Assembly: GCA_019459055.1 (NCBI GenBank)
Contig: JAIBEI010000040.1
Span: forward strand, 1-64,000
Length of the DNA: 64,000 nucleotides
From: Thiobacillus sp.
GTDB lineage: Bacteria > Pseudomonadota > Gammaproteobacteria > Burkholderiales > Thiobacillaceae
Reading direction: 5' to 3'
Positions 1-64,000 of the stretch are shown here, one piece after another (position 1 is the stretch's first letter; every line of letters starts with the position of its first letter). The notes under the pieces were generated by a model. It saw only the letters and a program-made list of their open reading frames with translations. It was not told the DNA's origin and ran no database searches. Position numbers and translations under genes: made by a program.

Positions 1-1
1 C

Positions 2-751
2 CACATCCACCCCGACCACCTCGGCACGCCGCGCCAGATCACCGATTCGGCCGACCGGATCGTGTGGCGCTGGGACAGTCCGGACCCCTTCGGCAATGCG
101 CTGCCGGACGAGAACCCGGACGACGGGAAGGGGAAGAAGTCGCTGTTCGAGTTCAATCTGCGGTTTCCGGGGCAGTACTACGATGGGGAGACGGGGCTGC
201 ATTACAATTACTATCGGGACTATGACCCGAGTATCGGGAGGTATACGACCAGCGATCCGATTGGGTTGGAGGGGGGGGTGAATCGCTATGCCTATGTTGG
301 TGGGAACCCGGTTTCTTTTACTGATCCACGTGGGTTGGTTAAGTGGAGTGGTACGTTTGGTGGAGCTGCGTACATTGAGGGATTGGGAACAGGCTTTTTT
401 AAATTTGATCTCACTTCTGAGTGTAAGTGCGGAAAAATTGTGCATATCAAAGGCTATGTATCCTCAGTTGCTGCCGGGTTTGGAATGACAGCGACAGGAT
501 CAGGAGGGGGCACTTCGTTTAGTGATTTCAATCCATGCCCTGAACCAGACGTTGCGAATGGCCATTTCATTATGACTGCCGCTAGTTCGGTAGTTATTGG
601 AGGTGGAGGCTGCTCAAAGTTAGAAATAGGTGGGCTTCGCTCAAGCGGTTGTGGTGGCCCAGCTTATGGGCTGGACGTTTCGGCTGGGGTGTACGTAGGT
701 GCCGCCGTTGTGACGAGCGTTGAAATTCGCGAATGTTGTGAATCGAAATGA
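2..751 (+). CDS. RHS-repeat-associated core protein, C-terminal part (5' end outside window)
   Basis: The reading frame is open from base 2, so the window holds only the last 249 codons of a larger rhs gene. The conserved core that precedes the variable tip is clear: DHLGTPRQITD near the start, then YYDGETGLHYNYYRDYDP and GRYTTSDPIGL, ending at the usual DPRGL junction (about residue 112). RHS proteins are large YD-repeat shells that deliver a C-terminal toxin. The ~137 residues after the junction are Gly- and Ser-rich with several cysteines and match no toxin fold I recognise. Base composition drops in GC after the junction, as is typical of exchanged tips. The next small gene may be its immunity partner. 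Confidence 0.88.
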   Translation, partial: HIHPDHLGTPRQITDSADRIVWRWDSPDPFGNALPDENPDDGKGKKSLFEFNLRFPGQYYDGETGLHYNYYRDYDPSIGRYTTSDPIGLEGGVNRYAYVGGNPVSFTDPRGLVKWSGTFGGAAYIEGLGTGFFKFDLTSECKCGKIVHIKGYVSSVAAGFGMTATGSGGGTSFSDFNPCPEPDVANGHFIMTAASSVVIGGGGCSKLEIGGLRSSGCGGPAYGLDVSAGVYVGAAVVTSVEIRECCESK

Positions 752-761
752 AGGGGTGACC

Positions 762-947
762 ATGCTTCGTCGCCTTAGGGCATCTATGATGCTTACCGTG
801 ATAGTTATAGGCGTCTTTACTGCTATAGACATCGTTGTTGATACGGGTCTTGGGGACGATGTCTATTCGATAGTGGGAATGCTGATCATTTTCTGTGCGG
901 CCTTCGTTGTGGCTCCGTATGTCTTACGGAAATTACCTTTGCGTTGA
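762..947 (+). CDS. small two-helix membrane protein, possible RHS immunity partner
   Basis: A 61-residue protein beginning MLRRLRASMMLTVIVIG. The ATG at 762 is preceded by AAGGGG at 751-756, which overlaps the stop of the rhs gene, so the two are translationally linked. Two hydrophobic stretches (about residues 9-22 and 38-53) flank a short polar loop, and the ends are basic. Genes directly after an rhs toxin tip often encode its immunity protein, and a membrane location would fit a toxin acting at the membrane or in the periplasm. That role is inferred only from position; no family is recognised. Confidence 0.5.
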   Translation: MLRRLRASMMLTVIVIGVFTAIDIVVDTGLGDDVYSIVGMLIIFCAAFVVAPYVLRKLPLR

Positions 948-1087
948 TCCAACGCGCGTAAGGCGTACAGGGTAGCGCGCGTAGGGCGCAATCCATATTG
1001 CGCCGCATGTATTGCGCCGCATGTGAATTTTCAATCCAAAGGCTCCGCAATAATAAATGAACGCAAACCCGCAACGCCGCTGATCCC

Positions 1088-1426
1088 ATGTGCGCCCCGC
1101 TTCCCGCCAGTCTCGCCCGCACCCGCGTCCAGGCCTACGACAGCCTGGGCCGGCTGGCCCGGGTGCTCGACAGCCGGAACCAGGCCACGCACTACGGCTA
1201 CGACGCCAATGGCAATCTCACCCTCGCCACCGACGCCAACAACGCAACCACGCGCCATGATTACGACGCGCTCAACCGCCTGATCCAGTCGCTCGACCCC
1301 ATGGGCGGGGCCACCCGGACCCAGTACGATGCCCTCGACCGGGTCACCCGCGTCACCGACCCATCGGTGTCGCCACCGCCTACCAGGTGGACGGCCTGGG
1401 CAGGTATCTCGGACTTGAATGAATAA
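1088..1426 (+). pseudogene. orphan RHS/YD-repeat fragment, frameshifted
   Basis: From about 1120 the frame carries typical YD repeats (YDSLGRL, YDANGNLTLATDANN, YDALNRL, YDALDRVTRVTDP) but no start region, core or toxin tip. At about 1361-1363 one base appears to be missing: in the +1 frame the repeat continues as GVATAYQVDGLGRYLGLE before a stop at 1420-1422, while the displayed frame runs into non-RHS residues. This is a relic of a displaced rhs tip or repeat region, which is common downstream of active rhs loci. No ribosome binding site is seen and the fragment is unlikely to be expressed. Confidence 0.65.
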
Positions 1427-1453
1427 AAAACGGGGCACGAAGCCCCGTTTTTT
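1425..1453. terminator. bidirectional Rho-independent terminator
   Basis: A perfect 12-bp inverted repeat: AAAAAACGGGGC (1425-1436), a 5-base loop, then GCCCCGTTTTTT (1442-1453). The flanking A and T runs make it work on both strands. On the minus strand it lies 15 bp after the stop of the lipoprotein rhodanese gene; on the plus strand it closes the rhs remnant. Confidence 0.9.
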
Positions 1454-1468
1454 ATGGGTGAATCCGCT

Positions 1469-2161
1469 TTATTTCGCCGGCTTTACGGTGGTCAGACCGA
1501 GTGCTTCCCATTCCTGCATGCCGCCCCGGTACCACTTGATTTTCTCTGCCGGGTAGCCGATTTTCAGCAAGCCTTTGATATTGGTCGGCGACTGGCCGCA
1601 CCATTGGCCGTTGCAGAACATGACGACGGTTTTGGCGTTGTCGAACATGTTGAAGCCGTCCTGGTTCTTGACTCCGAAATGCTTTTCAAGAATGTCCTGA
1701 ACGGTGATGGGATCGGACTTGCCGATGTTGAGCTTGTCCCATGGGATGTTGATCGCGCCGGGGATCGTGCCTTTTTCGACCCAGTCCGGGGTGCGCGAGT
1801 CGACCACCATGATGCTCTTGTCGCCGTCGCTCATTTTTTTCAGATAATGAATGACTTCCAGTTCACCGATGGTCTGCACGCCGGGAGCCAGCACACCGGG
1901 CTGAATGCAGAACGGCGGGCATTTGCGCGAGGTCTTGGCAAAGTCTGGGTTGATGGTGTTGTCCTGCTTCTGGTTGCGCTGGATGCTGACTTTCTGGCCG
2001 TTGTGCATCACGTTCACCGATGGCAGGCCGGCGGCGATGGCGACTTCCAGGGGTTTGTCGGGCGTGGCGGCCGTGTTGCCGTTGGAAGCGCAGCCCGACA
2101 TGCCGATTGTGGCGGCAAGCGCCAGGGCAAGAGCAGAAAGCTTGAGCAGATTTTTCTTCAT
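1469..2161 (-). CDS. rhodanese-like lipoprotein
   Basis: A 230-residue protein with a lipoprotein signal: basic start, hydrophobic stretch and lipobox MSGC with Cys24 as the likely lipidation site. A rhodanese domain fills the C-terminal two thirds: VVDSRTPDWVEKGTIPGAIN, then the active-site loop CNGQWCGQSPT, which has two cysteines. Rhodaneses carry persulfide sulfur on the loop Cys; a lipid-anchored one would act at the outer or inner membrane on the periplasmic side. AGAGGA precedes the ATG. It is 37 bp downstream of a close paralogue on the same strand, and the terminator at 1425-1453 ends the unit. An extra Cys pair (KCPPFC, about residue 78) is shared by both copies. Confidence 0.85.
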   Translation of the reverse strand: MKKNLLKLSALALALAATIGMSGCASNGNTAATPDKPLEVAIAAGLPSVNVMHNGQKVSIQRNQKQDNTINPDFAKTSRKCPPFCIQPGVLAPGVQTIGELEVIHYLKKMSDGDKSIMVVDSRTPDWVEKGTIPGAINIPWDKLNIGKSDPITVQDILEKHFGVKNQDGFNMFDNAKTVVMFCNGQWCGQSPTNIKGLLKIGYPAEKIKWYRGGMQEWEALGLTTVKPAK

Positions 2162-2198
2162 GAATTTTATCCTCTGAATTTTGTAAGCTATTGCCGGT

Positions 2199-2846
2199 TC
2201 AAGGCTTGACCGTGTTCAGGCCGAGCGCTTCCCAGTCCTGCATGCCGCCCCGGTACCATTTGATCTTGTCAGCCGGATAGCCGATCTTCAGCAGGCCCTT
2301 GATGTTGGTCGGCGATTGGCCGCACCAGGGTCCGTTGCAGAACATGACGACGGTTTTGGCATTGTCGAACATGTAGAAGCCGTCCTGGTTCTTGACCGCG
2401 AAATGCTTTTCAAGAATGTCCTGAACGGTGATGGGATCGGATTTGCCGATGTTGAGCTGGTCCCACGGGATGTTGATCGCGCCGGGGATCGTGCCTTTCG
2501 CGACCCAGTCCGGGGTGCGCGAGTCGACCACCATGATGCTGGTGTCGCCGTCGCTCATCATCTTCAAATAGTGAATGACTTCCAGTTCACCGATGGTCGC
2601 GACACCCGGCGCCAGTTCGCCCGGCTGGATGCAGAAGGGCGGGCATTTGCGCGAAGTCTTGGCAAAGTCAGGATTGATGGTGTTGTTTTGGTCCTGATTG
2701 CGCGTGATCGCGACTTTCTGGCCGTTGTGCATCACGTCCACCGACGGCAGGCTGGCGGCGATGTTGACATCCAGTGCGTTTGCAGCCATCGGCGTGGCGA
2801 GGGCGGTAAATAGGGCAGATGCGGCGAATAGGGTGCGAAGCTTCAT
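2199..2846 (-). CDS. periplasmic rhodanese-like protein (tandem paralogue)
   Basis: A 215-residue protein, nearly identical over its mature part to the lipoprotein encoded just downstream, but with an ordinary Sec signal peptide (MKLRTLFAASALFTALATPM...ANA) in place of a lipobox. The start at 2846 is chosen because AGGAGA lies 6 bases upstream; the frame is open further but has no signal there. The rhodanese loop is CNGPWCGQSPT. The pair therefore gives one soluble periplasmic copy and one membrane-anchored copy of the same enzyme, consistent with sulfane-sulfur handling in a sulfur oxidiser. Substrate unknown. Confidence 0.85.
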   Translation of the reverse strand: MKLRTLFAASALFTALATPMAANALDVNIAASLPSVDVMHNGQKVAITRNQDQNNTINPDFAKTSRKCPPFCIQPGELAPGVATIGELEVIHYLKMMSDGDTSIMVVDSRTPDWVAKGTIPGAINIPWDQLNIGKSDPITVQDILEKHFAVKNQDGFYMFDNAKTVVMFCNGPWCGQSPTNIKGLLKIGYPADKIKWYRGGMQDWEALGLNTVKP

Positions 2847-2909
2847 TATGTACGTCTCCTGGAATATGCTGGACAAGCAATCGTGACGATTAACGAACAA
2901 TCGTGACGA

Positions 2910-3155
2910 TTAATTGCAGTCCGGTTCTTGTTGGGTTTTGGCCGGTTCTTCTTGGGTTGCGGGTGTGTTGCTTTGCGATTGGTTTTGGTTGGCGTTCTCC
3001 CGGGGCGTGGACTGGTTTTCAGGGGCGTTTACTGCAGTGGGCTCGGCGCGCTGTGCCCCGGTATTGTCTGCTGGATGGTCTGCGGCCATGGCGATGCCAA
3101 AAGTCAGGTGCAGCACGGCTGCCATTACGCAAGATAAGCGGGTTGTCTTCGTCAT
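2910..3155 (-). CDS. small secreted Gln/Asn/Pro-rich protein
   Basis: 81 residues starting MTKTTRLSCVMAAVLHLTF, with AAGGAAACAG directly before the ATG. A signal peptide (cleavage probably after AMA) is followed by a low-complexity, polar tail rich in Gln, Asn, Glu, Thr and Pro and no folded domain I can recognise. It lies 63 bp upstream of the soluble rhodanese gene on the same strand and may share its transcript. Function unknown. Confidence 0.55.
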   Translation of the reverse strand: MTKTTRLSCVMAAVLHLTFGIAMAADHPADNTGAQRAEPTAVNAPENQSTPRENANQNQSQSNTPATQEEPAKTQQEPDCN

Positions 3156-3592
3156 CTGTTTCCTTGGTGTGCTGAGATAAAAGCATCTTGATATAAGCAC
3201 CTTGTGTGCCAGCGCCGTATTAGCTTGAGTGGAATGGATTGACCCTGATCTTTACGCTCAAAAACTGACAGTGTTGTCAGGTGGGGTGTCATGTTGTCAT
3301 GGCAGCAGGAGAGCAGGGATATACTTGTTTGGCTTCTGGAAGCGAAGATGAGGAGGGAACGGGCCGTTTCCCTTCACGGCCCATCTGTGCCCGCCCGCGT
3401 ACCCGTGCCGCACACATCCTCGTTTATTCGCACATAGAAAACTTCGATTGAAAATGCGCACTTGCCCGTGGCGGCAGGTGCGGCCTTCGGGGTACCATTT
3501 CAGGGATTCACTCCGGGCTAATAACCCGGCTGTCCGGGAGGGTATTCCGGATGGTTTCAGATTTACGTTGCATCCATCGGATGGAGGAAACA
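3156..3592. other. intergenic region upstream of the qmo operon
   Basis: 437 bp between the divergent small secreted protein and qmoA. It holds a perfect 6-4-6 palindrome at 3265-3280 followed by two more TGTCA words, an inverted repeat GGGCCGT/ACGGCCC at 3361-3382, and a short CCGGG/CCCGG dyad at about 3507-3523. No believable ORF is present. The qmo promoter must lie here, but I cannot assign a convincing -35/-10 pair. Confidence 0.5.
3265..3280. promoter_or_regulatory. palindromic operator candidate CTGACA-GTGT-TGTCAG
   Basis: A perfect 6-bp dyad with a 4-bp spacer lying in the divergent region between the small secreted protein and qmoA. Two further TGTCA words follow within 20 bp (3287-3299), giving a cluster. 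This is the sort of arrangement bound by dimeric regulators; no regulator is assigned. Confidence 0.4.
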
Positions 3593-4876
3593 ATGACGGA
3601 GCATGTTGCGACCAACGAGACCATACTCGTAGTGGGCGGCGGGATTTCCGGCATGACCGCCGCACTCGAAGCGGCCGAAACCGGCAAGAACGTCGTTCTG
3701 GTTGAGAAGAATCCCGCGCTGGGCGGACGCACTTCCCAGCTCTATCGCTACTTTCCCAAGTTGTGCCACCCCATCTGCGGACTGGAGATCAACCAGCGCC
3801 GCCTCAAGGGCAATCCCCGCATACGCTTGCTGACGCTGGCCGAAGTGACCGGCATCGAAGGCGACGCCGGCAACTACACCGCCACCATCAAGGTCCGCCC
3901 GCGTTATGTGAACGAGAACTGCACCGCCTGCGGCGACTGCTCGCGTGCGGTCGAGACGATGGTGGACGATCCGTTCAACTACAACCTCGGCCAGCACAAG
4001 GCGGCCTTCCTGCCGAACGCGATGGCCTACCCGCAGCGCTATGTGCTGGATCCGGCGATCATCGGCACGCCCGACGCCGACCGCGCCAAGGCTGCGTGCA
4101 AGTACGGCGCGATCGACCTCGACATGCAGGAAGAGACGATCCAGGTCAAGGCCGGCGCGGTGGTGTGGGCGACCGGCTGGCAGCCCTACGACGCGGCAAA
4201 GATTCAGCCCTACGGCTATGGCCGCTTCAAGAACGTCATCACCAGCGTCGAGTTCGAGCGGCTGGCCGACATCCACGGCCCCACCGGCGGCAAGATTTTG
4301 CGTCCCGGCGACGGCAAGGAGGCGAAGAACATCGCCTTCATCCAGTGCGCCGGTTCGCGCGACGAGAACCATCTGCGCCACTGTTCGCGTATCTGCTGCA
4401 TGGCCTCGCTGAAGCAGACCCATTACGTGCGCGAGAAGTATCCGGAAGGCGGCAAGTCGACCATCTATTACATCGACATCCGCGCCATCGACCGCTTCGA
4501 GGATTTCTACCAGAAGGTGCAGGCCGACCCCTCGGTGAGCTTCATCAAGTCCAAGGTCGCCAAAATCACCGAAGACGAGCACGGCAATCCGGTGTGCCAT
4601 GGCGTCGATACCGAAGGCTACAAGCGCTACACCACGCCGCACGACCTGGTGGTGCTGGCGGTGGGCATGGAGCCCTCGGTCAAGGGCGTCAACATTCCCG
4701 GCCACGTGGTGGCGGACTCCAGCGGCTTCATCGAGGCCGACCCGGCCAACGGCGCGGTGTTCGGCGCCGGCTGCGCGTCGAATGCGCTGGATGTGAACCG
4801 TGCGGTGCAATCGGCCACGGCGGCGGCATTGCGCGCCATCCAGGTGGTCAACAAAGTAGCAAAGGCGGAGGCTTAA
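3593..4876 (+). CDS. qmoA: QmoA, HdrA-like flavoprotein of the quinone-interacting oxidoreductase
   Basis: 427 residues. FAD-binding Rossmann motif VVGGGISGM near the N-terminus and the HdrA-type GGRTSQLYRYFPKLCHPICG segment, then CTACGDC (about residue 108) and the CAGSRDENHLRHCSRICC cluster region (about residue 250). QmoA and QmoB pass electrons between AMP-dependent APS reductase and the quinone pool; in sulfur oxidisers the flow is from sulfite/APS chemistry to quinone. The ATG at 3593 is preferred over one at 3551 because GGAGG sits 8 bases upstream. It is followed after 3 bp by qmoB and then hdrC and hdrB in one operon. Cytoplasmic, membrane-associated through its partners. Confidence 0.93.
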   Translation: MTEHVATNETILVVGGGISGMTAALEAAETGKNVVLVEKNPALGGRTSQLYRYFPKLCHPICGLEINQRRLKGNPRIRLLTLAEVTGIEGDAGNYTATIKVRPRYVNENCTACGDCSRAVETMVDDPFNYNLGQHKAAFLPNAMAYPQRYVLDPAIIGTPDADRAKAACKYGAIDLDMQEETIQVKAGAVVWATGWQPYDAAKIQPYGYGRFKNVITSVEFERLADIHGPTGGKILRPGDGKEAKNIAFIQCAGSRDENHLRHCSRICCMASLKQTHYVREKYPEGGKSTIYYIDIRAIDRFEDFYQKVQADPSVSFIKSKVAKITEDEHGNPVCHGVDTEGYKRYTTPHDLVVLAVGMEPSVKGVNIPGHVVADSSGFIEADPANGAVFGAGCASNALDVNRAVQSATAAALRAIQVVNKVAKAEA

Positions 4877-4879
4877 ACA

Positions 4880-7111
4880 ATGGCTGACATCAAAGTCGCA
4901 GCGTATATCTGCAAGGGCTGCGGGCTGGGCGAGCGTCTGGATACGGACGCGCTGGTCAAGATCGCACAGAAGGACGGCAAGGTGCCGCTGGCGAAATCGC
5001 ACGATTTCCTGTGCAACGCCGACGGCGTGGCGATGATCAAGAACGACATCGCCAACGAGGGCGTCACCCACGTCATGATCGGCGCCTGTTCGCGCCGTGC
5101 CAAAACCGAGGCGTTCAACTTCCCCGAAAACGCGGTGGCACGCGCCAACCTGCGTGAAGGCGTGATCTGGATCCGTCCCGACACCGACGAGGCGCGCGAA
5201 ACCACCCAGGAAATGGCGGAAGACTACATCCGCATGGGTTGCGCCGAAGTGAAGGCGATGACCGCGCCCGCCGGCAATACCAACACCGGCACCAGCAAGA
5301 CCCTGCTGGTGGTGGGTGGCGGCGTCACCGGCATGACCACCGCAATCGAAGCCTCGAAGACCGGCTACCCGGTGGTGCTGGTGGAAAAAACCGGCGCCCT
5401 CGGCGGCTGGGCAGCCAAGCTCTACAAGCGCGTTCCGGTGCATGAGCCGTACAAGTCGCCTGCCGACACCGGTGTCGGCGATCTGGTCGCCCAGGTGCAG
5501 GCGGACAGCAACATCAAGGTGTATCTGAACGCGACCGTCGCCAAGACCGACGGTGCGCCGGGTCGCTTCGTGGTGGACATCGCCACCGAATCGGGGGCGA
5601 CGCATACCGAAGACATCGGCGCCATCGTGCAGGCGAGCGGCTTCACCCTGTACGACATGAACAAGCTGCCGGAACTCGGCGGCGGCAAGTCGGCCAACGT
5701 GGTTGATCAGGCTGGCCTCGAAGCGCTGGCGATTGCGGCAGCAGCGGGCGATGGCGTGATCCGTCGGCCGTCCGACGGCCAGCCGGTGAAGTCGGTGGTA
5801 TTCGTGCAGTGCGCCGGCCAGCGCGACACCAGCGGCCAGCATCTGTCGTACTGCTCGGGCTTCTGCTGCAATGCCAGCATCAAGCAGGCGATGTACTTCA
5901 AGGACGCCAACCCGTCCGTCGACACCACGATCATCTACACCGACCTGCGCACGCCCGGCAACGGTGAGGACTTCTATCGCAGCGCGCAGGAGAAGGGCGT
6001 CATCTTCACCAAGGGCCGTGTTGCCGAAGTGGTGCCCAACGGCAACACCAGCACGGTGAAATTCCACGACCTCATCCTCGACGACAAGGACGCGGCCGAA
6101 GTCGACGTCGACCTGGTGGTGCTGGCCACCGGCCAGGTGGCGAACTCGGGCATCAACATCGAACTCCCGCCAGTCGCCGCGGAAGCGGACACGGTGGAGA
6201 TCAAGCCGATTTCCATCCTCAACCTGACCTACCGTCAAGGCAAGGACGTGCCGCAGCTGAAGCAGGGCTTCACCGACTCGCACTTCATCTGCTTCCCGTA
6301 TGAGACCCGCCGCACCGGCATCTACACTGCCGGCCCGGTGCGCCGCCCGATGGACATCGCGCAGGCGCGCGAGGACGCCACCGGCGCCGCGCTGAAGGCG
6401 ATCCAGGCGCTGGAAAACGCCGAACTCGGCCGCGCCGCGCATCCGCGTTCGGGCGACCTGTCGTTCCCGAAAGTGCGTCTCGAAGGCTGCACCCAGTGCA
6501 AGCGCTGCACGGTGGAATGCCCGTTCGGCGCCATCGACGAGGACGAGAAGCGCTTCCCGGTGTTCAACGAATCGCGCTGCCGCCGTTGCGGCACCTGCAT
6601 GGGCGCCTGCCCGGTGCGGGTGATCTCGTTCGAGAACTACTCGGTCAACTCGGTCGGCGCGCAGATCAAGGCGGTCGACATTCCCGACGAGTTCTCCGAG
6701 AAGCCGCGCATCCTGATTCTGGCGTGCGAGAACGACGCCTACCCGGCGCTCGATATGGCGGGGATGAGCCGCAACGAGTATTCGGCGTTTGTGCGCATCA
6801 TTCCGATCCGCTGCCTGGGTTCGGTCAACACCATCTGGATCACCGATGCGCTGAACGCCGGCTATGACGGCGTGATGCTGATGGGCTGCAAATCCGGCGA
6901 CGAGTATCAGTGCCACTTCGTCAAGGGCTCCGAGTTGGGCCGCGTGCGCATGTCCAAGATCGACGACACGCTGAAGACGCTGAATCTGGAATCGGAGCGC
7001 GTGCGCGATCTCGAGGTCGCAATTACCGACATCGAGCGGGTTCCGGAAATGATCAACAAGTATGCCGCCGAGCTGGTCGCCGTTGGCCCCAGCCCGTTCA
7101 AAGGCTTCTAG
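4880..7111 (+). CDS. qmoB: QmoB, HdrA/MvhD-like iron-sulfur flavoprotein
   Basis: 743 residues, the usual size. An N-terminal HdrA-like region (ICKGCGLGERLD) is followed by the FAD motif VVGGGVTGM (about 143-151), the CAGQRDTSGQHLSYCSGFCC region (about 313), two 4Fe-4S ferredoxin motifs (CTQCKRCTVECP about 536, CRRCGTCMGACP about 567) and a C-terminal MvhD-type domain (about 615-735) with MGCKSGDEYQCHFVKG. MvhD domains in F420-nonreducing hydrogenases hand electrons to HdrA, so QmoB combines two roles in one chain. It sits 3 bp after qmoA and is cotranscribed with hdrC and hdrB. Confidence 0.93.
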   Translation: MADIKVAAYICKGCGLGERLDTDALVKIAQKDGKVPLAKSHDFLCNADGVAMIKNDIANEGVTHVMIGACSRRAKTEAFNFPENAVARANLREGVIWIRPDTDEARETTQEMAEDYIRMGCAEVKAMTAPAGNTNTGTSKTLLVVGGGVTGMTTAIEASKTGYPVVLVEKTGALGGWAAKLYKRVPVHEPYKSPADTGVGDLVAQVQADSNIKVYLNATVAKTDGAPGRFVVDIATESGATHTEDIGAIVQASGFTLYDMNKLPELGGGKSANVVDQAGLEALAIAAAAGDGVIRRPSDGQPVKSVVFVQCAGQRDTSGQHLSYCSGFCCNASIKQAMYFKDANPSVDTTIIYTDLRTPGNGEDFYRSAQEKGVIFTKGRVAEVVPNGNTSTVKFHDLILDDKDAAEVDVDLVVLATGQVANSGINIELPPVAAEADTVEIKPISILNLTYRQGKDVPQLKQGFTDSHFICFPYETRRTGIYTAGPVRRPMDIAQAREDATGAALKAIQALENAELGRAAHPRSGDLSFPKVRLEGCTQCKRCTVECPFGAIDEDEKRFPVFNESRCRRCGTCMGACPVRVISFENYSVNSVGAQIKAVDIPDEFSEKPRILILACENDAYPALDMAGMSRNEYSAFVRIIPIRCLGSVNTIWITDALNAGYDGVMLMGCKSGDEYQCHFVKGSELGRVRMSKIDDTLKTLNLESERVRDLEVAITDIERVPEMINKYAAELVAVGPSPFKGF

Positions 7112-7163
7112 TCATGCATCGGCCATTTTTGACGATGCGTCATTTAGCAGGCAAGGAAACGAC

Positions 7164-7796
7164 ATGAGCGCAAACACCGCAGTGGCGGAAAAATACCGCA
7201 ACAATTTCCTGAAGGAAATCGAAGAACAGGTCGAGATGGGCGACTGGGTGAAGATGTGCATGCAATGCGGCGTCTGCTCCGGTTCCTGCCCGACCAATTT
7301 CCAGAGCGCGTGGGAACATCCGCCGCAGGAACTCTTCATGATGATCCGCGCCGGCAAGCGCGAAGAAGTGCTGACAAGCAGTTCGATGTGGAATTGCACG
7401 TCCTGCTACAACTGCATCGTGCGCTGCCCGCGCAAGCTGCCGATCACCCACATCATGCACGGCATCGCCGAATACGCGCACCGGCTGGGCATGGCGCCAA
7501 AGATGCAGCCGACGCGCTTTTTTTCCGGCCTGTTCTGGAAGAACGCGACCAAAACCGGCCGCGTCAACGAACTCAAACTCTCGATGGGTCTGTACTTCAA
7601 GGACGGCTTTGTTCAGGGCATCAAGAACGGCATGGCGATGCAGTCGGTTGCGCTGGGCATGGTCAAGGCCGGCCGGCTGAGCGTGATGGAACTGTTCGGC
7701 GGCCACAAGTGCAAGGACCAGAAGGGCGTCCATGCCATGCTGAAAAAAGCCTACGAAATCGAACGCGGCCGCAAGACCGCCAAGATAGCCGGTTGA
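7164..7796 (+). CDS. hdrC: HdrC-like iron-sulfur subunit of the Qmo complex
   Basis: 210 residues with two tandem 4Fe-4S motifs, CMQCGVCSGSCPTN (about residue 32) and CTSCYNCIVRCPRK (about 78), which is the HdrC signature. The ATG at 7164 has AAGGA at 7153-7157; upstream in-frame starts overlap qmoB and lack one. In most sulfate reducers the third Qmo gene, qmoC, fuses an HdrC domain to a membrane cytochrome b. Here there is no membrane segment, and the next gene supplies an HdrB protein. Known family behaviour suggests it relays electrons between QmoAB and HdrB. Confidence 0.9.
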   Translation: MSANTAVAEKYRNNFLKEIEEQVEMGDWVKMCMQCGVCSGSCPTNFQSAWEHPPQELFMMIRAGKREEVLTSSSMWNCTSCYNCIVRCPRKLPITHIMHGIAEYAHRLGMAPKMQPTRFFSGLFWKNATKTGRVNELKLSMGLYFKDGFVQGIKNGMAMQSVALGMVKAGRLSVMELFGGHKCKDQKGVHAMLKKAYEIERGRKTAKIAG

Positions 7797-7806
7797 GGAG
7801 ACAAAT

Positions 7807-8718
7807 ATGGCCAAACATGAATATGCGTTTTACCCCGGCTGCTCGTCGCAGAAGGGCGCTTCCGCCTCCAACTACCTGACCTCGGTCGAGTCGATGTGCA
7901 AGACACTCGACGTCAAGCTTACCGAGATCCCCGACTGGAACTGCTGCGGCGCGTCGATCGGCTACGCCGAGGCCGGCGAACTGCCGCGCCACGTGCTGAA
8001 TGCGCGCAATTTCGCCCTGTCCGAGCAGCACCTGCCCGGCCAGGAAATCGTCGCCACCTGCGCCGCCTGCTGGCTCGGCGCGCGCGAAACCCGCGAGCGG
8101 CTGACCCACTCCGACACGCTGATGGCGGATACCCGCGAAGCGCTGAAGGAAGCGGGCCTCACCATCAACGAAATGCCCGGCATTCGTCACATGGTCGAAG
8201 TGCTGATCGAGGATCTCGGCTTCGAGGAAATGGCGAAGCACGTCGTGCGGCCGCTTGAGGGCGTCAAGATCGCCGGTTATGTCGGCTGTCAGACCAACCG
8301 CCCCTTTGGTGTGGCGGGTGAATCGTTCGAGAACCCGGTCTATCTCGACAAATTGGTCGAAATGGTCGGCGCCGAGTCGATCCCGGAATACGAGCAGAAA
8401 GTGACCTGCTGCGGCGGCGCGCTGGCGTTCTCCGAGCCCGAAAGGGCGCAGGCGCAGATCAAGGACATCGTCGAGTCGGCCTACGACCATGGCGCCGAAA
8501 TGATCGTCACGCCGTGCCCGCTGTGTCAGGCCAACGTCGAGATCTACCAGGGCCAGGTCAACAAGCGCTACGGCACCAAGTTCGACATCCCGGTGATGTA
8601 CTACAGCCAGCTCATGGTCGTCGCCTACGGCGGCAGCGCCAAGGATGCGGCGCTCAACGGCCAGGTCATCAAGGCACGGCGGCTGGAAGAAATCGCCGCC
8701 AAGCCAGTCAAGCGCTGA
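7807..8718 (+). CDS. hdrB: HdrB-like CCG-domain subunit of the Qmo complex
   Basis: 303 residues with the two cysteine-rich CCG domains of HdrB: YPGCSSQKG at the N-terminus with CCGASIGYAE (about 44), then YVGCQTNRPF (about 158) with CCGGALAFSEPERA (about 201) and the closing CPLCQANVE. In heterodisulfide reductases these ligate noncubane 4Fe-4S clusters that do disulfide chemistry. It follows hdrC by 10 bp, with GAGGAG as ribosome site. Together hdrCB replace qmoC. Whether the complex reaches quinone or a thiol/disulfide partner is not shown by the sequence. The operon ends at the hairpin at 8736-8766. Confidence 0.9.
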   Translation: MAKHEYAFYPGCSSQKGASASNYLTSVESMCKTLDVKLTEIPDWNCCGASIGYAEAGELPRHVLNARNFALSEQHLPGQEIVATCAACWLGARETRERLTHSDTLMADTREALKEAGLTINEMPGIRHMVEVLIEDLGFEEMAKHVVRPLEGVKIAGYVGCQTNRPFGVAGESFENPVYLDKLVEMVGAESIPEYEQKVTCCGGALAFSEPERAQAQIKDIVESAYDHGAEMIVTPCPLCQANVEIYQGQVNKRYGTKFDIPVMYYSQLMVVAYGGSAKDAALNGQVIKARRLEEIAAKPVKR

Positions 8719-8735
8719 AGCGGTTTGGGATGGCG

Positions 8736-8766
8736 AAAACAGGGGCATGCTGCCCCTGTTTTTTTT
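8736..8766 (+). terminator. Rho-independent terminator of the qmo-hdr operon
   Basis: AAAACAGGGGCA (8736-8747) pairs with TGCCCCTGTTTT (8751-8762) across a 3-base loop and runs into eight T residues (8759-8766). It starts 17 bp after the hdrB stop. Confidence 0.93.
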
Positions 8767-8888
8767 GCGCCGAATTTCTGCGTCAGGGCGGTTTTGCTTG
8801 CGGGCGGAAATGAGTGAAGGCCAGGTCTCGCCCTGTTGGTCAAGCAGCGGTATTCTTACGCTTTGTTTTAAACCGATTGAATACGAAG

Positions 8889-9197
8889 ATGAAAAAAGCC
8901 AAAGACCTCAACGAACTGATCGACCTGGTGCACGAAGCCGTGTACGAAGTCGACGAGCTGCGCGCCTGCCTGGAACACGACGACGAAGAGGCATCCACGT
9001 ACACGCCGTATATCGACTCGCTGGATTCGATGCTGCGCGCGTTGCACGAATCGATGGTCTCGGGAAAATACGGCGGGGTTGGGAAGGGCGAGGATCTGGC
9101 CTTCATGCCGCTGTTCAAGAAACACGAGCGCAGCATTCCCTTCCGTGAACTGCTGCGCAGCATCAATGCGACGCACCGCGAGGGCTATGAGTTGTAA
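8889..9197 (+). CDS. small conserved acidic protein, function unknown
   Basis: A 102-residue, cytoplasmic, charged protein starting MKKAKDLNELIDLVHEAVYEVDEL. It is mostly predicted helix, with an acidic patch (EHDDEEAS) and a basic C-terminal part (LFKKHERSIPFRELLRS). The ATG at 8889 was chosen over one at 8814 because the residues before it resemble untranslated leader rather than protein. It is monocistronic, between the qmo terminator and a convergent BON gene. No domain is recognised. Confidence 0.6.
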   Translation: MKKAKDLNELIDLVHEAVYEVDELRACLEHDDEEASTYTPYIDSLDSMLRALHESMVSGKYGGVGKGEDLAFMPLFKKHERSIPFRELLRSINATHREGYEL

Positions 9198-9222
9198 TCA
9201 CTCCGCGCGCAGCACGTAGATT

Positions 9223-9293
9223 GGGCTGCCAAGCCCGACATCTTTGATGATCCTGCGAGGATGCATGCTGGGCTTCATTTCATTCAGCCCAGC
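9223..9293. terminator. paired hairpins between convergent genes
   Basis: Two inverted repeats fill the 107-bp gap between convergent genes. The first is GGGCT/AGCCC with a 4-base loop (about 9224-9237). The second is a perfect 8-bp pair, GCTGGGCT (9267-9274) and AGCCCAGC (9286-9293). Neither has a T run, so these may be REP-like elements or weak bidirectional terminators. Confidence 0.4.
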
Positions 9294-9304
9294 CTACTTG
9301 CTGG

Positions 9305-9706
9305 CTATTGGACCGTGAGTTGGTTGTCCACGCGCACCACCCCCTCGACGTTCTCGGCAATCTGCGTGGCGAGTTCCTTGGCGGCGTCGCTCTGTACCGT
9401 ACCGGTCAGCCGCACGCCCCCCTGTTCGGTGTCGACCGAGATGTCCAGGCCCTTGAGCGTGTCGTCGACCAGATATTTGCTCTTGATCGAGGCGGTGATC
9501 GCGGCGTCATCGATGGCCTGTCCTGCATCATCGGCCTTGCGTTCCAGCGTGTCGCCCATGCCGCTGACGGCGTTTCGGCTGTCCGTGGCGGCATTGTCCA
9601 TTCTCTCGCCCGGGGTCGGCCCCTCGGGTGTGCGGTCGCAACCGGTGGCGACCAGGACAAGGCTGGAAGCAAGCGTGATGGCTGCAATGTTGGCTACGTT
9701 ATTCAT
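9305..9706 (-). CDS. BON-domain lipoprotein
   Basis: 133 residues. The start at 9706 has AGGAG upstream; the ORF extends further 5' but without a signal sequence. A short hydrophobic leader ends in VATGC, a lipobox with Cys24 as lipidation site. A single BON domain covers the C-terminal half (TASIKSKYLVDDTLKGLDIS, then GVRLTGTV and VRVDNQLTV). BON domains bind phospholipid surfaces and occur in OsmY and related envelope stress proteins. It is probably anchored on the periplasmic side of the membrane. Convergent with the small acidic protein and separated by 226 bp from the exporter operon. Confidence 0.8.
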   Translation of the reverse strand: MNNVANIAAITLASSLVLVATGCDRTPEGPTPGERMDNAATDSRNAVSGMGDTLERKADDAGQAIDDAAITASIKSKYLVDDTLKGLDISVDTEQGGVRLTGTVQSDAAKELATQIAENVEGVVRVDNQLTVQ

Positions 9707-9932
9707 GGGGGTTCTCCTCAAAATGATGGCGGCAAGTCGCTGTTTGCCTTGTTTGGAGCGCGGTGGCGCAGAAACCAATGTAAAGGCGGCACCGGCCTTG
9801 CTCGTATAGGTATAGGTCGCGACGTCTTGTAGGACAAGCGTCCATCGCGCTGGCGCGACCGGGCACGGAGGCGCGATGGGGTCGGGCCGTGCATCGCCCC
9901 TGCAGCCGGGGCCTATCGGGCTCGGGCCGGCA

Positions 9933-11132
9933 TTATTCGGCCCGCAGCGCATCCACAGGATTCAGCCGTGCCGCGCGCATCGCCGGCACAACCCCTGCAG
10001 CCAGCCCGATCAGCACCGACACCCCCAGCGCGCCGAGGGCGTAATCCCATGGCGTGTTGACCGGCAGGCCGCTTACCGTGGTTTTCAGCAGCCAGGCAAT
10101 GCCGGCGCCGATGGCGAGTCCGCCGAGGCCGCCCAGGGTAGAGAGCACGGTCGACTCCATCAGGAACAGGGTGCGGATGCGCGCCCGCGTTGCGCCCAAC
10201 GCGGTGAGCAAGCCGATCTCGGCGACGCGCTCGGCTACCGCGATATGCATCAGCGTGACCATCCCCACCGCGCCGACCAGTAAAGAAATGCCGCCGAGCG
10301 CGGCGACGGCAAAGGTCAGCATGTCCAGCACGGTACCCAGCGTGTCCAGCATCTGCTGCTGCGGCGTGACGGTGAAATCCTCGCGGCCGTGGCGCGCGAC
10401 CAGGATGCGCTTGATGTCCTCGACCATCGCTTGCACGGGGGAGCCGGGCCGATAGGCGACGTGGATTTCCATTACCCCCTCGCGGTTGAACACTTCCAGC
10501 GCTCGTGCGGTGGGGATGTAGACGGTGTCGTCGAGATCGAAGCCCAGCACCTGTCCCTTGGGCGCCATGACGCCGACCACGCGAAAACGCGATGTCCCGA
10601 CCTGCAGGGTGGCCCCCAGCGGATTGGCGCTGCCGAACAGCTCGCTGCGCACTTTCGAGCCCAGCACCGCATAGGCGCGCGGATTGCGCGGATCGTCGGC
10701 GGGCAGGAACTGGCCGACCGCCACCTGCATGTTGAAGGCGCGGGAGAAGTCCGGGCCTTCGCCATATACCGTCACGCGCCGGCTGCGGCCGTGGGCGCGG
10801 ATTTCCGCGTTGCCCATCACCCCGGAGTTGGTGTACTGCGCGTAGCGCGAGGTCTGCAGCGCCAGCGAATCTTCGATCGTCAGCAGGCGCGCGCTGCCGA
10901 TGGCGCCCACCGAGGCGCCGTGGGTGCTGGTTTTTCCCGGACTGATGTTGATGATGTTGGTGCCGAACTGGGTGAACTCGGCCAGCACGAAACGATGGAT
11001 GCCGTCGCCGATCGAGGTGAGCAGGATCACCGCCGCGATCCCCACCGCGATGCCGGTGGCCGACAGGAAGGTGCGCAGCCGGTGCGCGGTGAGGGCGTGC
11101 AGGGCGAAGCGCAGGGTGTCGGCGAGGTTCAT
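9933..11132 (-). CDS. MacB/FtsX-type ABC exporter permease (second permease)
   Basis: 399 residues with the MacB plan: one N-terminal membrane helix (LSATGIAVGIAAVILLTSIG), a ~220-residue periplasmic domain (MacB_PCD) containing IINISPGKTST and VLGSKVRSELFG, and three C-terminal helices of the FtsX family (about 275-385). Such permeases use ATP to drive a mechanical cycle that pushes peptides, lipoproteins or small molecules out through a tripartite conduit. It is the last gene of a four-gene operon (adaptor, ATPase, two permeases) and starts 10 bp after its paralogue. The substrate cannot be read from the sequence. Confidence 0.85.
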   Translation of the reverse strand: MNLADTLRFALHALTAHRLRTFLSATGIAVGIAAVILLTSIGDGIHRFVLAEFTQFGTNIINISPGKTSTHGASVGAIGSARLLTIEDSLALQTSRYAQYTNSGVMGNAEIRAHGRSRRVTVYGEGPDFSRAFNMQVAVGQFLPADDPRNPRAYAVLGSKVRSELFGSANPLGATLQVGTSRFRVVGVMAPKGQVLGFDLDDTVYIPTARALEVFNREGVMEIHVAYRPGSPVQAMVEDIKRILVARHGREDFTVTPQQQMLDTLGTVLDMLTFAVAALGGISLLVGAVGMVTLMHIAVAERVAEIGLLTALGATRARIRTLFLMESTVLSTLGGLGGLAIGAGIAWLLKTTVSGLPVNTPWDYALGALGVSVLIGLAAGVVPAMRAARLNPVDALRAE

Positions 11133-11142
11133 TTGGAAACCC

Positions 11143-12345
11143 TCATTTCCCGCTCAACGCCAGCACGGGATCGAGCTTGGCCGCGCGCGCAGCCGGCAGC
11201 AGGCTGGCGAGGATGCCGGTGAGAAGGGCGGTGGCGACGCCCGCCACGCTGGCCCAGGTTGGCGGCCAGGCGGGGAGCAGCGGATAGGCGAGGCGGATCA
11301 TCCAGGCGCCAAAGTGCCCCAGCGCGAAGCCGATGGCGCCGCCCGCCAGCGACAGCCACAGCGCTTCGGCAAAGAACAGCCGGCGGATATCGGCGGCGGG
11401 TGCGCCGATAGCCTTCAGCAGGCCGATTTCCGAGGTGCGCTGGGCCACCGCCACCAGCATCACATTCATCACCAGTATCCCCGCCACCGCCAGGCTGATC
11501 GCGGCAATGCCGGCGACGCCCAGCGTGAGCGCACGCAGGATGCGGTCGAAGGTGGCGAGCACGGCATCCTGGGTGATGACGGTCACGTCCTCCTCGCCGT
11601 CGTGGCGCAGTTTCAGGACATGGGTGATCGCCGCCTTGGCCGACTCGATGGCGTTGCGGCTCTTCGCCTCGACCAGGATGCGGAACAGCGACTCGGTGTT
11701 GAACAGCTCCTGCGCGTAATCGATCGGGATGATGGCGATCTCGTCGGTATTGAAGCCCATCGATTCGCCCTGGGAGGCCAGCACGCCCGACACCAGAAAT
11801 CGGCTGTCGCCCAGCCGGATGCGCTGGCCGACGACTGTGCCGTCGGGAAAGAATTCACGCGCCAGCGCGCTGCCCAACACGATCTGCGCACTGCGTTCCG
11901 AGCCGTGGGCGAGAAAGCTGCCCTGCGCCAGTTTCATGCTGCGGATCGGCAGCAGCTCGGCGGTGCTGCCGAGCACCGTCACTTCGCGCAGCCGCCCGCC
12001 GGCAGTGAGTTCGGCCACGCCCACGTTGAGCGGCGCATAGCGCCGGACCTGCGGCAGCTGGCCGACAAAGCGGGCGTCCTCCAGGGTGAGGTCGCGCGGC
12101 GTCTGCCCGAGCGCTGCGCCGGGAAAGCCGCCCGAGGTTTCGGCGCGGCCCGGCAGGACGATGACCAGATTGGTGCCGAGCGAGGAAAACTGCCCCACCA
12201 CGTAGCGCCGCGCGCCGTCGCCCAGCGCGGTCAGCACCACCACCGCCGCCACCCCCAGCGCCATCGCCAGCACGATGAGCAGGGAACGGGTGCGGTAGCT
12301 CACCACCGTTGAAAATGAAAGTTTCAGGGTGTCGAGCGGGGTCAT
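11143..12345 (-). CDS. MacB/FtsX-type ABC exporter permease (first permease)
   Basis: 400 residues with the same MacB/FtsX plan as the next gene: N-terminal helix (LLIVLALGVAAVVVL-like stretch at about 24-42), periplasmic MacB_PCD domain (LVIVLPGRAET, IVLGSALAREFFPDGT), and three C-terminal helices ending LLPAARAAKLDPVLAL. Two separate permeases with a separate ATPase suggest a heterodimeric transporter, unlike MacB where ATPase and permease are fused. Its ATG overlaps the stop of the ATPase gene by 4 bases, which suggests translational coupling. Confidence 0.85.
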   Translation of the reverse strand: MTPLDTLKLSFSTVVSYRTRSLLIVLAMALGVAAVVVLTALGDGARRYVVGQFSSLGTNLVIVLPGRAETSGGFPGAALGQTPRDLTLEDARFVGQLPQVRRYAPLNVGVAELTAGGRLREVTVLGSTAELLPIRSMKLAQGSFLAHGSERSAQIVLGSALAREFFPDGTVVGQRIRLGDSRFLVSGVLASQGESMGFNTDEIAIIPIDYAQELFNTESLFRILVEAKSRNAIESAKAAITHVLKLRHDGEEDVTVITQDAVLATFDRILRALTLGVAGIAAISLAVAGILVMNVMLVAVAQRTSEIGLLKAIGAPAADIRRLFFAEALWLSLAGGAIGFALGHFGAWMIRLAYPLLPAWPPTWASVAGVATALLTGILASLLPAARAAKLDPVLALSGK

Positions 12346-13013
12346 GTTTCGTCGGCGACGATTTCCCCGTCGCGCATGCCAATGTGGCGATGCGCGCGTG
12401 CGCCGAGTTCGCGGTCATGGGTGACGACGATCAGCGTGGTGCCGGCATGGTGCAGGCCTTCCAGCAAGGCCATGACCTCGGCGCCGATACGGTGATCGAG
12501 ATTGCCGGTCGGTTCGTCGGCCAGCAGTGCGGTCGGGCGCATGATGGTGGCGCGTGCGATCGCCACGCGCTGGCGCTGCCCGCCGGAGAGTTCGGCCGGC
12601 CGGTGGTGGGCGCGGTCGCGCAGGTCGAAGGCGTCGAGCGCGGCGTCGACCCGCGACTTGCGCTCGGCGGGGTCGATGCCACCCAGGATCAGCGGCAGCC
12701 CGATGTTCTCCGCAGCGGTCAGGCGCGGCACCAGATGGAACGACTGGAACACGAAACCGATTTTCTCGCGGCGCACGCGCGCGCGCTCGTTCTCGGACAG
12801 ATCGGTCACGTCGGTGCCATCCAGCTCATAGTGGCCGCTGTCGGAGCGGTCGAGCAGGCCGATGACGTTCAGCAGAGTGGACTTGCCGGAACCCGACGGG
12901 CCCATGATCGACACGTATTCGCCCGAGGCGATGTCGATGCTGATGTTGTTGAGTGCGCGCACTTCCTGGTCGCCCATGTGGAACACGCGGGTGATTTCGG
13001 CAAGGCGGATCAT
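12342..13013 (-). CDS. ABC exporter ATPase, LolD/MacB subfamily
   Basis: 223 residues, a complete nucleotide-binding domain: Walker A GPSGSGKST (about 39-47), Q-loop FVFQSFHL, ABC signature LSGGQRQRV (about 138), Walker B ALLADEPTGNLD (about 158), and the switch His in VVTHD. The size and the segment FVFQSFHLVPRLTAAENIGLPL are typical of the LolD/MacB/FtsE group that energises FtsX-type permeases. It overlaps by ATGA with both neighbours in the operon, so the adaptor, ATPase and permease proteins are probably made together. Confidence 0.92.
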   Translation of the reverse strand: MIRLAEITRVFHMGDQEVRALNNISIDIASGEYVSIMGPSGSGKSTLLNVIGLLDRSDSGHYELDGTDVTDLSENERARVRREKIGFVFQSFHLVPRLTAAENIGLPLILGGIDPAERKSRVDAALDAFDLRDRAHHRPAELSGGQRQRVAIARATIMRPTALLADEPTGNLDHRIGAEVMALLEGLHHAGTTLIVVTHDRELGARAHRHIGMRDGEIVADET

Positions 13014-14161
13014 GGGGCGGTTTTGGGTTTGACTTTCACACCGGCCTTCACGTTTTCGTCGTCGAAGGTCAGCAGCACGCGGTCACCCGCATTGAGGCCG
13101 CTGACGATTTCGGTGAACGCCCAGTTGGCCAGCCCGGTTTCCAGGCTGCGTGTTTCCAGCTTGTCGCTGGCGCCCAGCACCAGCACGCTGCCATCCTGCT
13201 GGATCGCCTGGGTGGGCACGCGCAGCACATTGGCGCGCTGCTCGATGATGGCTTCGACATCGGCGCTGTAGCCGACCAGCAGGATTTGCTGCGGCGGCGT
13301 GTCGAAGTCGACCTCGACATCGACCGTGCGTGCCTGCTTTTCCACCTCGGTCACATACGGCGCAATACGCCGCACATGGCCGTGAAAGGTCTGGCCGGGC
13401 AGGGCGTCGAAGCTGATGCGCGCAGCTTGGCCGGGTTTCAACTTGGGGGCATCGACTTCGTCCATCGGTGCGCTCACGTAGAGGCAGGTGTCGTCGATCA
13501 GATCGACAGCGGGCGGGGTGGGGATGCCGGGCGGCGAGGGGGTGGTGAATTCGCCGACCTCGCCGGTGACGCGCGCCACGATGCCGGCAAACGGCGCAGT
13601 CAGGGTGGTGCGCTCCAGCCCGGCCTGCGTCACGCGGATCTGCGCCTGCGCACGCTTGACGTCGGCGGTGAGCGCATCGCAGTTGGCCTGGCGGGCGCGC
13701 GCTTCGGCACGCGCATCTTCGCCGCGCTGCGAACTGACAAACCCTTGCTTGGCGAGCTGTTCGGTACGTTCGGCATTCCGCCGTGCGTTGTCGGCCATGA
13801 TGCAGGCTTCGCGGCGGCGATCCTCGCTGGTGGCCAGCTGGCGCGTGGCAAGTTCACGCTGCGCGGCCAGGTCGCGGCTCCACAGTTCCAGCAGCGGCTG
13901 CCCAGCCTTCACGCGATCGCCTTCCTTCACCCACAGCTTCACGATCTGTCCGCCCGCCACCGGTGCAAGCTTGGCGCGGCGGCAGGCCTTGACCGTGCCG
14001 GCACGGGTGTTGACCACGGTGGACTCAACGGCGCCGCGCGCGATCGTGGCAAGTTCGACGTCGGGCGGCGCCGGACGGGTGAAGTGCCAGCCCGCGTAGG
14101 CCAGCGCAGCGCCCATCAGTACGACGACAACAAGACGCAGCCAGGTTTTCGGTTTGAACAT
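13010..14161 (-). CDS. periplasmic adaptor (HlyD/MacA family) of the ABC exporter
   Basis: 383 residues. One N-terminal membrane helix (LVVVVLMGAALAYAGW) anchors a periplasmic protein with half-lipoyl motif LAPVAGGQIVKLWVKEGDRV (about 65-84), a long alpha-hairpin (about 95-190) and the matching half-lipoyl LTAPFAGIVARV, then beta-barrel and proximal domains. The frame is open far upstream of the chosen ATG (14161), but that region is antisense to mnmC and does not look like protein. It is the first gene of the operon and probably links the inner-membrane permeases to a TolC-type outer-membrane channel encoded elsewhere. Confidence 0.87.
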   Translation of the reverse strand: MFKPKTWLRLVVVVLMGAALAYAGWHFTRPAPPDVELATIARGAVESTVVNTRAGTVKACRRAKLAPVAGGQIVKLWVKEGDRVKAGQPLLELWSRDLAAQRELATRQLATSEDRRREACIMADNARRNAERTEQLAKQGFVSSQRGEDARAEARARQANCDALTADVKRAQAQIRVTQAGLERTTLTAPFAGIVARVTGEVGEFTTPSPPGIPTPPAVDLIDDTCLYVSAPMDEVDAPKLKPGQAARISFDALPGQTFHGHVRRIAPYVTEVEKQARTVDVEVDFDTPPQQILLVGYSADVEAIIEQRANVLRVPTQAIQQDGSVLVLGASDKLETRSLETGLANWAFTEIVSGLNAGDRVLLTFDDENVKAGVKVKPKTAP

Positions 14162-14206
14162 GATTGGGTGAGGCAGCAGTGAACCGGCCCAATGTAACAT
14201 TCGATC

Positions 14207-16036
14207 ATGCTGAAAACCATTGTTCCTGCCCGCCTCGAATTCAAGGACGGCGTGCCGTATTCCGCCGCGTACGGCGACATCTACCATTCCGCCGACGGCG
14301 GCGCGGGGCAGGCGCGCCATGTGTTCCTGCACGGCTGCGATCTGCCGCACAGATGGGCCGGACGCGACAGCTTCGTGGTGCTGGAAACCGGTTTTGGCAC
14401 CGGACTGAATTTCCTGACGACCTGGGCGGCATGGCGCGACGACCCGCAACGTCCGGCGCGGCTGCATTTCCTGTCGGTCGAGAAGCATCCGTTTTGCGCC
14501 GACGACCTCGCGCGCCTGCATGCGCTGTGGCCGGAGTTCAGCGCGCTCTCCGATGAACTCCGGGCGAACTGGCCGACGCTGACACCGGGCTTCCATCGCA
14601 TCGCGCTCGCTGGCGGCCGGGTGCAGTTGACCCTGATGCTGGGGGACGCGCACGACTGCCTGCCGCAGGTGCACGCCGGGGTGGACGCTTTCTATCTGGA
14701 CGGCTTTGCGCCCGACTGCAACGCCGATTTGTGGCACCCCCGCCTGTTCGATGCGCTGGCGAAGCTGGCCCGGCCCGGTGCGGTCGCTGCGAGCTACACG
14801 GTGGCGGCAGCGGTGCGGCAAGGCTTAACCGAAGCAGGCTTCGCCTGTGAAAAACGCGCGGGCTTTGGCCGCAAGCGGCATTGTCTGAGTGCGCGCCATG
14901 CGGGCCGATTCCAGCGGGTTGAATCCGCAGTGCCGCAACGTGTCGCAGTCATCGGCGCCGGGGTGGCGGGCGCCGCGGTGGCGCATGCACTGGCTGCGAG
15001 GGGGCTGTCCGTTACGGTATTCGAGCGAGCCGACGCACCGGCGCAGGCTGCGTCCGGCAATCCGGTGGCGGTGTTCCGACCGCTGATCTCGCGCGACGAC
15101 AGCCTTTCCAGCCGCCTGACGCGCGCGGCGTTTCTGCATGATCTGCGCGCGTGGGCGGCGCTGGATGGAATTGAATGGTCGCGCTGCGGCGTGCTGCATC
15201 TGGCGAAGGATGCGGATGCAGCAATGAAGCAGCAACAGGCGCTGGCCGCCACGGCGCCGCCTGCCGGCTACGCGCGCTGGGTGGAACTGGGCGAGGCGCG
15301 TGAACTGGCCAATTGGCCGGTCGCGGCGCCCGGCACGTTTTACCCGGCGGCGGGCTGGGTGGTGCCGGCGGGCCTGTGCCGCGCCTGGCTCAACCATCCT
15401 GCGATCCAGTTGAAGACCGGCAGCGCCGTCGCATGCGTGCAGGCCGTCGCATCCGGCTGGCAGGTTCTGGGCGACGACGGCGCGGTGCTGGCCGAGGCCG
15501 ATGCCGTGGTGCTGGCGAACGCACGCGACGCGCTCGATCTGGCCCCGGATCAGCCTTGGCCGCTCAGTACCGTGCGCGGGCAGATCACGCAGTTGCCGCC
15601 GCGCTGCCTGCCGGCAATCCGGCGGGTGATCGCGCGCGAAGGCTATGTGGCGCCGGGCGGGGGCCGACTTCTGGTCGGTGCAACCTACGAGCACGATGAT
15701 GACGACACCGCACCGCGCACGGCGAGCGACATGGCCAACCTGGCGCGGCTGGAGGCGATCCTGCCGGGGGCGGGCGAGCATCTGGGGGCGGGTGAAGTGA
15801 AGGGGCGCGCCTCGCTGCGCGCGACCCTGCCGGACCGGCTACCGATCGTGGGGGCGGTCAGCGGGCAACTGGGATTATTCGTGGCGGCGGGCTATGCCTC
15901 GCGCGGCGTGGTGTGGGCAGGCTTGCTGGGCGAGGCGCTGGCCGATCTGCTGACGCAGCAGCCCTTGCCGCTGGAGGCCGAACTGATGCAGGCGATTCGC
16001 CCGGAGCGTTTTACGCACCCCGATCCGTCCACCTGA
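14207..16036 (+). CDS. mnmC: bifunctional tRNA 5-methylaminomethyl-2-thiouridine synthesis protein MnmC
   Basis: 609 residues, two enzymes in one chain. The N-terminal SAM-dependent methyltransferase (about 1-235) has FVVLETGFGTGLNFLTTW and FYLDGFAPDCNADLWHP. The C-terminal FAD oxidoreductase (about 240-600) begins with VAVIGAGVAGAAVAHALAARG and ends with VAAGYASRGVVWAGLLGE. MnmC removes the carboxymethyl group from cmnm5s2U34 and then methylates the product to mnm5s2U34 in tRNAs for Lys, Glu and Gln. It is transcribed divergently from the ABC exporter operon, with 45 bp between start codons. Confidence 0.93.
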   Translation: MLKTIVPARLEFKDGVPYSAAYGDIYHSADGGAGQARHVFLHGCDLPHRWAGRDSFVVLETGFGTGLNFLTTWAAWRDDPQRPARLHFLSVEKHPFCADDLARLHALWPEFSALSDELRANWPTLTPGFHRIALAGGRVQLTLMLGDAHDCLPQVHAGVDAFYLDGFAPDCNADLWHPRLFDALAKLARPGAVAASYTVAAAVRQGLTEAGFACEKRAGFGRKRHCLSARHAGRFQRVESAVPQRVAVIGAGVAGAAVAHALAARGLSVTVFERADAPAQAASGNPVAVFRPLISRDDSLSSRLTRAAFLHDLRAWAALDGIEWSRCGVLHLAKDADAAMKQQQALAATAPPAGYARWVELGEARELANWPVAAPGTFYPAAGWVVPAGLCRAWLNHPAIQLKTGSAVACVQAVASGWQVLGDDGAVLAEADAVVLANARDALDLAPDQPWPLSTVRGQITQLPPRCLPAIRRVIAREGYVAPGGGRLLVGATYEHDDDDTAPRTASDMANLARLEAILPGAGEHLGAGEVKGRASLRATLPDRLPIVGAVSGQLGLFVAAGYASRGVVWAGLLGEALADLLTQQPLPLEAELMQAIRPERFTHPDPST

Positions 16037-16142
16037 AATTTGAAGTCCACGGGGCGGGGCAGGAGGGGGGTGTACGAACGCCACACGCGCTGCGGTTACC
16101 ATATGCCACCGTTCAAAACTCTTTCCCATGTCAGGCACCGAA

Positions 16143-17195
16143 ATGCATCGAATGAAAGCTTTGCTCGCGCTGGTTTGTGTGGCGATTTCCGGCTGCGGCG
16201 GGGACGAGGAACCTTCCGCCAGCGGGGTTGACGCGCCCTTCGTCAAGACTGCGGCGGTGGCGTCCGCGGATGCGGGCGTTCTGGGCCTTACCGGCACGGT
16301 GCGGGCGCGATACGAGACGCCGGTGGCGTTCCAGGTGGGCGGGCGCATCGCTGCCCGGCGGGTGGATGCCGGCCAGGCGGTGCGTGCGGGCCAGGTTCTG
16401 TTCGAGCTGGACGCGCGCGATCTCGAGCAGGCTTCGCAAGCCGCCCAGGCCGATGTCGCCGCGGCGGAGGCGGCTCTGGCCACGGCGCGCGCCGACCTGG
16501 GGCGGGTGCGGCAACTTAAAGAGCAGAATTTCGTGAGCGCGCAGGCGCTCGACCGCAGCGAACTCGCCGAACGCGAGGCCCGCACCCGCCTGGATGCCGC
16601 CCGCGCGAGGCTGGCGCAGGCGCGCAATGCGCTGGGCTACGCTCGCCTGAGCGCGCCGAGTGCGGGCGTGCTGGTCGAGGTGAGCGGCGAACCCGGCCAG
16701 GTCGTGGAAACCGGCCAGGCCGTGGCGACGCTGGCGCGCGATGGCGAGCGGGAAATCGAGGTGTTCTTTCCGGATGCGGCCAGGCCGCCTGCCGCCGGCC
16801 AGCTGGTCCGCGCGGACGGGGCGCCGTTGCCGCTGCGTTTGCGCGAGGTCTCCGGTTCAGCCGATCCGCAAAGCCGCACCTGGCGGGCGCGTTATTCGGT
16901 CTCGACGGGGGGCGATGCGCTGGCGCTCGGCTCGGTGGTGCGCGCCGCTTTTGCCGTGCCGGGGGGCGACGCTCAGGCGTTGAGCGTGCCGATTGCCGCG
17001 CTGGACGAGCGCGGCAAAGGCCCGCGGGTGTGGCGGGTAGTGGACGGGCGCGCGCAGCCGGTGGCGGTCGAGATTCTTGCGCTGGATGCCGAGGCGGCGC
17101 GGGTGCAGGGCGGCCTGAAGGCGGGCGACAAGGTGATCGCGCTGGGGACGCATCTGCTCACCCCCGGCATGGCGGTGCGGGAACTGGCGCAATGA
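16143..17195 (+). CDS. RND efflux membrane-fusion lipoprotein
   Basis: About 350 residues. The leader MHRMKALLALVCVAISGC carries a lipobox with Cys18. The start at 16143 gives the best signal peptide; an in-frame ATG at 16128 would add five residues, and neither has a strong ribosome site. Half-lipoyl segments (FQVGGRIAARRVDAGQAV and LSAPSAGVLVEVSGEPGQ) flank a coiled hairpin (about 95-165) rich in Ala, Arg and Gln. This is the AcrA/MexA-like plan. Its stop overlaps the ATG of the RND pump by 4 bases, so the pair forms one unit. Confidence 0.88.
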   Translation: MHRMKALLALVCVAISGCGGDEEPSASGVDAPFVKTAAVASADAGVLGLTGTVRARYETPVAFQVGGRIAARRVDAGQAVRAGQVLFELDARDLEQASQAAQADVAAAEAALATARADLGRVRQLKEQNFVSAQALDRSELAEREARTRLDAARARLAQARNALGYARLSAPSAGVLVEVSGEPGQVVETGQAVATLARDGEREIEVFFPDAARPPAAGQLVRADGAPLPLRLREVSGSADPQSRTWRARYSVSTGGDALALGSVVRAAFAVPGGDAQALSVPIAALDERGKGPRVWRVVDGRAQPVAVEILALDAEAARVQGGLKAGDKVIALGTHLLTPGMAVRELAQ

Positions 17196-20100
17196 GTTTT
17201 CCCAACCTGTCCGCGCTCGCCGTGCGCGAGCGCGCGGTGACGCTGTTCTTCCTGATTCTGGCGGTGATCGGGGGCGTCTACGCTTTCCTGTCGCTGGGTC
17301 GCGCCGAGGATCCGTCCTTCACCGTGCGCGTGATGATGGTCTCGGCGGTGTGGCCCGGCGCGACGCCGCAGGAACTGCAGGAGCAGGTAGTGGACCGGCT
17401 GGAAAAGCGCATCCAGGAGGTCGAGTACCTCTACCGCATCGAAACCACGATTCGGCCGGGTCGCGCCGACCTGCAGGTCGAGTTCGAGGACTACGCCCCG
17501 CAGGCCAGGGTCCCCGACCTGTTCTACCAGGTGCGAAAGCGCATGCAGGACGAGGCCGGCCGCCTGCCCCAGGGGGTGATCGGGCCCCTCGTCAACGACG
17601 ATTTTTCCGACGTCTATTTCAAGCTGATTGCGCTGACCGCGCCGGGCATGCCGATGCGCGAGCTCACGCGCGAGGCCGAAGCCATCCGCGACCGCCTGCA
17701 GCGCACTGCGGGCGTGCACAAGGCCATCGTGCTCGGCGAGCGCAGCGAGCGCGTGTACCTCGAATTCGACAATGCACGCCTGGTCAATCTGGGCATCACG
17801 CCCGAGGCCATTGCCGCTGCCATCGACGCCAACAACCGGCTGGTTCCGGCCGGCCGCATCGAAACCGCCGGCCCGCGCCTGTACTTGCGGCTCGATGCCG
17901 ACCTGTCCGATCCCGCGCAGCTCGCGGCGGTGCCGATCCGCATCGGCGAAAGGCTGCTGCGCCTGTCGGACATCGCCACCGTCCGCCGCGGCTACGAGGA
18001 TCCGCCGAGCTACCTGGTGCGCGCGCGGGGCGAGGATGCGGTGTTGCTCGGGGTGGTGATCAAGGGTGGCGAGAACGGCCTCGAAGTGGGCAAGCGCCTG
18101 ACGCGCTTTGTCGAGGACGAGCGCGCCCGGCTGCCGCTGGGCATTTCGCTTGCCGTGCTGACCGACCAGGCCGAGGCCATCGCCGGCGCCGTCAATCTGT
18201 TCCAGATCAAGTTCCTCATCGCGGTCGCGGTGGTGGTGGGCGTGAGCATCCTGGCGCTCGGGCTGCGGGCTGGTCTGGTGGTTGGCATCGCGGTGCCCCT
18301 CACCCTGGGCATCACCTTCCTCGTGATGAAGCTGATGGGCATCAACCTCGACCGCATCACCCTCGGCGCGCTCATCATCGCGCTCGGGCTGCTGGTGGAC
18401 GACGCCATCATCTCCGTCGAAATGATGCTGGTGAAAATGGAGCAGGGCTGGGACCGCGTGCGCGCCGCCGCGCATGCGTGGAGCGTGACTGCCGCCCCCA
18501 TGCTGTTCGGCACCCTGGTGACGGTGGCGGGCTTCTTCCCCATCGGCTTTGCGCAATCGGGCGTGGGCGAATATGCGGGCAACATTTTCTGGGTGCTGGG
18601 GGTGGCGCTGCTGGTGTCGTGGTTCGTGGCTGTCACCTTCGTGCCGTATCTGGGCGTCAAGCTGCTGCCGGGCTTTGCCGGGCACGAGCACGGCGAGGCC
18701 GACATCTACCAGAAGCCGCCGTACCGCCGCCTGCGCGCCGTCATCAGCTGGTGCGTGACGCATCGGAAAACCGTGGTCGCCAGCACGGTCGCGCTGCTGG
18801 TTCTGGCGATTGCGGGGCTGGCCGGGCCGGTGCAGAAGCAGTTCTTCCCCGGGTCCGACCGCCCGGAAGTGCTGGTCAGCGTCTACCTGCCGCAAGGCAG
18901 CAGCATCGAATACGCGGACCGCACCGTGCGCAAGCTCGAGGCCATCCTCACCCCCATGCCGGAGGTCAAGACTCTGTCGGCGTACGTCGGCGCCGGGGCG
19001 CCGCGCTTCTTCATTTCCGCCAACCCCGAGCCGCCCGATCCCGCCTTCGCCAAGCTGATCGCCGTGACGCACGATGCCACCGAACGCGACAAGGTGATGG
19101 CCGAACTGGAGGCGCACATCGCCCGCGGCGAGTTCGCCGAAGCGCGGGTGCGCGTCTATCGCCTGCTGTTCGGTCCGCCGGTGATCTGGCCGGTGAGCTT
19201 TCGCGTGGTCGGTTCGGACCCGCTCGAATTGCGGCGCATCGCCCATCAGGTGCGCGAGGTCATGGCCGCCGATCCCAACACCCGCGACCCCCATCTGGAC
19301 TGGGACGAGCGCGCGCCTGTGCTGCATCTGGCCATGGACGTGCAGCGCCTGAGCCTGTTGGGCCTGACCCCGCTTGAAGTCTCACAACAACTGCAATTTC
19401 ACCTCGACGGCACGCCGGTGACCCAACTGCGCCAGGACATCCGCACCGTCGAGGTGGTCGCCCGCGGCGCCGCCAGCCGGCGCTTGGTCGATGCCGGCAG
19501 CCTGGCCACATTCGAGGTGCTCACGCGCGAGGGCCGCAAGGTTCCGATCAGCCAGCTGGGCACGCTGGAGGTGCGCTACGAGGCGCCCGTGATCAAGCGC
19601 TACAACCGCGAGCCCTTCGTCGCCGTGCAGGCAGAAGTGCAGGGCGCGCAGCCCAACGACGTCACCGCCGCCATCTGGCGCAAGCTCGAAACGGTCCGCG
19701 CGAAGCTGCCCTCCGGCTACCGCATCGACATCGGCGGCGCGGTCGAGCAGTCCGGCAAGGCCGACGTATCGATCCAGAAGCTGCAGCCGATGATGGTGGC
19801 CTTCATGCTCATTTTCGTCATGCTGCAGATGCGCTCGTTCTCGGGCACCTTCATGGTCGTCGCCACCGCGCCGCTCGGCTTGATCGGCGCAGTCATCGCC
19901 CTGCTGCTGTTCAACCAGCCGTTCGGCTTCGTCGCGCTGCTCGGCCTGACCGGCCTGGCCGGCATCCTGATGCGCAACACCCTGATCCTCACGCAACAGG
20001 TGGCCGACAACTTCGAGGAAGGCATGCCCGCGCTGGAAGCCGTCATCGAAGCCGCCGTGCGCCGCGCCCGCCCGGTGGTGCTGACCGCGCTGGCCGCGGT

Positions 20101-20251
20101 CTTCGCCTTCGTGCCGCTCACCTTCGACAGCTTCTGGGGCCCGCTGGCGTATGTGCTCATCGGCGGCGTCGCCGTGGGCACCGCGATTACCCTGCTGTTC
20201 GTGCCGGCGCTGTATGCGTTGTGGTTCCGGATAGGTACTGCGCGGACTTGA
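17192..20251 (+). CDS. RND family efflux pump, inner-membrane transporter
   Basis: 1019 residues, close to the AcrB/HAE-1 length. The N-terminal helix (VTLFFLILAVIGGVYAFLSL) is followed by a periplasmic porter loop (AVWPGATPQELQEQVVDRLE), a helix block with the family motif ITLGALIIALGLLVDDAI (about 388-406; the acidic pair in DD is the proton relay), a second periplasmic loop, and a second helix block ending at GVAVGTAITLLFVPALYAL. It acts with the preceding adaptor as a proton-driven pump. No outer-membrane factor is encoded next to it. Substrate unknown. Confidence 0.9.
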   Translation: MSFPNLSALAVRERAVTLFFLILAVIGGVYAFLSLGRAEDPSFTVRVMMVSAVWPGATPQELQEQVVDRLEKRIQEVEYLYRIETTIRPGRADLQVEFEDYAPQARVPDLFYQVRKRMQDEAGRLPQGVIGPLVNDDFSDVYFKLIALTAPGMPMRELTREAEAIRDRLQRTAGVHKAIVLGERSERVYLEFDNARLVNLGITPEAIAAAIDANNRLVPAGRIETAGPRLYLRLDADLSDPAQLAAVPIRIGERLLRLSDIATVRRGYEDPPSYLVRARGEDAVLLGVVIKGGENGLEVGKRLTRFVEDERARLPLGISLAVLTDQAEAIAGAVNLFQIKFLIAVAVVVGVSILALGLRAGLVVGIAVPLTLGITFLVMKLMGINLDRITLGALIIALGLLVDDAIISVEMMLVKMEQGWDRVRAAAHAWSVTAAPMLFGTLVTVAGFFPIGFAQSGVGEYAGNIFWVLGVALLVSWFVAVTFVPYLGVKLLPGFAGHEHGEADIYQKPPYRRLRAVISWCVTHRKTVVASTVALLVLAIAGLAGPVQKQFFPGSDRPEVLVSVYLPQGSSIEYADRTVRKLEAILTPMPEVKTLSAYVGAGAPRFFISANPEPPDPAFAKLIAVTHDATERDKVMAELEAHIARGEFAEARVRVYRLLFGPPVIWPVSFRVVGSDPLELRRIAHQVREVMAADPNTRDPHLDWDERAPVLHLAMDVQRLSLLGLTPLEVSQQLQFHLDGTPVTQLRQDIRTVEVVARGAASRRLVDAGSLATFEVLTREGRKVPISQLGTLEVRYEAPVIKRYNREPFVAVQAEVQGAQPNDVTAAIWRKLETVRAKLPSGYRIDIGGAVEQSGKADVSIQKLQPMMVAFMLIFVMLQMRSFSGTFMVVATAPLGLIGAVIALLLFNQPFGFVALLGLTGLAGILMRNTLILTQQVADNFEEGMPALEAVIEAAVRRARPVVLTALAAVFAFVPLTFDSFWGPLAYVLIGGVAVGTAITLLFVPALYALWFRIGTART

Positions 20252-20461
20252 GCGCAATCGGCTGCGGCATGTTTGCCGAAGGTCTGTTTAGCAGCGAACA
20301 ACAGCAATCCTTAACGGACGCCACTTGGTTTCAAGCTTAAAATGCTCTGGGTGCAGCCAATTTTATTCCGAGCCTAGCCCCTTTGGTTCTAAGCTCTGGT
20401 CGGAGTAAGCCAGTTACGACGAAAGCCTGGCAGCAACACTCAAATCCCCAAGGAGAATTGA

Positions 20462-20698
20462 ATGATTCAATTGCACGATAAAGACACGGGTGCGTGGATA
20501 GGCACCATTACCGAGGACAACTTGCAATACCTTATCGACCAGCTTGAGGAGGAGTCACGCGAAGATAAGGACTATTACATCAATGAGACCACGCTCGATA
20601 TCTTTGAAGAACGCGGGGCCGATAAAGCCTTAATTACCCTTTTGCGTGGCGCTCTGAATGGCCGCACCGGAATGGAAATCCGCTGGTCTCAAAGTTGA
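20462..20698 (+). CDS. small acidic protein, function unknown
   Basis: 78 residues beginning MIQLHDKDTGAWIGTITEDN, with AAGGAG 6 bases before the ATG. It is soluble and acidic (LIDQLEEESREDKDYYINE) and fits an alpha/beta fold. Similar short proteins are seen in other proteobacteria, but I cannot name a function. It opens a run of three small genes on the plus strand (20.4-21.7 kb). Confidence 0.65.
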   Translation: MIQLHDKDTGAWIGTITEDNLQYLIDQLEEESREDKDYYINETTLDIFEERGADKALITLLRGALNGRTGMEIRWSQS

Positions 20699-20781
20699 GT
20701 GGGTGATTGGCTGGGTTTGGCCAAAGGACGGAAATACCTGGCAGGGCTTCTCTGTAGTGGATTTCACAATTGGAGGCAATG

Positions 20782-21207
20782 ATGAACAAAAACCTGGCAT
20801 ATTGGATACTTGTCTTAGGCTTGTCCGGCCCGTTGCTTGCTCACGCGGCTGATTCAAGCGCACCTATTCTCCAGCCGGTCACCGAAGGTGGCATCACCTA
20901 TGTCAGCGGCGGGAACGGCCTGGAGGAGCGCCAAGCGCTGGACGAAGTGGCCGGCGGTTACAACCTGAAACTTGTTTTTGCTGAGCAGGGTTCAGGGGCC
21001 TACCTTGCGGATATCAAGCTCTTGATCATGAACATGAAGGGTCAGAAAATCCTCGAAGCCGTGTCGGATGGCCCCTGGTTCTTCGTGAAGCTAGCGCCCG
21101 GCCGCTACAAGATTGCAGCCGAGTCCGAAGGGCAAAGCCAGGCTCAGCAGGCCAAGGTTGGTGGCGGTCGGCTAACTCAGTTGCACTTCTATTGGCGCGT
21201 TGAATGA
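20782..21207 (+). CDS. periplasmic protein with carboxypeptidase-regulatory-like beta fold
   Basis: 141 residues. MNKNLAYWILVLGLSGPLLAH is a Sec signal, cleaved probably after AHA. The start at 20782 is set by GGAGG at 20772-20776. The mature part (LKLVFAEQGSGAYLADIKLLI..., VSDGPWFFVKLAPGRYKIAAES, LHFYWRV) has the alternating pattern of a small transthyretin/CarboxypepD_reg-like beta sandwich. Such domains bind ligands or other envelope proteins; no specific role can be given. Confidence 0.65.
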   Translation: MNKNLAYWILVLGLSGPLLAHAADSSAPILQPVTEGGITYVSGGNGLEERQALDEVAGGYNLKLVFAEQGSGAYLADIKLLIMNMKGQKILEAVSDGPWFFVKLAPGRYKIAAESEGQSQAQQAKVGGGRLTQLHFYWRVE

Positions 21208-21318
21208 GGAGGGAAAGGGCGAGTTACACATTTTGCACTCGGCCTGGATTGACCAGGAAACAGGAGCGATTCACATTGGCCTTTAGCAAACAGCGAAACA
21301 GCGGGAGAAGTTAGGCCA

Positions 21319-21678
21319 ATGCTCTCTTTTCAAATTCTAATCGAATGGGTCATCCTGGGCATCGAAGTCCTCGCGATCGTCATCATGGTTGCCTTCATCA
21401 GCGTCGGCACCGTGCGCTGGCTTCTTCAGTCCAGAAAGCAGTTCGAGCATGCGTATAAGAGCTACCGCATACTGCTGGGTCAATCTCTGCTAGTCGGACT
21501 CGAACTTCTGGTGGCGGCCGACATCATTCGCACCGTAACCTTGGAATTGACGCTGATGAACCTTGCGACTCTGGCGCTCCTCGTGCTGGTCAGGACCGCC
21601 TTGGGCTGGGCGCTTACCTTGGAAGTCGAGGGCCGTTGGCCTTGGCAGGAAAAAAAGGAAGCTGTCCGAGAGCCCTGA
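21319..21678 (+). CDS. DUF1622 family inner-membrane protein
   Basis: 119 residues with two or three membrane helices (ILIEWVILGIEVLAIVIMVAFI at about 6-27, LLVGLELLVAADIIRTV at about 56-72, LATLALLVLVRTALGW at about 80-95). The layout and the segment LGQSLLVGLELLVAADIIRT are typical of DUF1622, a widespread uncharacterised family. No strong ribosome site. It ends the run of three small envelope-related genes. Confidence 0.75.
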   Translation: MLSFQILIEWVILGIEVLAIVIMVAFISVGTVRWLLQSRKQFEHAYKSYRILLGQSLLVGLELLVAADIIRTVTLELTLMNLATLALLVLVRTALGWALTLEVEGRWPWQEKKEAVREP

Positions 21679-22008
21679 ACCGTCTGGTTCTGCCGTCCTA
21701 ACTGAGAGAATCGTTCATTCAGGAGCGAGTTGCCAACGACCGATCTTGCGAGTACAGCGGACGCGGTAAATCGAAAAGCCATTGTCGCCTTTGGGCCGAA
21801 CAACGGACGTATGCGGCGCCATCTCTGATCGTCTGTTCCGGGTTGAGAGGGCAGCACCATCCACACGGTTTTGGTCGCCTTGGTTGAAGGCTACGGCTGC
21901 TTGGTTCATGAGTAACCCCGCAAAAGTCCCAAGCGGTCCGGCCGACAGAATTCTAGCGTGCCCAAAACGATTGCTGGTCTGTGATCACCGTCGATTTGGG
22001 CGGGCGCA
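21679..22008. other. non-coding gap between DUF1622 gene and nifA
   Basis: 330 bp between the convergent DUF1622 and nifA genes. I see no ORF with a start, ribosome site and sensible protein, no clear terminator hairpin and no repeat. It may be decayed coding sequence, but nothing is recognisable. Confidence 0.4.
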
Positions 22009-23558
<1,550 letters not shown>

Positions 23559-23562
<4 letters not shown>

Positions 23563-25115
23563 GGGCGCGCTCCCCCGATGGGCAGCTGCACGCGCATGCG
23601 GCAGCCGGCGCGGTGCGCCGGGTCGACGTCGAGCGTGCCGCCGTGGCGCGCCACCACTTCCTGCGCGATCGCCAGGCCCATGCCGAGGTGGTGCTGGTCG
23701 GCGCCCTTGGTGGTGAAAAAGGGCTGGAACACCTTGAAGCGCCACTCCTCGGGCACGCCCGGGCCGCTGTCCTCGACGACGACCTCGACGTGGTCGGCCG
23801 CGGCCAGCGTGGCGACGCGCAGTTCGCGCGGCCCGCCGCGCGCTTCGGTGAGTGCCTCCACCGCGTTGTCGATGAGCTGCTTGAACAGGGTGCACAGCTG
23901 CGTGGGCCGGCCGGCAATCGGCGGCAGCAGCGCCGCGGGCTGCCAGTCGACCACGATGCCTGCCGCCAGCAGGCGCGGGGTGGCCAGTTTGAGGAGGTCG
24001 CGCAGCACGGTGTTGAGGTCGACTGACTGCGCCTGCTCGCCGGCGTCGTCGGGGATGCTGGCGCGCAGGGTGTCGAGCGCCTCGCGGCCCTGGCGCACGG
24101 CGTCGTCGAGCGCGGCGGCGAGCGCCGCGTCGCCGTCGGCTTCCTTGCGCCGGTCGAGCAGCTTGACCGCTGCTGCCAGCAGGTTGAGCGGGCCTTCCAG
24201 CTGGTATACCGCGCCGGCCAGCGCCTCGCGCAGGCCCTGGATGCGTTCCTGTTCGGCCATCAGCGCGTGCAGACCGTTGATGCGGATGGCCTCCTGCTGG
24301 CGCTTGAGCTCGCTGATGTCCTGGATGGTCAGCAGCAGGTAGTGGCGCCTGGCCGGTTCGTAGAAGGCGTCGGCGCTGACGTCCTGCTCCTCGAACCAGG
24401 AGATGGAGCAGGCGAACCAGCGCGGCGCGCGCCCGGGCTGCTCGATCAGCAGCTCGCGGTTGGAGAGGCCGCGCCGGTTGGCGCGCAGGGTGTCGAAGCC
24501 GGGCCCGATCTGCGCGCGCAGGGCAGCCATCAGCGTGGCGGCCGGCTCCTGCCCGAGTTCGCCGATCAGCTTCTTGTAGGCGTGGTTGTCGAGCAGCACG
24601 CGCTCGTCCTCGTCCAGGAGCACGATCGCGACCTGCGCCGCGTCGACCACCGACTCGATCAGCGCCTTGTGGTTCTGCACCTGGCGCTCGAGCCGATGCA
24701 CTTCGGTAACGTCGCGGTGCATGCCGAGGTAGTGGGTGGTGTTGCCGTTTTCGTCGACCACCGGCGAGATGGTCAGGTCGGCGAGGTAGCGGCTGCCGTC
24801 GCGGCGCCGGTTGACCAGCATGCCGTTCCACGGGCGCTGTCTTTTCAATTGCGCCCACAGGGTCTCGTAGACGATCTTCGGCGTGACCCGGTAGGACAGG
24901 ATCGACTCGTTGTGCCCGGTCACTTCCGCCTGCGAGTACCCGGTGACGCGCTCGAAAGTGGGATTGGCGTACAGGATGCGGGCGTCGGCGTCGGTGATCG
25001 AAATGGCGAGCGCCGCCTGCTCCACCACCTGGCGGAACACCTGCGACGGGACGGACGCAGCCGAGGACGAGTTGTGGGGCGGATTGGCATGGTCGGGGGC
25101 GGCGGGCTGGCTCAT
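23559..25115 (-). CDS. nifL: NifL, redox and nitrogen sensing anti-activator of NifA
   Basis: 518 residues. Two PAS domains (about 28-140, with SITDADARILYANPTFERVT; and about 150-265) precede a helical region and a histidine-kinase-type ATPase domain (about 400-515: N-box LIDNAVEAL, G1 DSGPGVP, G2 GLAIAQEVVARHGG). The first PAS of NifL proteins carries FAD and senses redox state; the ATPase domain binds ADP and then NifA. The helix that would hold a phospho-accepting His reads VYQLEGPLNLL, without His, consistent with a non-kinase mode. The start at 25115 follows a sigma-54 promoter at 25154-25168, leaving a leader of about 28 bases. Confidence 0.92.
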
Positions 25116-25153
25116 TGCGATATCAATATCCGGATGTGACGGATAGACGTTAC

Positions 25154-25168
25154 GCAACAAGCGTGCCC
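25154..25168 (-). promoter_or_regulatory. sigma-54 promoter of nifLA
   Basis: On the minus strand the sequence reads GGGCACG-CTTG-TTGC, against the consensus TGGCACG-N4-TTGC, with the essential GG and GC in place. Predicted transcription start is near 25143, 28 bases before the nifL ATG. It suggests that nifLA is activated by NifA or NtrC. Confidence 0.7.
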
Positions 25169-25210
25169 GTTCGGACACGCGCCGGCATCTGACGCGCAGG
25201 CCGCGTGCTT

Positions 25211-25226
25211 TGTCGGCTTTGCTACA
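25211..25226. promoter_or_regulatory. NifA upstream activator site (TGT-N10-ACA)
   Basis: TGT at 25211-25213, ten bases, ACA at 25224-25226: a full match to the NifA binding consensus. It lies about 108 bp upstream of the -24 element of rnfA and about 45 bp upstream of the -24 element of nifL. The site is symmetrical, so one bound NifA could serve both divergent promoters. Confidence 0.65.
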
Positions 25227-25332
25227 GCAGGCGGTGGCAGGGCCTGTCCGCGACAAGCGGTTTGTGCACCGAATAGGTGCCGATCGGCCCCAAGCCCTTG
25301 ATTTCCGGTGCACCGGCGACGCACGACCGGTT

Positions 25333-25348
25333 TGGCACGGCCTTTGCG
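25333..25348 (+). promoter_or_regulatory. sigma-54 promoter of the rnf operon
   Basis: TGGCACG (25333-25339), four bases, TTGCG (25344-25348): a match to the sigma-54 consensus at every conserved position. Predicted start near 25359, 14 bases before the rnfA ATG, with GGAGAG lying between. Confidence 0.82.
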
Positions 25349-25372
25349 AAGCACAGGGCAGGAGAGACGCAT

Positions 25373-25948
25373 ATGAGCGAATACCTGCTGATGCTGCTGG
25401 GTACGGCCCTGGTCAACAACGTGGTGCTGGTGAAATTTCTCGGGCTGTGCCCGTTCATGGGCGTGTCGAGGAAGATGGGCGGCGCGCTGGGGATGGGCAT
25501 GGCCACGACCTTTGTGCTGACCCTGGCGACCGCCGCCACCTGGATGCTGGAACACTGGATGCTGGCACCGCTCGGCATCGAGTATCTGCGCATCCTCGCC
25601 TTCATCCTGGTGATCGCAGCGGTGGTGCAGTTCACCGAGATGGCGATCCGCAAGACCAGCCCCGCCCTGTACCAGGTGTTGGGCATCTACCTGCCGCTGA
25701 TCACGACCAACTGCGCGGTGCTCGGGGTGGCGATCCTCAACGTGCAGGAACAGCACGCTTTCGTCGAAAGCCTCTTGTACGGCTTCGGTTCCGCGCTCGG
25801 CTTCACCCTGGTGCTGCTGCTCTTCACCGGCCTGCGCGAGCGCCTGGCGCTCGCGCAGGTGTCGGAAGCGATGGCCGGCGCGCCGATCGGCTTCGTCACC
25901 GCGGGCCTGCTGGCGCTGGCCTTCATGGGCTTCGCCGGACTGGCCTAA
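25373..25948 (+). CDS. rnfA: RnfA, membrane subunit of the Rnf complex
   Basis: 191 residues, six membrane helices, beginning [20 protein letters not shown] and containing [21 protein letters not shown] and [13 protein letters not shown], which hold the conserved Cys residues of RnfA/NqrE. In diazotrophs the Rnf complex uses the ion gradient to push electrons from NADH to the ferredoxin or flavodoxin that reduces nitrogenase. First gene of rnfABCDGEH; the ATG at 25373 has GGAGAG upstream. It is expressed from the sigma-54 promoter at 25333-25348, so it belongs to the nif regulon. Confidence 0.94.
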
Positions 25949-25958
25949 GGAGACAAGC

Positions 25959-26516
25959 ATGATCGCTGCCCTCACCAGCCTTACCGTCCTCGGAACCAGC
26001 CTCGGTCTCATCCTCGGCCTCGCCGCGCGCTTCTTCAAGGTCGAAGGCAACCCGCTGGTCGAAGAAATCGAGGCCCTGCTGCCCGGCACACAATGTGGCC
26101 AGTGCGGCTACCCCGGCTGCACCGGCGCGGCGCAGGCGTTGGCCAACGGCAACGCGCCGCTGACGTTGTGCCCGCCCGGCGGGCGTGCGGTGGTGGCGGC
26201 GCTGGCGGCGAGGCTCGGAATGGAGGCTGACCTGTCCGGCGTCGAGGATGCGGGGCCCCGCATTGCCGAAGTGCGCGAGGAGCTGTGCATCGGCTGCACC
26301 CGCTGCTACAAGGTCTGTCCTACCGACGCCGTGCTCGGCGCAGCCAAGCACATCCACGCCGTGTTCAGCGAGGCCTGCACCGCCTGCGGCAGCTGTGTCG
26401 ACGTTTGCCCGACCGAGGCCATCCTGCTGCGCCCACTCGCGCCGACCCTGCAGTCGTGGGGCTGGGGCAAGCCCGGCTTGCAGCCGCTGGCAATTGCGCA
26501 AGGGATGGCGGCATGA
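25959..26516 (+). CDS. rnfB: RnfB, iron-sulfur subunit of the Rnf complex
   Basis: 185 residues. An N-terminal membrane helix (about 4-24) is followed by the 4Fe-4S domain TQCGQCGYPGC (about 45-55, with the distal Cys in LCPPGG) and two ferredoxin motifs, CIGCTRCYKVCP (about 110) and CTACGSCVDVCP (about 140). RnfB passes electrons to the soluble ferredoxin. AGGAGA precedes the ATG. It is 10 bp after rnfA and overlaps rnfC by ATGA. Confidence 0.94.
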   Translation: MIAALTSLTVLGTSLGLILGLAARFFKVEGNPLVEEIEALLPGTQCGQCGYPGCTGAAQALANGNAPLTLCPPGGRAVVAALAARLGMEADLSGVEDAGPRIAEVREELCIGCTRCYKVCPTDAVLGAAKHIHAVFSEACTACGSCVDVCPTEAILLRPLAPTLQSWGWGKPGLQPLAIAQGMAA

Positions 26517-27991
26517 AGCTGTTCAAAATGCGCGGCGGCGTCCACCCCGAGGCACGCAAGGCCGACTCCTCCGAGCGACCCATCCGCATCCTGCCGCTGC
26601 CGCCGCTTTTGCACGTGCCGCTACAGCAGCACATCGGTGCGCCCGCCAAGCCGGTGGTGCGGGTCGGCGACAAGGTGCTGGCGGGGCAGCTCGTCGGCGT
26701 CGGCCAGGGCCACGTCTCGGCGCCGGTGCACGCGCCGACTTCGGGAACGGTGGTGGCGATCGGCGACCATCCGGCGCCGCACCCGTCCGGCCTGTCCGCC
26801 GCCACGGTGACCATCGCCCCCGACGGCGAGGGACGCTGGTTCGAATACGAGGTGCCTGCCGATCCGTTCGCGTTGGCGCCGGACGACATCGCTGCGCGTG
26901 CCGGCGCCGCCGGCATCGTGGGACTGGGCGGTGCCGCCTTCCCGTCGTCGGTCAAGCTCGACGCTTCGCGCCAAAGCGGGGTGGACACCCTGGTCATCAA
27001 TGGCGGCGAGTGCGAGCCTTACCTCACTTGCGACGACCGCATCATGCGCGAGCGGGCAAGCGAAATCGTCACCGGCATCCGCCTGATCCAGCATGCCGTC
27101 GGCGCCACGCGCGCACTGGTCGGCATCGAGGACAACAAACCCGAGGCGCTCGCGGCGATGCGCGCGGCTGCCGCCGCAACCGATGTGCAGATCCGCGCGG
27201 TGCCGGCGATGTACCCGATGGGCTGGGAAAAGCAGATGATCCACGCGCTGCTCGGCCGCGAGGTGCCAGCGGAGGGGCGCAGTGCCGACATCGGCGTGCT
27301 GGTCCACAACGTCGCCACCGCGTGGGCGGTGCAGCAGGCCGTCTGCCAGGGCCGCCCGCTGGTGTCGCGCATCGTCACTGTGAGCGGCGGTGCAGTCGTC
27401 GCACCGTGCAATCTGGAGGTGCCGATCGGTGCCCCGGTGCAGGCGCTGTTCGACGTGTGCGGCGGCTTCCGCACGACGCCCGCGCGCCTGGTGCTGGGCG
27501 GTCCGATGATGGGTCAGCAGATCGCCCGCACCAGCGTGCCGGTGGTGAAGGGCACCAGCGGCGTGCTGGCGCTGACCCAGGCGGAGATCGGGCTCACCCG
27601 GCCCGCACCGTGCATCCGCTGTTCCACTTGCGTGCGCGCCTGTCCGGTGGGGCTGCTGCCGCTGGAGATCGCCGCGCGCGTGCGCAGCGACGACCTCGCC
27701 GGCGCGGTGGCGCTCGGCCTCAAGGACTGCATCGGCTGCGGTTCCTGTTCCTACGTGTGCCCGTCCGGCATTCCGCTGGTGCATTTCTTCAACTACGCCA
27801 AGGGCGATCTGGCGGCGCAGGCGCGCAGCAAGGCGAAGCAGGAAACCACCAGGAAGCTCGCGGCGGAACGCAGCGCGCGCATCGAGCGCATCGCGCGCGA
27901 GCGCGAGGAAGCCGCGGCGGCGCGCAAGGCGGCCAAGGCCGCGAAGGAAGCCGCCGCCCGCGCCGCTGCAACGACGGAGGCCGCCGCATGA
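26513..27991 (+). CDS. rnfC: RnfC, NADH-oxidising subunit of the Rnf complex
   Basis: 492 residues. It has an N-terminal RnfC barrel (MKLFKMRGGVHPE), the nucleotide/FMN-binding domain (GIVGLGGAAFPSSVKLD, TLVINGGECEPYLTCDDR), an SLBB-type segment (GGPMMGQQIARTSVPV) and two 4Fe-4S motifs, CIRCSTCVRACPVG (about 367) and CIGCGSCSYVCPSG (about 407). It ends in a 60-residue Ala, Lys and Glu-rich tail. RnfC accepts electrons from NADH on the cytoplasmic face. Both ends overlap the neighbouring rnf genes. Confidence 0.94.
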   Translation: MKLFKMRGGVHPEARKADSSERPIRILPLPPLLHVPLQQHIGAPAKPVVRVGDKVLAGQLVGVGQGHVSAPVHAPTSGTVVAIGDHPAPHPSGLSAATVTIAPDGEGRWFEYEVPADPFALAPDDIAARAGAAGIVGLGGAAFPSSVKLDASRQSGVDTLVINGGECEPYLTCDDRIMRERASEIVTGIRLIQHAVGATRALVGIEDNKPEALAAMRAAAAATDVQIRAVPAMYPMGWEKQMIHALLGREVPAEGRSADIGVLVHNVATAWAVQQAVCQGRPLVSRIVTVSGGAVVAPCNLEVPIGAPVQALFDVCGGFRTTPARLVLGGPMMGQQIARTSVPVVKGTSGVLALTQAEIGLTRPAPCIRCSTCVRACPVGLLPLEIAARVRSDDLAGAVALGLKDCIGCGSCSYVCPSGIPLVHFFNYAKGDLAAQARSKAKQETTRKLAAERSARIERIAREREEAAAARKAAKAAKEAAARAAATTEAAA

Positions 27992-29052
27992 CGACGATCG
28001 CCCATTCCCCGCATGCCCGCGCCGCCAACAGCGTGTCGCGCATCATGGCGACGGTGATGCTGGCGCTCGTGCCCGTTACCCTTTTCGGCTTCTGGCTCAA
28101 CGGCTGGCCGGCGGTGTACCTGTGGACGGTGTCGCTTGCCGCCGCGCTGGTGGGCGAGGCGGCCGCACTCAAATTCCAGCGGCGCGCGGTGAAGCCCGCG
28201 CTCCTGGACGGCTCCGGCGTTTTGACCGCGTGGCTGCTGGCGCTGTCGCTGCCGCCGTGGGCGCCGTGGTGGATCGCCGTGGTGGGGTCGCTGTTCGCGG
28301 TGGTGATCGCCAAGCAGGTGTTCGGCGGGCTCGGGCAGAACGTGTTCAACCCGGCGATGGCGGCGCGCGTGATGTTGCTGATTTCCTTTCCGCTCGAAAT
28401 GACGATCTGGGTGCCGCCGATGAGCCAGCCGGGGCTGCTCGACAGCCTCGCCGTGACCTTCGGCGGGGGCCAGCTCGATGCCGTCAGCAGCGCTTCGCTG
28501 CTGGGCCACGTCAAGACCGAATTCAGCCGCGGCCTGGGTCTCGAGCAGGCGCTGGCCGGGCACTATGCGCCGCTCGAGGCGCTGTGGGGCCGGCGCAGCG
28601 GCAGCCTCGGCGAAACGTCCGCCCTGCTGATTTTCATTGGCGGCGTGTTCCTGCTCGCGCGCCGCACCATCACCTGGCACGCGCCGGTCGCCATGCTCGC
28701 CGGGGTGGCGCTGCCCGCGCTGCTGATGAACCTCGTCGCACCCGAACACTACGCCGATCCGGTCTACCACCTGCTGTCCGGCGGGGTGATGCTGGCCGCC
28801 TTTTTCATCGTCACCGACCCCGTCACTTCGCCCAACACCGCGCTCGGCCAGCTGCTGTTCGGGCTCGGCTGCGGCCTCCTGACCTACGTGATCCGCACCT
28901 GGGGATCGTATCCGGAAGGCGTGGCCTTCGCCGTGATGCTGATGAATGCCGCCACCCCGCTGATCGACCGCAATATCAAGCCGCGCATCTACGGCCGCAC
29001 CCGCCAGGGCGCGCCGTTGATGACCCGGCATGCGAAGAAGGACGCCGCATGA
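27988..29052 (+). CDS. rnfD: RnfD, flavin-carrying membrane subunit of the Rnf complex
   Basis: 354 residues with about nine membrane helices (NqrB/RnfD family), conserved QVFGGLGQNVFNPAMAARV and TDPVTSPNTALGQLLFG. In the family a Thr in an S-G-A-T context carries covalent FMN. The corresponding loop here seems to be LDAVSSASLLGHVKTE, which has Ser where Thr is expected, so flavinylation may be altered. ATGA overlap with rnfC before and rnfG after. Confidence 0.9.
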   Translation: MTTIAHSPHARAANSVSRIMATVMLALVPVTLFGFWLNGWPAVYLWTVSLAAALVGEAAALKFQRRAVKPALLDGSGVLTAWLLALSLPPWAPWWIAVVGSLFAVVIAKQVFGGLGQNVFNPAMAARVMLLISFPLEMTIWVPPMSQPGLLDSLAVTFGGGQLDAVSSASLLGHVKTEFSRGLGLEQALAGHYAPLEALWGRRSGSLGETSALLIFIGGVFLLARRTITWHAPVAMLAGVALPALLMNLVAPEHYADPVYHLLSGGVMLAAFFIVTDPVTSPNTALGQLLFGLGCGLLTYVIRTWGSYPEGVAFAVMLMNAATPLIDRNIKPRIYGRTRQGAPLMTRHAKKDAA

Positions 29053-29669
29053 AGCTCGACGCGCTGCGGGCCAGACTCGCCTACCAGACCGTACTGCTCG
29101 GCTGTGTGGTGCTCCTGACCAGCGCCGCGCTGGCGCTGGCCTCGCGCGCCACCGAGGCCGACATCGAGGCGGCGGCCATGCGCGACCTCAGGCAGTCGCT
29201 GGCGCAGGTGCTGCCGGGGGAGTACGATAACGACCTGCTGACGGACACGCTCCGGCTTGACGTCGACGAGGGTCCGACCGTCTACCGCGCGCGGCGCGCG
29301 GGACGCGTCGAGGCCGTGGTGTTCCAGACCGTGGCCCGTGGCTACGCCGGGCCCGTCGTTTGCATCATGGGGGTGGCGCGCGACGGCCAGCTGCTCGGCG
29401 TGCGCGTACTTAGCCACAAAGAAACGCCGGGGCTGGGCGACAAGATCGAACCGGCCAAGGACACCTGGATCCATGAATTCGAAGGCAAGTCGCTGGGGTC
29501 GCCTACGGCGGACAAGTGGGCGGTGAAAAAGGACGGCGGCGCCTTCGACCAGTTCGCCGGCGCCACCATCACCCCGCGCGCCGTGGTGCGCGCGGTCAAG
29601 GGAGGGCTGGAACTGTTCGCCCGGGAACGGTCGCGCATGCTCGGCGAGATGGAGGAGGGCAAGACATGA
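29049..29669 (+). CDS. rnfG: RnfG, periplasmic FMN-binding subunit of the Rnf complex
   Basis: 206 residues. A single N-terminal helix ([19 protein letters not shown]) anchors a periplasmic FMN-binding domain with [18 protein letters not shown] and the flavinylation motif [12 protein letters not shown], whose Thr after GATI is the FMN-phosphothreonine site. It relays electrons across the periplasmic face between RnfD and RnfE/A. ATGA overlaps on both sides. Confidence 0.93.
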
Positions 29670-30340
29670 GTTACGCACGCATTGCCAAAGACGGCCTCTG
29701 GGACAACAACGTGGTGTTCTCCCAGATGCTGGCGCTGTGCCCCTTGCTGGCGGTGACCGGCAGCGCCACCAACGGGCTCGGCATGGGGCTCGCCACCACC
29801 GCGGTGCTGCTCGCCTCCAACACCCTGATCTCGGCGGTGCGCCACCTGGTCAGCACCGAGGTGCGCATTCCGGTCTACATCGTGCTGATCGCCACCCTGG
29901 TCACCCTGGTCGACATGGGGCTGAACGCCTGGGCGCACGAGCTGTACAAGGTGCTGGGGCTGTTCATCGCGCTGATCGTGGTGAACTGCGCGATTCTCGG
30001 GCGCGCCGAGTCATTCGCCTCCAAGTCGCCGGTTCTGCATGCGGCGGCGGACGGCCTGATGATGGGACTGGGTTTTACCTTCGCACTGGTCGTCATCGGC
30101 GGGGTGCGCGAGATCCTCGGCGCCGGTACCCTGTTCGCCAACGCGCATCTGCTCTTGGGCCAGGGCTTCGCCTTTCTGGAGCTGACCGTGATCCCCGAAT
30201 ACCGCGGCTATCTGTTGATGATCCTGCCGCCGGGCGGCTTCCTCGCGGTGGGATTTTTGCTCGCCGGCAAGCGCATGCTCGACCGGCGTCTGGCCGCGCG
30301 CCGCATCACGGCAGCCCTTTCCCTGGCTCCCAGCCCCTAG
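29666..30340 (+). CDS. rnfE: RnfE, membrane subunit of the Rnf complex
   Basis: 224 residues, six membrane helices, RnfA/RnfE/NqrD family: [20 protein letters not shown] at the start and [17 protein letters not shown] in the middle hold the conserved Cys residues. It overlaps rnfG by 4 bases. The C-terminus ends in LSLAPSP beyond the last helix, a little longer than usual. Confidence 0.93.
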
Positions 30341-30361
30341 TCCCTAACTCCTAACCCAGCC

Positions 30362-30646
30362 ATGCAAGTCGCCATCGCCTATTCCGAACCCGCTCAACAA
30401 GTCTGGCTGCGCATCGACGTGCCGGAGGACTGCACGGTGCAGGACGCCATCGAGCGCTCTGGCATCCGGCGCCAGTTTCCCGAGATCGACCTGGCGACCA
30501 ACAAGGTGGGGGTGTTCGGCAAGCTCGTCAAGCTCGACGCCGGACTCAAGCCCGGCGACCGCGTGGAAATCTACCGCGCCATCATCGCCGACCCTGCAAC
30601 CGTGCCGCGCCGCCGGATCGGGGATGACGACGACGATGACGACTGA
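30362..30646 (+). CDS. rnfH: RnfH family ubiquitin-like-fold protein
   Basis: 94 residues, the UPF0125/RnfH family: VQDAIERSGIRRQFPEIDL, NKVGVFGKLVKLDAGLKPGDRVEIYR. The fold is a small beta-grasp. RnfH is often encoded with Rnf or with the toxin RatA, and its role in the complex is not settled. The tail is unusually acidic (GDDDDDDD). It lies 21 bp after rnfE and is the last gene of the operon, convergent with the rrf2 gene 15 bp away. Confidence 0.88.
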   Translation: MQVAIAYSEPAQQVWLRIDVPEDCTVQDAIERSGIRRQFPEIDLATNKVGVFGKLVKLDAGLKPGDRVEIYRAIIADPATVPRRRIGDDDDDDD

Positions 30647-30661
30647 CGGAAAAGATCCCGG

Positions 30662-31120
30662 CTAGCACGTGTCTTTGCTGCGCGCCGGCGGTGCTTCCAT
30701 CAGCCAGCGGGGCAAGCCCTTGTGTCCAATCAGCTCGGCCAGCGTGCAGTGGCCGAACTGCCCGAGTATTTCCTGCTTGATCGGCTGCCACTGGCAGTGC
30801 AGCACACAGGCCGTTTCATCGTCGCATTCCTTGAGCCCCAGCAGACAGTCGCGGGGACCGCGCTCGCCACGGGTGAGTGCGACGATATCCAGGAGGGTGA
30901 GCCGCTCGGTTCCCGGGTTCAGGGAGAAGCCGCCGCCGCGCCCGCGCGACGACGACAGCCAGCCGACGCGGCAGGGTTCCTGCAGCAGCTTGGCGAGATA
31001 GGGTAGCGGAAGCCTCAACTGCGCGGCGAGTTCGCGCGCCAGCACCGGGCCGCCGGACGGGTGGGCGACCAGGTACAGCAGGACCTGCAGGGTGTATTGG
31101 GTGCTGCGGCTGAGGATCAT
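30662..31120 (-). CDS. Rrf2 family iron-sulfur type transcription regulator
   Basis: 152 residues. An N-terminal winged helix (MILSRSTQYTLQVLLYLVAH, LAKLLQEPCRVGWLSSSRGRGGGF) is typical of Rrf2/IscR/NsrR. A cysteine-rich loop (RDCLLGLKECDDETACVLHC, about 93-112) could ligate an Fe-S cluster and so sense iron, redox state or NO. Similar genes sit in nif clusters of Azoarcus-like bacteria. It is the last gene of the nifV operon and overlaps the nifM stop by 4 bases. Confidence 0.85.
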   Translation of the reverse strand: MILSRSTQYTLQVLLYLVAHPSGGPVLARELAAQLRLPLPYLAKLLQEPCRVGWLSSSRGRGGGFSLNPGTERLTLLDIVALTRGERGPRDCLLGLKECDDETACVLHCQWQPIKQEILGQFGHCTLAELIGHKGLPRWLMEAPPARSKDTC

Positions 31121-31980
31121 GGGGCGTTACGCCTGGGCGGGTTCAGCAGTTGATTGACCCAGGCCTGCTGGCACACGCGCTTGCGGCGCTGCTCGAGCAG
31201 GGTGCGGATGGGGCCGCGCGCGTCCTTCAGCGGTAGCACCGCGGCCTGCGTGATGGCCTCGCAGCGCAAGAGGTGCAGGCCCATCGGCGATTCGAGGATT
31301 TCGCTGGCCTCGCCTTCCTGCATGCGAAAGAGCGCGGCATCCAGTTCGGGATAGAGTTGACCGATCGGCACCTCGCCGAGCAGGCCACCCTGCAGCGCGG
31401 TGGGACACTCCGAATGCTTCATTGCCTGCTCCTCGAAGCGCTGCGGCTCGCGTGCCAGCCGTGCGGCGATGGCCTCGATGCGGGCCTGCGCGGCGGCGCG
31501 CGTGTTGTCGGGCAGTTCGTCGTTGATGGTGACCAGGATATGGCGCGCGCGCCGGATCTCAGGGCGGTGGAACTGGTCTGGGTGGTACTGGTAGTAGAGC
31601 TCGACGTCGATGTCGGACACTCGCGCCGCGCGCGTGCCGACCTTCTCAAGGATCGCCTCGACCATCAGCTCGCGCTCGAGCGCGTCGGTGAAGCCGGCCT
31701 CGTCGAGGCCGTTGTGCAGCAGGTCGGCATGGAAGTCGGCTTCGTCGGCGTAGCGCTTGCGCACCTCGGCCAGCGCCGCGGCCAGGCTGGGCGCAGGTAC
31801 CGTGGCGTCGCGTGCCTCCGGCGCCGCCAGTACCCGTGCTTCCAGACCGTATTGCTTGGCGGCCACGCACTGCACCCGCGCGCGCTCGCTGGCTTCCAGC
31901 ACGGCCGGCGCCTTGCCGAACAGGTTCTGCGCGGCCTTGAGTTCGAGGTACGCCACCCCGGCGTGCGTCGGTTCAGGCAT
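31117..31980 (-). CDS. nifM: NifM, peptidyl-prolyl isomerase for nitrogenase Fe protein maturation
   Basis: About 287 residues. The C-terminal half is a PpiC/parvulin domain (RRARHILVTINDELPDN, HSECPTALQGGLLGEVPIGQL, SPMGLHLLRCEAI). The N-terminal half is the helical NifM-specific region. NifM is needed to fold the nitrogenase iron protein NifH. Start 31980 or 31989 (adds three residues); both overlap the end of nifZ. The order nifW-nifZ-nifM matches Azotobacter. Confidence 0.88.
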   Translation of the reverse strand: MPEPTHAGVAYLELKAAQNLFGKAPAVLEASERARVQCVAAKQYGLEARVLAAPEARDATVPAPSLAAALAEVRKRYADEADFHADLLHNGLDEAGFTDALERELMVEAILEKVGTRAARVSDIDVELYYQYHPDQFHRPEIRRARHILVTINDELPDNTRAAAQARIEAIAARLAREPQRFEEQAMKHSECPTALQGGLLGEVPIGQLYPELDAALFRMQEGEASEILESPMGLHLLRCEAITQAAVLPLKDARGPIRTLLEQRRKRVCQQAWVNQLLNPPRRNAP

Positions 31981-32428
31981 CGTACACATCCATCACAGGC
32001 GATTCCAGGCAGGACTCGGGCACCTGCAGGGTGTGCCCAGGAAAACGCACATGGTACTGCACGCCGTCGGCGAGGTCGCGCAGCACCTTGAGCACCTCGC
32101 CCTCGGCGCCGGCGGCGGCGAACACCTCGCCGTTCACCGCCAGGGTGAGCTGGGCCACCACCTTCTCGCGCGTCTCGAAGCGGCTCTCCACCCAGGTCTC
32201 GTCGGCCGGCTGCAGCTCCTCCTCGCGGCAGCCGACCACGCGGCCGTGGTCGAGGAAATTGACCGTGTAGATGACCTGGTCCTGCAGAAAGGTGCCGACG
32301 TTCATCACGTAGCCCACGCTGCCGCGCCGGATCAGCAGGTTGCCGACGTCGAGGCCGGGGAAGGTGCCGTCGTTGCGCACGTTGCGCGTCAGCCGCACGG
32401 CTTCGCCGAAGTCGAAACGCTGTTCCAT
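31973..32428 (-). CDS. nifZ: NifZ, nitrogenase P-cluster assembly factor
   Basis: 151 residues starting MEQRFDFGEAVRLTRNVRNDG. The NifZ core is clear: GLDVGNLLIRRGSVGYVMNVG and FLQDQVIYTVNFLDHGRVVG. A C-terminal extension (about 80-151) contains VQYHVRFPGHTLQVP, which looks like a degenerate second NifZ-like unit. NifZ aids formation of the second P-cluster in NifDK. The ORF is open upstream, but that sequence is antisense-like and overlaps nifW; the ATG at 32428 is 5 bases from the nifW stop. Confidence 0.88.
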   Translation of the reverse strand: MEQRFDFGEAVRLTRNVRNDGTFPGLDVGNLLIRRGSVGYVMNVGTFLQDQVIYTVNFLDHGRVVGCREEELQPADETWVESRFETREKVVAQLTLAVNGEVFAAAGAEGEVLKVLRDLADGVQYHVRFPGHTLQVPESCLESPVMDVYDA

Positions 32429-32432
32429 GGCG

Positions 32433-32807
32433 TCACGAACCTGCGACAGTCGAGCTACCGCACGTCCCGCCGCTGCTGCTGCAACCGCAGCCGCCCGCAG
32501 CCGGCGCGGGCGTGCCGGCCTTGCTGAGGGTATGCATGTGGAACACCTTGAACACCTTCTCGGTGAGCGCGTCGGATTGGACGAAATCGTCGTAGGCTTG
32601 CTGCAGCAGGCGCGCATACGCCGCGCGTCGCTGGGCGTCGTCCTGCGGCATGCAGCCCGCCTTGGCGATGTAGTCGTGGAAGCGCTGCAGGATGTGCAGG
32701 CGGTTCACCTGCACGGTGCGCGCGTCGTATTCGATGCCGAAGTATTCAAGAAACTCCTCGGCGGCCGAGAGATCTTCCAGCGCTTCGTCGAGTGTCAGGT
32801 CGTCCAT
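32433..32807 (-). CDS. nifW: NifW, nitrogenase-protective protein
   Basis: 124 residues. The NifW family pattern is visible: DLSAAEEFLEYFGIEYD, VNRLHILQRFHDYI and YARLLQQAYDDFVQSDALTEKVF. NifW associates with the MoFe protein and guards it against oxygen or assists its maturation. A cysteine-rich tail (GGCGCSSSGGTCGSS) extends beyond the usual end and could bind metal. AAGGAAA precedes the ATG at 32807. Confidence 0.9.
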   Translation of the reverse strand: MDDLTLDEALEDLSAAEEFLEYFGIEYDARTVQVNRLHILQRFHDYIAKAGCMPQDDAQRRAAYARLLQQAYDDFVQSDALTEKVFKVFHMHTLSKAGTPAPAAGGCGCSSSGGTCGSSTVAGS

Positions 32808-32833
32808 GATGTTTCCTTTTCTAATGGGTTGAT

Positions 32834-33349
32834 TCAGGCCGCGGCTTCTTCCAGCAGGGTGTTGCGGTACACGTCGAGCAGGATCTTGCCGCCGAGGCGG
32901 TCGTGGCTATCGAGTTGGATCAGCTTTTCCAGCATGGCCTCGCCCTCGGCCGCGAGGCCGAGGCGCAGGTTGATGTAGCCGGCGGCCTTCAGCACCATCA
33001 GGTAGAAGCGCAGCAGGCCGATCGAGCGCATCGCGGCGTAGCCAAGTTGTTCGGGGCGCAACTGCTGCCAGCGGCCCGGAAGGTTCAGCCGGTGCGCAGC
33101 GGCTTCCAGCGTGCGGTCGGCGACGACCCGTGCGTCGTCGAGCCGGTGCTGGTAGAAATAGAAGCGGTACAGCGCGACCAGAACCACCAGCTGCGAAGGC
33201 GCGAGGAAGTAGGCGCGCAGCAGCAGGCCTTCACTCTCGTCCGAGCCGTTGCCCGCGCCCGCTGCGGCGATCAGCCGCTCCACCTCGGGCGCGATCGGGT
33301 CGTCGAAGTACAGCGCTGCCTGGTCGAAATCCATCAGGTCCATGTTCAT
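32834..33349 (-). CDS. nif-cluster protein of unknown function, helical repeat type
   Basis: 171 residues, start at 33349 where the ATG overlaps the cysE stop (ATGA). Paired helices such as [22 protein letters not shown] and [20 protein letters not shown] have the spacing of TPR-like repeats, suggesting a scaffold or chaperone. Proteins of this size are found between cysE and nifW in some betaproteobacterial nif clusters, but I know no demonstrated role. Cotranscribed with nifV, cysE, nifW, nifZ and nifM. Confidence 0.75.
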
Positions 33350-34128
33350 GCCTTCCGTATCGTGCGTGCCACCTCGGTGCCGCACAGGTCGTCCGCTTCG
33401 CACACGCTGCACTGGCCGTCGACCGGCTCGCCGTTCTGGCGCAGGGTCGCTTCCAGCACCTCGATGCGCTCCATCAGGCAGGCGATCGCCTTGCCCACCG
33501 GGTCAGGGATCAGGTGATGATCGAGATTGATGCCGAGTGCGTTGGCCGCGCCTTCGTCCTGTCGTAGCACGACACGGCCGGGGATGCCGACCACCGTGCG
33601 CTGCGCGGGCACGTCCTTCACCACCACCGAGTTGGCGCCGACGCGCACGTGGTCGCCGAGCGAAATCGGGCCCAGAACCTTGGCCCCGGCGCCAATCACC
33701 ACGTTGTTACCCAAAGTCGGGTGGCGCTTGCCGCGGTTCCAGCTGGTGCCGCCCAGGGTCACGCCGTGATACAGGGTGACGTCGTCGCCGATCTCGGCGG
33801 TCTCGCCGATCACCACGCCGGCGCCGTGGTCGATGAAGAAGCGGCGGCCGATGGTCGCGCCGGGATGGATGTCGATGTTGGTCAGCAGCCGCGCGAACCA
33901 CGACAGCAGACGCGCCGGATAGCGCAGCCCCGCGCGCCACAGCCGATGCGCGACGCGCTGCAGCAGGATGGCGTGCACGCCGGGATAGGTGGTGATGACC
34001 TCGAAGCGCGAACGCGCAGCCGGATCGCGCTGGAACACGCAGGCGATGTCCTCGCGCAGCAGCGCGAACAGGCCCGGGGCAGCAGGTGCGGCGCTCAGGA
34101 TTTCCTCGGGATGCATGGCTTCGTCCAT
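33346..34128 (-). CDS. cysE: serine O-acetyltransferase (nif-associated CysE)
   Basis: 260 residues. The left-handed beta-helix hexapeptide repeats are clear ([60 protein letters not shown]), with the catalytic His residues in IHPG and DHG. The enzyme makes O-acetylserine, so it raises cysteine supply for Fe-S cluster synthesis during nitrogen fixation. The start at 34128 has GAGGAG upstream. The C-terminus adds a ~45-residue segment with [10 protein letters not shown] that is not in housekeeping CysE. Confidence 0.92.
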
Positions 34129-34138
34129 TTCGCGCTCC

Positions 34139-35284
34139 TCAATGCAATGCGCCCGGCACATGACGTCCGATCATGCGCTGGTACAGGAACAGCAGTTCGT
34201 GGTCGGCCGGCGAGCGCTTGGCGCGCTCGGCGAACACGCGGATGTCGGGCAGCAGTTCGCGCGCATCGGCTGAACTCAAGGTCAGACCCATGCGCGCATA
34301 GGCGGCGATGATGCCGTGCGAGCCGGAATGCTTGCCGACCACAAGCGTATGCGTGCGTCCTACTTCAGTCGGATCGAAACCCTGGTAGGTGGCCGGGTCC
34401 TTCAGCAGGCCGTCAACGTGGATGCCCGATTCGTGGGTGAACACGCCGCCGCCGACCACGCTTTTCTGCCACGCCACCGGCCGGCCCGAAGCCGATGCCA
34501 CCGTGTCAGACAGCACCGGAAACAGGCTGAGATCGACGCCAGTATTGAAGTTATAAAGTTTGGCCAGTCCCAGCGCGACTTCTTCCAGCGGCGCATTGCC
34601 GGCGCGTTCGCCCAGCCCGTTAACCGTGGTGTTGACGTGCGTCGCACCCGCGCGGCAGGCGGCCAGCGTGTTGGCGGTCGCCAGGCCGAGGTCGTCGTGC
34701 GCGTGCATCTCGATTTCCAGATCGACCGTGCAGCACAGGGTGGCAATGGCCTCATGCACGCCGAAGGGTTCCATCACCCCGAGCGTGTCGGCGAAACGCA
34801 GGCGGCGCGCGCCGGCTTCCTGCGCAGCCTCGGCCACGCGCAGCAGAAACTCCTGATCGGCACGCGAGGCATCCTCGCAGCCGACGATGACCTCTAGCCC
34901 CAGATCGAGCGCGCGCGGCACCATGTCGCGGATCGCCTGCAGCACCCAGGCGCGGTCCTTCTTCAGCTTGCGCGTGATGTGCAGATCGGACACCGCGACC
35001 GACACGTCGATCAGATGTGCCTTCAGGTTGCGGCAGGCGTCGATGTCGGCTTCGCGCATCCGGCTCCACACCACCAGCTTCGACTTCAGCTCGAGGTCGG
35101 CCACCGCACGGATGCCCTCGCGCTCGGCTTCGCCCATCGCCGGGATGCCCACTTCCAGCTCCGGCACACCCATCGCATCGAGGCGTCCGGCAATCGCCAG
35201 CTTCTCGTCCAGCGTGAAGGCCACGCCGGCGGTCTGCTCGCCATCGCGCAAGGTGGTGTCGTCGATGATGATGGTGCGGTTCAT
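34139..35284 (-). CDS. nifV: NifV, homocitrate synthase
   Basis: 381 residues. [20 protein letters not shown] is the metal-binding start of the HMGL/isopropylmalate-synthase family; [16 protein letters not shown] holds the second pair of metal-ligand histidines; the NifV-type segment [15 protein letters not shown] follows. It condenses acetyl-CoA with 2-oxoglutarate to homocitrate, the organic ligand of FeMo-co. The frame is open to 35401, but the ATG at 35284 matches family N-termini and lies 32 bases after a predicted sigma-54 start. First gene of the operon that runs to rrf2. Confidence 0.93.
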
Positions 35285-35326
35285 GCTCGCTTGGAATCCA
35301 TTCGTTCGGCAGATGCCTGGATATCT

Positions 35327-35341
35327 GCAAGCCCTATGCCA
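35327..35341 (-). promoter_or_regulatory. sigma-54 promoter of nifV
   Basis: Minus strand TGGCATA-GGGC-TTGC against TGGCACG-N4-TTGC; the essential GG and GC are present with two mismatches outside them. Predicted start near 35316, 32 bases before the nifV ATG. Confidence 0.6.
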
Positions 35342-35548
35342 GATGGGATAAAAACGTATGCGCATGAATTGCAAAGTGAATTTGTGGGGAGCCTCACTCA
35401 ACTCCGGTAGGCAATGGCACGCCGAATCTGGCTTCGTCGGGTTTACTACAAACGGGCCGTGGCGATGGGCGACCCATAGCCTATGGGATGCCGACGGTAT
35501 GACCGCAAGCCGGCTGAGCCGGTTAGCGCGGCGATTTATTGGAACTGT

Positions 35549-35578
35549 TTGAATTATCTATAGTGTGGTGTAGATTAT
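35549..35578 (+). promoter_or_regulatory. MerR-type promoter/operator candidate
   Basis: TTGAAT (35549-35554) and TAGATT (35571-35576) are 16 bp apart. ATTATCTA (35553-35560) and TAGATTAT (35571-35578) form a dyad with 7 of 8 pairs across the spacer. MerR-family regulators bind such dyads within promoters. The operon downstream encodes a MerR protein. Confidence 0.4.
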
Positions 35579-35609
35579 GGCATCCTCACGACTCTACAGG
35601 AGACGCGTC

Positions 35610-35837
35610 ATGAACTCACCTACCGCCATCGACATGCTAATTCACGTCGACCATCCCGATGCGAAAGCCCGCTTGGCCACCAGGCTGGCAGAGTGCCCCG
35701 GCATACTCAAACCCCGGATCGCCTCGTGCACGCCCAATCTGTTGTTCATCCGTCACGATCCCAGGCGTTTCGACATCCGCTCTGTGCCGGGCATTGCCAA
35801 GGGCCTCGGTATCGATGCGTGCATCGTCGAGATCTAA
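35610..35837 (+). CDS. small HMA-like fold protein
   Basis: 75 residues, MNSPTAIDMLIHVDHPDAKA, with CAGGAGA before the ATG. The order of predicted strands and helices (IHVD...LATRLAECPGILKP, NLLFIRHDPRRFDI, GIAKGLGIDACIVEI) resembles a heavy-metal-associated domain, but the CxxC metal site is absent; only isolated Cys residues remain. It precedes the merR gene by 5 bp, so the two are coregulated. Function unknown. Confidence 0.6.
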   Translation: MNSPTAIDMLIHVDHPDAKARLATRLAECPGILKPRIASCTPNLLFIRHDPRRFDIRSVPGIAKGLGIDACIVEI

Positions 35838-35842
35838 GCGAA

Positions 35843-36310
35843 ATGAAGATCGGTGAAGTCGCGCAGCGGGTCGGCATATCGGTATCCGCGCTGCGCATGT
35901 ACGAACAGCGCGGGCTGATCGCTGCCCGGCGCTCGCTGCGCGGCACGCGGCATTACGGTGAGGAGGAATTGGCGCGCTTCCAGGCCATCGTTGGCCTGAG
36001 CCATGCCGAGGTTCCCCTTGAAACACTGGCCCGGCTTGCCCGCATCCGCACGGATAACCCTACAGGGGATGCCGCCAGCCGCCAGGTCGAGACCGTGCTC
36101 AAGGATGCGGAAGCCGAATTGATGGCCCGCGTCGAAACCCTCCAGGCCGCTCTCGCTGACCTGCGTCGTGCGCAAGAGCGGCTGGTGGGGTGCCATGGTT
36201 GTTCGCGTCGACCTACACGTGGAAACTGCTCCGCTTGCCCGGTCGCCGACGAGTTGCTGGCCTGTCCCGTCATGCGGGTGGTCTGGGACCAGGAGGATGG
36301 CGATGCCTGA
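35843..36310 (+). CDS. MerR family transcription regulator with Cys-rich C-terminus
   Basis: 155 residues. The N-terminal MerR winged helix is plain (MKIGEVAQRVGISVSALRMY, EQRGLIAARRSLRGTRHYGE), followed by a coiled-coil dimer helix (about 75-118) and a cysteine-rich end, GCHGCSRRPTRGNCSACPVA and a further Cys (about 122-145). The cluster of Cys could bind a metal or Fe-S cluster as the signal. It probably controls its own operon through the dyad at 35553-35578. Confidence 0.85.
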   Translation: MKIGEVAQRVGISVSALRMYEQRGLIAARRSLRGTRHYGEEELARFQAIVGLSHAEVPLETLARLARIRTDNPTGDAASRQVETVLKDAEAELMARVETLQAALADLRRAQERLVGCHGCSRRPTRGNCSACPVADELLACPVMRVVWDQEDGDA

Positions 36311-36639
36311 GACAAGCGTACTCATGCGCAGAATGGCAGGATGGATACGGCGCACGCGGCTGGAAGCTGGACGTGTCGCTCGACGATCCGGAGGTAATTG
36401 CCGCCACGGCCGAGACTGGGCAGAAGCTGCCTACCTCCGTGCTGGTGCACGACATCCTCGACCATCACCTGTGCGGACTCGCCCTGGGCGGTCATCGCAA
36501 CGAGGCCATAGCGCTCCATCAACTCAGCTTGCGCACCGGCGCTGACCCGCAGCCCGACCTCTTGCAGATGGTGGACGAGGACCTGATGCATGGCGGCGTA
36601 GTGGGGGAGTCGATGCGGGACTTCCTGCGCGAGCCCTAA
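36303..36639 (+). pseudogene. frameshifted small protein gene after merR
   Basis: The likely start ATG at 36303 overlaps the merR stop and is preceded by AGGAGG, but its frame (MPETSVLMRRMAGWIRR...) soon loses protein character. From about 36345 another frame gives a good protein sequence to the stop at 36637-36639: GWKLDVSLDDPEVIAATAET, LVHDILDHHLCGLALGGHRN, DEDLMHGGVVGESMRDFLRE. That second frame has no start codon with a ribosome site. A single-base change near 36320-36345 joins the two into a ~110-residue protein with several His residues. It could be a sequencing error or a real lesion. Family not recognised. Confidence 0.5.
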
Positions 36640-36754
36640 GCGAGAACTGGCAAGAGGACACGGCAGGTTCGCACTTTTGGATCATTGTTGTGCACTGGAA
36701 ATAGACGACCCTTTCACCATTCAAATCGCCACACCCTACCAATGAGGATCTGCC

Positions 36755-36955
36755 ATGACCGCCAATCGCATGCTGTACCTGTCCTTCGCCGCCATCATGC
36801 TGGCCGGCGTCTGGCTTACCGGCTTCGACCGTGTGCACTGGTTGCTCTATGTTCCCGTTGCCTTCGCCAGCATCGCGGGACTGACCGGGTTTTGCGTCAA
36901 TCTCTGGCTATGGAAGAAGCTTGGCTTCAAAGAGCAACTTCAGTGCAAGTCGTGA
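36755..36955 (+). CDS. small two-helix membrane protein (DUF2892-like)
   Basis: 66 residues, MTANRMLYLSFAAIMLAGVW, with GAGGA before the ATG. Two hydrophobic helices (about 7-22 and 28-52) are joined by a short loop, and the end reads FCVNLWLWKKLGFK. The pattern recalls the DUF2892/YgaP-tail family of small inner-membrane proteins, without full certainty. It faces the end of the nifS fusion gene (convergent). Confidence 0.6.
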   Translation: MTANRMLYLSFAAIMLAGVWLTGFDRVHWLLYVPVAFASIAGLTGFCVNLWLWKKLGFKEQLQCKS

Positions 36956-37018
36956 CGACTAAAACGGGTGACATCGGGCGATCAGCCTCGCGTTGAGGCG
37001 GCTGACGGGCCCAGGCAG

Positions 37019-38734
37019 CTACGCATACACCGGCGCGAAGTCCTTTTCCGGCTCGGCCGAGGGGCCGTTCTCGCCCCAGTAGGGCGACAGTTTCCGCAGC
37101 TGCGCGACGATTTCCGGCACCACCTGGATGACGCGGTCGATCTCCTCTTCCGTGGTGTAGCGCGACAGCGAGAAGCGGGTGGTGCCGTGCGCGGCGGTGT
37201 AGGGGATGCCCATCGCGCGCATGACGTGGCTGGGTTCGAGCGAGCCGGAGGTGCAGGCCGAGCCCGAGCTGGCGGCGATGCCGAACTTGTTCAGCAGCAG
37301 CAGGATGGCTTCGCCTTCGATGTATTCGAAGGCGATGTTGCTGGTGTTGGGCAGGCGGTTGCTGGCGTCGCCGGTGACGAACGCGTGCGGGACCTTGGCG
37401 AGGATGCCGGCTTCGAGCTTGTCGCGCAGGCGGCGCACTTCGGTGTTCTCGTGCTCCATCGCTTCCAGCGCCATCTCGCAGGCCTTGCCCAGTGCAACAA
37501 TTGATGCGGTGTTCTCGGTGCCCGCGCGGCGGCCGCGTTCCTGATGGCCGCCGCGTAGCAGCGGACGGAAGCGCACGCCGCGCTTCAGGTACAGCACGCC
37601 GATGCCCTTGGGCGCATGCAGCTTGTGGCCCGACAGCGACAGCATGTCGATCTTGCTGTTCTTCAGGTCGATCGGCACCTTGCCCACCGCCTGCACAGCG
37701 TCGGTGTGGAACATCACGCCGGCGGCATTGGCCAGCTCGGCCATTTCCAGCACCGGGAAGAAACTGCCGGTTTCGTTGTTGGCCCACATCACCGACACTA
37801 CCGCGACGCGGTCGGTGAGCAGCCGCTTGTATTCGTCCAGGTTGACGCGGCCCTTGCCATCGACCTTCAGGTAGTGGGCGGTGTAGCCTTCCTTCTCCAG
37901 CTGACTATAGAGGGAGAGGATGGCCGGGTGCTCGAGCACCGTGGTGATGATCTCGCGGCGCTCGGGATTGGCCTTCAGCGCGGAAAGGATCGCCGTCGAA
38001 TCCGACTCGGTGCCGCACGAGGTAAAGATGATCTCGGACTCGTGTTCCGCGCCCAGCAGTTCCTGCACCTGCATGCGCGCCTTCTTCACCGCCAGCCCGA
38101 CCTTGTTGCCGAAGCTGTGCAGCGACGACGGGTTGCCGAACTGCTCGAGATGGGCGTCCTCCTCACTGAAATCCCCCATGCTGAAAGGCATGTCGTAGGA
38201 GTATTCCTGGACCAACAGGTGGTCTTCCTTGTGGCTACCTGAAAGCCACAACAAGAAGTCTGCTCGCGCGGGCATGCCTTTGTCGGCGAGTGCTGGGTCG
38301 ACTTTCCCACCGAGGCCCAATATATTGTGGATTTCCGTGCAGGCTTTGTCGCGCTCGACCTCAAAATTGGCTGGGCCTGGGAGGGTCAAAGGACACCAGA
38401 GTGCTTGAACGGCTAGCGCCTTATTCTCCAACGGCTGCGTCAACCGTTTCAGATACTCGCGCATTGCCGTATAGCCCAGCCCGTAGGCCACGGCAGACAT
38501 ATGCTGCAAAGCAGAGCGAGTTTGCTCCTTGACGGTTTCGTCGATGATGCCCAGTTCGTTAATGACGGTGCTGTGAACCTTGCTGGTTTTGGTATCCCGC
38601 CACGGTTGGAGATGGGGGTCGTCAAGCTGAATGAGCTCGTAATCGGCAAGGCATCCAAGCACGCCGCGCTTCACAAAGATTTCGTAGGCTTGGCCCCAGA
38701 TAACGGCCTGCTGCTGGAAGGTCTGTTCGTCCAT
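37019..38734 (-). CDS. nifS: fusion of a defence-island protein N-terminus to a truncated NifS cysteine desulfurase
   Basis: 571 residues in two unrelated parts. Residues 1-196 belong to the defence island: unknown helical sequence and then ADFLLWLSGSHKEDHLLVQEYS, which resembles the start of a PD-(D/E)xK nuclease core. From residue 197 (EQFGNPSSLHSFGN) the chain is NifS, with the PLP lysine in LSLSGHKLHAPKG and the catalytic Cys in ASSGSACTSGS, to the normal end FAPVYA. The first ~27 residues of NifS, including the conserved YLDNNATT strand near the cofactor, are missing. GC content and codon use change at the junction (about 38146). Activity is doubtful. The ATG shares one base with the stop of the upstream gene. 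Confidence 0.88.
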   Translation of the reverse strand: MDEQTFQQQAVIWGQAYEIFVKRGVLGCLADYELIQLDDPHLQPWRDTKTSKVHSTVINELGIIDETVKEQTRSALQHMSAVAYGLGYTAMREYLKRLTQPLENKALAVQALWCPLTLPGPANFEVERDKACTEIHNILGLGGKVDPALADKGMPARADFLLWLSGSHKEDHLLVQEYSYDMPFSMGDFSEEDAHLEQFGNPSSLHSFGNKVGLAVKKARMQVQELLGAEHESEIIFTSCGTESDSTAILSALKANPERREIITTVLEHPAILSLYSQLEKEGYTAHYLKVDGKGRVNLDEYKRLLTDRVAVVSVMWANNETGSFFPVLEMAELANAAGVMFHTDAVQAVGKVPIDLKNSKIDMLSLSGHKLHAPKGIGVLYLKRGVRFRPLLRGGHQERGRRAGTENTASIVALGKACEMALEAMEHENTEVRRLRDKLEAGILAKVPHAFVTGDASNRLPNTSNIAFEYIEGEAILLLLNKFGIAASSGSACTSGSLEPSHVMRAMGIPYTAAHGTTRFSLSRYTTEEEIDRVIQVVPEIVAQLRKLSPYWGENGPSAEPEKDFAPVYA

Positions 38735-41700
38735 CAGACCGTTGCTTCCTTGTCCTTGTGGAGCACCTTGGTGACGTGCGCCAGGAGGGCAGGGAAGGAT
38801 AGAAGGACCGAACCTTTCCCGCGGCGCTGCATGACCTCCAGTTCACCAGCGGCCGCAGCAGTTCCTGGCATGGCCCACCCAAACGGGTCGAGCACAGGCA
38901 GTACCTGGGATTTAGTGGCAGCACGCTCGCTTTCCAGGAAGTGAATGCCACGCAGTACCCCCAGGATGGATTCACGGACAGCCTTGCCTAGGGGTGTCGT
39001 GCCGAGCATGTTTTGGCGGACTGTTTCGCTCCATTCCAGGTCGGACAGCCGTTGCTCAATATCGAAGAAGTAGGTGCAGAACCCGGACTGCGGCCGGCCA
39101 TTCTCTGTAACTACGGCCAATGTGGCAAAGGTGTAAATCGGCTGAAGTCCCCGAATAAGCTCGCGTTCAGCCTGTTCATACATTCGTTGGTGGTCGGCAA
39201 AAGTCACAACTTCAAACGCACTCTCCGATGCGCTCCGGGTATGCAGGCGTGTTGCGGGGAATACGTCCCGACGCAGGGGGTACAGATAAACATCAGGAAA
39301 CTTGCTGGAGGCTGACTCAAGGAATTCATGCGTGCCGTGGGGGGAATGCCTCTCGGCCGCGCGGCCAATGTGCCTGTTGCCGTAGTGGTGAGACAGCAAG
39401 ACGATGTGCTGATAACCCAAAGACCGGAGGCGCGCTATCTCTTCCAGGATGAGGTCAGGTTCACGGAAGGACTTTCTATTGTCGACCAATCGCGATTGCA
39501 TGTGCTCCACGCGGAGCGTCATGGAATCGCCGGTACGGTCTGCACAGAACGTCCGCGAAATAAACAGGAATCCGTCGGCATCCGGATATAACGGATGCAC
39601 GTCGCATGGCCGTGTGACGTAGGACAGAACGGCAACCTTGTCGAGGCTGCCACCCGCATTGGTCACTATGGGGAAGCTGCCTTGCATAGCCAGTAATGAA
39701 TTACGTTTTCGGTACTGGACCGTATTGTCATTGCCCTGGGTGTGGAAGCCCTGCATTTTGACGAGTAGTTCCCGGCTCAAGGCGCGCTCTATTGCCTGGC
39801 AGGCGGCGTAGACAGCCGCATTACCGTCAGTCGATTCGGATTCCTTCCCGCCGGTTTGCAGCCGCACCAAATACATCGCTAGGTTTTCCAGGCCAGGAAT
39901 GGCGCGGCTGCGGCGTATGAGCTCCCAAAGGGTGAGGTAGGCCAGAAGCGCAAATGCAGCGCAGCCGGCTGTGCGCATTTGCTCAAATTTCGCCTTTTCG
40001 TCACCGGCCGTTCCCTTCTTCAAACTGAGGGAACGCACGTCGTATTCGATGTCGACGCCGCAACCCGCGTCAAAATTTGCAGCTATTGCATCTGCAGGCC
40101 GCCAAGGTTCACCTTTAACGGCTGCAGGGACCAAAGGAATGAAGCGCACTGGTAGCACTGGCTGCTTTAGGTTGCGTTCCATCCTGACTTCATGACGCTC
40201 TCCTGTGGGGGTCAGGGAGCGTTCCATCAGGTGCGTTTCCACCTTGTAGGAGGCCAGAGCACGCACCTCACCAGGCGTGTCGGTAATGGTCAGATGTTGA
40301 AACCACGTAATGTTGTCGTTGCCTGAATCGTTCTTGACCAAAATCTCCGTGCTCTTGGATGACATGCCCCGCAGCGCGGTCCAGTCAACTGCCCCTTGGT
40401 GAACGGCAACGAAAAATTTGTCGGCCACTCGATTGGCATCGTCCACGAGCTTTGTGGATTTGGTCTGAAGGACACGTATCAGGGCTTGCGAGATGCCCGT
40501 CATTACGGACTCCCGTGCCCTCAGCTCTTGAATAAGCTTGCGTATCGCGGCAACGGGATTGTCTTTAAGCTCGGCGGTAATTTGCTTGGCGAAGGTGTCA
40601 ATGGATTCGGCCGTTGGCGTATCCATAGAGTCAGGAATGACCATGCGCAAGAAAACTAGTCTTGCAATCGACTGGCCGGCAGAGACCTCGGGGCCTGGAT
40701 TCTCCAACAGCCGTTCCTCGATTCGGTCCAGTCGAGTTGCGAATGCGGACTTCCCTGTCTCCGGGTTATTTCCGTTTACCCGAAACCGATAAGACACTTC
40801 GCGTTTTGTGGCGAATCCATTCTCGGGGTCAACGCGCGCTTCAAACAATTGCACCGACCATTCCGCCCATACAGGCAGGCAGGAATAGAAAGTTGCTTTC
40901 CGCATCTGGTCCGCAAGGTCAATGTTGCTTCGTTGACCATAGACGGTGCTGGCCTCCAGGGGCATCGCCTTGCCAGACGAGCTTGCGAAGGCCGTGAATG
41001 TTTCCAGCACCCGGCTGACATAGGCGTGCAACCCAGGTTTATTGGAGTGTTTCGCAACTGCCTCCATAAGTTTGAATGTCACTTGAAGCCGGACGCGCGA
41101 AAGTGCTTCGTCATCAAGGAAATCCAGAAACCGGCGAATCTGGCTACCAGGCTGCTCCCTCTGGGCGCGGAGGCTGCTGATGATGGGCTCTATTTCATCA
41201 TCTTCGAAGTCATCCTTCTTCAGCTTGTTCTTGATGCCGTCCGTCAACCGGCCGAGCCAATCGCGGCCTTCCACAGTTTCAACCGCAGACAACACACGCG
41301 CAACGTCATGCTCATGCTCCGCTACCTTGCGGTCCGCAGAGGCGAAGCCGATTGGGACCATCGAAGCTTTAGCGGGTGGCTGGGGAAGCTTTACTTGAAG
41401 GCGGTCGGCCAGAGTTTGTAGTGCCTGCTCCGCAGAAGGGGTCAACAAGTTGGGGAATTCGGATTCAGGCAGAACGGCATCAAGCTCAAGGGAAATCATC
41501 TGTTGAAGCTTGACGAGGGCAGCGGTGGTTTTAGCCTCGGTTCCTGGAAGGAGCCGGCCGCCTACCTTTGCTGAGGTGCCACGAGGAGGTAGTTCAAGGT
41601 CGCGAAAGAACCCAACATCCGGTCCGGCTGCTAAATCACTTTTGAACTCTGGCAGCGTATACAAGCGGCGCAGGGTATTAACGAGATTGAGGTGTAATCG

Positions 41701-41847
41701 GCCGTCCTGATATCTAACTATCCCGCTAGGCTCCAAGCCTTCGGGTTTGAGCGCTTGGGTGAGTAATTCACAAAGGCGAGACAGATTGACGGAGGGAGTG
41801 CGTGCGCGCGCAGAGATACTGGCGCCACCCAAATTGGATGTGCTCAT
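38734..41847 (-). CDS. large protein of unknown function in the McrBC-linked cluster
   Basis: 1037 residues with no domain I can name. The start at 41847 (MSTSNLGGASISARART) has AAGGAG upstream. The protein is soluble, mixed alpha/beta, with a basic-acidic helical segment (KNKLKKDDFEDDEIEPIISS, about 220-240). A conserved-looking C-terminal third has LVDNRKSFREPDLILEEIAR followed by QHIVLLSHHYGNRHIGRAAE (about 820-860), clustered His and Arg residues that could form an active site. It has the length of a large defence effector or sensor. It is followed immediately (one-base overlap) by the nuclease-like ORF now fused to nifS, so the two were probably a pair. Confidence 0.75.
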   Translation of the reverse strand: MSTSNLGGASISARARTPSVNLSRLCELLTQALKPEGLEPSGIVRYQDGRLHLNLVNTLRRLYTLPEFKSDLAAGPDVGFFRDLELPPRGTSAKVGGRLLPGTEAKTTAALVKLQQMISLELDAVLPESEFPNLLTPSAEQALQTLADRLQVKLPQPPAKASMVPIGFASADRKVAEHEHDVARVLSAVETVEGRDWLGRLTDGIKNKLKKDDFEDDEIEPIISSLRAQREQPGSQIRRFLDFLDDEALSRVRLQVTFKLMEAVAKHSNKPGLHAYVSRVLETFTAFASSSGKAMPLEASTVYGQRSNIDLADQMRKATFYSCLPVWAEWSVQLFEARVDPENGFATKREVSYRFRVNGNNPETGKSAFATRLDRIEERLLENPGPEVSAGQSIARLVFLRMVIPDSMDTPTAESIDTFAKQITAELKDNPVAAIRKLIQELRARESVMTGISQALIRVLQTKSTKLVDDANRVADKFFVAVHQGAVDWTALRGMSSKSTEILVKNDSGNDNITWFQHLTITDTPGEVRALASYKVETHLMERSLTPTGERHEVRMERNLKQPVLPVRFIPLVPAAVKGEPWRPADAIAANFDAGCGVDIEYDVRSLSLKKGTAGDEKAKFEQMRTAGCAAFALLAYLTLWELIRRSRAIPGLENLAMYLVRLQTGGKESESTDGNAAVYAACQAIERALSRELLVKMQGFHTQGNDNTVQYRKRNSLLAMQGSFPIVTNAGGSLDKVAVLSYVTRPCDVHPLYPDADGFLFISRTFCADRTGDSMTLRVEHMQSRLVDNRKSFREPDLILEEIARLRSLGYQHIVLLSHHYGNRHIGRAAERHSPHGTHEFLESASSKFPDVYLYPLRRDVFPATRLHTRSASESAFEVVTFADHQRMYEQAERELIRGLQPIYTFATLAVVTENGRPQSGFCTYFFDIEQRLSDLEWSETVRQNMLGTTPLGKAVRESILGVLRGIHFLESERAATKSQVLPVLDPFGWAMPGTAAAAGELEVMQRRGKGSVLLSFPALLAHVTKVLHKDKEATV

Positions 41848-41930
41848 AGGTCAAGCTCCTTTCTTGGCAGCTACGCCACTTCACCCACGAGACGACCATT
41901 CCGCGTGAGCGGGTTCATCTAACTATTGAA

Positions 41931-41950
41931 GCCAGTATAACGACACTGGC
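41931..41950. promoter_or_regulatory. promoter/dyad upstream of the 1037-residue protein gene
   Basis: GCCAGT (41931-41936) and ACTGGC (41945-41950) form a perfect dyad. On the minus strand TATACT (41939-41934), a good -10 box, lies across its left arm, about 85 bp before the start codon. A -35 box is not convincing. Confidence 0.35.
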
Positions 41951-42114
41951 GTCAGGTTATCCACAGGCTAAAAAAAGTAAGCCGCAGCTAGAACTCCAAA
42001 TTGCTGTTTGGACAAATCTAGCCAGGGGGGCTTGGCTCCATTTGTGGCGTCTCACGCTCCAGAATCGAGCCCGGTTGCTTGCAATGTCATGGCGGGCAAT
42101 GCATATGCCAACTG

Positions 42115-42498
42115 CTATGTTATTTGGAGAATATTCCAAAGGAGACGGACATCGTCGATGTCTCTCAGTTTGACCGTCCACTCCCCGCTGTTGACTTGCT
42201 TGGCTGACGGAAAACTTGCCTCAAGGTTCTGAAGTTTGTAGCGCCCGCTTCGAATCGCCGGCAGACGGAAATAAAACAGGAGCCACTTCTGCGCAATTCC
42301 AAACGCGAAAGGGTGTTCTTCGTGCTGGTCAAAGAACCGGAAGTCTCGGTAAGCCCCATGAAGACCCGGATAGCACGTGTAGTTCCTCAGGCCTGCGGCC
42401 AATCCAACCAGGTATCGGAAGGCATCTTTGGCTTCCTCTGACTCGATATAGTCGAACCAGTCTGGATAGAAACTGGAATTGCGTGCGTCGGCGAGCAT
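42115..42498 (-). CDS. small protein after mcrC, function unknown
   Basis: 127 residues starting MLADARNSSFYPDWFDYIES, with AGGAG 5 bases before the ATG at 42498. It is rich in aromatic residues (YTCYPGLHGAYRDFRFFDQH, QKWLLFYFRLPAIRSGRYKL) and looks like a compact alpha/beta protein. It lies 25 bp downstream of mcrC, so it is the third gene of the mcrBC operon. No family recognised; an accessory or regulatory subunit is a guess from position. Confidence 0.65.
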   Translation of the reverse strand: MLADARNSSFYPDWFDYIESEEAKDAFRYLVGLAAGLRNYTCYPGLHGAYRDFRFFDQHEEHPFAFGIAQKWLLFYFRLPAIRSGRYKLQNLEASFPSAKQVNSGEWTVKLRDIDDVRLLWNILQIT

Positions 42499-42523
42499 GT
42501 TGGCTCCTGTAAACAAGGACGGC

Positions 42524-43846
42524 TTAACCCGTCATGGCGACTGCTTCTGATTTTTCAGGATGAAATATTGCGCTTAATTGCCTGGGGACAGTATTCAGGT
42601 CGCTCAAGTCCAGTGTCGCAACCCTGATACGCGCCACGCCGTCTTGAGCCGGGTTCCCCGCCCAGGATTTCAACTGATAGCTGGCCCGGAGGCCGGCAGT
42701 AGGACCCATGTTCGAATGATGCGGGTAAACCAGTACAACGTCATTGCAGGCATAGCAATTGGCGTAGGCATACATCTGGTAGAGGTCTGATTGAGACACG
42801 CCTTCCTTGGCATCTTCCAGAGACAACTCCTTCCACTTGGTGTCCATAATCCATTTGGGCAATCGGTCTTTCAGGCCGACTACATCTGGCTTCATTGCGA
42901 ACACGTCCCGCTTGCTGGTCTCGTCGATTGCCAGGTGTCGTTGCGGCCCTTGAAGTACCACTTGGAATCCTGCCGGACGGAATACTCTCCTAGCTATACG
43001 GCCGACATATTCCTCAAACAGGCTGTTCATCTCGAAGAACAATGAAAAGCCCTGCACACCACCGCCACTGACATCCGGGGGCGTGTTGGTCAGGAAGAGC
43101 TGGGCCAGTTTGTATGCGGGCCGGTAACGGTCATTCAACCGGTCAAATGCGATGCGATGCCAGGGTAGGGAATGACGCGGTACATCCGACACTCCCTCAA
43201 AAATCAGCATCAATTCTGCAAGCTGCCGCTGGTTTGTCAGCTCCCGCGATGCCTTGAGCAGCAGACGGACTGCCGCTTTGAGAATCTGATTGAGCGGGTT
43301 GTCTTCCTGGAACTCGTCGAAGCGACAGTAGAGCCGCTCGGGATTGGCGGCATTCAAGCGGACTTGCTCCTTCACTCCTAGCTTGCCGCGTAATAGGGGA
43401 AGGTTTTCCTCACGCCCTTCATAACGCCGAACAAGGCCACGATGCACCTGGGCAAATAGCTTGTCGCAAAAAAGGCGGATAAGGACTTCGAGTATTCCGT
43501 GGTTTTGGGTTGCAACTTTGGCAACGTCCCCTTCGCTAATTTCAAGGTCCAACGCGACCGACAACATGGCAACCAGATTGCGGCGCATTGTTGTCTCGCC
43601 AATGCCCTCAACCTTGGGCAGTACTTCTACCGTGAGTGCGCCAACCTGGGTGGCCCCGACGTACTGTTGGGCCGACAGGGTGTTTTCGTTGACGAATTTG
43701 AAAATATCAAAGCCGTGTACCCGCTTCAGGCTCCTGAGGCGGGCAGCCTGAATGGCGCTTATCGAAGGGCGCCCGGGGTCCAACTCACTGATATGGAGCT
43801 CACTGATATGGAGCTTTCCGAATTCCCGTACAGATATGAGTGGCAC
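42524..43846 (-). CDS. mcrC: McrC, nuclease subunit of a McrBC-type restriction system
   Basis: 440 residues. The N-terminal DUF2357-like part (LTVEVLPKVEG, LLRGKLGVKEQVRLN, RFDEFQEDNPLNQILKAAVR) leads to a C-terminal PD-(D/E)xK nuclease: LFEEYVGRIARR, then MKPDVVGL and WIMDTKWKEL, where D and D-x-K are the catalytic residues. McrC cuts DNA after McrB has translocated GTP-dependently from modified sites. Residues HISELHISEL near the start are encoded by a perfect 15-bp tandem repeat. It follows mcrB by 5 bp. Confidence 0.9.
   Translation of the reverse strand: MPLISVREFGKLHISELHISELDPGRPSISAIQAARLRSLKRVHGFDIFKFVNENTLSAQQYVGATQVGALTVEVLPKVEGIGETTMRRNLVAMLSVALDLEISEGDVAKVATQNHGILEVLIRLFCDKLFAQVHRGLVRRYEGREENLPLLRGKLGVKEQVRLNAANPERLYCRFDEFQEDNPLNQILKAAVRLLLKASRELTNQRQLAELMLIFEGVSDVPRHSLPWHRIAFDRLNDRYRPAYKLAQLFLTNTPPDVSGGGVQGFSLFFEMNSLFEEYVGRIARRVFRPAGFQVVLQGPQRHLAIDETSKRDVFAMKPDVVGLKDRLPKWIMDTKWKELSLEDAKEGVSQSDLYQMYAYANCYACNDVVLVYPHHSNMGPTAGLRASYQLKSWAGNPAQDGVARIRVATLDLSDLNTVPRQLSAIFHPEKSEAVAMTG
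43784..43813. repeat. 15-bp tandem duplication in mcrC
   Basis: CTCACTGATATGGAG occurs twice in a row (43784-43798 and 43799-43813). It encodes a doubled five-residue unit (HISEL) at the McrC N-terminus, so the change keeps frame. Confidence 0.9.
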
Positions 43847-43851
43847 AGGCC

Positions 43852-46335
43852 TTACCGGTAGATGTTGAGGTAGGCGTCCAGGCTAAACGGACCTTTCCGG
43901 ACCCGGTATCGCGGCCGCGCTTCATAGCCATCGGCGGTGTTTTCGAGGCCCTTGGGTATGCCATCGATTGTTTCGATGAACTGGCCGGACTGGTCATTGA
44001 GCGTCAGGCGAACCTTGGACCAGTCCTCATAGAAGTATTCCTGCAAGAGCGGAATTACCTTGCGGCGGAACGCAGCTTCAAGGTCATCCAGCGTCCTGAC
44101 ATTGATGAAGTAGGCGTGACCAATCGTGTGGTCGCGGTCGTACAAGTACTCAACGCGCTCATTCAGAATCTGAAGCATGGCCCGAAGGTCGATACCCTCG
44201 ATACTGGCCTGCTGTAGCGCCTCGGGGCTGGGCTGCAGCTCCTCAAACTCAAACCGGCGACGCAGCGCAGTATCGAGCAGAGCAATCGAACGGTCAGCGG
44301 TATTCATGGTGCCGACTACGTAAAGATTGGCAGGAACGCTGAACTCGTCTCCGGAATAGGGGAGCTTCACCGTCAATGCATTTTCTTCACCTTCGCGCTT
44401 ATCGGGCTCCAGCAGGGTAATGAGCTCGCCGAAGACCTTGGAGATATTGGCACGGTTAATTTCGTCGATGATGAGAACGAAGGGTTGGTTGCCACCACCT
44501 TGTCGTTCATTGATAAGGCCGTCGAGTGAGTCGAATTTGATGGCGTCGTTGTCTAGTCGATACAGGGTCGATTGCTGGAAGTTTTTCTCGTAGATGTCTT
44601 CTACTGGGCGGTTGCCCTCGAAGACAGCCAGCCAGCGAACGGGGCGCATTTGATGGTAGGTGCCAGCGGCCCCGGCCTCCAGGTACTCGTAATCGCCAAC
44701 GACCTCGCCTATGGCCCGGAACGCCTTGTTGCCTTGCGAGGCAACGACGAGGTCGCCAATCTTGAGCTCATTTTTGAAGGTGCTGACGAAACGAACCTGG
44801 GAGTCGAGCTTTTCGACGTCATTGTGGTCGTCCTCGAGTTTTTTCCTGATTTCAGCAACAGTCGTGCATTCAGAGAAATCAACGTCGTCGCCCCAGCCCA
44901 GCAGCGCGTAGCCGTTCGCAATGCATTCCTGGAAGACGCGATTTCCTTCGCTGGTGCCGGCAATGCCAAATGACATCTTGTAGACGGTCCTGTCCTGCAG
45001 TGGTTTGCCTTGCAACCCTGGTTTGACCAGCGTGCTGCGTCGGGCGGCGTCGCATACCTCCCGGAAAATCCCCGGGCGGACACGGTAGGTGACCTGGCCA
45101 TCCTTGGACTCCGGGCGTAAACCCTCAACGAAGTCCTCATAACCATACGATTGGTGGAAAGTCACAAAGCTAATCCGGCCTTCCTTTCTGAGTTCCTCGT
45201 ATCGCTTCATAAGCTCCTGACGGGGCTGGCCTGAGTGTCCGTCACAGATTTCGACCGCGCGTTCAGCAGTCTTGTAGGTCTTGCCGGTGCCCGGAGGGCC
45301 GTACAGGATGATGTTCATGCTTTGCGGGGGCTCATCAGTCAAAGTGGGTTGGGGCGCTGGTCTGCTAGCCTCATCGTGTTGTTCGACGGTGGCGGGTATC
45401 CCCTCGTAGGCATCACACAATGCCGTGAGTGCTTCCATGGTGGGGACATACAAATTGTCAGCAGGGAAGCCCACATTCAACTTGGGAGCATGAGCATCCA
45501 GGCTAGAAATACGTGGTTCATCCTTGCCATATCGCCTATTCAGCGAGACTCCAGGGGCGAGTGATGGCCAATCACCTGGCTCAACAAAAACCGTTACCTT
45601 GCTTCCGGTACGTACTAGACCGATTTGCCGTCCCGTGTCCGTGCTAAATGCCGCCATATACTTGACGGGTTCCCTTAGAAGCTGAAAACGGTCCTGCAGG
45701 TAAGTCAGTGCATCTTCTTGGGTCAGCTTTTTGGGTAAGGTGGCCTCCCAGCTGGCCCAGAGCTCGGAGGCGTATTCGAAGGGTGACTTGTCGCCACGTG
45801 ATTGCATGAGCTCGGCATAGAGCTCGGTATAGCTGGGGCGCGGGTTTGTTGTGTGGGCTAACGCCCTGAGGACTTCCAGTTTGTAGATGGGAAGTATGGA
45901 AAGGGCGGACCGGTTTTGGTAGAGGAAAGCTATTTTCCACTTTATCACTTGCCCCAAATCAGCGTTCTCGACGGTCTGGAAATCCCCATTCCGGGCCGCC
46001 TCCGCAACCTTCACCACTTCGGTCAGGACCGCCTTAAAGGCCGCCTCTGGAGTGTTTCCGTACTTCGCGTACCAAGCGTAAATGTCCCCATACATCAGTC
46101 CGCCTTCATTCTTCTTGGCCTGGTCATCCGCTCGATGATAGATGCCGAACTTGAAGGCGGAGCCCCCCCAGATTGAGCCTAGCTGTTCTGTCCTACCTTC
46201 CAGCCAATTGGTGAAAGTATTGTTATCGCCGGCCTTCGTGTACTGCTCAATCCGGAGTGAGCCTAATGTGTCCAACGGCCACTGTTGCAAGAACTCGTCC
46301 CACAGTTTTTCGGAGTTTTCAGGGTTTATTTTCAT
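43852..46335 (-). CDS. mcrB: McrB, GTPase AAA+ motor with an EVE-like insertion
   Basis: 827 residues. The N-terminal ~330 residues (start MKINPENSEKLWDEFLQQWP) are an unassigned sensor region. The McrB motor has Walker A ILYGPPGTGKTYKTAE (about 343), Walker B VLIIDEINRANISKVFGEL (about 622) and the McrB signature MNTADRS (about 678) with ALRRRF. Between Walker A and Walker B an extra ~130-residue domain (about 450-580) has YKMSFGIAG, YALLGWGDDVDF and VVASQGNKAFRAIGEVVG, the pattern of an EVE domain, which in related proteins reads modified bases. The target may therefore be recognised from within the motor. First gene of mcrB-mcrC-orf. Confidence 0.9.
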   Translation of the reverse strand: MKINPENSEKLWDEFLQQWPLDTLGSLRIEQYTKAGDNNTFTNWLEGRTEQLGSIWGGSAFKFGIYHRADDQAKKNEGGLMYGDIYAWYAKYGNTPEAAFKAVLTEVVKVAEAARNGDFQTVENADLGQVIKWKIAFLYQNRSALSILPIYKLEVLRALAHTTNPRPSYTELYAELMQSRGDKSPFEYASELWASWEATLPKKLTQEDALTYLQDRFQLLREPVKYMAAFSTDTGRQIGLVRTGSKVTVFVEPGDWPSLAPGVSLNRRYGKDEPRISSLDAHAPKLNVGFPADNLYVPTMEALTALCDAYEGIPATVEQHDEASRPAPQPTLTDEPPQSMNIILYGPPGTGKTYKTAERAVEICDGHSGQPRQELMKRYEELRKEGRISFVTFHQSYGYEDFVEGLRPESKDGQVTYRVRPGIFREVCDAARRSTLVKPGLQGKPLQDRTVYKMSFGIAGTSEGNRVFQECIANGYALLGWGDDVDFSECTTVAEIRKKLEDDHNDVEKLDSQVRFVSTFKNELKIGDLVVASQGNKAFRAIGEVVGDYEYLEAGAAGTYHQMRPVRWLAVFEGNRPVEDIYEKNFQQSTLYRLDNDAIKFDSLDGLINERQGGGNQPFVLIIDEINRANISKVFGELITLLEPDKREGEENALTVKLPYSGDEFSVPANLYVVGTMNTADRSIALLDTALRRRFEFEELQPSPEALQQASIEGIDLRAMLQILNERVEYLYDRDHTIGHAYFINVRTLDDLEAAFRRKVIPLLQEYFYEDWSKVRLTLNDQSGQFIETIDGIPKGLENTADGYEARPRYRVRKGPFSLDAYLNIYR

Positions 46336-46416
46336 ATTTTGATACGGCTAGTTATTGGGGGCGCTGCAAGCTTGCATGCCTCGCTCTCCAGTGATGCAAC
46401 TATTTGCATCATTTTT

Positions 46417-46447
46417 TAAAAAAAGAACCCCCGGCAGAGCCAGGGGG
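46417..46447 (-). terminator. Rho-independent terminator downstream of the nuclease-helicase gene
   Basis: On the minus strand CCCCCTGGC-TCT-GCCGGGGG is followed by TTCTTTTTTT. It lies about 100 bp after the stop of the TM0106-type gene and before mcrB, so these genes are separate transcripts. A second small hairpin (GATGCAA/TTGCATC, 46393-46410) follows. Confidence 0.8.
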
Positions 46448-46490
46448 AAAGTCATACACCCTTCGAGAGGCATTTACAGGTTATCTCGCG

Positions 46491-46531
46491 TTGGTAGGCG
46501 TTTGAAGCTCTATCGAAAAAATGCCTACCAA
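46491..46531. repeat. 9-bp inverted repeat after the nuclease-helicase gene
   Basis: TTGGTAGGC (46491-46499) and GCCTACCAA (46523-46531) pair perfectly across 23 bp, just downstream of the minus-strand stop at 46548. It could fold in the 3' untranslated RNA. Confidence 0.5.
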
Positions 46532-46547
46532 GCTAGGTAGCCCCATA

Positions 46548-49500
46548 CTACTGTTGGAGTTCGCCAACCTCACGCACCCAACACAGTGTGTTCACCAAGG
46601 CCATCTCCTCCGGGGTTGAACAACGGATAGAAAGCAGAGCTGGGTTAGCGATGAAAAGCGCCAAACACTTGGCTCGGGAGATTGCTACATTCAGCCGGTT
46701 CTTGCTGTAAAGGAACTCGATGAACCTCGGCAGGTATTCGCCGCTCGATGTAGCCATGGAAACAATCACTACTTCGGCTTCCTGGCCCTGAAACTTGTCG
46801 ACGGTCCCCACCCGTGCGCCTTCCGGTAGAACCTGTCTGAGGAGGTTGACCTGCATGTTGTAGGGCGCCACTACCAGGATGTCGTTTAGGGTCATTGGGT
46901 GTTCATGGCCCGCTTTGTCCCGGTAATGCTGCTTGAGCAGGCTGGTCAACAATTCATTGACCAAGCACGCTTCCTCCGGGCTGCGCTGGGAGCAGGCATC
47001 ATGCTCAATCGGGATATACCGAACACCCGTTGGGCTTAAATAGGGGTGTGCATCTGACTCGAGTATGAGCGTTTGCATTGCATTGTTGGGCTCAGGTTCC
47101 AGTCGGCCGTCGTAGACCGCGTCAGAAATGAACCGGCATACATCTGGGTGCATCCGCCAAGTTGTGCCAAGAAAAATTCCCCGTTCTGCGGGGATGGTGG
47201 CCATGCCATTTAGCAGAAACTCAAGAGAGGATTCTCCCGAGCGGCCAGGGTGGACGCCCTGGATAGGCTGCCCAAGCTGCATTTGGTCACCTAACAGCAC
47301 GATGTTTCTAGCACTTGTGCCTAAGGCGACAAGATTGGCCAACGCGACCTGTCCAGCCTCATCAACAAAAATGTAGTCCAGGGCCTGATTCAGTGATTCA
47401 TCAGAAAACAGCCAGGCTGTCCCAGCAATCAACTGTGCACCGGCAGAGAGGGCCACAGCGAGGTCTTCATTGCTGAACATGTCCTCAATGAATTCTCCAT
47501 CCAGGTGGGAGTCTGGCTTGGTCGAAGTCGATTTCTTTGCACCACGGAATGAAAACCCTCGCTGCCTGGCCACCTTCTCGACGCCATGAAGGAGGTTGTT
47601 GATTGCCTTGTGGCTGTTGGAGGAAACCCCAACCCGAAAGCCCTGCTGCATCAGGGATACGATGACATGGGAACCCGTGTAGGTTTTGCCTGCCCCGGGA
47701 GGGCCTTGGACGAACAGATAACTACCATCCATGCCGGTGATGGCCTGGATGATTTGCGGTAACTCATCCTTGTCATCAAGGATAATAGGGGCTCCATCTC
47801 CATGTCCGTGGATTTTGGGCAACGCCTGGGTTAGAACAGCCTCGATAGCTGCATATTCACCTGTGCTCTGGACTACGCTGTCAGCAAAACGAAAAACAGC
47901 CTCCTTAAGTGCATTAGTTGAGATTGGAACGCCGGGCCCCAGGCAAATGGTGGCGGGCAGAGCTTCCTTATTGGCCGAGCGTTTGAAACTGACTCTGCGG
48001 GCCTCTCCGTCTACCTTGAGCCCACGTATTGGCTCGGCGGTTTGGGTAATGGTCGCGCCATCACCTGTCTTCAGCTTTGTTTCCTGCTCTGGAAATCTGA
48101 AAGTGTGGACAACGGAGCGCTTATCGATGAGCGGTGGGTGGTCAGGGTCAGGTATAAGCCCGGCCAAGCACTCAACATCCTCGATGAGTTCATCGTCCGT
48201 CATCTCCATTCTGGAGAACATTGCCCACCATTCTGGCTTGGAGGTCCTGCGATGGAAATCTAGGAGCTGATACGTGAGTTCCTGGAGGTGCTCAGCCGCC
48301 CCCCATGTCGTCCGGCTTTCTGGCAGATTGTCGACGAGCCGCTCTCTATATGGAATGAGCCGCTTTTCATCTTCGGTCAGCGCACCGACTTCAGGCATCT
48401 TGTCATCGGAGGAAGTTGGCCGCTCCTTTGCCCAAATCAGGCTTGTTGGCCGCAACTGGAGCAGCCACTCTCTCAGTTCATAAGTTGAACGAACATCGTC
48501 GTAGTTGTAGTCCTCGATATCCTTGAGCAACTGCGGGTCCTGGGTTTCTTTCCAGCGCTCGTAGTAGACGATGCTGGCACCGGCACTCTTGACGTCACCT
48601 GTCCGACTCTCCAGGTAGAAGTGCTCGATGTTCTTGATGGAATATCTGGGCTCGGAAACACGAATCCCTTCCCGCACCACCTTATAGAGGTCGACCAGCA
48701 TTCCCCGGCGCAGTAGGTTGTCCACCTCGGCTTCTCTAGTTCCATGCAGGGACATGAGTTTCTTGAGTGCCGTCTGCTCGTAATGGGCGTAGTGGTAGAT
48801 GTGGGCGTCAGGATGCCGCTGCAGCCATCCGGTCACGAAGTCCATGAAGGCTTCAAAAGCCCGCTTTTCTTCAGTCCGGCTATGGGCCCAGAAAGCTTTG
48901 AACTCAGGCTTCCCATCCTGGAAAAAGTAAAGGCCGAATAGGTATTCCAGACCGCCTTCTTCCAGGGGGTCACCCTCCATGTCGAAGAACAGGTCACCCA
49001 CGTGTGGGCGGGGGAGGCGGGCGAAACCCCGGGCACCGCCCTCGTCTTGAGGCAGCAACTCAAGATGGTTTTCACCTGTCTGACGAGCTTTGAACTGTAG
49101 TGAGGCCTGGTGGCGAAGATTCTCAACAGTCTCGACCGTCATTTTTGGAATTTTTGTGCCCGGAGCAAGCGTGGCCAAGGCTTCCAGTGTCGGGATGCAA
49201 GCCTGTTGCAGCTTTTTCACCTGAATTTTGGTGATGTTTGCTACTTGGCAAAGGTGGTCGTCCTGCTGCCTTCGCTCTTCACATAGCCCTTGCCACTTGC
49301 ATTGGTCACATTTCTCGCAAGGGTCAGGATAAGTCTCAACCGTTTTTCCACTGACCCGCTCGAGAAGACGTTGGGACACAAAATTTAGGTAGCGGGAGTA
49401 GTCGGCGCAGCGATACGTGTCTTCGGTCTGGTCACCCAATATCACATGCATCAGCGCGGGTTCGACACCTTGTACTTTGGCTACAAGGGATGAGTAGAAG

Positions 49501-49946
49501 CCCAACTGAATGATGAACTTGGCCTTTGTACTGCGAGACAGCTTGGTGTCCAGAACCTCATAGCTCCAATTTCCAAGATTGGATGGACGAGTGACTTTCC
49601 TCAAAAAGTCAGCATGGCCGATGAGCTGTCCGTCCAGCAGTGTGGCTTGGTAGATGATTTCTATGCCATCTCGCATGGCCGCTGCGGTAGCTGAAACCTT
49701 CTGTTCGAGGCTTCCACCAAGGCTGGCAATGTCAATGAAAGTTTGGTGGCGTGACCTAAGCGCCTCAACGAACTGGGCCTCGTGTGCGTGACCTTTGGCT
49801 TGAATCAGCTTGGCTTCATCAGAATCCTCGGTTCTGGGAAGCGGCGTCTCTTGGTCAATCAGGTCAAGCGTAGTGAGATGCTCACATTCAAGGAAATTGA
49901 CGAGGTCCGAGGCTGATAAAAGGATGTTGCTATCGCGCTTCTGCAA
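46548..49946 (-). CDS. TM0106-type RecB-like nuclease fused to SF1 helicase
   Basis: 1132 residues. The N-terminal part is a RecB-type PD-(D/E)xK nuclease (YEVLDTKLSRSTKAKFIIQL, about 127) with a four-Cys site CEKCDQCKWQGLC (about 210) that may hold an Fe-S cluster, then an RNase H-like/DNA polB-exo-like segment (GDLFFDMEGDPLEEGGLEYL, about 316). The C-terminal half is an SF1 helicase: Walker A QGPPGAGKTYTG (about 752), Walker B DYIFVDEAGQ, VGTVDKFQGQEAEVVIVS and LNVAISRAK. The start is TTG, with GGGAG 5 bases upstream; no ATG fits. This family is common in defence islands. It lies 46 bp after the DUF6527 gene and may belong to that operon. Confidence 0.88.
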   Translation of the reverse strand: MQKRDSNILLSASDLVNFLECEHLTTLDLIDQETPLPRTEDSDEAKLIQAKGHAHEAQFVEALRSRHQTFIDIASLGGSLEQKVSATAAAMRDGIEIIYQATLLDGQLIGHADFLRKVTRPSNLGNWSYEVLDTKLSRSTKAKFIIQLGFYSSLVAKVQGVEPALMHVILGDQTEDTYRCADYSRYLNFVSQRLLERVSGKTVETYPDPCEKCDQCKWQGLCEERRQQDDHLCQVANITKIQVKKLQQACIPTLEALATLAPGTKIPKMTVETVENLRHQASLQFKARQTGENHLELLPQDEGGARGFARLPRPHVGDLFFDMEGDPLEEGGLEYLFGLYFFQDGKPEFKAFWAHSRTEEKRAFEAFMDFVTGWLQRHPDAHIYHYAHYEQTALKKLMSLHGTREAEVDNLLRRGMLVDLYKVVREGIRVSEPRYSIKNIEHFYLESRTGDVKSAGASIVYYERWKETQDPQLLKDIEDYNYDDVRSTYELREWLLQLRPTSLIWAKERPTSSDDKMPEVGALTEDEKRLIPYRERLVDNLPESRTTWGAAEHLQELTYQLLDFHRRTSKPEWWAMFSRMEMTDDELIEDVECLAGLIPDPDHPPLIDKRSVVHTFRFPEQETKLKTGDGATITQTAEPIRGLKVDGEARRVSFKRSANKEALPATICLGPGVPISTNALKEAVFRFADSVVQSTGEYAAIEAVLTQALPKIHGHGDGAPIILDDKDELPQIIQAITGMDGSYLFVQGPPGAGKTYTGSHVIVSLMQQGFRVGVSSNSHKAINNLLHGVEKVARQRGFSFRGAKKSTSTKPDSHLDGEFIEDMFSNEDLAVALSAGAQLIAGTAWLFSDESLNQALDYIFVDEAGQVALANLVALGTSARNIVLLGDQMQLGQPIQGVHPGRSGESSLEFLLNGMATIPAERGIFLGTTWRMHPDVCRFISDAVYDGRLEPEPNNAMQTLILESDAHPYLSPTGVRYIPIEHDACSQRSPEEACLVNELLTSLLKQHYRDKAGHEHPMTLNDILVVAPYNMQVNLLRQVLPEGARVGTVDKFQGQEAEVVIVSMATSSGEYLPRFIEFLYSKNRLNVAISRAKCLALFIANPALLSIRCSTPEEMALVNTLCWVREVGELQQ

Positions 49947-49992
49947 GGCCGCTCCCTTGTTAATTAATGACTTATTCGGTTCAATCCGCCGT

Positions 49993-50487
49993 TCAGTCCC
50001 CGAATAGCAGGTGCTTGAGCCACTCCAGGATGCCAGGCCGCTTACCGTCCGAGCCCGCTTTTCTCTCTATCGCCGATGTTACTGGACGGGGTGGCACGGG
50101 CCGTTGCGTTGGCGATACCTCCCTCGGCGCCATAGCTGCGTTGCGCAGCGACATCATATCGGCGAGGTCTGCTGCGTCGCGCCTCTGCACCCTTGCAATT
50201 TGTTTGATGTTCATTGCGCCGGCCCATCTCACTTGGTTGCGCCGGATGACGTAGTGCGAGCGGCATGCGTAGTCCCAGTTACCCACCGAGGGCCAGAGTG
50301 ACACAAGCTCGCCTTCGCGCGTTAGACGCCACTCTGCGGGTGATAGTGGTGTGACCACTTCTTCGCCGCAGCCGCAGCAACACTTGTGCGAACAAGTACG
50401 GAAGCGCTCGCTGATATACAGCACTCCATCCTCCAGGTGGTCGGGTATGAACTCAACGAATTTCGGGAGCACTTGGTTCACCCTCAT
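49993..50487 (-). CDS. DUF6527 protein of the ubiquitin-like operon
   Basis: 164 residues. MRVNQVLPKFVEFIPDHLED, then CSHKCCCGCGEEVVTPLSP and WDYACRSHYVIRRNQVRWAG fit DUF6527; the Cys and His residues probably bind zinc. The last ~60 residues are Pro- and Arg-rich linker ending in ILEWLKHLLFGD, possibly an amphipathic helix. The family is found with E1-like ThiF proteins in bacterial ubiquitin-like operons. Its function is not established. The ATG overlaps the E1 stop (ATGA). Confidence 0.82.
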   Translation of the reverse strand: MRVNQVLPKFVEFIPDHLEDGVLYISERFRTCSHKCCCGCGEEVVTPLSPAEWRLTREGELVSLWPSVGNWDYACRSHYVIRRNQVRWAGAMNIKQIARVQRRDAADLADMMSLRNAAMAPREVSPTQRPVPPRPVTSAIERKAGSDGKRPGILEWLKHLLFGD

Positions 50488-51707
50488 GCCACCGGCCCTT
50501 CGAACAGCTCACCACGGGTGAGTGACTGGGGGGCCACAGTGTATGCCGCGTGCTGAGATTTGAAGCGGTCCTCGTAGAAACCGAACAGCTGCTTCCACTT
50601 GATGACCGCGAGTTGCGCGTTCAGGGCATTCAAGTCAGCTACCTGGATGTTCTGTCGGTATAGGGCATCGCTGTCGTCATCATCCATCGGCACGCATTGA
50701 GCCAAGTGGCCACTCTTTTCCCTGGTCGCAGTCGTCACGCGGCAGGTGCCATCGAGTTTGAGCGTTTCTGCGTTCATGACGACATCCATGCCGACATCGA
50801 CGAACGGTAAGCCCTGCGAAACCAGGTACTCGCACACTGTTTTGCGCGCCTTACCCTTATCGACGCATACGAAGACGAAGTCGCAGCCGGCCAGCTCCGC
50901 GACGTTTTCGTTGTCCAGGTAATAAGGGTGCGGGATGATGCCGCTGCGCATCGGGTCGTATTGCCGAAGGAAGTATTCCACCTTCTTCAGGTGTTGCAGC
51001 AGCTCGGCCTTGGTGGCTGCCCCTGGTGCGCGGAACGCGTTGTGCTGCTTGAAATCGTCGCCGTCAAACAGGTGGATTTCCAAAACCGGCGTCTTGCACA
51101 CCTGGTCAAGAACATAGGCGCCGGTACCACCCAGTCCTACGATAGCGACCTTGGCCAGCTTCAGCCGCGCCGACGTGGTGACGATTTCCGCCCGCACGCT
51201 GGCGGTATCGGCGTAGCGGAATACCGAATCCGGCTCGCGTGGCTCGATGATGCGCCTCGTGCGGGCATCCGCATCGGGCTCGATGACCCGGGCCTGGCTT
51301 TGGATGACAGTGATGTAGTGCGTCACCTTCTCGTAGTGGTCGGGAAAACCGTTTGACCACACTTCTGGCTTGTTCGAGAACCGATGTTGGGCCACGCAGC
51401 CTTCGAAGACGTTGAACGGGTGAGGCTGTGTGTCAGCGACGAGCTCGGTCAGGCAGGTGCCATCCGCCCTGCACGGGAAGCTCCCCGTCCACCACACTTG
51501 ATGGTCGTCGTCGGGCGGGGCGGGCGGCAGAATCGAGCCCGCGTTCTCCACGTACTTGCAGACCAGAGTGCCCAGCGCGACCGTTTGCTGCACGGTGACG
51601 TAGGGCACCGAGTGTACCAGCAGGTGCTGCTGATGCACTTCGGCTTCAAACCCTTCGTCCAGTAGCCTTTGCAGGCCCGAATCAGGAACGATTGGTTTTT
51701 CGGACAT
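50484..51707 (-). CDS. DUF6791-ThiF protein, E1-like activating enzyme
   Basis: 407 residues. The N-terminal ~165 residues fit DUF6791 (HLLVHSVPYVTVQQTVALGT, DHQVWWTGSFPCRADG, FPDHYEKVTHYI). The C-terminal ThiF/E1 domain has the nucleotide loop VAIVGLGGTGAYVLDQV (about 187), EIHLFDGDDFKQHNAFRAPG and CDFVFVCVDKGKARK. E1 enzymes adenylate the C-terminus of a ubiquitin-like partner and pass it to a thiol; candidate thiols include SGHLAQC (about 340). The gene overlaps the Ubl gene by 26 bp and the DUF6527 gene by 4 bp, so all are made from one mRNA. No separate E2 or JAB peptidase gene is present. Confidence 0.87.
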   Translation of the reverse strand: MSEKPIVPDSGLQRLLDEGFEAEVHQQHLLVHSVPYVTVQQTVALGTLVCKYVENAGSILPPAPPDDDHQVWWTGSFPCRADGTCLTELVADTQPHPFNVFEGCVAQHRFSNKPEVWSNGFPDHYEKVTHYITVIQSQARVIEPDADARTRRIIEPREPDSVFRYADTASVRAEIVTTSARLKLAKVAIVGLGGTGAYVLDQVCKTPVLEIHLFDGDDFKQHNAFRAPGAATKAELLQHLKKVEYFLRQYDPMRSGIIPHPYYLDNENVAELAGCDFVFVCVDKGKARKTVCEYLVSQGLPFVDVGMDVVMNAETLKLDGTCRVTTATREKSGHLAQCVPMDDDDSDALYRQNIQVADLNALNAQLAVIKWKQLFGFYEDRFKSQHAAYTVAPQSLTRGELFEGPVA

Positions 51708-51945
51708 GAAATTCCATCCCGTTGTGCACCGCGGTCCGCTGGCCGGGAGCGAGCGTGCCGTCGTGCCCGTGTGGGTTGATGTACACCACCGTGTAGATGA
51801 TGTCGAAAGGCCCTTCGGGGAAGGCCAGGCGCACGACCTCGTCGTAGGTGATGGTAGGCCCCTCGAACTGGCGCGGCCTTCCGTTTACGACGATTTCATG
51901 GACCTTGGTGTGATGCGCTTCGATGGCGTTGGCTTCAGTACTCAT
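51682..51945 (-). CDS. ubiquitin-like protein, multiubiquitin family (single unit)
   Basis: 87 residues. The one domain (HEIVVNGRPRQFEGPTITYD, VVRLAFPEGPFDIIYTVVYI, GQRTAVHNGMEFHVRKTNRS) fits the prokaryotic multiubiquitin family, normally present as tandem copies; here there is a single unit. The C-terminus is TNRS and lacks the Gly-Gly of ubiquitin, so activation by the E1 would need a different end or processing. AAGGGG lies about 10 bases before the ATG. The start is 10 bp after the stop of the 57-residue protein. Confidence 0.85.
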   Translation of the reverse strand: MSTEANAIEAHHTKVHEIVVNGRPRQFEGPTITYDEVVRLAFPEGPFDIIYTVVYINPHGHDGTLAPGQRTAVHNGMEFHVRKTNRS

Positions 51946-51955
51946 CGCTTACCCC

Positions 51956-52129
51956 TTATTTCTCGCGACGAACGCCCTTGAAAGGCGTTTTGTCGCTGGT
52001 TTTCACATCGACGAAGCGCCCCGTAGCGGTGTCGCGCTTCACATAGTTCCCGCTGGGAGTTTGCGTTTGGCTGCGCTCCCGCACGGCACCGACTCGATGC
52101 CCGTCGCCGGGCTGTCCATTCTTTGCCAT
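51956..52129 (-). CDS. 57-residue basic protein opening the ubiquitin-like operon
   Basis: A short gene of 58 codons encoding MAKNGQPGDGHRVGAVRERS, then a middle with SGNYVKRDTATGRFVDVK and an end KTPFKGVRREK. AAGGAGG stands 5 bases before the ATG, a near-perfect ribosome site. Similar short basic proteins with the same N-Y-V-K-R-D-T core are common in mobile islands. The protein is Gly-, Arg- and Lys-rich and probably extended; it could be a substrate of the E1 system or bind nucleic acid. Function unknown. Confidence 0.75.
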   Translation of the reverse strand: MAKNGQPGDGHRVGAVRERSQTQTPSGNYVKRDTATGRFVDVKTSDKTPFKGVRREK

Positions 52130-52134
52130 ATGAC

Positions 52135-52154
52135 CTCCTTAAGTGATTAAGGAG
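52135..52154. promoter_or_regulatory. 8-bp dyad carrying a ribosome site on each strand
   Basis: CTCCTTAA (52135-52142), GTGA, TTAAGGAG (52147-52154) is a perfect inverted repeat. On the minus strand it provides AAGGAG for the 57-residue protein (start 52129); on the plus strand it provides AAGGAG in front of an ATG at 52158. Confidence 0.6.
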
Positions 52155-52157
52155 CGT

Positions 52158-52186
52158 ATGTTAAATAATCAAAATGATTATGTCAA
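52158..52186 (-). promoter_or_regulatory. promoter of the ubiquitin-like operon
   Basis: On the minus strand TTGACA (52186-52181), a 17-bp spacer, then TAACAT (52163-52158). The -35 box is a full consensus match. Transcription would start near 52150, about 21 bp before the ATG at 52129. Confidence 0.6.
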
Positions 52187-53159
52187 CAAGGCTAAAATAG
52201 CGTATCAAGTCATGACTCGTGCTAGGATGGCAAAGTTTTTTACAACGTCAGCTGCCATGCCTCATAACCTAGAATTGCTCAGTAAACTGCCTAAGGCGCA
52301 GATTGATAGGCTGACCTTCATCGACTTCCGGCTCTATTTCCTTGGTGAGTTGCGGCGCGCCGACTTGGTGGAAAGATTCGCCACCGGCGCGGCGGGCGCG
52401 ACTCGCGACATAGCGATGTATCGAGAAATCTCCCCGGAGAATTGTGAATTTGACGGCACTAGCAAGCTCTATCGCCCCAGCATGTCGTTCACGCCTGTAT
52501 TCGAACATCCGGTTACTCGGGCTCTGACTGCTTTGTCACAGGGGTTCGGAGAAGTCGCCGCTCAGCGCACAGGACCTCTCGTGCGATGCGACTATCCCGC
52601 ACCGTTGAGCCTTCCGCGGGTGGATGTGCTTGCGACCATCACCCGGGCTATTCACCGCGGCGTGGCCGTGCGAGTGGCTTACAGCTCTAATACTAGTGGC
52701 ACAAACGAACGACAGCTCGTCCCGTTTGCTCTCGTGAATAACGGTTTGCGGTGGCATGCGCGTGCTTACGACCGCAAAACCAAGTCGTTCCGCGATTTTG
52801 TGCTGACTCGAATGAGTAAGACGGCGCTGCTCGTTGACGATTTTGCGCGGACGGAAGAGATGCCGGAAAACGATGCGCAATGGTCACGCATCATTGAGCT
52901 TGAGTTGATGGTGCATCCACTCGCCGAGCGCCCGGAGGTTATCGCTAAGGACTACGACATGGTTGAGGGCATCATGAAGGTACGCGTGCGCGCTACGAAC
53001 GCTGGGTACCTCCTGCAGCTATGGAATATTGACTGCTCACCTGACCATAGCTTGAAGGGCAAGCAGTACGTCCTAGCCTTGAGGGACCCGCTCGTGCTTC
53101 ACTCTGCTGAAAGCGCTCTCATGGCCCCTGGATACGTCGACCTGCGGCCAAAAGCCTGA
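52158..53159 (+). CDS. WYL-domain transcription regulator (CapW/BrxR type)
   Basis: About 333 residues from the ATG at 52158. An N-terminal winged helix (LTFIDFRLYFLGELRRADLV, followed by TRDIAMYREISP) leads to a WYL domain (IHRGVAVRVAYSSNTSGTNE, RQLVPFALVNNGLRWHARAYD) and a C-terminal WCX region. The plan matches CapW and BrxR, which repress defence operons until a signal appears. The ATG at 52158 has AAGGAG but falls on the -10 box of the divergent promoter, so a later start (52212 or 52257), which fits family N-termini better, is possible. Confidence 0.85.
   Translation: MLNNQNDYVNKAKIAYQVMTRARMAKFFTTSAAMPHNLELLSKLPKAQIDRLTFIDFRLYFLGELRRADLVERFATGAAGATRDIAMYREISPENCEFDGTSKLYRPSMSFTPVFEHPVTRALTALSQGFGEVAAQRTGPLVRCDYPAPLSLPRVDVLATITRAIHRGVAVRVAYSSNTSGTNERQLVPFALVNNGLRWHARAYDRKTKSFRDFVLTRMSKTALLVDDFARTEEMPENDAQWSRIIELELMVHPLAERPEVIAKDYDMVEGIMKVRVRATNAGYLLQLWNIDCSPDHSLKGKQYVLALRDPLVLHSAESALMAPGYVDLRPKA
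52166..52180. promoter_or_regulatory. operator candidate TAATCA-AAA-TGATTA
   Basis: A perfect 6-bp dyad with a 3-bp centre placed inside the spacer of the ubiquitin-like operon promoter. A protein bound here would block that promoter. The divergent WYL regulator is the obvious candidate. Confidence 0.55.
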
Positions 53160-53348
53160 ACTGGCTACTTAACGAGGGAACTTACGGAAAATATTTGTCG
53201 AGAGCGCAGGGGGGGCTTTGATTCTGGTATCCGTGATTTTCAGGGTTCTGGGGCGCGAGCTGCGCGCCGAGCCCATTCGGGCTGTAAGGCACAGAGCGCA
53301 GAAGGGGGTGGTTGTACGGTAGGTAGCCGCGGGGGGATGTGAGTAACA

Positions 53349-55715
53349 TCACTTGAGACACTCCTTCACAGCACCTTCGAGTGTTTTCACATGGATTGGC
53401 GTCGGTGTTCCGGATTTCATTTTCCACACCGTATAACCCTCTTTCAGAGCTTTGCCCCGCAGTTCGGTTTGTTTCCCTTCGCTGATGAAGCGAACCTGGA
53501 CATTGACCTTTCCGTCATGGTCTTTGATGTCGAATAGCTTACGTGCCACGGCATCACTAAGAATATGCCCGCCCTTTGTGTCGAGACAGAAAACACTCTT
53601 ACCCTTCCAGGCGATGAAGTCAGGGTAAAACGCTGACGTGTCGCCCTCAGAGAGCAGGGGGATATGGAAACCACCGGAACTGGGATTGCGATGCCAAGTG
53701 TCACCGGTTTTATCCAGTTCTTCGGCGAATGCCAACTCGAACTTATTAAAGCCGGCGTAACGCTCATAGAGTCCATTGGTGAACACCGGAGCGTTTTTGG
53801 GAACTCGAAGTTTTCCAAAGATAAAAGGCTTCAGGGGCTCGTAGAAGAGGTCCGAGAACTGGTAATACGCATTTACGATTTTTCCAGCGAGGTCCTCGGC
53901 ATTGTGGTCGGCAACGCTCTGTACCTGCACTTTCACATCGAACTTTGCATTTTTCAAGTCTACTACCGCTAATGCCCGACCAGAACGCGCCTTGATAGCG
54001 GTATTAACCAGCCAACGCAAGCGTACTGGGTTGGTGTGTCCTTCCGCAGTCCATTCTACGTTTCCACCTTCCTTAGCAAGCTCAGTCATATTGATAACGT
54101 GTGTGGTTTGATGCGCTTGTCCGAGCGTGTCTTGGCTACCTTTAACGAAGGTTGGGAAGGTGTTAATGATGCTGGCAATTTGGTTCCGAGCATCTTCTGA
54201 ATCCACATAAATGTGGTGTAGCGTTGCCTCAACGTCGTCCTTCGGCGAAAGGTCATCTGACCCACCATCGCCGCCACCGTAATAATTCACGATATCGATG
54301 GGTGCGCCCTCAGCTTTAAGCTTAGCTTTGACGCCATTGATGGCGTCGGTGAAAACGGATTCGTTGTCGACACGTAGAAAGAAGTGAGCCGAGTTCAGCA
54401 GCGGATGGTCGTAATGCTCCGCACCATACTGCCTCAGCGCGCGACCAATGATTTGTTCCACCTGGATGGAGGAACCCATGCTCTTATCCACGTAGGCTAG
54501 ATAACAGGCTGGGTCATCCCAGCCCTCCTGGAGGGCCAGATTGAAGATGATGTGTTGATAATCGCCTGCGGTGAATTCGTCGAAATCTTTGTCACCGCCT
54601 GAGAATAAATTGACCTCATCGGGCTTGTTCTTGTCGAAAGAGAGGTTGGCGTATATCGCAATATCTTTGGGGTTGACGCCCTGGTCCTCGACCAGCGTCC
54701 GCCAGATGCGGATGGGAGGAGCGTTGCGCTGGTCGAACGGTTTGGTGTGGTCGTCCTTCTCGCCATCGTCCCCGATGTTGGTTTTGCAGACGTAGATTGC
54801 CTTTGGCTGGAAGCCAAGTCCGCGCACATTAATTTCGGCACTGAGCTGTTTCATTCGCCCCATCATGTCTTCGAGGCAACGCTCCATGGGGGCCGTAGAA
54901 CCGTCAAACTGGATAGCCCGTTTGACCAGCTGGGCTTCCACCACCTTGTCACTACGGATGGAAGTCGTGATGAACCGCTGAGCATCAATCCTGCCTTGGT
55001 CGTTCAGTGCCTGCAGCTTGGCAAGTGAGCCTTGGTCGTCAATCTCATCGACCCAACCAGTGATGTGCCGAATAACGGACTTATTGAAGTTCTCCGGCAG
55101 CTTTAGCGTCGCACTGGCCAGGAGATAGGCATCGGGCTCCAGTTCCGCCAGGATGTCTGATTGCTGCTCGGAGAGGTTGTGCCCCTCGTCATAAACAATG
55201 AGCAGCGGTCGACGCACTGCACCAGATTTACGCTCAATCAAACGCTCCCAGGGAGATGTGTCCCCAAAGAGGTCCGCGTCCTTCTTGTAGATATTTAAGG
55301 CGCCTTCAGACTGTTCTTTGTTGTTGAACAGGCCCGTGGTAGCCATGATTATGAGGGGGGTGGTGCAGTCCTCTATACCTTGCGGGGTAAGTTGCGAGAC
55401 GTTGATGACGCGGAAGCCTTCAACGAGGTGACTGTACTTACCTCCGGTGGAGAAGTTCGTGTAAGTCTGCGCGACGACGGACTTCGCCTTCGACATCCAG
55501 AAAACAATGGGTTCGCTGCCGAAGTGGGCACGCATCAATGCAATTGCTTGGGCAAGAATAGGTGTCTTTCCAGCACCTGTGAGTGCGGAGAGCGCCTGGA
55601 AGTAGGGCCGTGGCTTATTACCCTTCCTTGGGCGGTCAGGATGATTGGCGTAGAACGAGTAACGTGAAGCTATCAGGCCGGCGGCTTCTGCTTGGAATAC
55701 CTTGAGGTCAAGCAT
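53349..55715 (-). CDS. res: type III restriction enzyme, Res subunit
   Basis: 788 residues. An SF2 helicase core with Walker A ALTGAGKTPILAQAI (about 43), DEGH box LLIVYDEGHNLSEQQSD (about 175), SATLKLP and motif VI QIIGRALRQYG is followed by a C-terminal PD-(D/E)xK nuclease (FYPDFIAWKGKSVFCLDTKG, about 698-718). Res moves along or slides on DNA after Mod has bound and cuts about 25 bp from the site. The start MLDLKVFQAEA at 55715 overlaps the end of mod by 8 bp; the frame continues upstream without family similarity. Confidence 0.9.
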   Translation of the reverse strand: MLDLKVFQAEAAGLIASRYSFYANHPDRPRKGNKPRPYFQALSALTGAGKTPILAQAIALMRAHFGSEPIVFWMSKAKSVVAQTYTNFSTGGKYSHLVEGFRVINVSQLTPQGIEDCTTPLIIMATTGLFNNKEQSEGALNIYKKDADLFGDTSPWERLIERKSGAVRRPLLIVYDEGHNLSEQQSDILAELEPDAYLLASATLKLPENFNKSVIRHITGWVDEIDDQGSLAKLQALNDQGRIDAQRFITTSIRSDKVVEAQLVKRAIQFDGSTAPMERCLEDMMGRMKQLSAEINVRGLGFQPKAIYVCKTNIGDDGEKDDHTKPFDQRNAPPIRIWRTLVEDQGVNPKDIAIYANLSFDKNKPDEVNLFSGGDKDFDEFTAGDYQHIIFNLALQEGWDDPACYLAYVDKSMGSSIQVEQIIGRALRQYGAEHYDHPLLNSAHFFLRVDNESVFTDAINGVKAKLKAEGAPIDIVNYYGGGDGGSDDLSPKDDVEATLHHIYVDSEDARNQIASIINTFPTFVKGSQDTLGQAHQTTHVINMTELAKEGGNVEWTAEGHTNPVRLRWLVNTAIKARSGRALAVVDLKNAKFDVKVQVQSVADHNAEDLAGKIVNAYYQFSDLFYEPLKPFIFGKLRVPKNAPVFTNGLYERYAGFNKFELAFAEELDKTGDTWHRNPSSGGFHIPLLSEGDTSAFYPDFIAWKGKSVFCLDTKGGHILSDAVARKLFDIKDHDGKVNVQVRFISEGKQTELRGKALKEGYTVWKMKSGTPTPIHVKTLEGAVKECLK

Positions 55716-57708
55716 TGACCGCCTCCTGGTTGTTATAGGCGTCCGAACGCGGGTTGAAACCAATGTGCTCAAGGACTCGGTCTGGAATTTGATAGAACTC
55801 GATACCGGGGCCCGTATAAGGGGCTATAGCAGCGTAGACGTGGTACCTAGAAGCGAGCTTGGCGTCCTGGGCTTCGGTGACGATGCGCTTGAACGCCTCG
55901 CGGTTCAGAACCGATTCAGCATCAGGCGCATCCCAAATCAGGAAGAAGCCTTCATTAGCCGGATTGACCGCGAAGAGGTGCCGATGCGCCCCTACAGGAA
56001 GGCGGCACAGGTATGACTTAGCCTTCTCCGCCTTGTTCCAGTAGGAGGTCAACAGTAGGTCAATCATTTCTTCTCTAGCCAGGGCGTTGACCGCAGCTGC
56101 ATCAACTTGCTCACGCCGTAGCTCGATGAAGCGGAATCCACCATGAACTGGCACTCGTTTGCCACTGGCCCACTCGCCAGTGATAACCCGCTTTATACGG
56201 TCAGCCGTAAGGGAACGGGCATAGCGGTCCCCCTTTTCTGTATTACCTTGCTCGATGAGGATAAACCTACGGTCCGCATCAGTCTCTTCATTCAACTCGA
56301 GAATGGCGTGTCCCGTCGTTCCCGACCCTGCAAATGGGTCTAGCACGACGCCATCCGGCCGGCACCAGATTTGAACGATTTTTTTGAACAGCCTCAGAGG
56401 CTTTACAGTCTTGAAGTTATGACCTTTACCAACCACCAAGGACAGCTCATTAACGCCAGCTTGGCTGTGGCCAGACTCCTCGTGGTCCCATGACTGGCTA
56501 TCGAGTTCGAGAGGGGTTTCGTAGTCTTCGTGTGCCCAATAGGTCATGGGCACCTTCCCCTTTTTAACATGCTTGAGATAACGCTTGAGCTGAGGGCCCG
56601 TCTCCCCTTTTTGTCCAAAATACAGTGGTGGCCAAGTACCCTCGGCCATTCGATTCAAAGCAGCCGTTCTAGCCGCTTTAAGAATGGCCCTGCTGGTAAT
56701 CAGCTTGCCGCTCTTAACCTGTGTTCCTTTAAGGACGAGGCCCTTCACGTGAATGAGCTTGCCCTTCTCGAGAAATTCGTTCGCATCGTTGAGCCACTTT
56801 TCCTGATACTCGTGGCCCCACGCCTCCAGCCACTGCTTCATACTCCCCTTTTCGTTAGCCCAACAACGCCCTTCAGGGGGATAGTATATTTCACCATTGA
56901 ATGGACTCTGAATGCCATAGACCATTCTGCGATGGGTAGCAGCGTTTGGACCGGAAGCATCACCCGACTTCCAATCATCAGGGTCGCTGTCAGCGGAACG
57001 ATAGCGGGAGTTCATCTCCTCCGTACGTCCCGTCATGCCGGTTTTTGCCCGGTCCACGTTTTTCGCGTAGACCAGCACGTACTCGGTGGCCGACGATAGC
57101 CCGCCTTTCAGGCCGCCGGTGTCACTCTTTGGTGAATAAGACTTCTGCCAGTTGATGATACCTATTCGGTTGTTTTCACCAAAAATCTCGTCCATCAACA
57201 TTCCCAGCCGATAGAGCTCACGGTGGTCGATGCAGATTGCGCAAACGCCACCGGGCTTGAGCATCTCCCGTATCATCCAAATGCGGGGGGTCATGAACTT
57301 AAGCCACTTACTGTGACGTGAGCCATCATCCTTCGGAACAAGTTCGCCCAGGTCAGGGTCGTTGGGGTCCTTGTCCCATTTGTCGTTGTAGCGGAAGTCT
57401 TCGCCAGTGTTGTAGGGGGGGTCGGTGAGCACTAAGTCGACTTGGCCGCGAAGTTTGTAGAGCGTCACCATCGCGGATAGGTTTTCGCCTTCCCAAATCT
57501 CATTTTCGGACTGGGCCTCTTCGTCACCCACCGAAAACTTCTTTACGATTCTGCTTAGCTTCGGCTTCACCTGCCGGATGATTTGCCATGGTGCAGCGCG
57601 CCCTGTGTAGCTCATGATGATGCCGTTTTTCCCAGCATCAGCCAAAGCTGCGTCATGCTCCTGAAGCAGCTTTATCAGGGCTGCCCTAGGCAATTGCTCA
57701 TAATCCAT
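55708..57708 (-). CDS. mod: type III DNA adenine methyltransferase, Mod subunit
   Basis: 666 residues. The catalytic motif IV DPPYNTGEDFRYNDKW (about 94) comes before the SAM motif I DPFAGSGTTGHAILELNEE (about 459), the beta-class order typical of Mod. The region between (about 190-420) holds target recognition. It N6-methylates adenine at its site and directs Res. The ATG at 57708 has AAGGA upstream. The unit mod-res is cotranscribed with an 8-bp overlap. Confidence 0.92.
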   Translation of the reverse strand: MDYEQLPRAALIKLLQEHDAALADAGKNGIIMSYTGRAAPWQIIRQVKPKLSRIVKKFSVGDEEAQSENEIWEGENLSAMVTLYKLRGQVDLVLTDPPYNTGEDFRYNDKWDKDPNDPDLGELVPKDDGSRHSKWLKFMTPRIWMIREMLKPGGVCAICIDHRELYRLGMLMDEIFGENNRIGIINWQKSYSPKSDTGGLKGGLSSATEYVLVYAKNVDRAKTGMTGRTEEMNSRYRSADSDPDDWKSGDASGPNAATHRRMVYGIQSPFNGEIYYPPEGRCWANEKGSMKQWLEAWGHEYQEKWLNDANEFLEKGKLIHVKGLVLKGTQVKSGKLITSRAILKAARTAALNRMAEGTWPPLYFGQKGETGPQLKRYLKHVKKGKVPMTYWAHEDYETPLELDSQSWDHEESGHSQAGVNELSLVVGKGHNFKTVKPLRLFKKIVQIWCRPDGVVLDPFAGSGTTGHAILELNEETDADRRFILIEQGNTEKGDRYARSLTADRIKRVITGEWASGKRVPVHGGFRFIELRREQVDAAAVNALAREEMIDLLLTSYWNKAEKAKSYLCRLPVGAHRHLFAVNPANEGFFLIWDAPDAESVLNREAFKRIVTEAQDAKLASRYHVYAAIAPYTGPGIEFYQIPDRVLEHIGFNPRSDAYNNQEAVNA

Positions 57709-57732
57709 TTTTATCCTTGCAAGCACTGTAAA

Positions 57733-57770
57733 GGAGGGTGCATACCACACAGCCGTGGTATCACCCCCTC
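57733..57770. repeat. inverted repeat upstream of mod
   Basis: GAGGGTGCATACCAC and GTGGTATCACCCCCTC pair across a 6-bp centre with one mismatch and one unpaired base. It lies 25 bp before the mod start and may be an operator or a hairpin in the leader that limits mod translation. Confidence 0.5.
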
Positions 57771-58156
57771 CGAGTCAAGCCGTGTCTCTTCGGCGAACTT
57801 TTGGATTTTACCAGTACGTGCGCGCGCACATGGGCGAATGGTCGAGCGCCATGTACAGCCTCGTAATGAAGATAAGGAGTTCGAGCCGCGACGATTAACG
57901 TGGAATGCCTAAGGTGCAGGCATTAGATTGTTGCTGGGCGCACGTGCATGCCTTCGCGGCCTCACTCTCCATCAAGGCCCGACGCCTAGAATTTGCCGTG
58001 ATATGGCGTCGACAGCCCGCTTTCTTTTCGGTGTTATGGGCTGTTTGGAGGTTCCAAGTTGAATTCAGAATTTGCACGTTACATACGGAACTCGTTAAGC
58101 GGGCTGCGAATCGCTTTGCCTTGATTTCCGTTCTGGATAATCTATCTTGAACGTTC

Positions 58157-58174
58157 CCATGAAAATTTTCATGG
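58157..58174. repeat. 18-bp perfect palindrome
   Basis: CCATGAAAATTTTCATGG reads the same on both strands. It is AT-rich at the centre and stands alone in the gap between mod and the DUF6471 gene. A binding site for a dimeric protein is likely. Confidence 0.6.
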
Positions 58175-58313
58175 ACCTAGAATTGTCAGTAGTTTGATGC
58201 AAGTGACCTGCCGCCAAGGCAGCGGCCCCGTTTTGTGAGAGACCACGAAATCGGAGGCTGAGGTGCAAGGCATTGTTTTTTCAGAGCTCGCAGGGGCTTT
58301 GTTCAAAATCCCG

Positions 58314-58628
58314 TCAGGCCATGGCGGCCGGCTCGTCGCCAGATTTGTCCATGGCGGGCTTTCCCTCAGGGACAGCAATTTCTCCTACCTCCAGTGCTGC
58401 CAGGCACGCGAGAAAAAAGCCCGCCGAAAACTTCCCCCGATTGATTTTGCGATTCAGCTGCGCCGCTGTTTCGTAAATTTCCTCCCGCTCCAGGTTCCGA
58501 GACAGAACTTTGAAGGTGGCTCCTTTCAGGTCCATTTCCGCCTTCAAAAGCCTTTTGGCTTTTACTTCCCAGGATGGGAGAGGGTGAGGCCCCCGCTTCG
58601 ACGCTTTGAGCGTTTCCTGTTCTCGCAT
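58314..58628 (-). CDS. DUF6471 protein, divergent from tnsAB
   Basis: 104 residues; the ATG at 58628 has GGAG 9 bases upstream (an ATG at 58646 would add six residues). The central part, AKRLLKAEMDLKGATFKVLS and RKINRGKFSAGFFLACLAAL, fits DUF6471, which resembles a helix-turn-helix of the Cro type: helix, turn, and an R-G-x-F-S segment. The basic N-terminus is Lys- and Arg-rich. It is transcribed away from the transposase genes across a region with three repeated dyads, so it is a good candidate for a small regulator of transposition. Confidence 0.7.
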   Translation of the reverse strand: MREQETLKASKRGPHPLPSWEVKAKRLLKAEMDLKGATFKVLSRNLEREEIYETAAQLNRKINRGKFSAGFFLACLAALEVGEIAVPEGKPAMDKSGDEPAAMA

Positions 58629-58680
58629 TGCACTCGTCTCCAACACTTTGCTGACTTAGAACTCACTAGCCACAATATTA

Positions 58681-58733
58681 AGTCAAATATGACTTATATA
58701 GGTCATATTTGGCTGTGTCGGTCATATGTGACT
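58681..58733. repeat. three 14-bp dyads between DUF6471 gene and tnsAB
   Basis: Copies at 58681-58694 (reverse), 58701-58714 and 58720-58733 share the consensus RGTCATATKTGRCT. Each copy is itself a 5-4-5 dyad. Centres are 20 and 19 bp apart, about two helical turns. They fill the divergent control region. They may be operator sites for the DUF6471 protein, or transposase binding sites; the short TGAC-rich repeats recall TnsB sites in some Tn7-like ends. Confidence 0.75.
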
Positions 58734-58789
58734 GATTTCTTGTCAGGGAGGTTTCTGTACTCCTGCGTACCCACATGTTGGAGCAGGTC

Positions 58790-61459
58790 ATGTTAAACAA
58801 AGAAACCGTCCTCAGCCTTTTGGACTCGCTGGGAACCAGCGCCAAGGCCAAAAGCCTCGTATTGGAGGCACGCATCAAAGCCCCAGTACGCGAGGTCGCC
58901 TCCCGCGGCGGCAACGTCATAACTGTCATCGCCAGCCGCAAGATGCAGCGGCAATTGAGCACCGAAAGCCGGCATATCGAGTTTCAAGCGGCACTTCGGT
59001 ACGAATACGACCCGTTAGTGTTGGAGTATTACCCACAGCCTTGTGAACTGAAGCTTGAGGTAATCGACGAAGTCACCGGTGAAATCCACAAGGTTCAGCA
59101 CTTCCCGGATTTCCTGCTGCTTCGTGCAGACCGCGTCGAGCTCGTCGAGTGGAAATCGGAAGCCAAGCTTGAACGGCTCGCCGAGCGTTATCCGTGGCGC
59201 TACAGTCGTGACGACGAGGGGCGCTGGGCTGCGCCGGGCATCGAACGTCAGCTCGCTGAACGGGGAATCATTTATCGAATTTGCACAGATGCCGATTTGC
59301 ACCCGCGCTGGTCGGAGAACATGCTCGCCCTCGAGGACTATTTTCATCCTGGAGCTGAACCCTGTTTGCCGGAGGTACTGGAAAGAATTCGTGCGGCCTT
59401 GCGCCAGGAACCGTATCTGTTCCTTGCCGACCTTTACGCCGAACCCTATGGCTTCAAGCCAGACCAGATTCTGAAAGCCGTCGCCGATGGTGAGCTGGTC
59501 GCCGACCTGTATCGCGATGATTTGACAAAGCCGCGGCTTAGCAAGATTTACCGCGACGAGGCCGTGCTGGAATTGCTGACCGGGTACGACGCAAAGCAGT
59601 CTGCCGGCGAAGTACGCTCCTATCAGTTTCCAGTTGCCCCCGGAGTGGCTTTTGCTTTTGATGGTCAACGCTATGTCATCGCCATCGTCGGCGAGAAGAA
59701 CTTAGTGTTGAGCGATGCATCAGGGGAGCAGACCGAAGTCACTCACGACTGGCTGCATCGTATGTGCGTTAAACAGCGCGTCGTGCCTGAGTCGCATACC
59801 CTGCCGCACACTCAGGAATCGCTGGCGCGCTACAGCGAGACCGAATTGCAGCTGGCATTGCAGCGCCAGAAACTTCTTGAGCGAGCAGATGGGCCCAGCG
59901 ACCGCACAAAACGACGCTGGCGTCAGCGTCAGTTGGCAGCTGAACTGCACAGCAACAACGAAGTGCTTGCGCTGGTGCCTCGCACACGTGACCGGGGCAA
60001 CCGGGCACCGCGGCTCAGTGCTGAGCAGGAAGATGCCATGGCTCGGGTCATTCAAACCAAATGGTTGACCCCCGAAGCCTCCAATTGCAGGGCTTGCTAT
60101 AAATTCCTGAAAGCCGCGTGTGCGGATGCTGGGCTTGATTTACCGTCATACCCAACCTTTATCGAGCGCATCAAGGCGCAGGATGTCACGAAATCGAACC
60201 GGGCACGCTACGGCAAGCGGCGTGCATACCAAGAAGACGAGTTTGTTTATTCCCTGAACGTTGATACCCCCATTCACGGCAGTCGCCCGTTCCAATACTG
60301 CCATATTGACCACACAGAACTCGATATCGAGCTTATCTGCAGCAGGACAGGTAAGAACCTTGGTCGTCCGTGGGTCAGCCTTGCCGTCGATTCATTCACC
60401 CGGCGTGTGCTCGGTATTTACCTTACTTTTGATTGTCCCAGCTACGTGGCTACCATGATGGTGCTGCGAGATATTGTCCGGCGGCACCATCGTCTGCCGC
60501 AGTTCATTGTGGCTGATAACGGCGCTGATTTCCGTTCAGTAAATTTCGAAAACTTGCTGGAGGCGCTGGGCTCACACCTCAGATTTCGGCCATCGGGCCA
60601 GCCCCGTCATGGCTCCGTTCTGGAGCGGATGTTCGGCCGCGCGCACAGCGAATACGTCCACAACCTCGCTGGCAATACCAAAGCTACCAAAGAGGTCAGG
60701 ACGACCACCGGCAAATTCCTGCCCAAAAACCTGGCGGAGTGGTCGCTGGAAGCTATGTATTACGGCTTGGAAAACTGGGCGTTCGAATACTACGACCAGG
60801 AAGTTCACCCCACCTTGGGCATGCCTCCACGAGAGTTCCATGAGAGGGGCATTGCCGAGAGCGGCGCCCGCGCTCACACACACCTGATTTGCAATACCGA
60901 TTTTCTTATTGCAACTTGCCCGTCCGTCGATAGAGAGGGAGTCCGCACCGTCAATCGTCAGCGGGGCGTGAAATTTAATGATTTCTACTACTGGGCACCC
61001 GAGTTTCGGGACCTGAAGGTGGCTGGCAGCAAGGTAAGGGTGCGCTACGACCCTTGGGATGCCAGCACCGTATATGCCGAAGTCAACAAGACTTGGGTGC
61101 GCTGCTTATGCAACACCCTGGCCGGGCTTAGTCAGATGACTGATGCCGAGCGTAAGGCATTGAGCGAAGAGTACCGCCGGCGGAACGGAATCAAGCCGGG
61201 CTCCGCCATCTCGATGCAACGCCTTCGGGAGTTTTTGCAGACATATACACCAGAGGGGGCAATGGCCCTGCACCGGGCCCGCCAGGCGGAAAACAAAAAC
61301 CTTTACGTCGGCATGAACCAGGCTTGGGTCCAGCCGCCCGTTGCCACGCCCAGCCACGGCTTCTCGAGCCTCCATGCCACGCCCGAGCGAGCCGACCACC
61401 AACAGACATCCCTGCCGCCCGGCGCTGACATTGACCTACCGGAATACGACACCTTTTAA
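58790..61459 (+). CDS. tnsAB: TnsA-TnsB fusion transposase of a Tn7-like element
   Basis: 889 residues. The N-terminal ~215 residues form a TnsA-like endonuclease: STESRHIEFQAALRYEYDPL with the first acidic residue, QHFPDFLLLRADRVELVEWK with the D and E-x-K part (about 104-124). The rest is TnsB: helix-turn-helix regions, then an integrase core with the DDE residues in YCHIDHTELDIE (about 506), IVADNGADFRSVNF (about 574) and GSVLERMFGRAH (about 610). In Tn7 these two proteins cut the 5' and 3' strands for cut-and-paste movement; here they are one chain. Start at 58790 because GGAG lies 6 bases upstream; an ATG at 58775 lacks this. Confidence 0.93.
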   Translation: MLNKETVLSLLDSLGTSAKAKSLVLEARIKAPVREVASRGGNVITVIASRKMQRQLSTESRHIEFQAALRYEYDPLVLEYYPQPCELKLEVIDEVTGEIHKVQHFPDFLLLRADRVELVEWKSEAKLERLAERYPWRYSRDDEGRWAAPGIERQLAERGIIYRICTDADLHPRWSENMLALEDYFHPGAEPCLPEVLERIRAALRQEPYLFLADLYAEPYGFKPDQILKAVADGELVADLYRDDLTKPRLSKIYRDEAVLELLTGYDAKQSAGEVRSYQFPVAPGVAFAFDGQRYVIAIVGEKNLVLSDASGEQTEVTHDWLHRMCVKQRVVPESHTLPHTQESLARYSETELQLALQRQKLLERADGPSDRTKRRWRQRQLAAELHSNNEVLALVPRTRDRGNRAPRLSAEQEDAMARVIQTKWLTPEASNCRACYKFLKAACADAGLDLPSYPTFIERIKAQDVTKSNRARYGKRRAYQEDEFVYSLNVDTPIHGSRPFQYCHIDHTELDIELICSRTGKNLGRPWVSLAVDSFTRRVLGIYLTFDCPSYVATMMVLRDIVRRHHRLPQFIVADNGADFRSVNFENLLEALGSHLRFRPSGQPRHGSVLERMFGRAHSEYVHNLAGNTKATKEVRTTTGKFLPKNLAEWSLEAMYYGLENWAFEYYDQEVHPTLGMPPREFHERGIAESGARAHTHLICNTDFLIATCPSVDREGVRTVNRQRGVKFNDFYYWAPEFRDLKVAGSKVRVRYDPWDASTVYAEVNKTWVRCLCNTLAGLSQMTDAERKALSEEYRRRNGIKPGSAISMQRLREFLQTYTPEGAMALHRARQAENKNLYVGMNQAWVQPPVATPSHGFSSLHATPERADHQQTSLPPGADIDLPEYDTF

Positions 61460-61477
61460 CCAACTTAATTACCTAAA

Positions 61478-62506
61478 ATGAAAAAAACTACCCTTACTTC
61501 TGTTTCGGCTGGCCCGTTAGCCAACCTGCGCATCCGCCATACCCGAATTGCGCATCTTATGTCCGAGGTGAAGAGCCTCCTCGACCCTGAGGGTGATATT
61601 TTGGCCCTTCTGGGCCCGACTGGGGTCGGCAAGTCTATGTTGGGTGGATATCTAGTGGAAAACGCCCTCAAGGAGGCAGAGTCAGCTATGCAGGCCAATT
61701 CCGGGCTCATGCCCGCACTTCGCATCGAGGCTGTGTCGTCCGGGGAGGCCGAATTCTCTTGGAGCCTGTTTTATCAATGCATTCTAGAAGGATTGGGCGA
61801 AGACCTGTCCATGCCGCGGCAGGTTTACGATGTTGACCCTGCTTCGGGGCTGCTGCTGCGGGCGCGCGGCACCCGAACCAATACCCTGGGAGGGCTGCGG
61901 AAGGCGGTCGAGAATGCACTGTTGGCGCGCCAGGTTCAGTTTCTGGTCGTTGATGAAGCTGCGCATATTTTTCACCAAAGCAGCCCTAGCAAACTCAAAA
62001 TCCAGCTCAATACCCTGAAATCCTTGTCCAACACTACCGGGGTACAACTGGTGCTGGTGGGGTCCTATGACCTGTACGAATTAGTGTTCCTGAGCGGTCA
62101 ACTGGCTCGTCGGATTCACGTTGTACATTTTCCACGTTACCGTGAGGACAACGAGGCTGATGTTCGTGCGTACAAGGCGTGTGTGCAGCAATTCCAGAAT
62201 GCCAACAGTGAACTTTGGGGGGACAGTCTGATGGAATACGCTGATGCCCTGATGGAAAACACCCTTGGTTGTGTCGGCACACTGAAATCAGTTCTTAAAC
62301 GCGCAGCCAAGTTCGCAAATGGACGGGGCAAGTGGTCTGTAGACGCTCTTCAAGCCGCACTCCTGACTCAGACCCAGCGCGAGCAAATTCTGCGGGAAAT
62401 CCAAGAAGGCGAGCATCGAATCGAGCCCGGGATAACGCGCGAACTGCATTTACCCAAAAAGTCCCAGACCACAAAAGCCACAAAAAACCAACGGGAGGCA
62501 GCATGA
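61478..62506 (+). CDS. tnsC: TnsC-like AAA+ ATPase of a Tn7-like element
   Basis: 342 residues. AAA+ motifs are Walker A LLGPTGVGKSMLGGYLVE (about 45-55) and Walker B VQFLVVDEAAHIFHQ (about 155), with the sensor segment GVQLVLVGSYDLYELVF. TnsC polymerises on DNA, links the targeting protein to the transposase and enforces target immunity. Its start lacks a strong ribosome site, 18 bp after tnsAB. The stop overlaps the tniQ ATG (ATGA). Confidence 0.92.
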   Translation: MKKTTLTSVSAGPLANLRIRHTRIAHLMSEVKSLLDPEGDILALLGPTGVGKSMLGGYLVENALKEAESAMQANSGLMPALRIEAVSSGEAEFSWSLFYQCILEGLGEDLSMPRQVYDVDPASGLLLRARGTRTNTLGGLRKAVENALLARQVQFLVVDEAAHIFHQSSPSKLKIQLNTLKSLSNTTGVQLVLVGSYDLYELVFLSGQLARRIHVVHFPRYREDNEADVRAYKACVQQFQNANSELWGDSLMEYADALMENTLGCVGTLKSVLKRAAKFANGRGKWSVDALQAALLTQTQREQILREIQEGEHRIEPGITRELHLPKKSQTTKATKNQREAA

Positions 62507-63777
62507 ATACGTTGCCCCGTTCGGTCCTGCATGCGCTGGACCCGAAAGGAGTGGGAACTGGGCAAACTGAAAGCCTACTTTCCTATTTCTGTCGCTTAGC
62601 GGTGTCGCATGCTGTCAGTACCACGGACCTGGCCAGGTTTGTGGTTCAGCAGGTGGACCACGACATCAGGCGTGATTTCGAGTGGCAGCAGCGCAACCTA
62701 TCCGGCGTCAGCGAGGCTGCCAGGTCTTGGGCGGCCTGGTTGTCTGCCCTGACCGGTGTCGGCCATTTGGATGGACTGACACTGTCGAAATGGTCGGCCG
62801 TATTGCCGCCTCGTGGTTTGGCCCCCCGTAACCATTGGTGTCCTCATTGTCTGCGCGAAGACAAGGAGGCGGGGCGGTCCCCATATTTTCGCTTGTCATG
62901 GGAGGTCGGCCCCGTGAAGGCTTGTCATCAGCATAAATCAAAGCTAGTGGATACCTGCCCCCACTGCGGACAACGGCATGTGCGCCACCATGGGGGTGTG
63001 GTGGTTCCCGGCTGGTGTACGCGATGCGGTGGATTTCTGGGGGAAGGTGAATCAGAGGCCGCGGAGCCTCATGACCTATGGGTTGCCAGACAGGTTGAAG
63101 ATTGGATTGCTAATCAGCCGAACCAGATGGCAGTACTCGATGCCGGTACAGTCCTGACTACGCTGAACACACTTATAGTTGGCTTGGACGGAGGCCAATA
63201 CACGCGTTTCGCAAAACGGCTGGGCCTGGCGAAAAGCGTGGTGCATGGTTGGCTTAGAAAAGGTGGCTTGCCGAGCCTGGATGCCTATCTGGCTATGGCT
63301 GGGCACGCAGGATTGAGCTTGAACCGTGTTCTGCGTGGTGACCTCGCCGACTGGGAGCCACACGGCACTGAAATGCAACTAGGCATTGAGTTTGACCTGT
63401 TGGCAGGGGGAAAGCGTGAAACTCCTCGTCAGCATGACTGGGCCGCGATTCGAGGGGAACTTGAAAGGCTTTTGAAACTGCCCGAGCCAATTAGTGTGGC
63501 TGAAGCGGGGCGCCGGCTTGGAATTGATGACCGGCATCTCTATCTCCGCGCAAACGACCTGGCGCGTGCGTTGGGAGAAAGGTGGAAACAGTATCTTGCC
63601 AGCCGGAAAGCTGAAAATCTGACGCTAGCCAGGGCGCAATTGAGAGCGGCGCTCCCAACAATTGTGGGCGCTGGGCGACCGTTTAATCTGACTGAGGTGA
63701 GGCAGCTAGTGTCTGCGCCGATACTGGCATCTGTTGAAGGGATGTTTGGGCTCATACGCGAGATACGCGAAGAGTAA
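62503..63777 (+). CDS. tniQ: TniQ/TnsD-type target selection protein
   Basis: 424 residues. The N-terminal TniQ domain has ESLLSYFCRLAVSHAVSTTD and the zinc-binding set WCPHCLREDKEAG, HQHKSKLVDTCPHCGQRH and CTRCGG. The C-terminal half holds helix-turn-helix-like segments (RLGLAKSVVHGWLRKGGLPS, about 240; EAGRRLGIDDRHLYLRANDL, about 335). The length lies between a minimal TniQ and TnsD, with DNA-binding parts of its own, so it may recognise a fixed attachment site. GGGAGG precedes the ATG. Confidence 0.9.
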   Translation: MNTLPRSVLHALDPKGVGTGQTESLLSYFCRLAVSHAVSTTDLARFVVQQVDHDIRRDFEWQQRNLSGVSEAARSWAAWLSALTGVGHLDGLTLSKWSAVLPPRGLAPRNHWCPHCLREDKEAGRSPYFRLSWEVGPVKACHQHKSKLVDTCPHCGQRHVRHHGGVVVPGWCTRCGGFLGEGESEAAEPHDLWVARQVEDWIANQPNQMAVLDAGTVLTTLNTLIVGLDGGQYTRFAKRLGLAKSVVHGWLRKGGLPSLDAYLAMAGHAGLSLNRVLRGDLADWEPHGTEMQLGIEFDLLAGGKRETPRQHDWAAIRGELERLLKLPEPISVAEAGRRLGIDDRHLYLRANDLARALGERWKQYLASRKAENLTLARAQLRAALPTIVGAGRPFNLTEVRQLVSAPILASVEGMFGLIREIREE

Positions 63778-63799
63778 ATCCGAGCACTAGCAAATGAAT

Positions 63800-63830
63800 G
63801 CAAAAAACCGGCTTTAGGCCGGTTTTTTGC
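63800..63830 (+). terminator. Rho-independent terminator after tniQ
   Basis: GCAAAAAACCGGC (63800-63812), loop of five, GCCGGTTTTTTGC (63818-63830). The perfect 13-bp stem ends in a T run and works on both strands. It closes the tnsAB-tnsC-tniQ operon 22 bp after the stop. Confidence 0.9.
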
Positions 63831-63920
63831 GTTTGACGGTTAAAGCAAATCTTGGCCTGTCGACCAAAAATGCCTAGCACAGGACACCCGTAAAAACAAA
63901 ATGTGTCCCATCGTGCAATA

Positions 63921-63963
63921 AAGCATAACGTGACCATTTGGCCACTTTATGCTTAACGCCACA
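63921..63963. other. possible Tn7-like right end (terminal ACA with dyad)
   Basis: AAGCATAA (63921-63928) and TTATGCTT (63947-63954) form an inverted pair around TGACCATTTGGCCA, and the stretch closes with GCCACA (63958-63963). Read inward from the minus strand it starts TGTGGCGTTAAGCATAAAG, comparable to the TGTGGGCG start and AATAAAG words of the Tn7 right end. No second end has been found for comparison, so the call is tentative. Confidence 0.35.
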
Positions 63964-64000
63964 ACTGCATTGGGTTCTAATGGATGGTGTATTGGTGGAG

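Follow-up and report, generated by a model that had tools for sequence, protein, structure and literature searches.

Chimeric open reading frames generated by deletion, and the loss of nif gene clusters, are both known as general phenomena. Cysteine desulfurases of the DndA/SspA type serve as sulfur donors in phosphorothioation systems. Here we describe a hybrid ORF in which the start of a putative defence gene, carried as cargo by a Tn7-like element, is joined in frame to a nifS gene that lacks its own start. The locus lies in a 64,000-nucleotide stretch of a Thiobacillus sp. contig, which we call the window. The draft genome comprises 51 contigs, with a completeness rating of 99.98% and a contamination rating of 0.01%. 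The features around the joint are as follows.

37019..38146, minus strand: nifS codons 28-402 (TIGR03402, 591 bits), without MQGIYLDNNATTRVDPAVVEAMLPYFT
38145..38147, no strand: the joint, CGA, 3 bp common to both parents as judged from the aligned letters of relatives
38147..38734, minus strand: island (putative defence) gene codons 1-196; the parent has 1283-1284 codons in relatives
38734..41847, minus strand: partner gene, 1037 aa, directly upstream of the hybrid and paired with the island gene in 13/13 loci

The hybrid ORF (37019-38734, minus strand) has 571 codons, is stop-free throughout and consists of island-gene codons 1-196 followed by nifS codons 28-402. An earlier note on this DNA had described it as 196 defence-gene residues joined to NifS at EQFGNPSS, and both homologies indeed meet there. 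By blastn, nifS homology stops at 38147 in all seven relatives fetched (L043-L049), and island-gene homology starts at 38139 in 2/2 genomes (L041 and L042, 84%). In the aligned letters, identity with the island gene runs through ...CATCTCGA and identity with nifS begins at CGAGCAGTTC.... The GC content is 0.560 before vs 0.651 after the joint, and the GC3 is 0.694 vs 0.896. The best GC3 change point, fitted blind to the joint, is 38149, in agreement with the change in composition that the note had placed at about 38146. Two independent sets of relatives and the composition, all read from sequence, thus agree on the position of the joint.

The earlier note would have counted many genomes with this two-part protein beside an intact nifS as evidence against its reading. 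The hybrid ORF was found in 0/55 other genomes of the genus (35 in one search and 20 in another), many of which are incomplete. Only 27 of the set of 56 genus genomes have a completeness of at least 90% and a contamination of at most 5%, and absences among relatives are soft for this reason. An exact 29-mer across the joint had no match in viral_contigs, and a 901-bp stretch spanning the joint reached 80% coverage at a single place in none of 74 matching plasmid records, 5 of which were listed. Neither the abstract beginnings found by a literature search nor the passages of PMC10121019 that were available describe the fusion.

Residues 1-200 of the hybrid share 86% amino acid identity with the genes of G030 and G005, two relatives within the genus, in which the full-length parent ORF has 1283-1284 codons. 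With a 7456-base probe that starts at the G030 island gene, only bases 1-596 found a match in the whole assembly. Comparison of the N-terminal 196 residues with full-length homologues, a check that the earlier note had put forward, therefore gives the loss as codons 197-1283, which are missing from the genome. In the missing part of the protein a weak AAA_22 match (443-541) falls short of its cut-off, and a helicase C-terminal match (821-911) just exceeds its own.

The island gene and its partner (~1035 aa) are paired in 13/13 loci of named genomes. We read the pair as a defence module on account of its McrBC and restriction-type neighbors. Neither protein matches a PADLOC or NCBIfam profile, and the ~1035-aa protein and the 1283-aa ATPase/helicase-like protein may for that reason form an unnamed defence module. 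Truncation of the island gene probably disables this module. On a Trichormus plasmid (L100) the helicase homologue is also preceded by a gene of similar length, ~1012 codons. Among the matches listed, four cyanobacterial plasmid proteins align only from residue 208 and four others from residues 1-9. The idea that the N-terminal 200 residues are a separable module was dropped, because the annotated Trichormus protein begins ~200 codons before its match. In a Rhodocyclaceae MAG a frame change near residue 300 interrupts the homologue of the 1283-aa gene (L030, 10001-13818), an interruption that may reflect independent decay or a sequencing error. Beyond the intact 1283-1284-aa gene, a serine recombinase gene and two ParB/RepB-like genes are present at L041 11366-14705 and L042 6536-9899. 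A DNA probe covering this trio found no match in the genome of the window.

The earlier note had called the N-terminal part nuclease-like. The 196 residues match no Pfam, PADLOC or NCBIfam family. Two AlphaFold models were built (pLDDT 73.9 and 62.8), and neither gave a credible match in the PDB. The best Foldseek E value was 0.69 for the 196-aa model. For a longer, low-confidence model it was 3.1e-3, with a TM score of 0.13, to a viral L protein that contains an endonuclease domain. The nuclease-like label for this part thus stands unsupported and unproven.

On the other side of the joint, the window retains the accessory half of a nif region, identified from profile matches.

22009..35401, no strand: retained accessory half of the nif region
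22009-23508: nifA, above its cut-off
31117-31989: nifM, above its cut-off
32433-32807: nifW-like gene, below its cut-off
33346-34161: cysE, above its cut-off
34139-35401: nifV, above its cut-off

The nifA, nifM, cysE, and nifV genes are open, and their alignments with the compared relatives span most of each gene or the whole of it. At 22004, the left boundary of the nif segment, the neighbors differ between the genome of the window, G006, and G015, suggesting that nif has been moved or re-flanked more than once in the genus.

In the relative G015, nifU (298 aa), an A-type Fe-S carrier gene and a flavodoxin gene lie ahead of nifS, and parts of this stretch are also conserved upstream of nifS in six other relatives compared by blastn. 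In the genome of the window, a 3.1-kb probe of this stretch matched the nifS part and otherwise gave four matches that were weak or short. The sole NifU_N match in the genome is IscU on contig 35, next to IscS (668 bits vs a cut-off of 643). The genome search for another nifU or nifS that the earlier note had suggested thus found no second intact copy; contig 35 carries iscS and iscU instead. An 89-codon ORF on contig 13 (L003, 1441-1710) resembles the middle of a cysteine desulfurase over a 65-residue match and is probably a relic of another desulfurase copy.

The loss extends to the nitrogenase. The Oxidored_nitro profile (nifDKEN) has no match in the genome of the window and is present in 14/56 genus genomes. 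Seven genomes have a nifS of at least 96% identity over its length (G006, G009, G015, G026, G029, G060, and G068); G017, with a 91-residue nifS piece (98%) at a contig edge, was not counted among them. Six of these seven keep nifDKEN; the remaining one, G009, has a completeness of 75%. The nifEN and nifDK genes of G015, G029, G060, and G068 share a contig with nifS and, judged by strand and coordinate, are in all four cases on the side that is lost here, and the far end of the nitrogenase genes is 30-67 kb from nifS. On the single G015 contig, for instance, nifS is at 94-95 kb, nifEN at 122-125 kb, and nifDK at 139-142 kb. The nitrogenase genes of G006 and G026 are on contigs other than the nifS contig. 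No linked nifU or nitrogenase partner of the hybrid was found in the genome. The earlier note had supposed that nifU and the nifS promoter were removed; nifU is indeed gone, but the extent of the loss was understated, as the nifDKEN homologues are gone too.

The island that supplies the N-terminal part of the hybrid continues almost to the right end of the window.

42524-43846, minus strand: McrC-like gene, same cargo block
43852-46335, minus strand: McrB-like AAA+ gene, same cargo block
58775-61459, plus strand: tnsAB fusion, Tn7-like element
61478-62506, plus strand: tnsC, Tn7-like element
62332-63777, plus strand: tniQ ORF; the true start is probably later
63887..63963, plus strand: right end of the Tn7-like element, ...CGCCACA, 86% over 77 bp to the G005 element
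63993..64000, minus strand: 3' end of the tmRNA gene, which continues to ~base 360 of L004, aligned to nine relatives with an ARAGORN tmRNA call

A TnsA-TnsB fusion, TnsC, and TniQ were all found in the right part of the island. Their homologues in G005 are in the same order, with 51, 50, and 43% identity, respectively. Among the 56 genus genomes, G005 is the only one besides the genome of the window with a TnsAB match of more than 32% identity. A four-gene cargo block is also present in G005 with 86-91% identity. At 49993-51707 the island holds adjacent DUF6527 and DUF6791-ThiF (E1-like) genes, possibly a ubiquitin-like conjugation pair.

The right ends are alike up to 63963 of the window and 69652 of G005, where the similarity ceases. 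The distance from the right end to the 3' end of the tmRNA gene is 29 bp, and the G005 element ends 28 bp from a tRNA-Ala gene. That two related elements end at such similar distances from these genes suggests that the TniQ of both aims at the tRNA-Ala-like 3' end common to tmRNA and tRNA-Ala genes. Past the right end are a gph-like gene, ubiG, and gyrA, and not nifS or nifU. As for the left end, no second end in inverted orientation was found within 7 mismatches elsewhere on the contig. A candidate left transposon end of the G005 element near 35.05 kb was not accepted, as a matching target duplication is absent. In nine relatives the 2.2-12.3 kb beside the tmRNA gene contain neither the island nor nif and match only short repeats.

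The gene order of the contig was compared with that of relatives. On G015 contig 24 the tmRNA gene is at 212 kb and the match to 9.9-16.0 kb of the window is at 327-333 kb, so that ~115 kb separates the two and their order is reversed. Neither in G015 nor in G029 does the contig with the tmRNA gene carry nif. With this gene order a simple local deletion is insufficient, and a longer-range rearrangement is needed besides it or instead of it.

We propose that a deletion, or a rearrangement that lost sequence overall, left the hybrid ORF as its scar, and from the sequence comparisons we put the probability of this at about 0.82. The ancestor would have carried a full nif region. One breakpoint would have fallen after codon 196 of a cargo gene, the left-most one to survive in the Tn7-like defence element beside the tmRNA gene, and the other between nifS codons 27 and 28. 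A single event may then have removed the remainder of the island gene together with nifU, the genes for the A-type Fe-S carrier and flavodoxin, and nifEN/nifDK. The 3 bp common to both breakpoints, together with the absence of both continuations from an assembly of this completeness, points to illegitimate, end-joining-like recombination as the probable mechanism. The frame would have stayed open by chance, at odds of ~1 in 3 given the right orientation, and selection would not be required.

Such a joint would also result from a chimera of assembly or binning that put together sequence from two separate places, with the contigs that naturally continue each half missing from the assembly. The draft state of the genome and the disagreement in gene order with G015 fit this explanation. 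Against it, both continuations and nifDKEN would all have to be absent from an almost complete assembly with next to no contamination, and 3 common bp are probably too few for a k-mer assembler to join. The earlier note had left the choice between a recombination joint and a chimeric assembly open. That the joint unites two unrelated genes is borne out, and the missing continuations of both parents make the chimera the less likely choice, one we consider improbable.

A second alternative concerns what the hybrid does. It could be a functional bifunctional protein, expressed from the defence operon, in which the island N-terminal module tethers a cysteine desulfurase to that operon, for example as a sulfur donor. 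The state of the NifS part bears on this most directly. It covers positions 25-379 of the TIGR03402 profile with a score of 591 bits vs the cut-off of 530.75, and it is 96-98% identical to five genus relatives and 97% identical to two others. The intact nifS product of L045 has 402 aa with EQFGNPSS from residue 28, which puts the loss from the hybrid at 27 residues, as the earlier note had estimated. Alignment to a solved desulfurase (5zsp) indicates that the regions of Lys-371 and Cys-494, which we take to be the PLP lysine and the catalytic cysteine of the hybrid, are both kept, again as the note had it. The 571-codon frame is open, and both predicted models show a low-confidence, linker-like stretch over the joint (residues 179-196 and 180-241). 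Decay of the nifS part is also not clear: 33 synonymous and 8 non-synonymous changes were counted on its branch vs 26 and 3 on the sister G006 branch (Fisher p = 0.34). These counts are compatible with a recent event, with retained function or with too few changes, and all of these features could be accommodated by an active fusion.

Other observations stand against an active fusion. The DxxATT motif, present in 22/22 NifS/IscS-type loci examined, including the IscS of this genome, is gone from the hybrid. The loss of this otherwise invariant N-terminal motif leads us to predict that the hybrid product is probably inactive or unstable, and we infer that the desulfurase work of the cell is done by the intact IscS. 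The hybrid also lacks that portion of the island protein in which the helicase C-terminal match lies. A PADLOC scan of 14 window proteins (the main island ORFs including the fusion, with small ORFs left out) found no Dnd or Ssp partner, and its SspA and DndA models match the NifS part only, so a phosphorothioation system was rejected. The available flanks of all 13 gene-pair loci are without a NifS-like match, and the fusion is absent from the 55 other genus genomes. The earlier note had ranked a functional fusion as the less likely outcome; the lost motif, the missing partner genes and the absence from relatives agree with that ranking, and we regard an active tethered desulfurase as very improbable. 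If it did exist, the deletion that ended nitrogen fixation would have made a new defence-linked enzyme.

The least probable explanation, a direct insertion of the island into nifS with the nifS 5' part at the other end of the island, is suggested by the abutment of island and nifS and by the view of the earlier note that the joint fixes the insertion point; it was rejected because the joint falls within a cargo gene of 1283-1284 codons with no terminal sequence found there, the right end at 63963 lies by the tmRNA gene and leads into the gph-like gene, ubiG, and gyrA, and the nifS 5' part and the nifU stretch are nowhere in the genome.

Most likely, then, the hybrid is a deletion scar beside a Tn7-like defence element and marks where nitrogen fixation was lost, in what was ordinary genome decay next to a mobile element. 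The data suggest that the open frame of the hybrid arose incidentally and is no innovation. The value of the observation is that it connects the nitrogen-fixation loss of one lineage with a specific joint, which PCR can check. It is also a warning for annotation pipelines, which could name the hybrid NifS, SspA or DndA.

Compared with NifS proteins (TIGR03402), the hybrid likewise scores above the equivalog cut-off and keeps the catalytic lysine and cysteine regions. It differs in that 196 residues of an unrelated protein replace the first 27 residues, DxxATT included. It resembles DndA and SspA in being a cysteine desulfurase sequence beside restriction-type genes whose NifS part matches both PADLOC profiles. 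Unlike in those systems, the proteins scanned include no dndBCDE or sspBCD partner, and the desulfurase part belongs to the nif region.

With Tn7-like transposons that carry defence cargo the island shares the TnsAB, TnsC, and TniQ proteins as well as a defined right end close to a tRNA-like gene. It differs from them in that its left end was not found on the contig and its left-most cargo gene is truncated. With deletion-made chimeric ORFs and with nif loss the locus has in common a microhomology joint, absent reciprocal parts and leftover accessory genes. What sets the hybrid apart from known deletion-made chimeras is that one partner is the cargo of a Tn7-like defence element and that the frame is still open.
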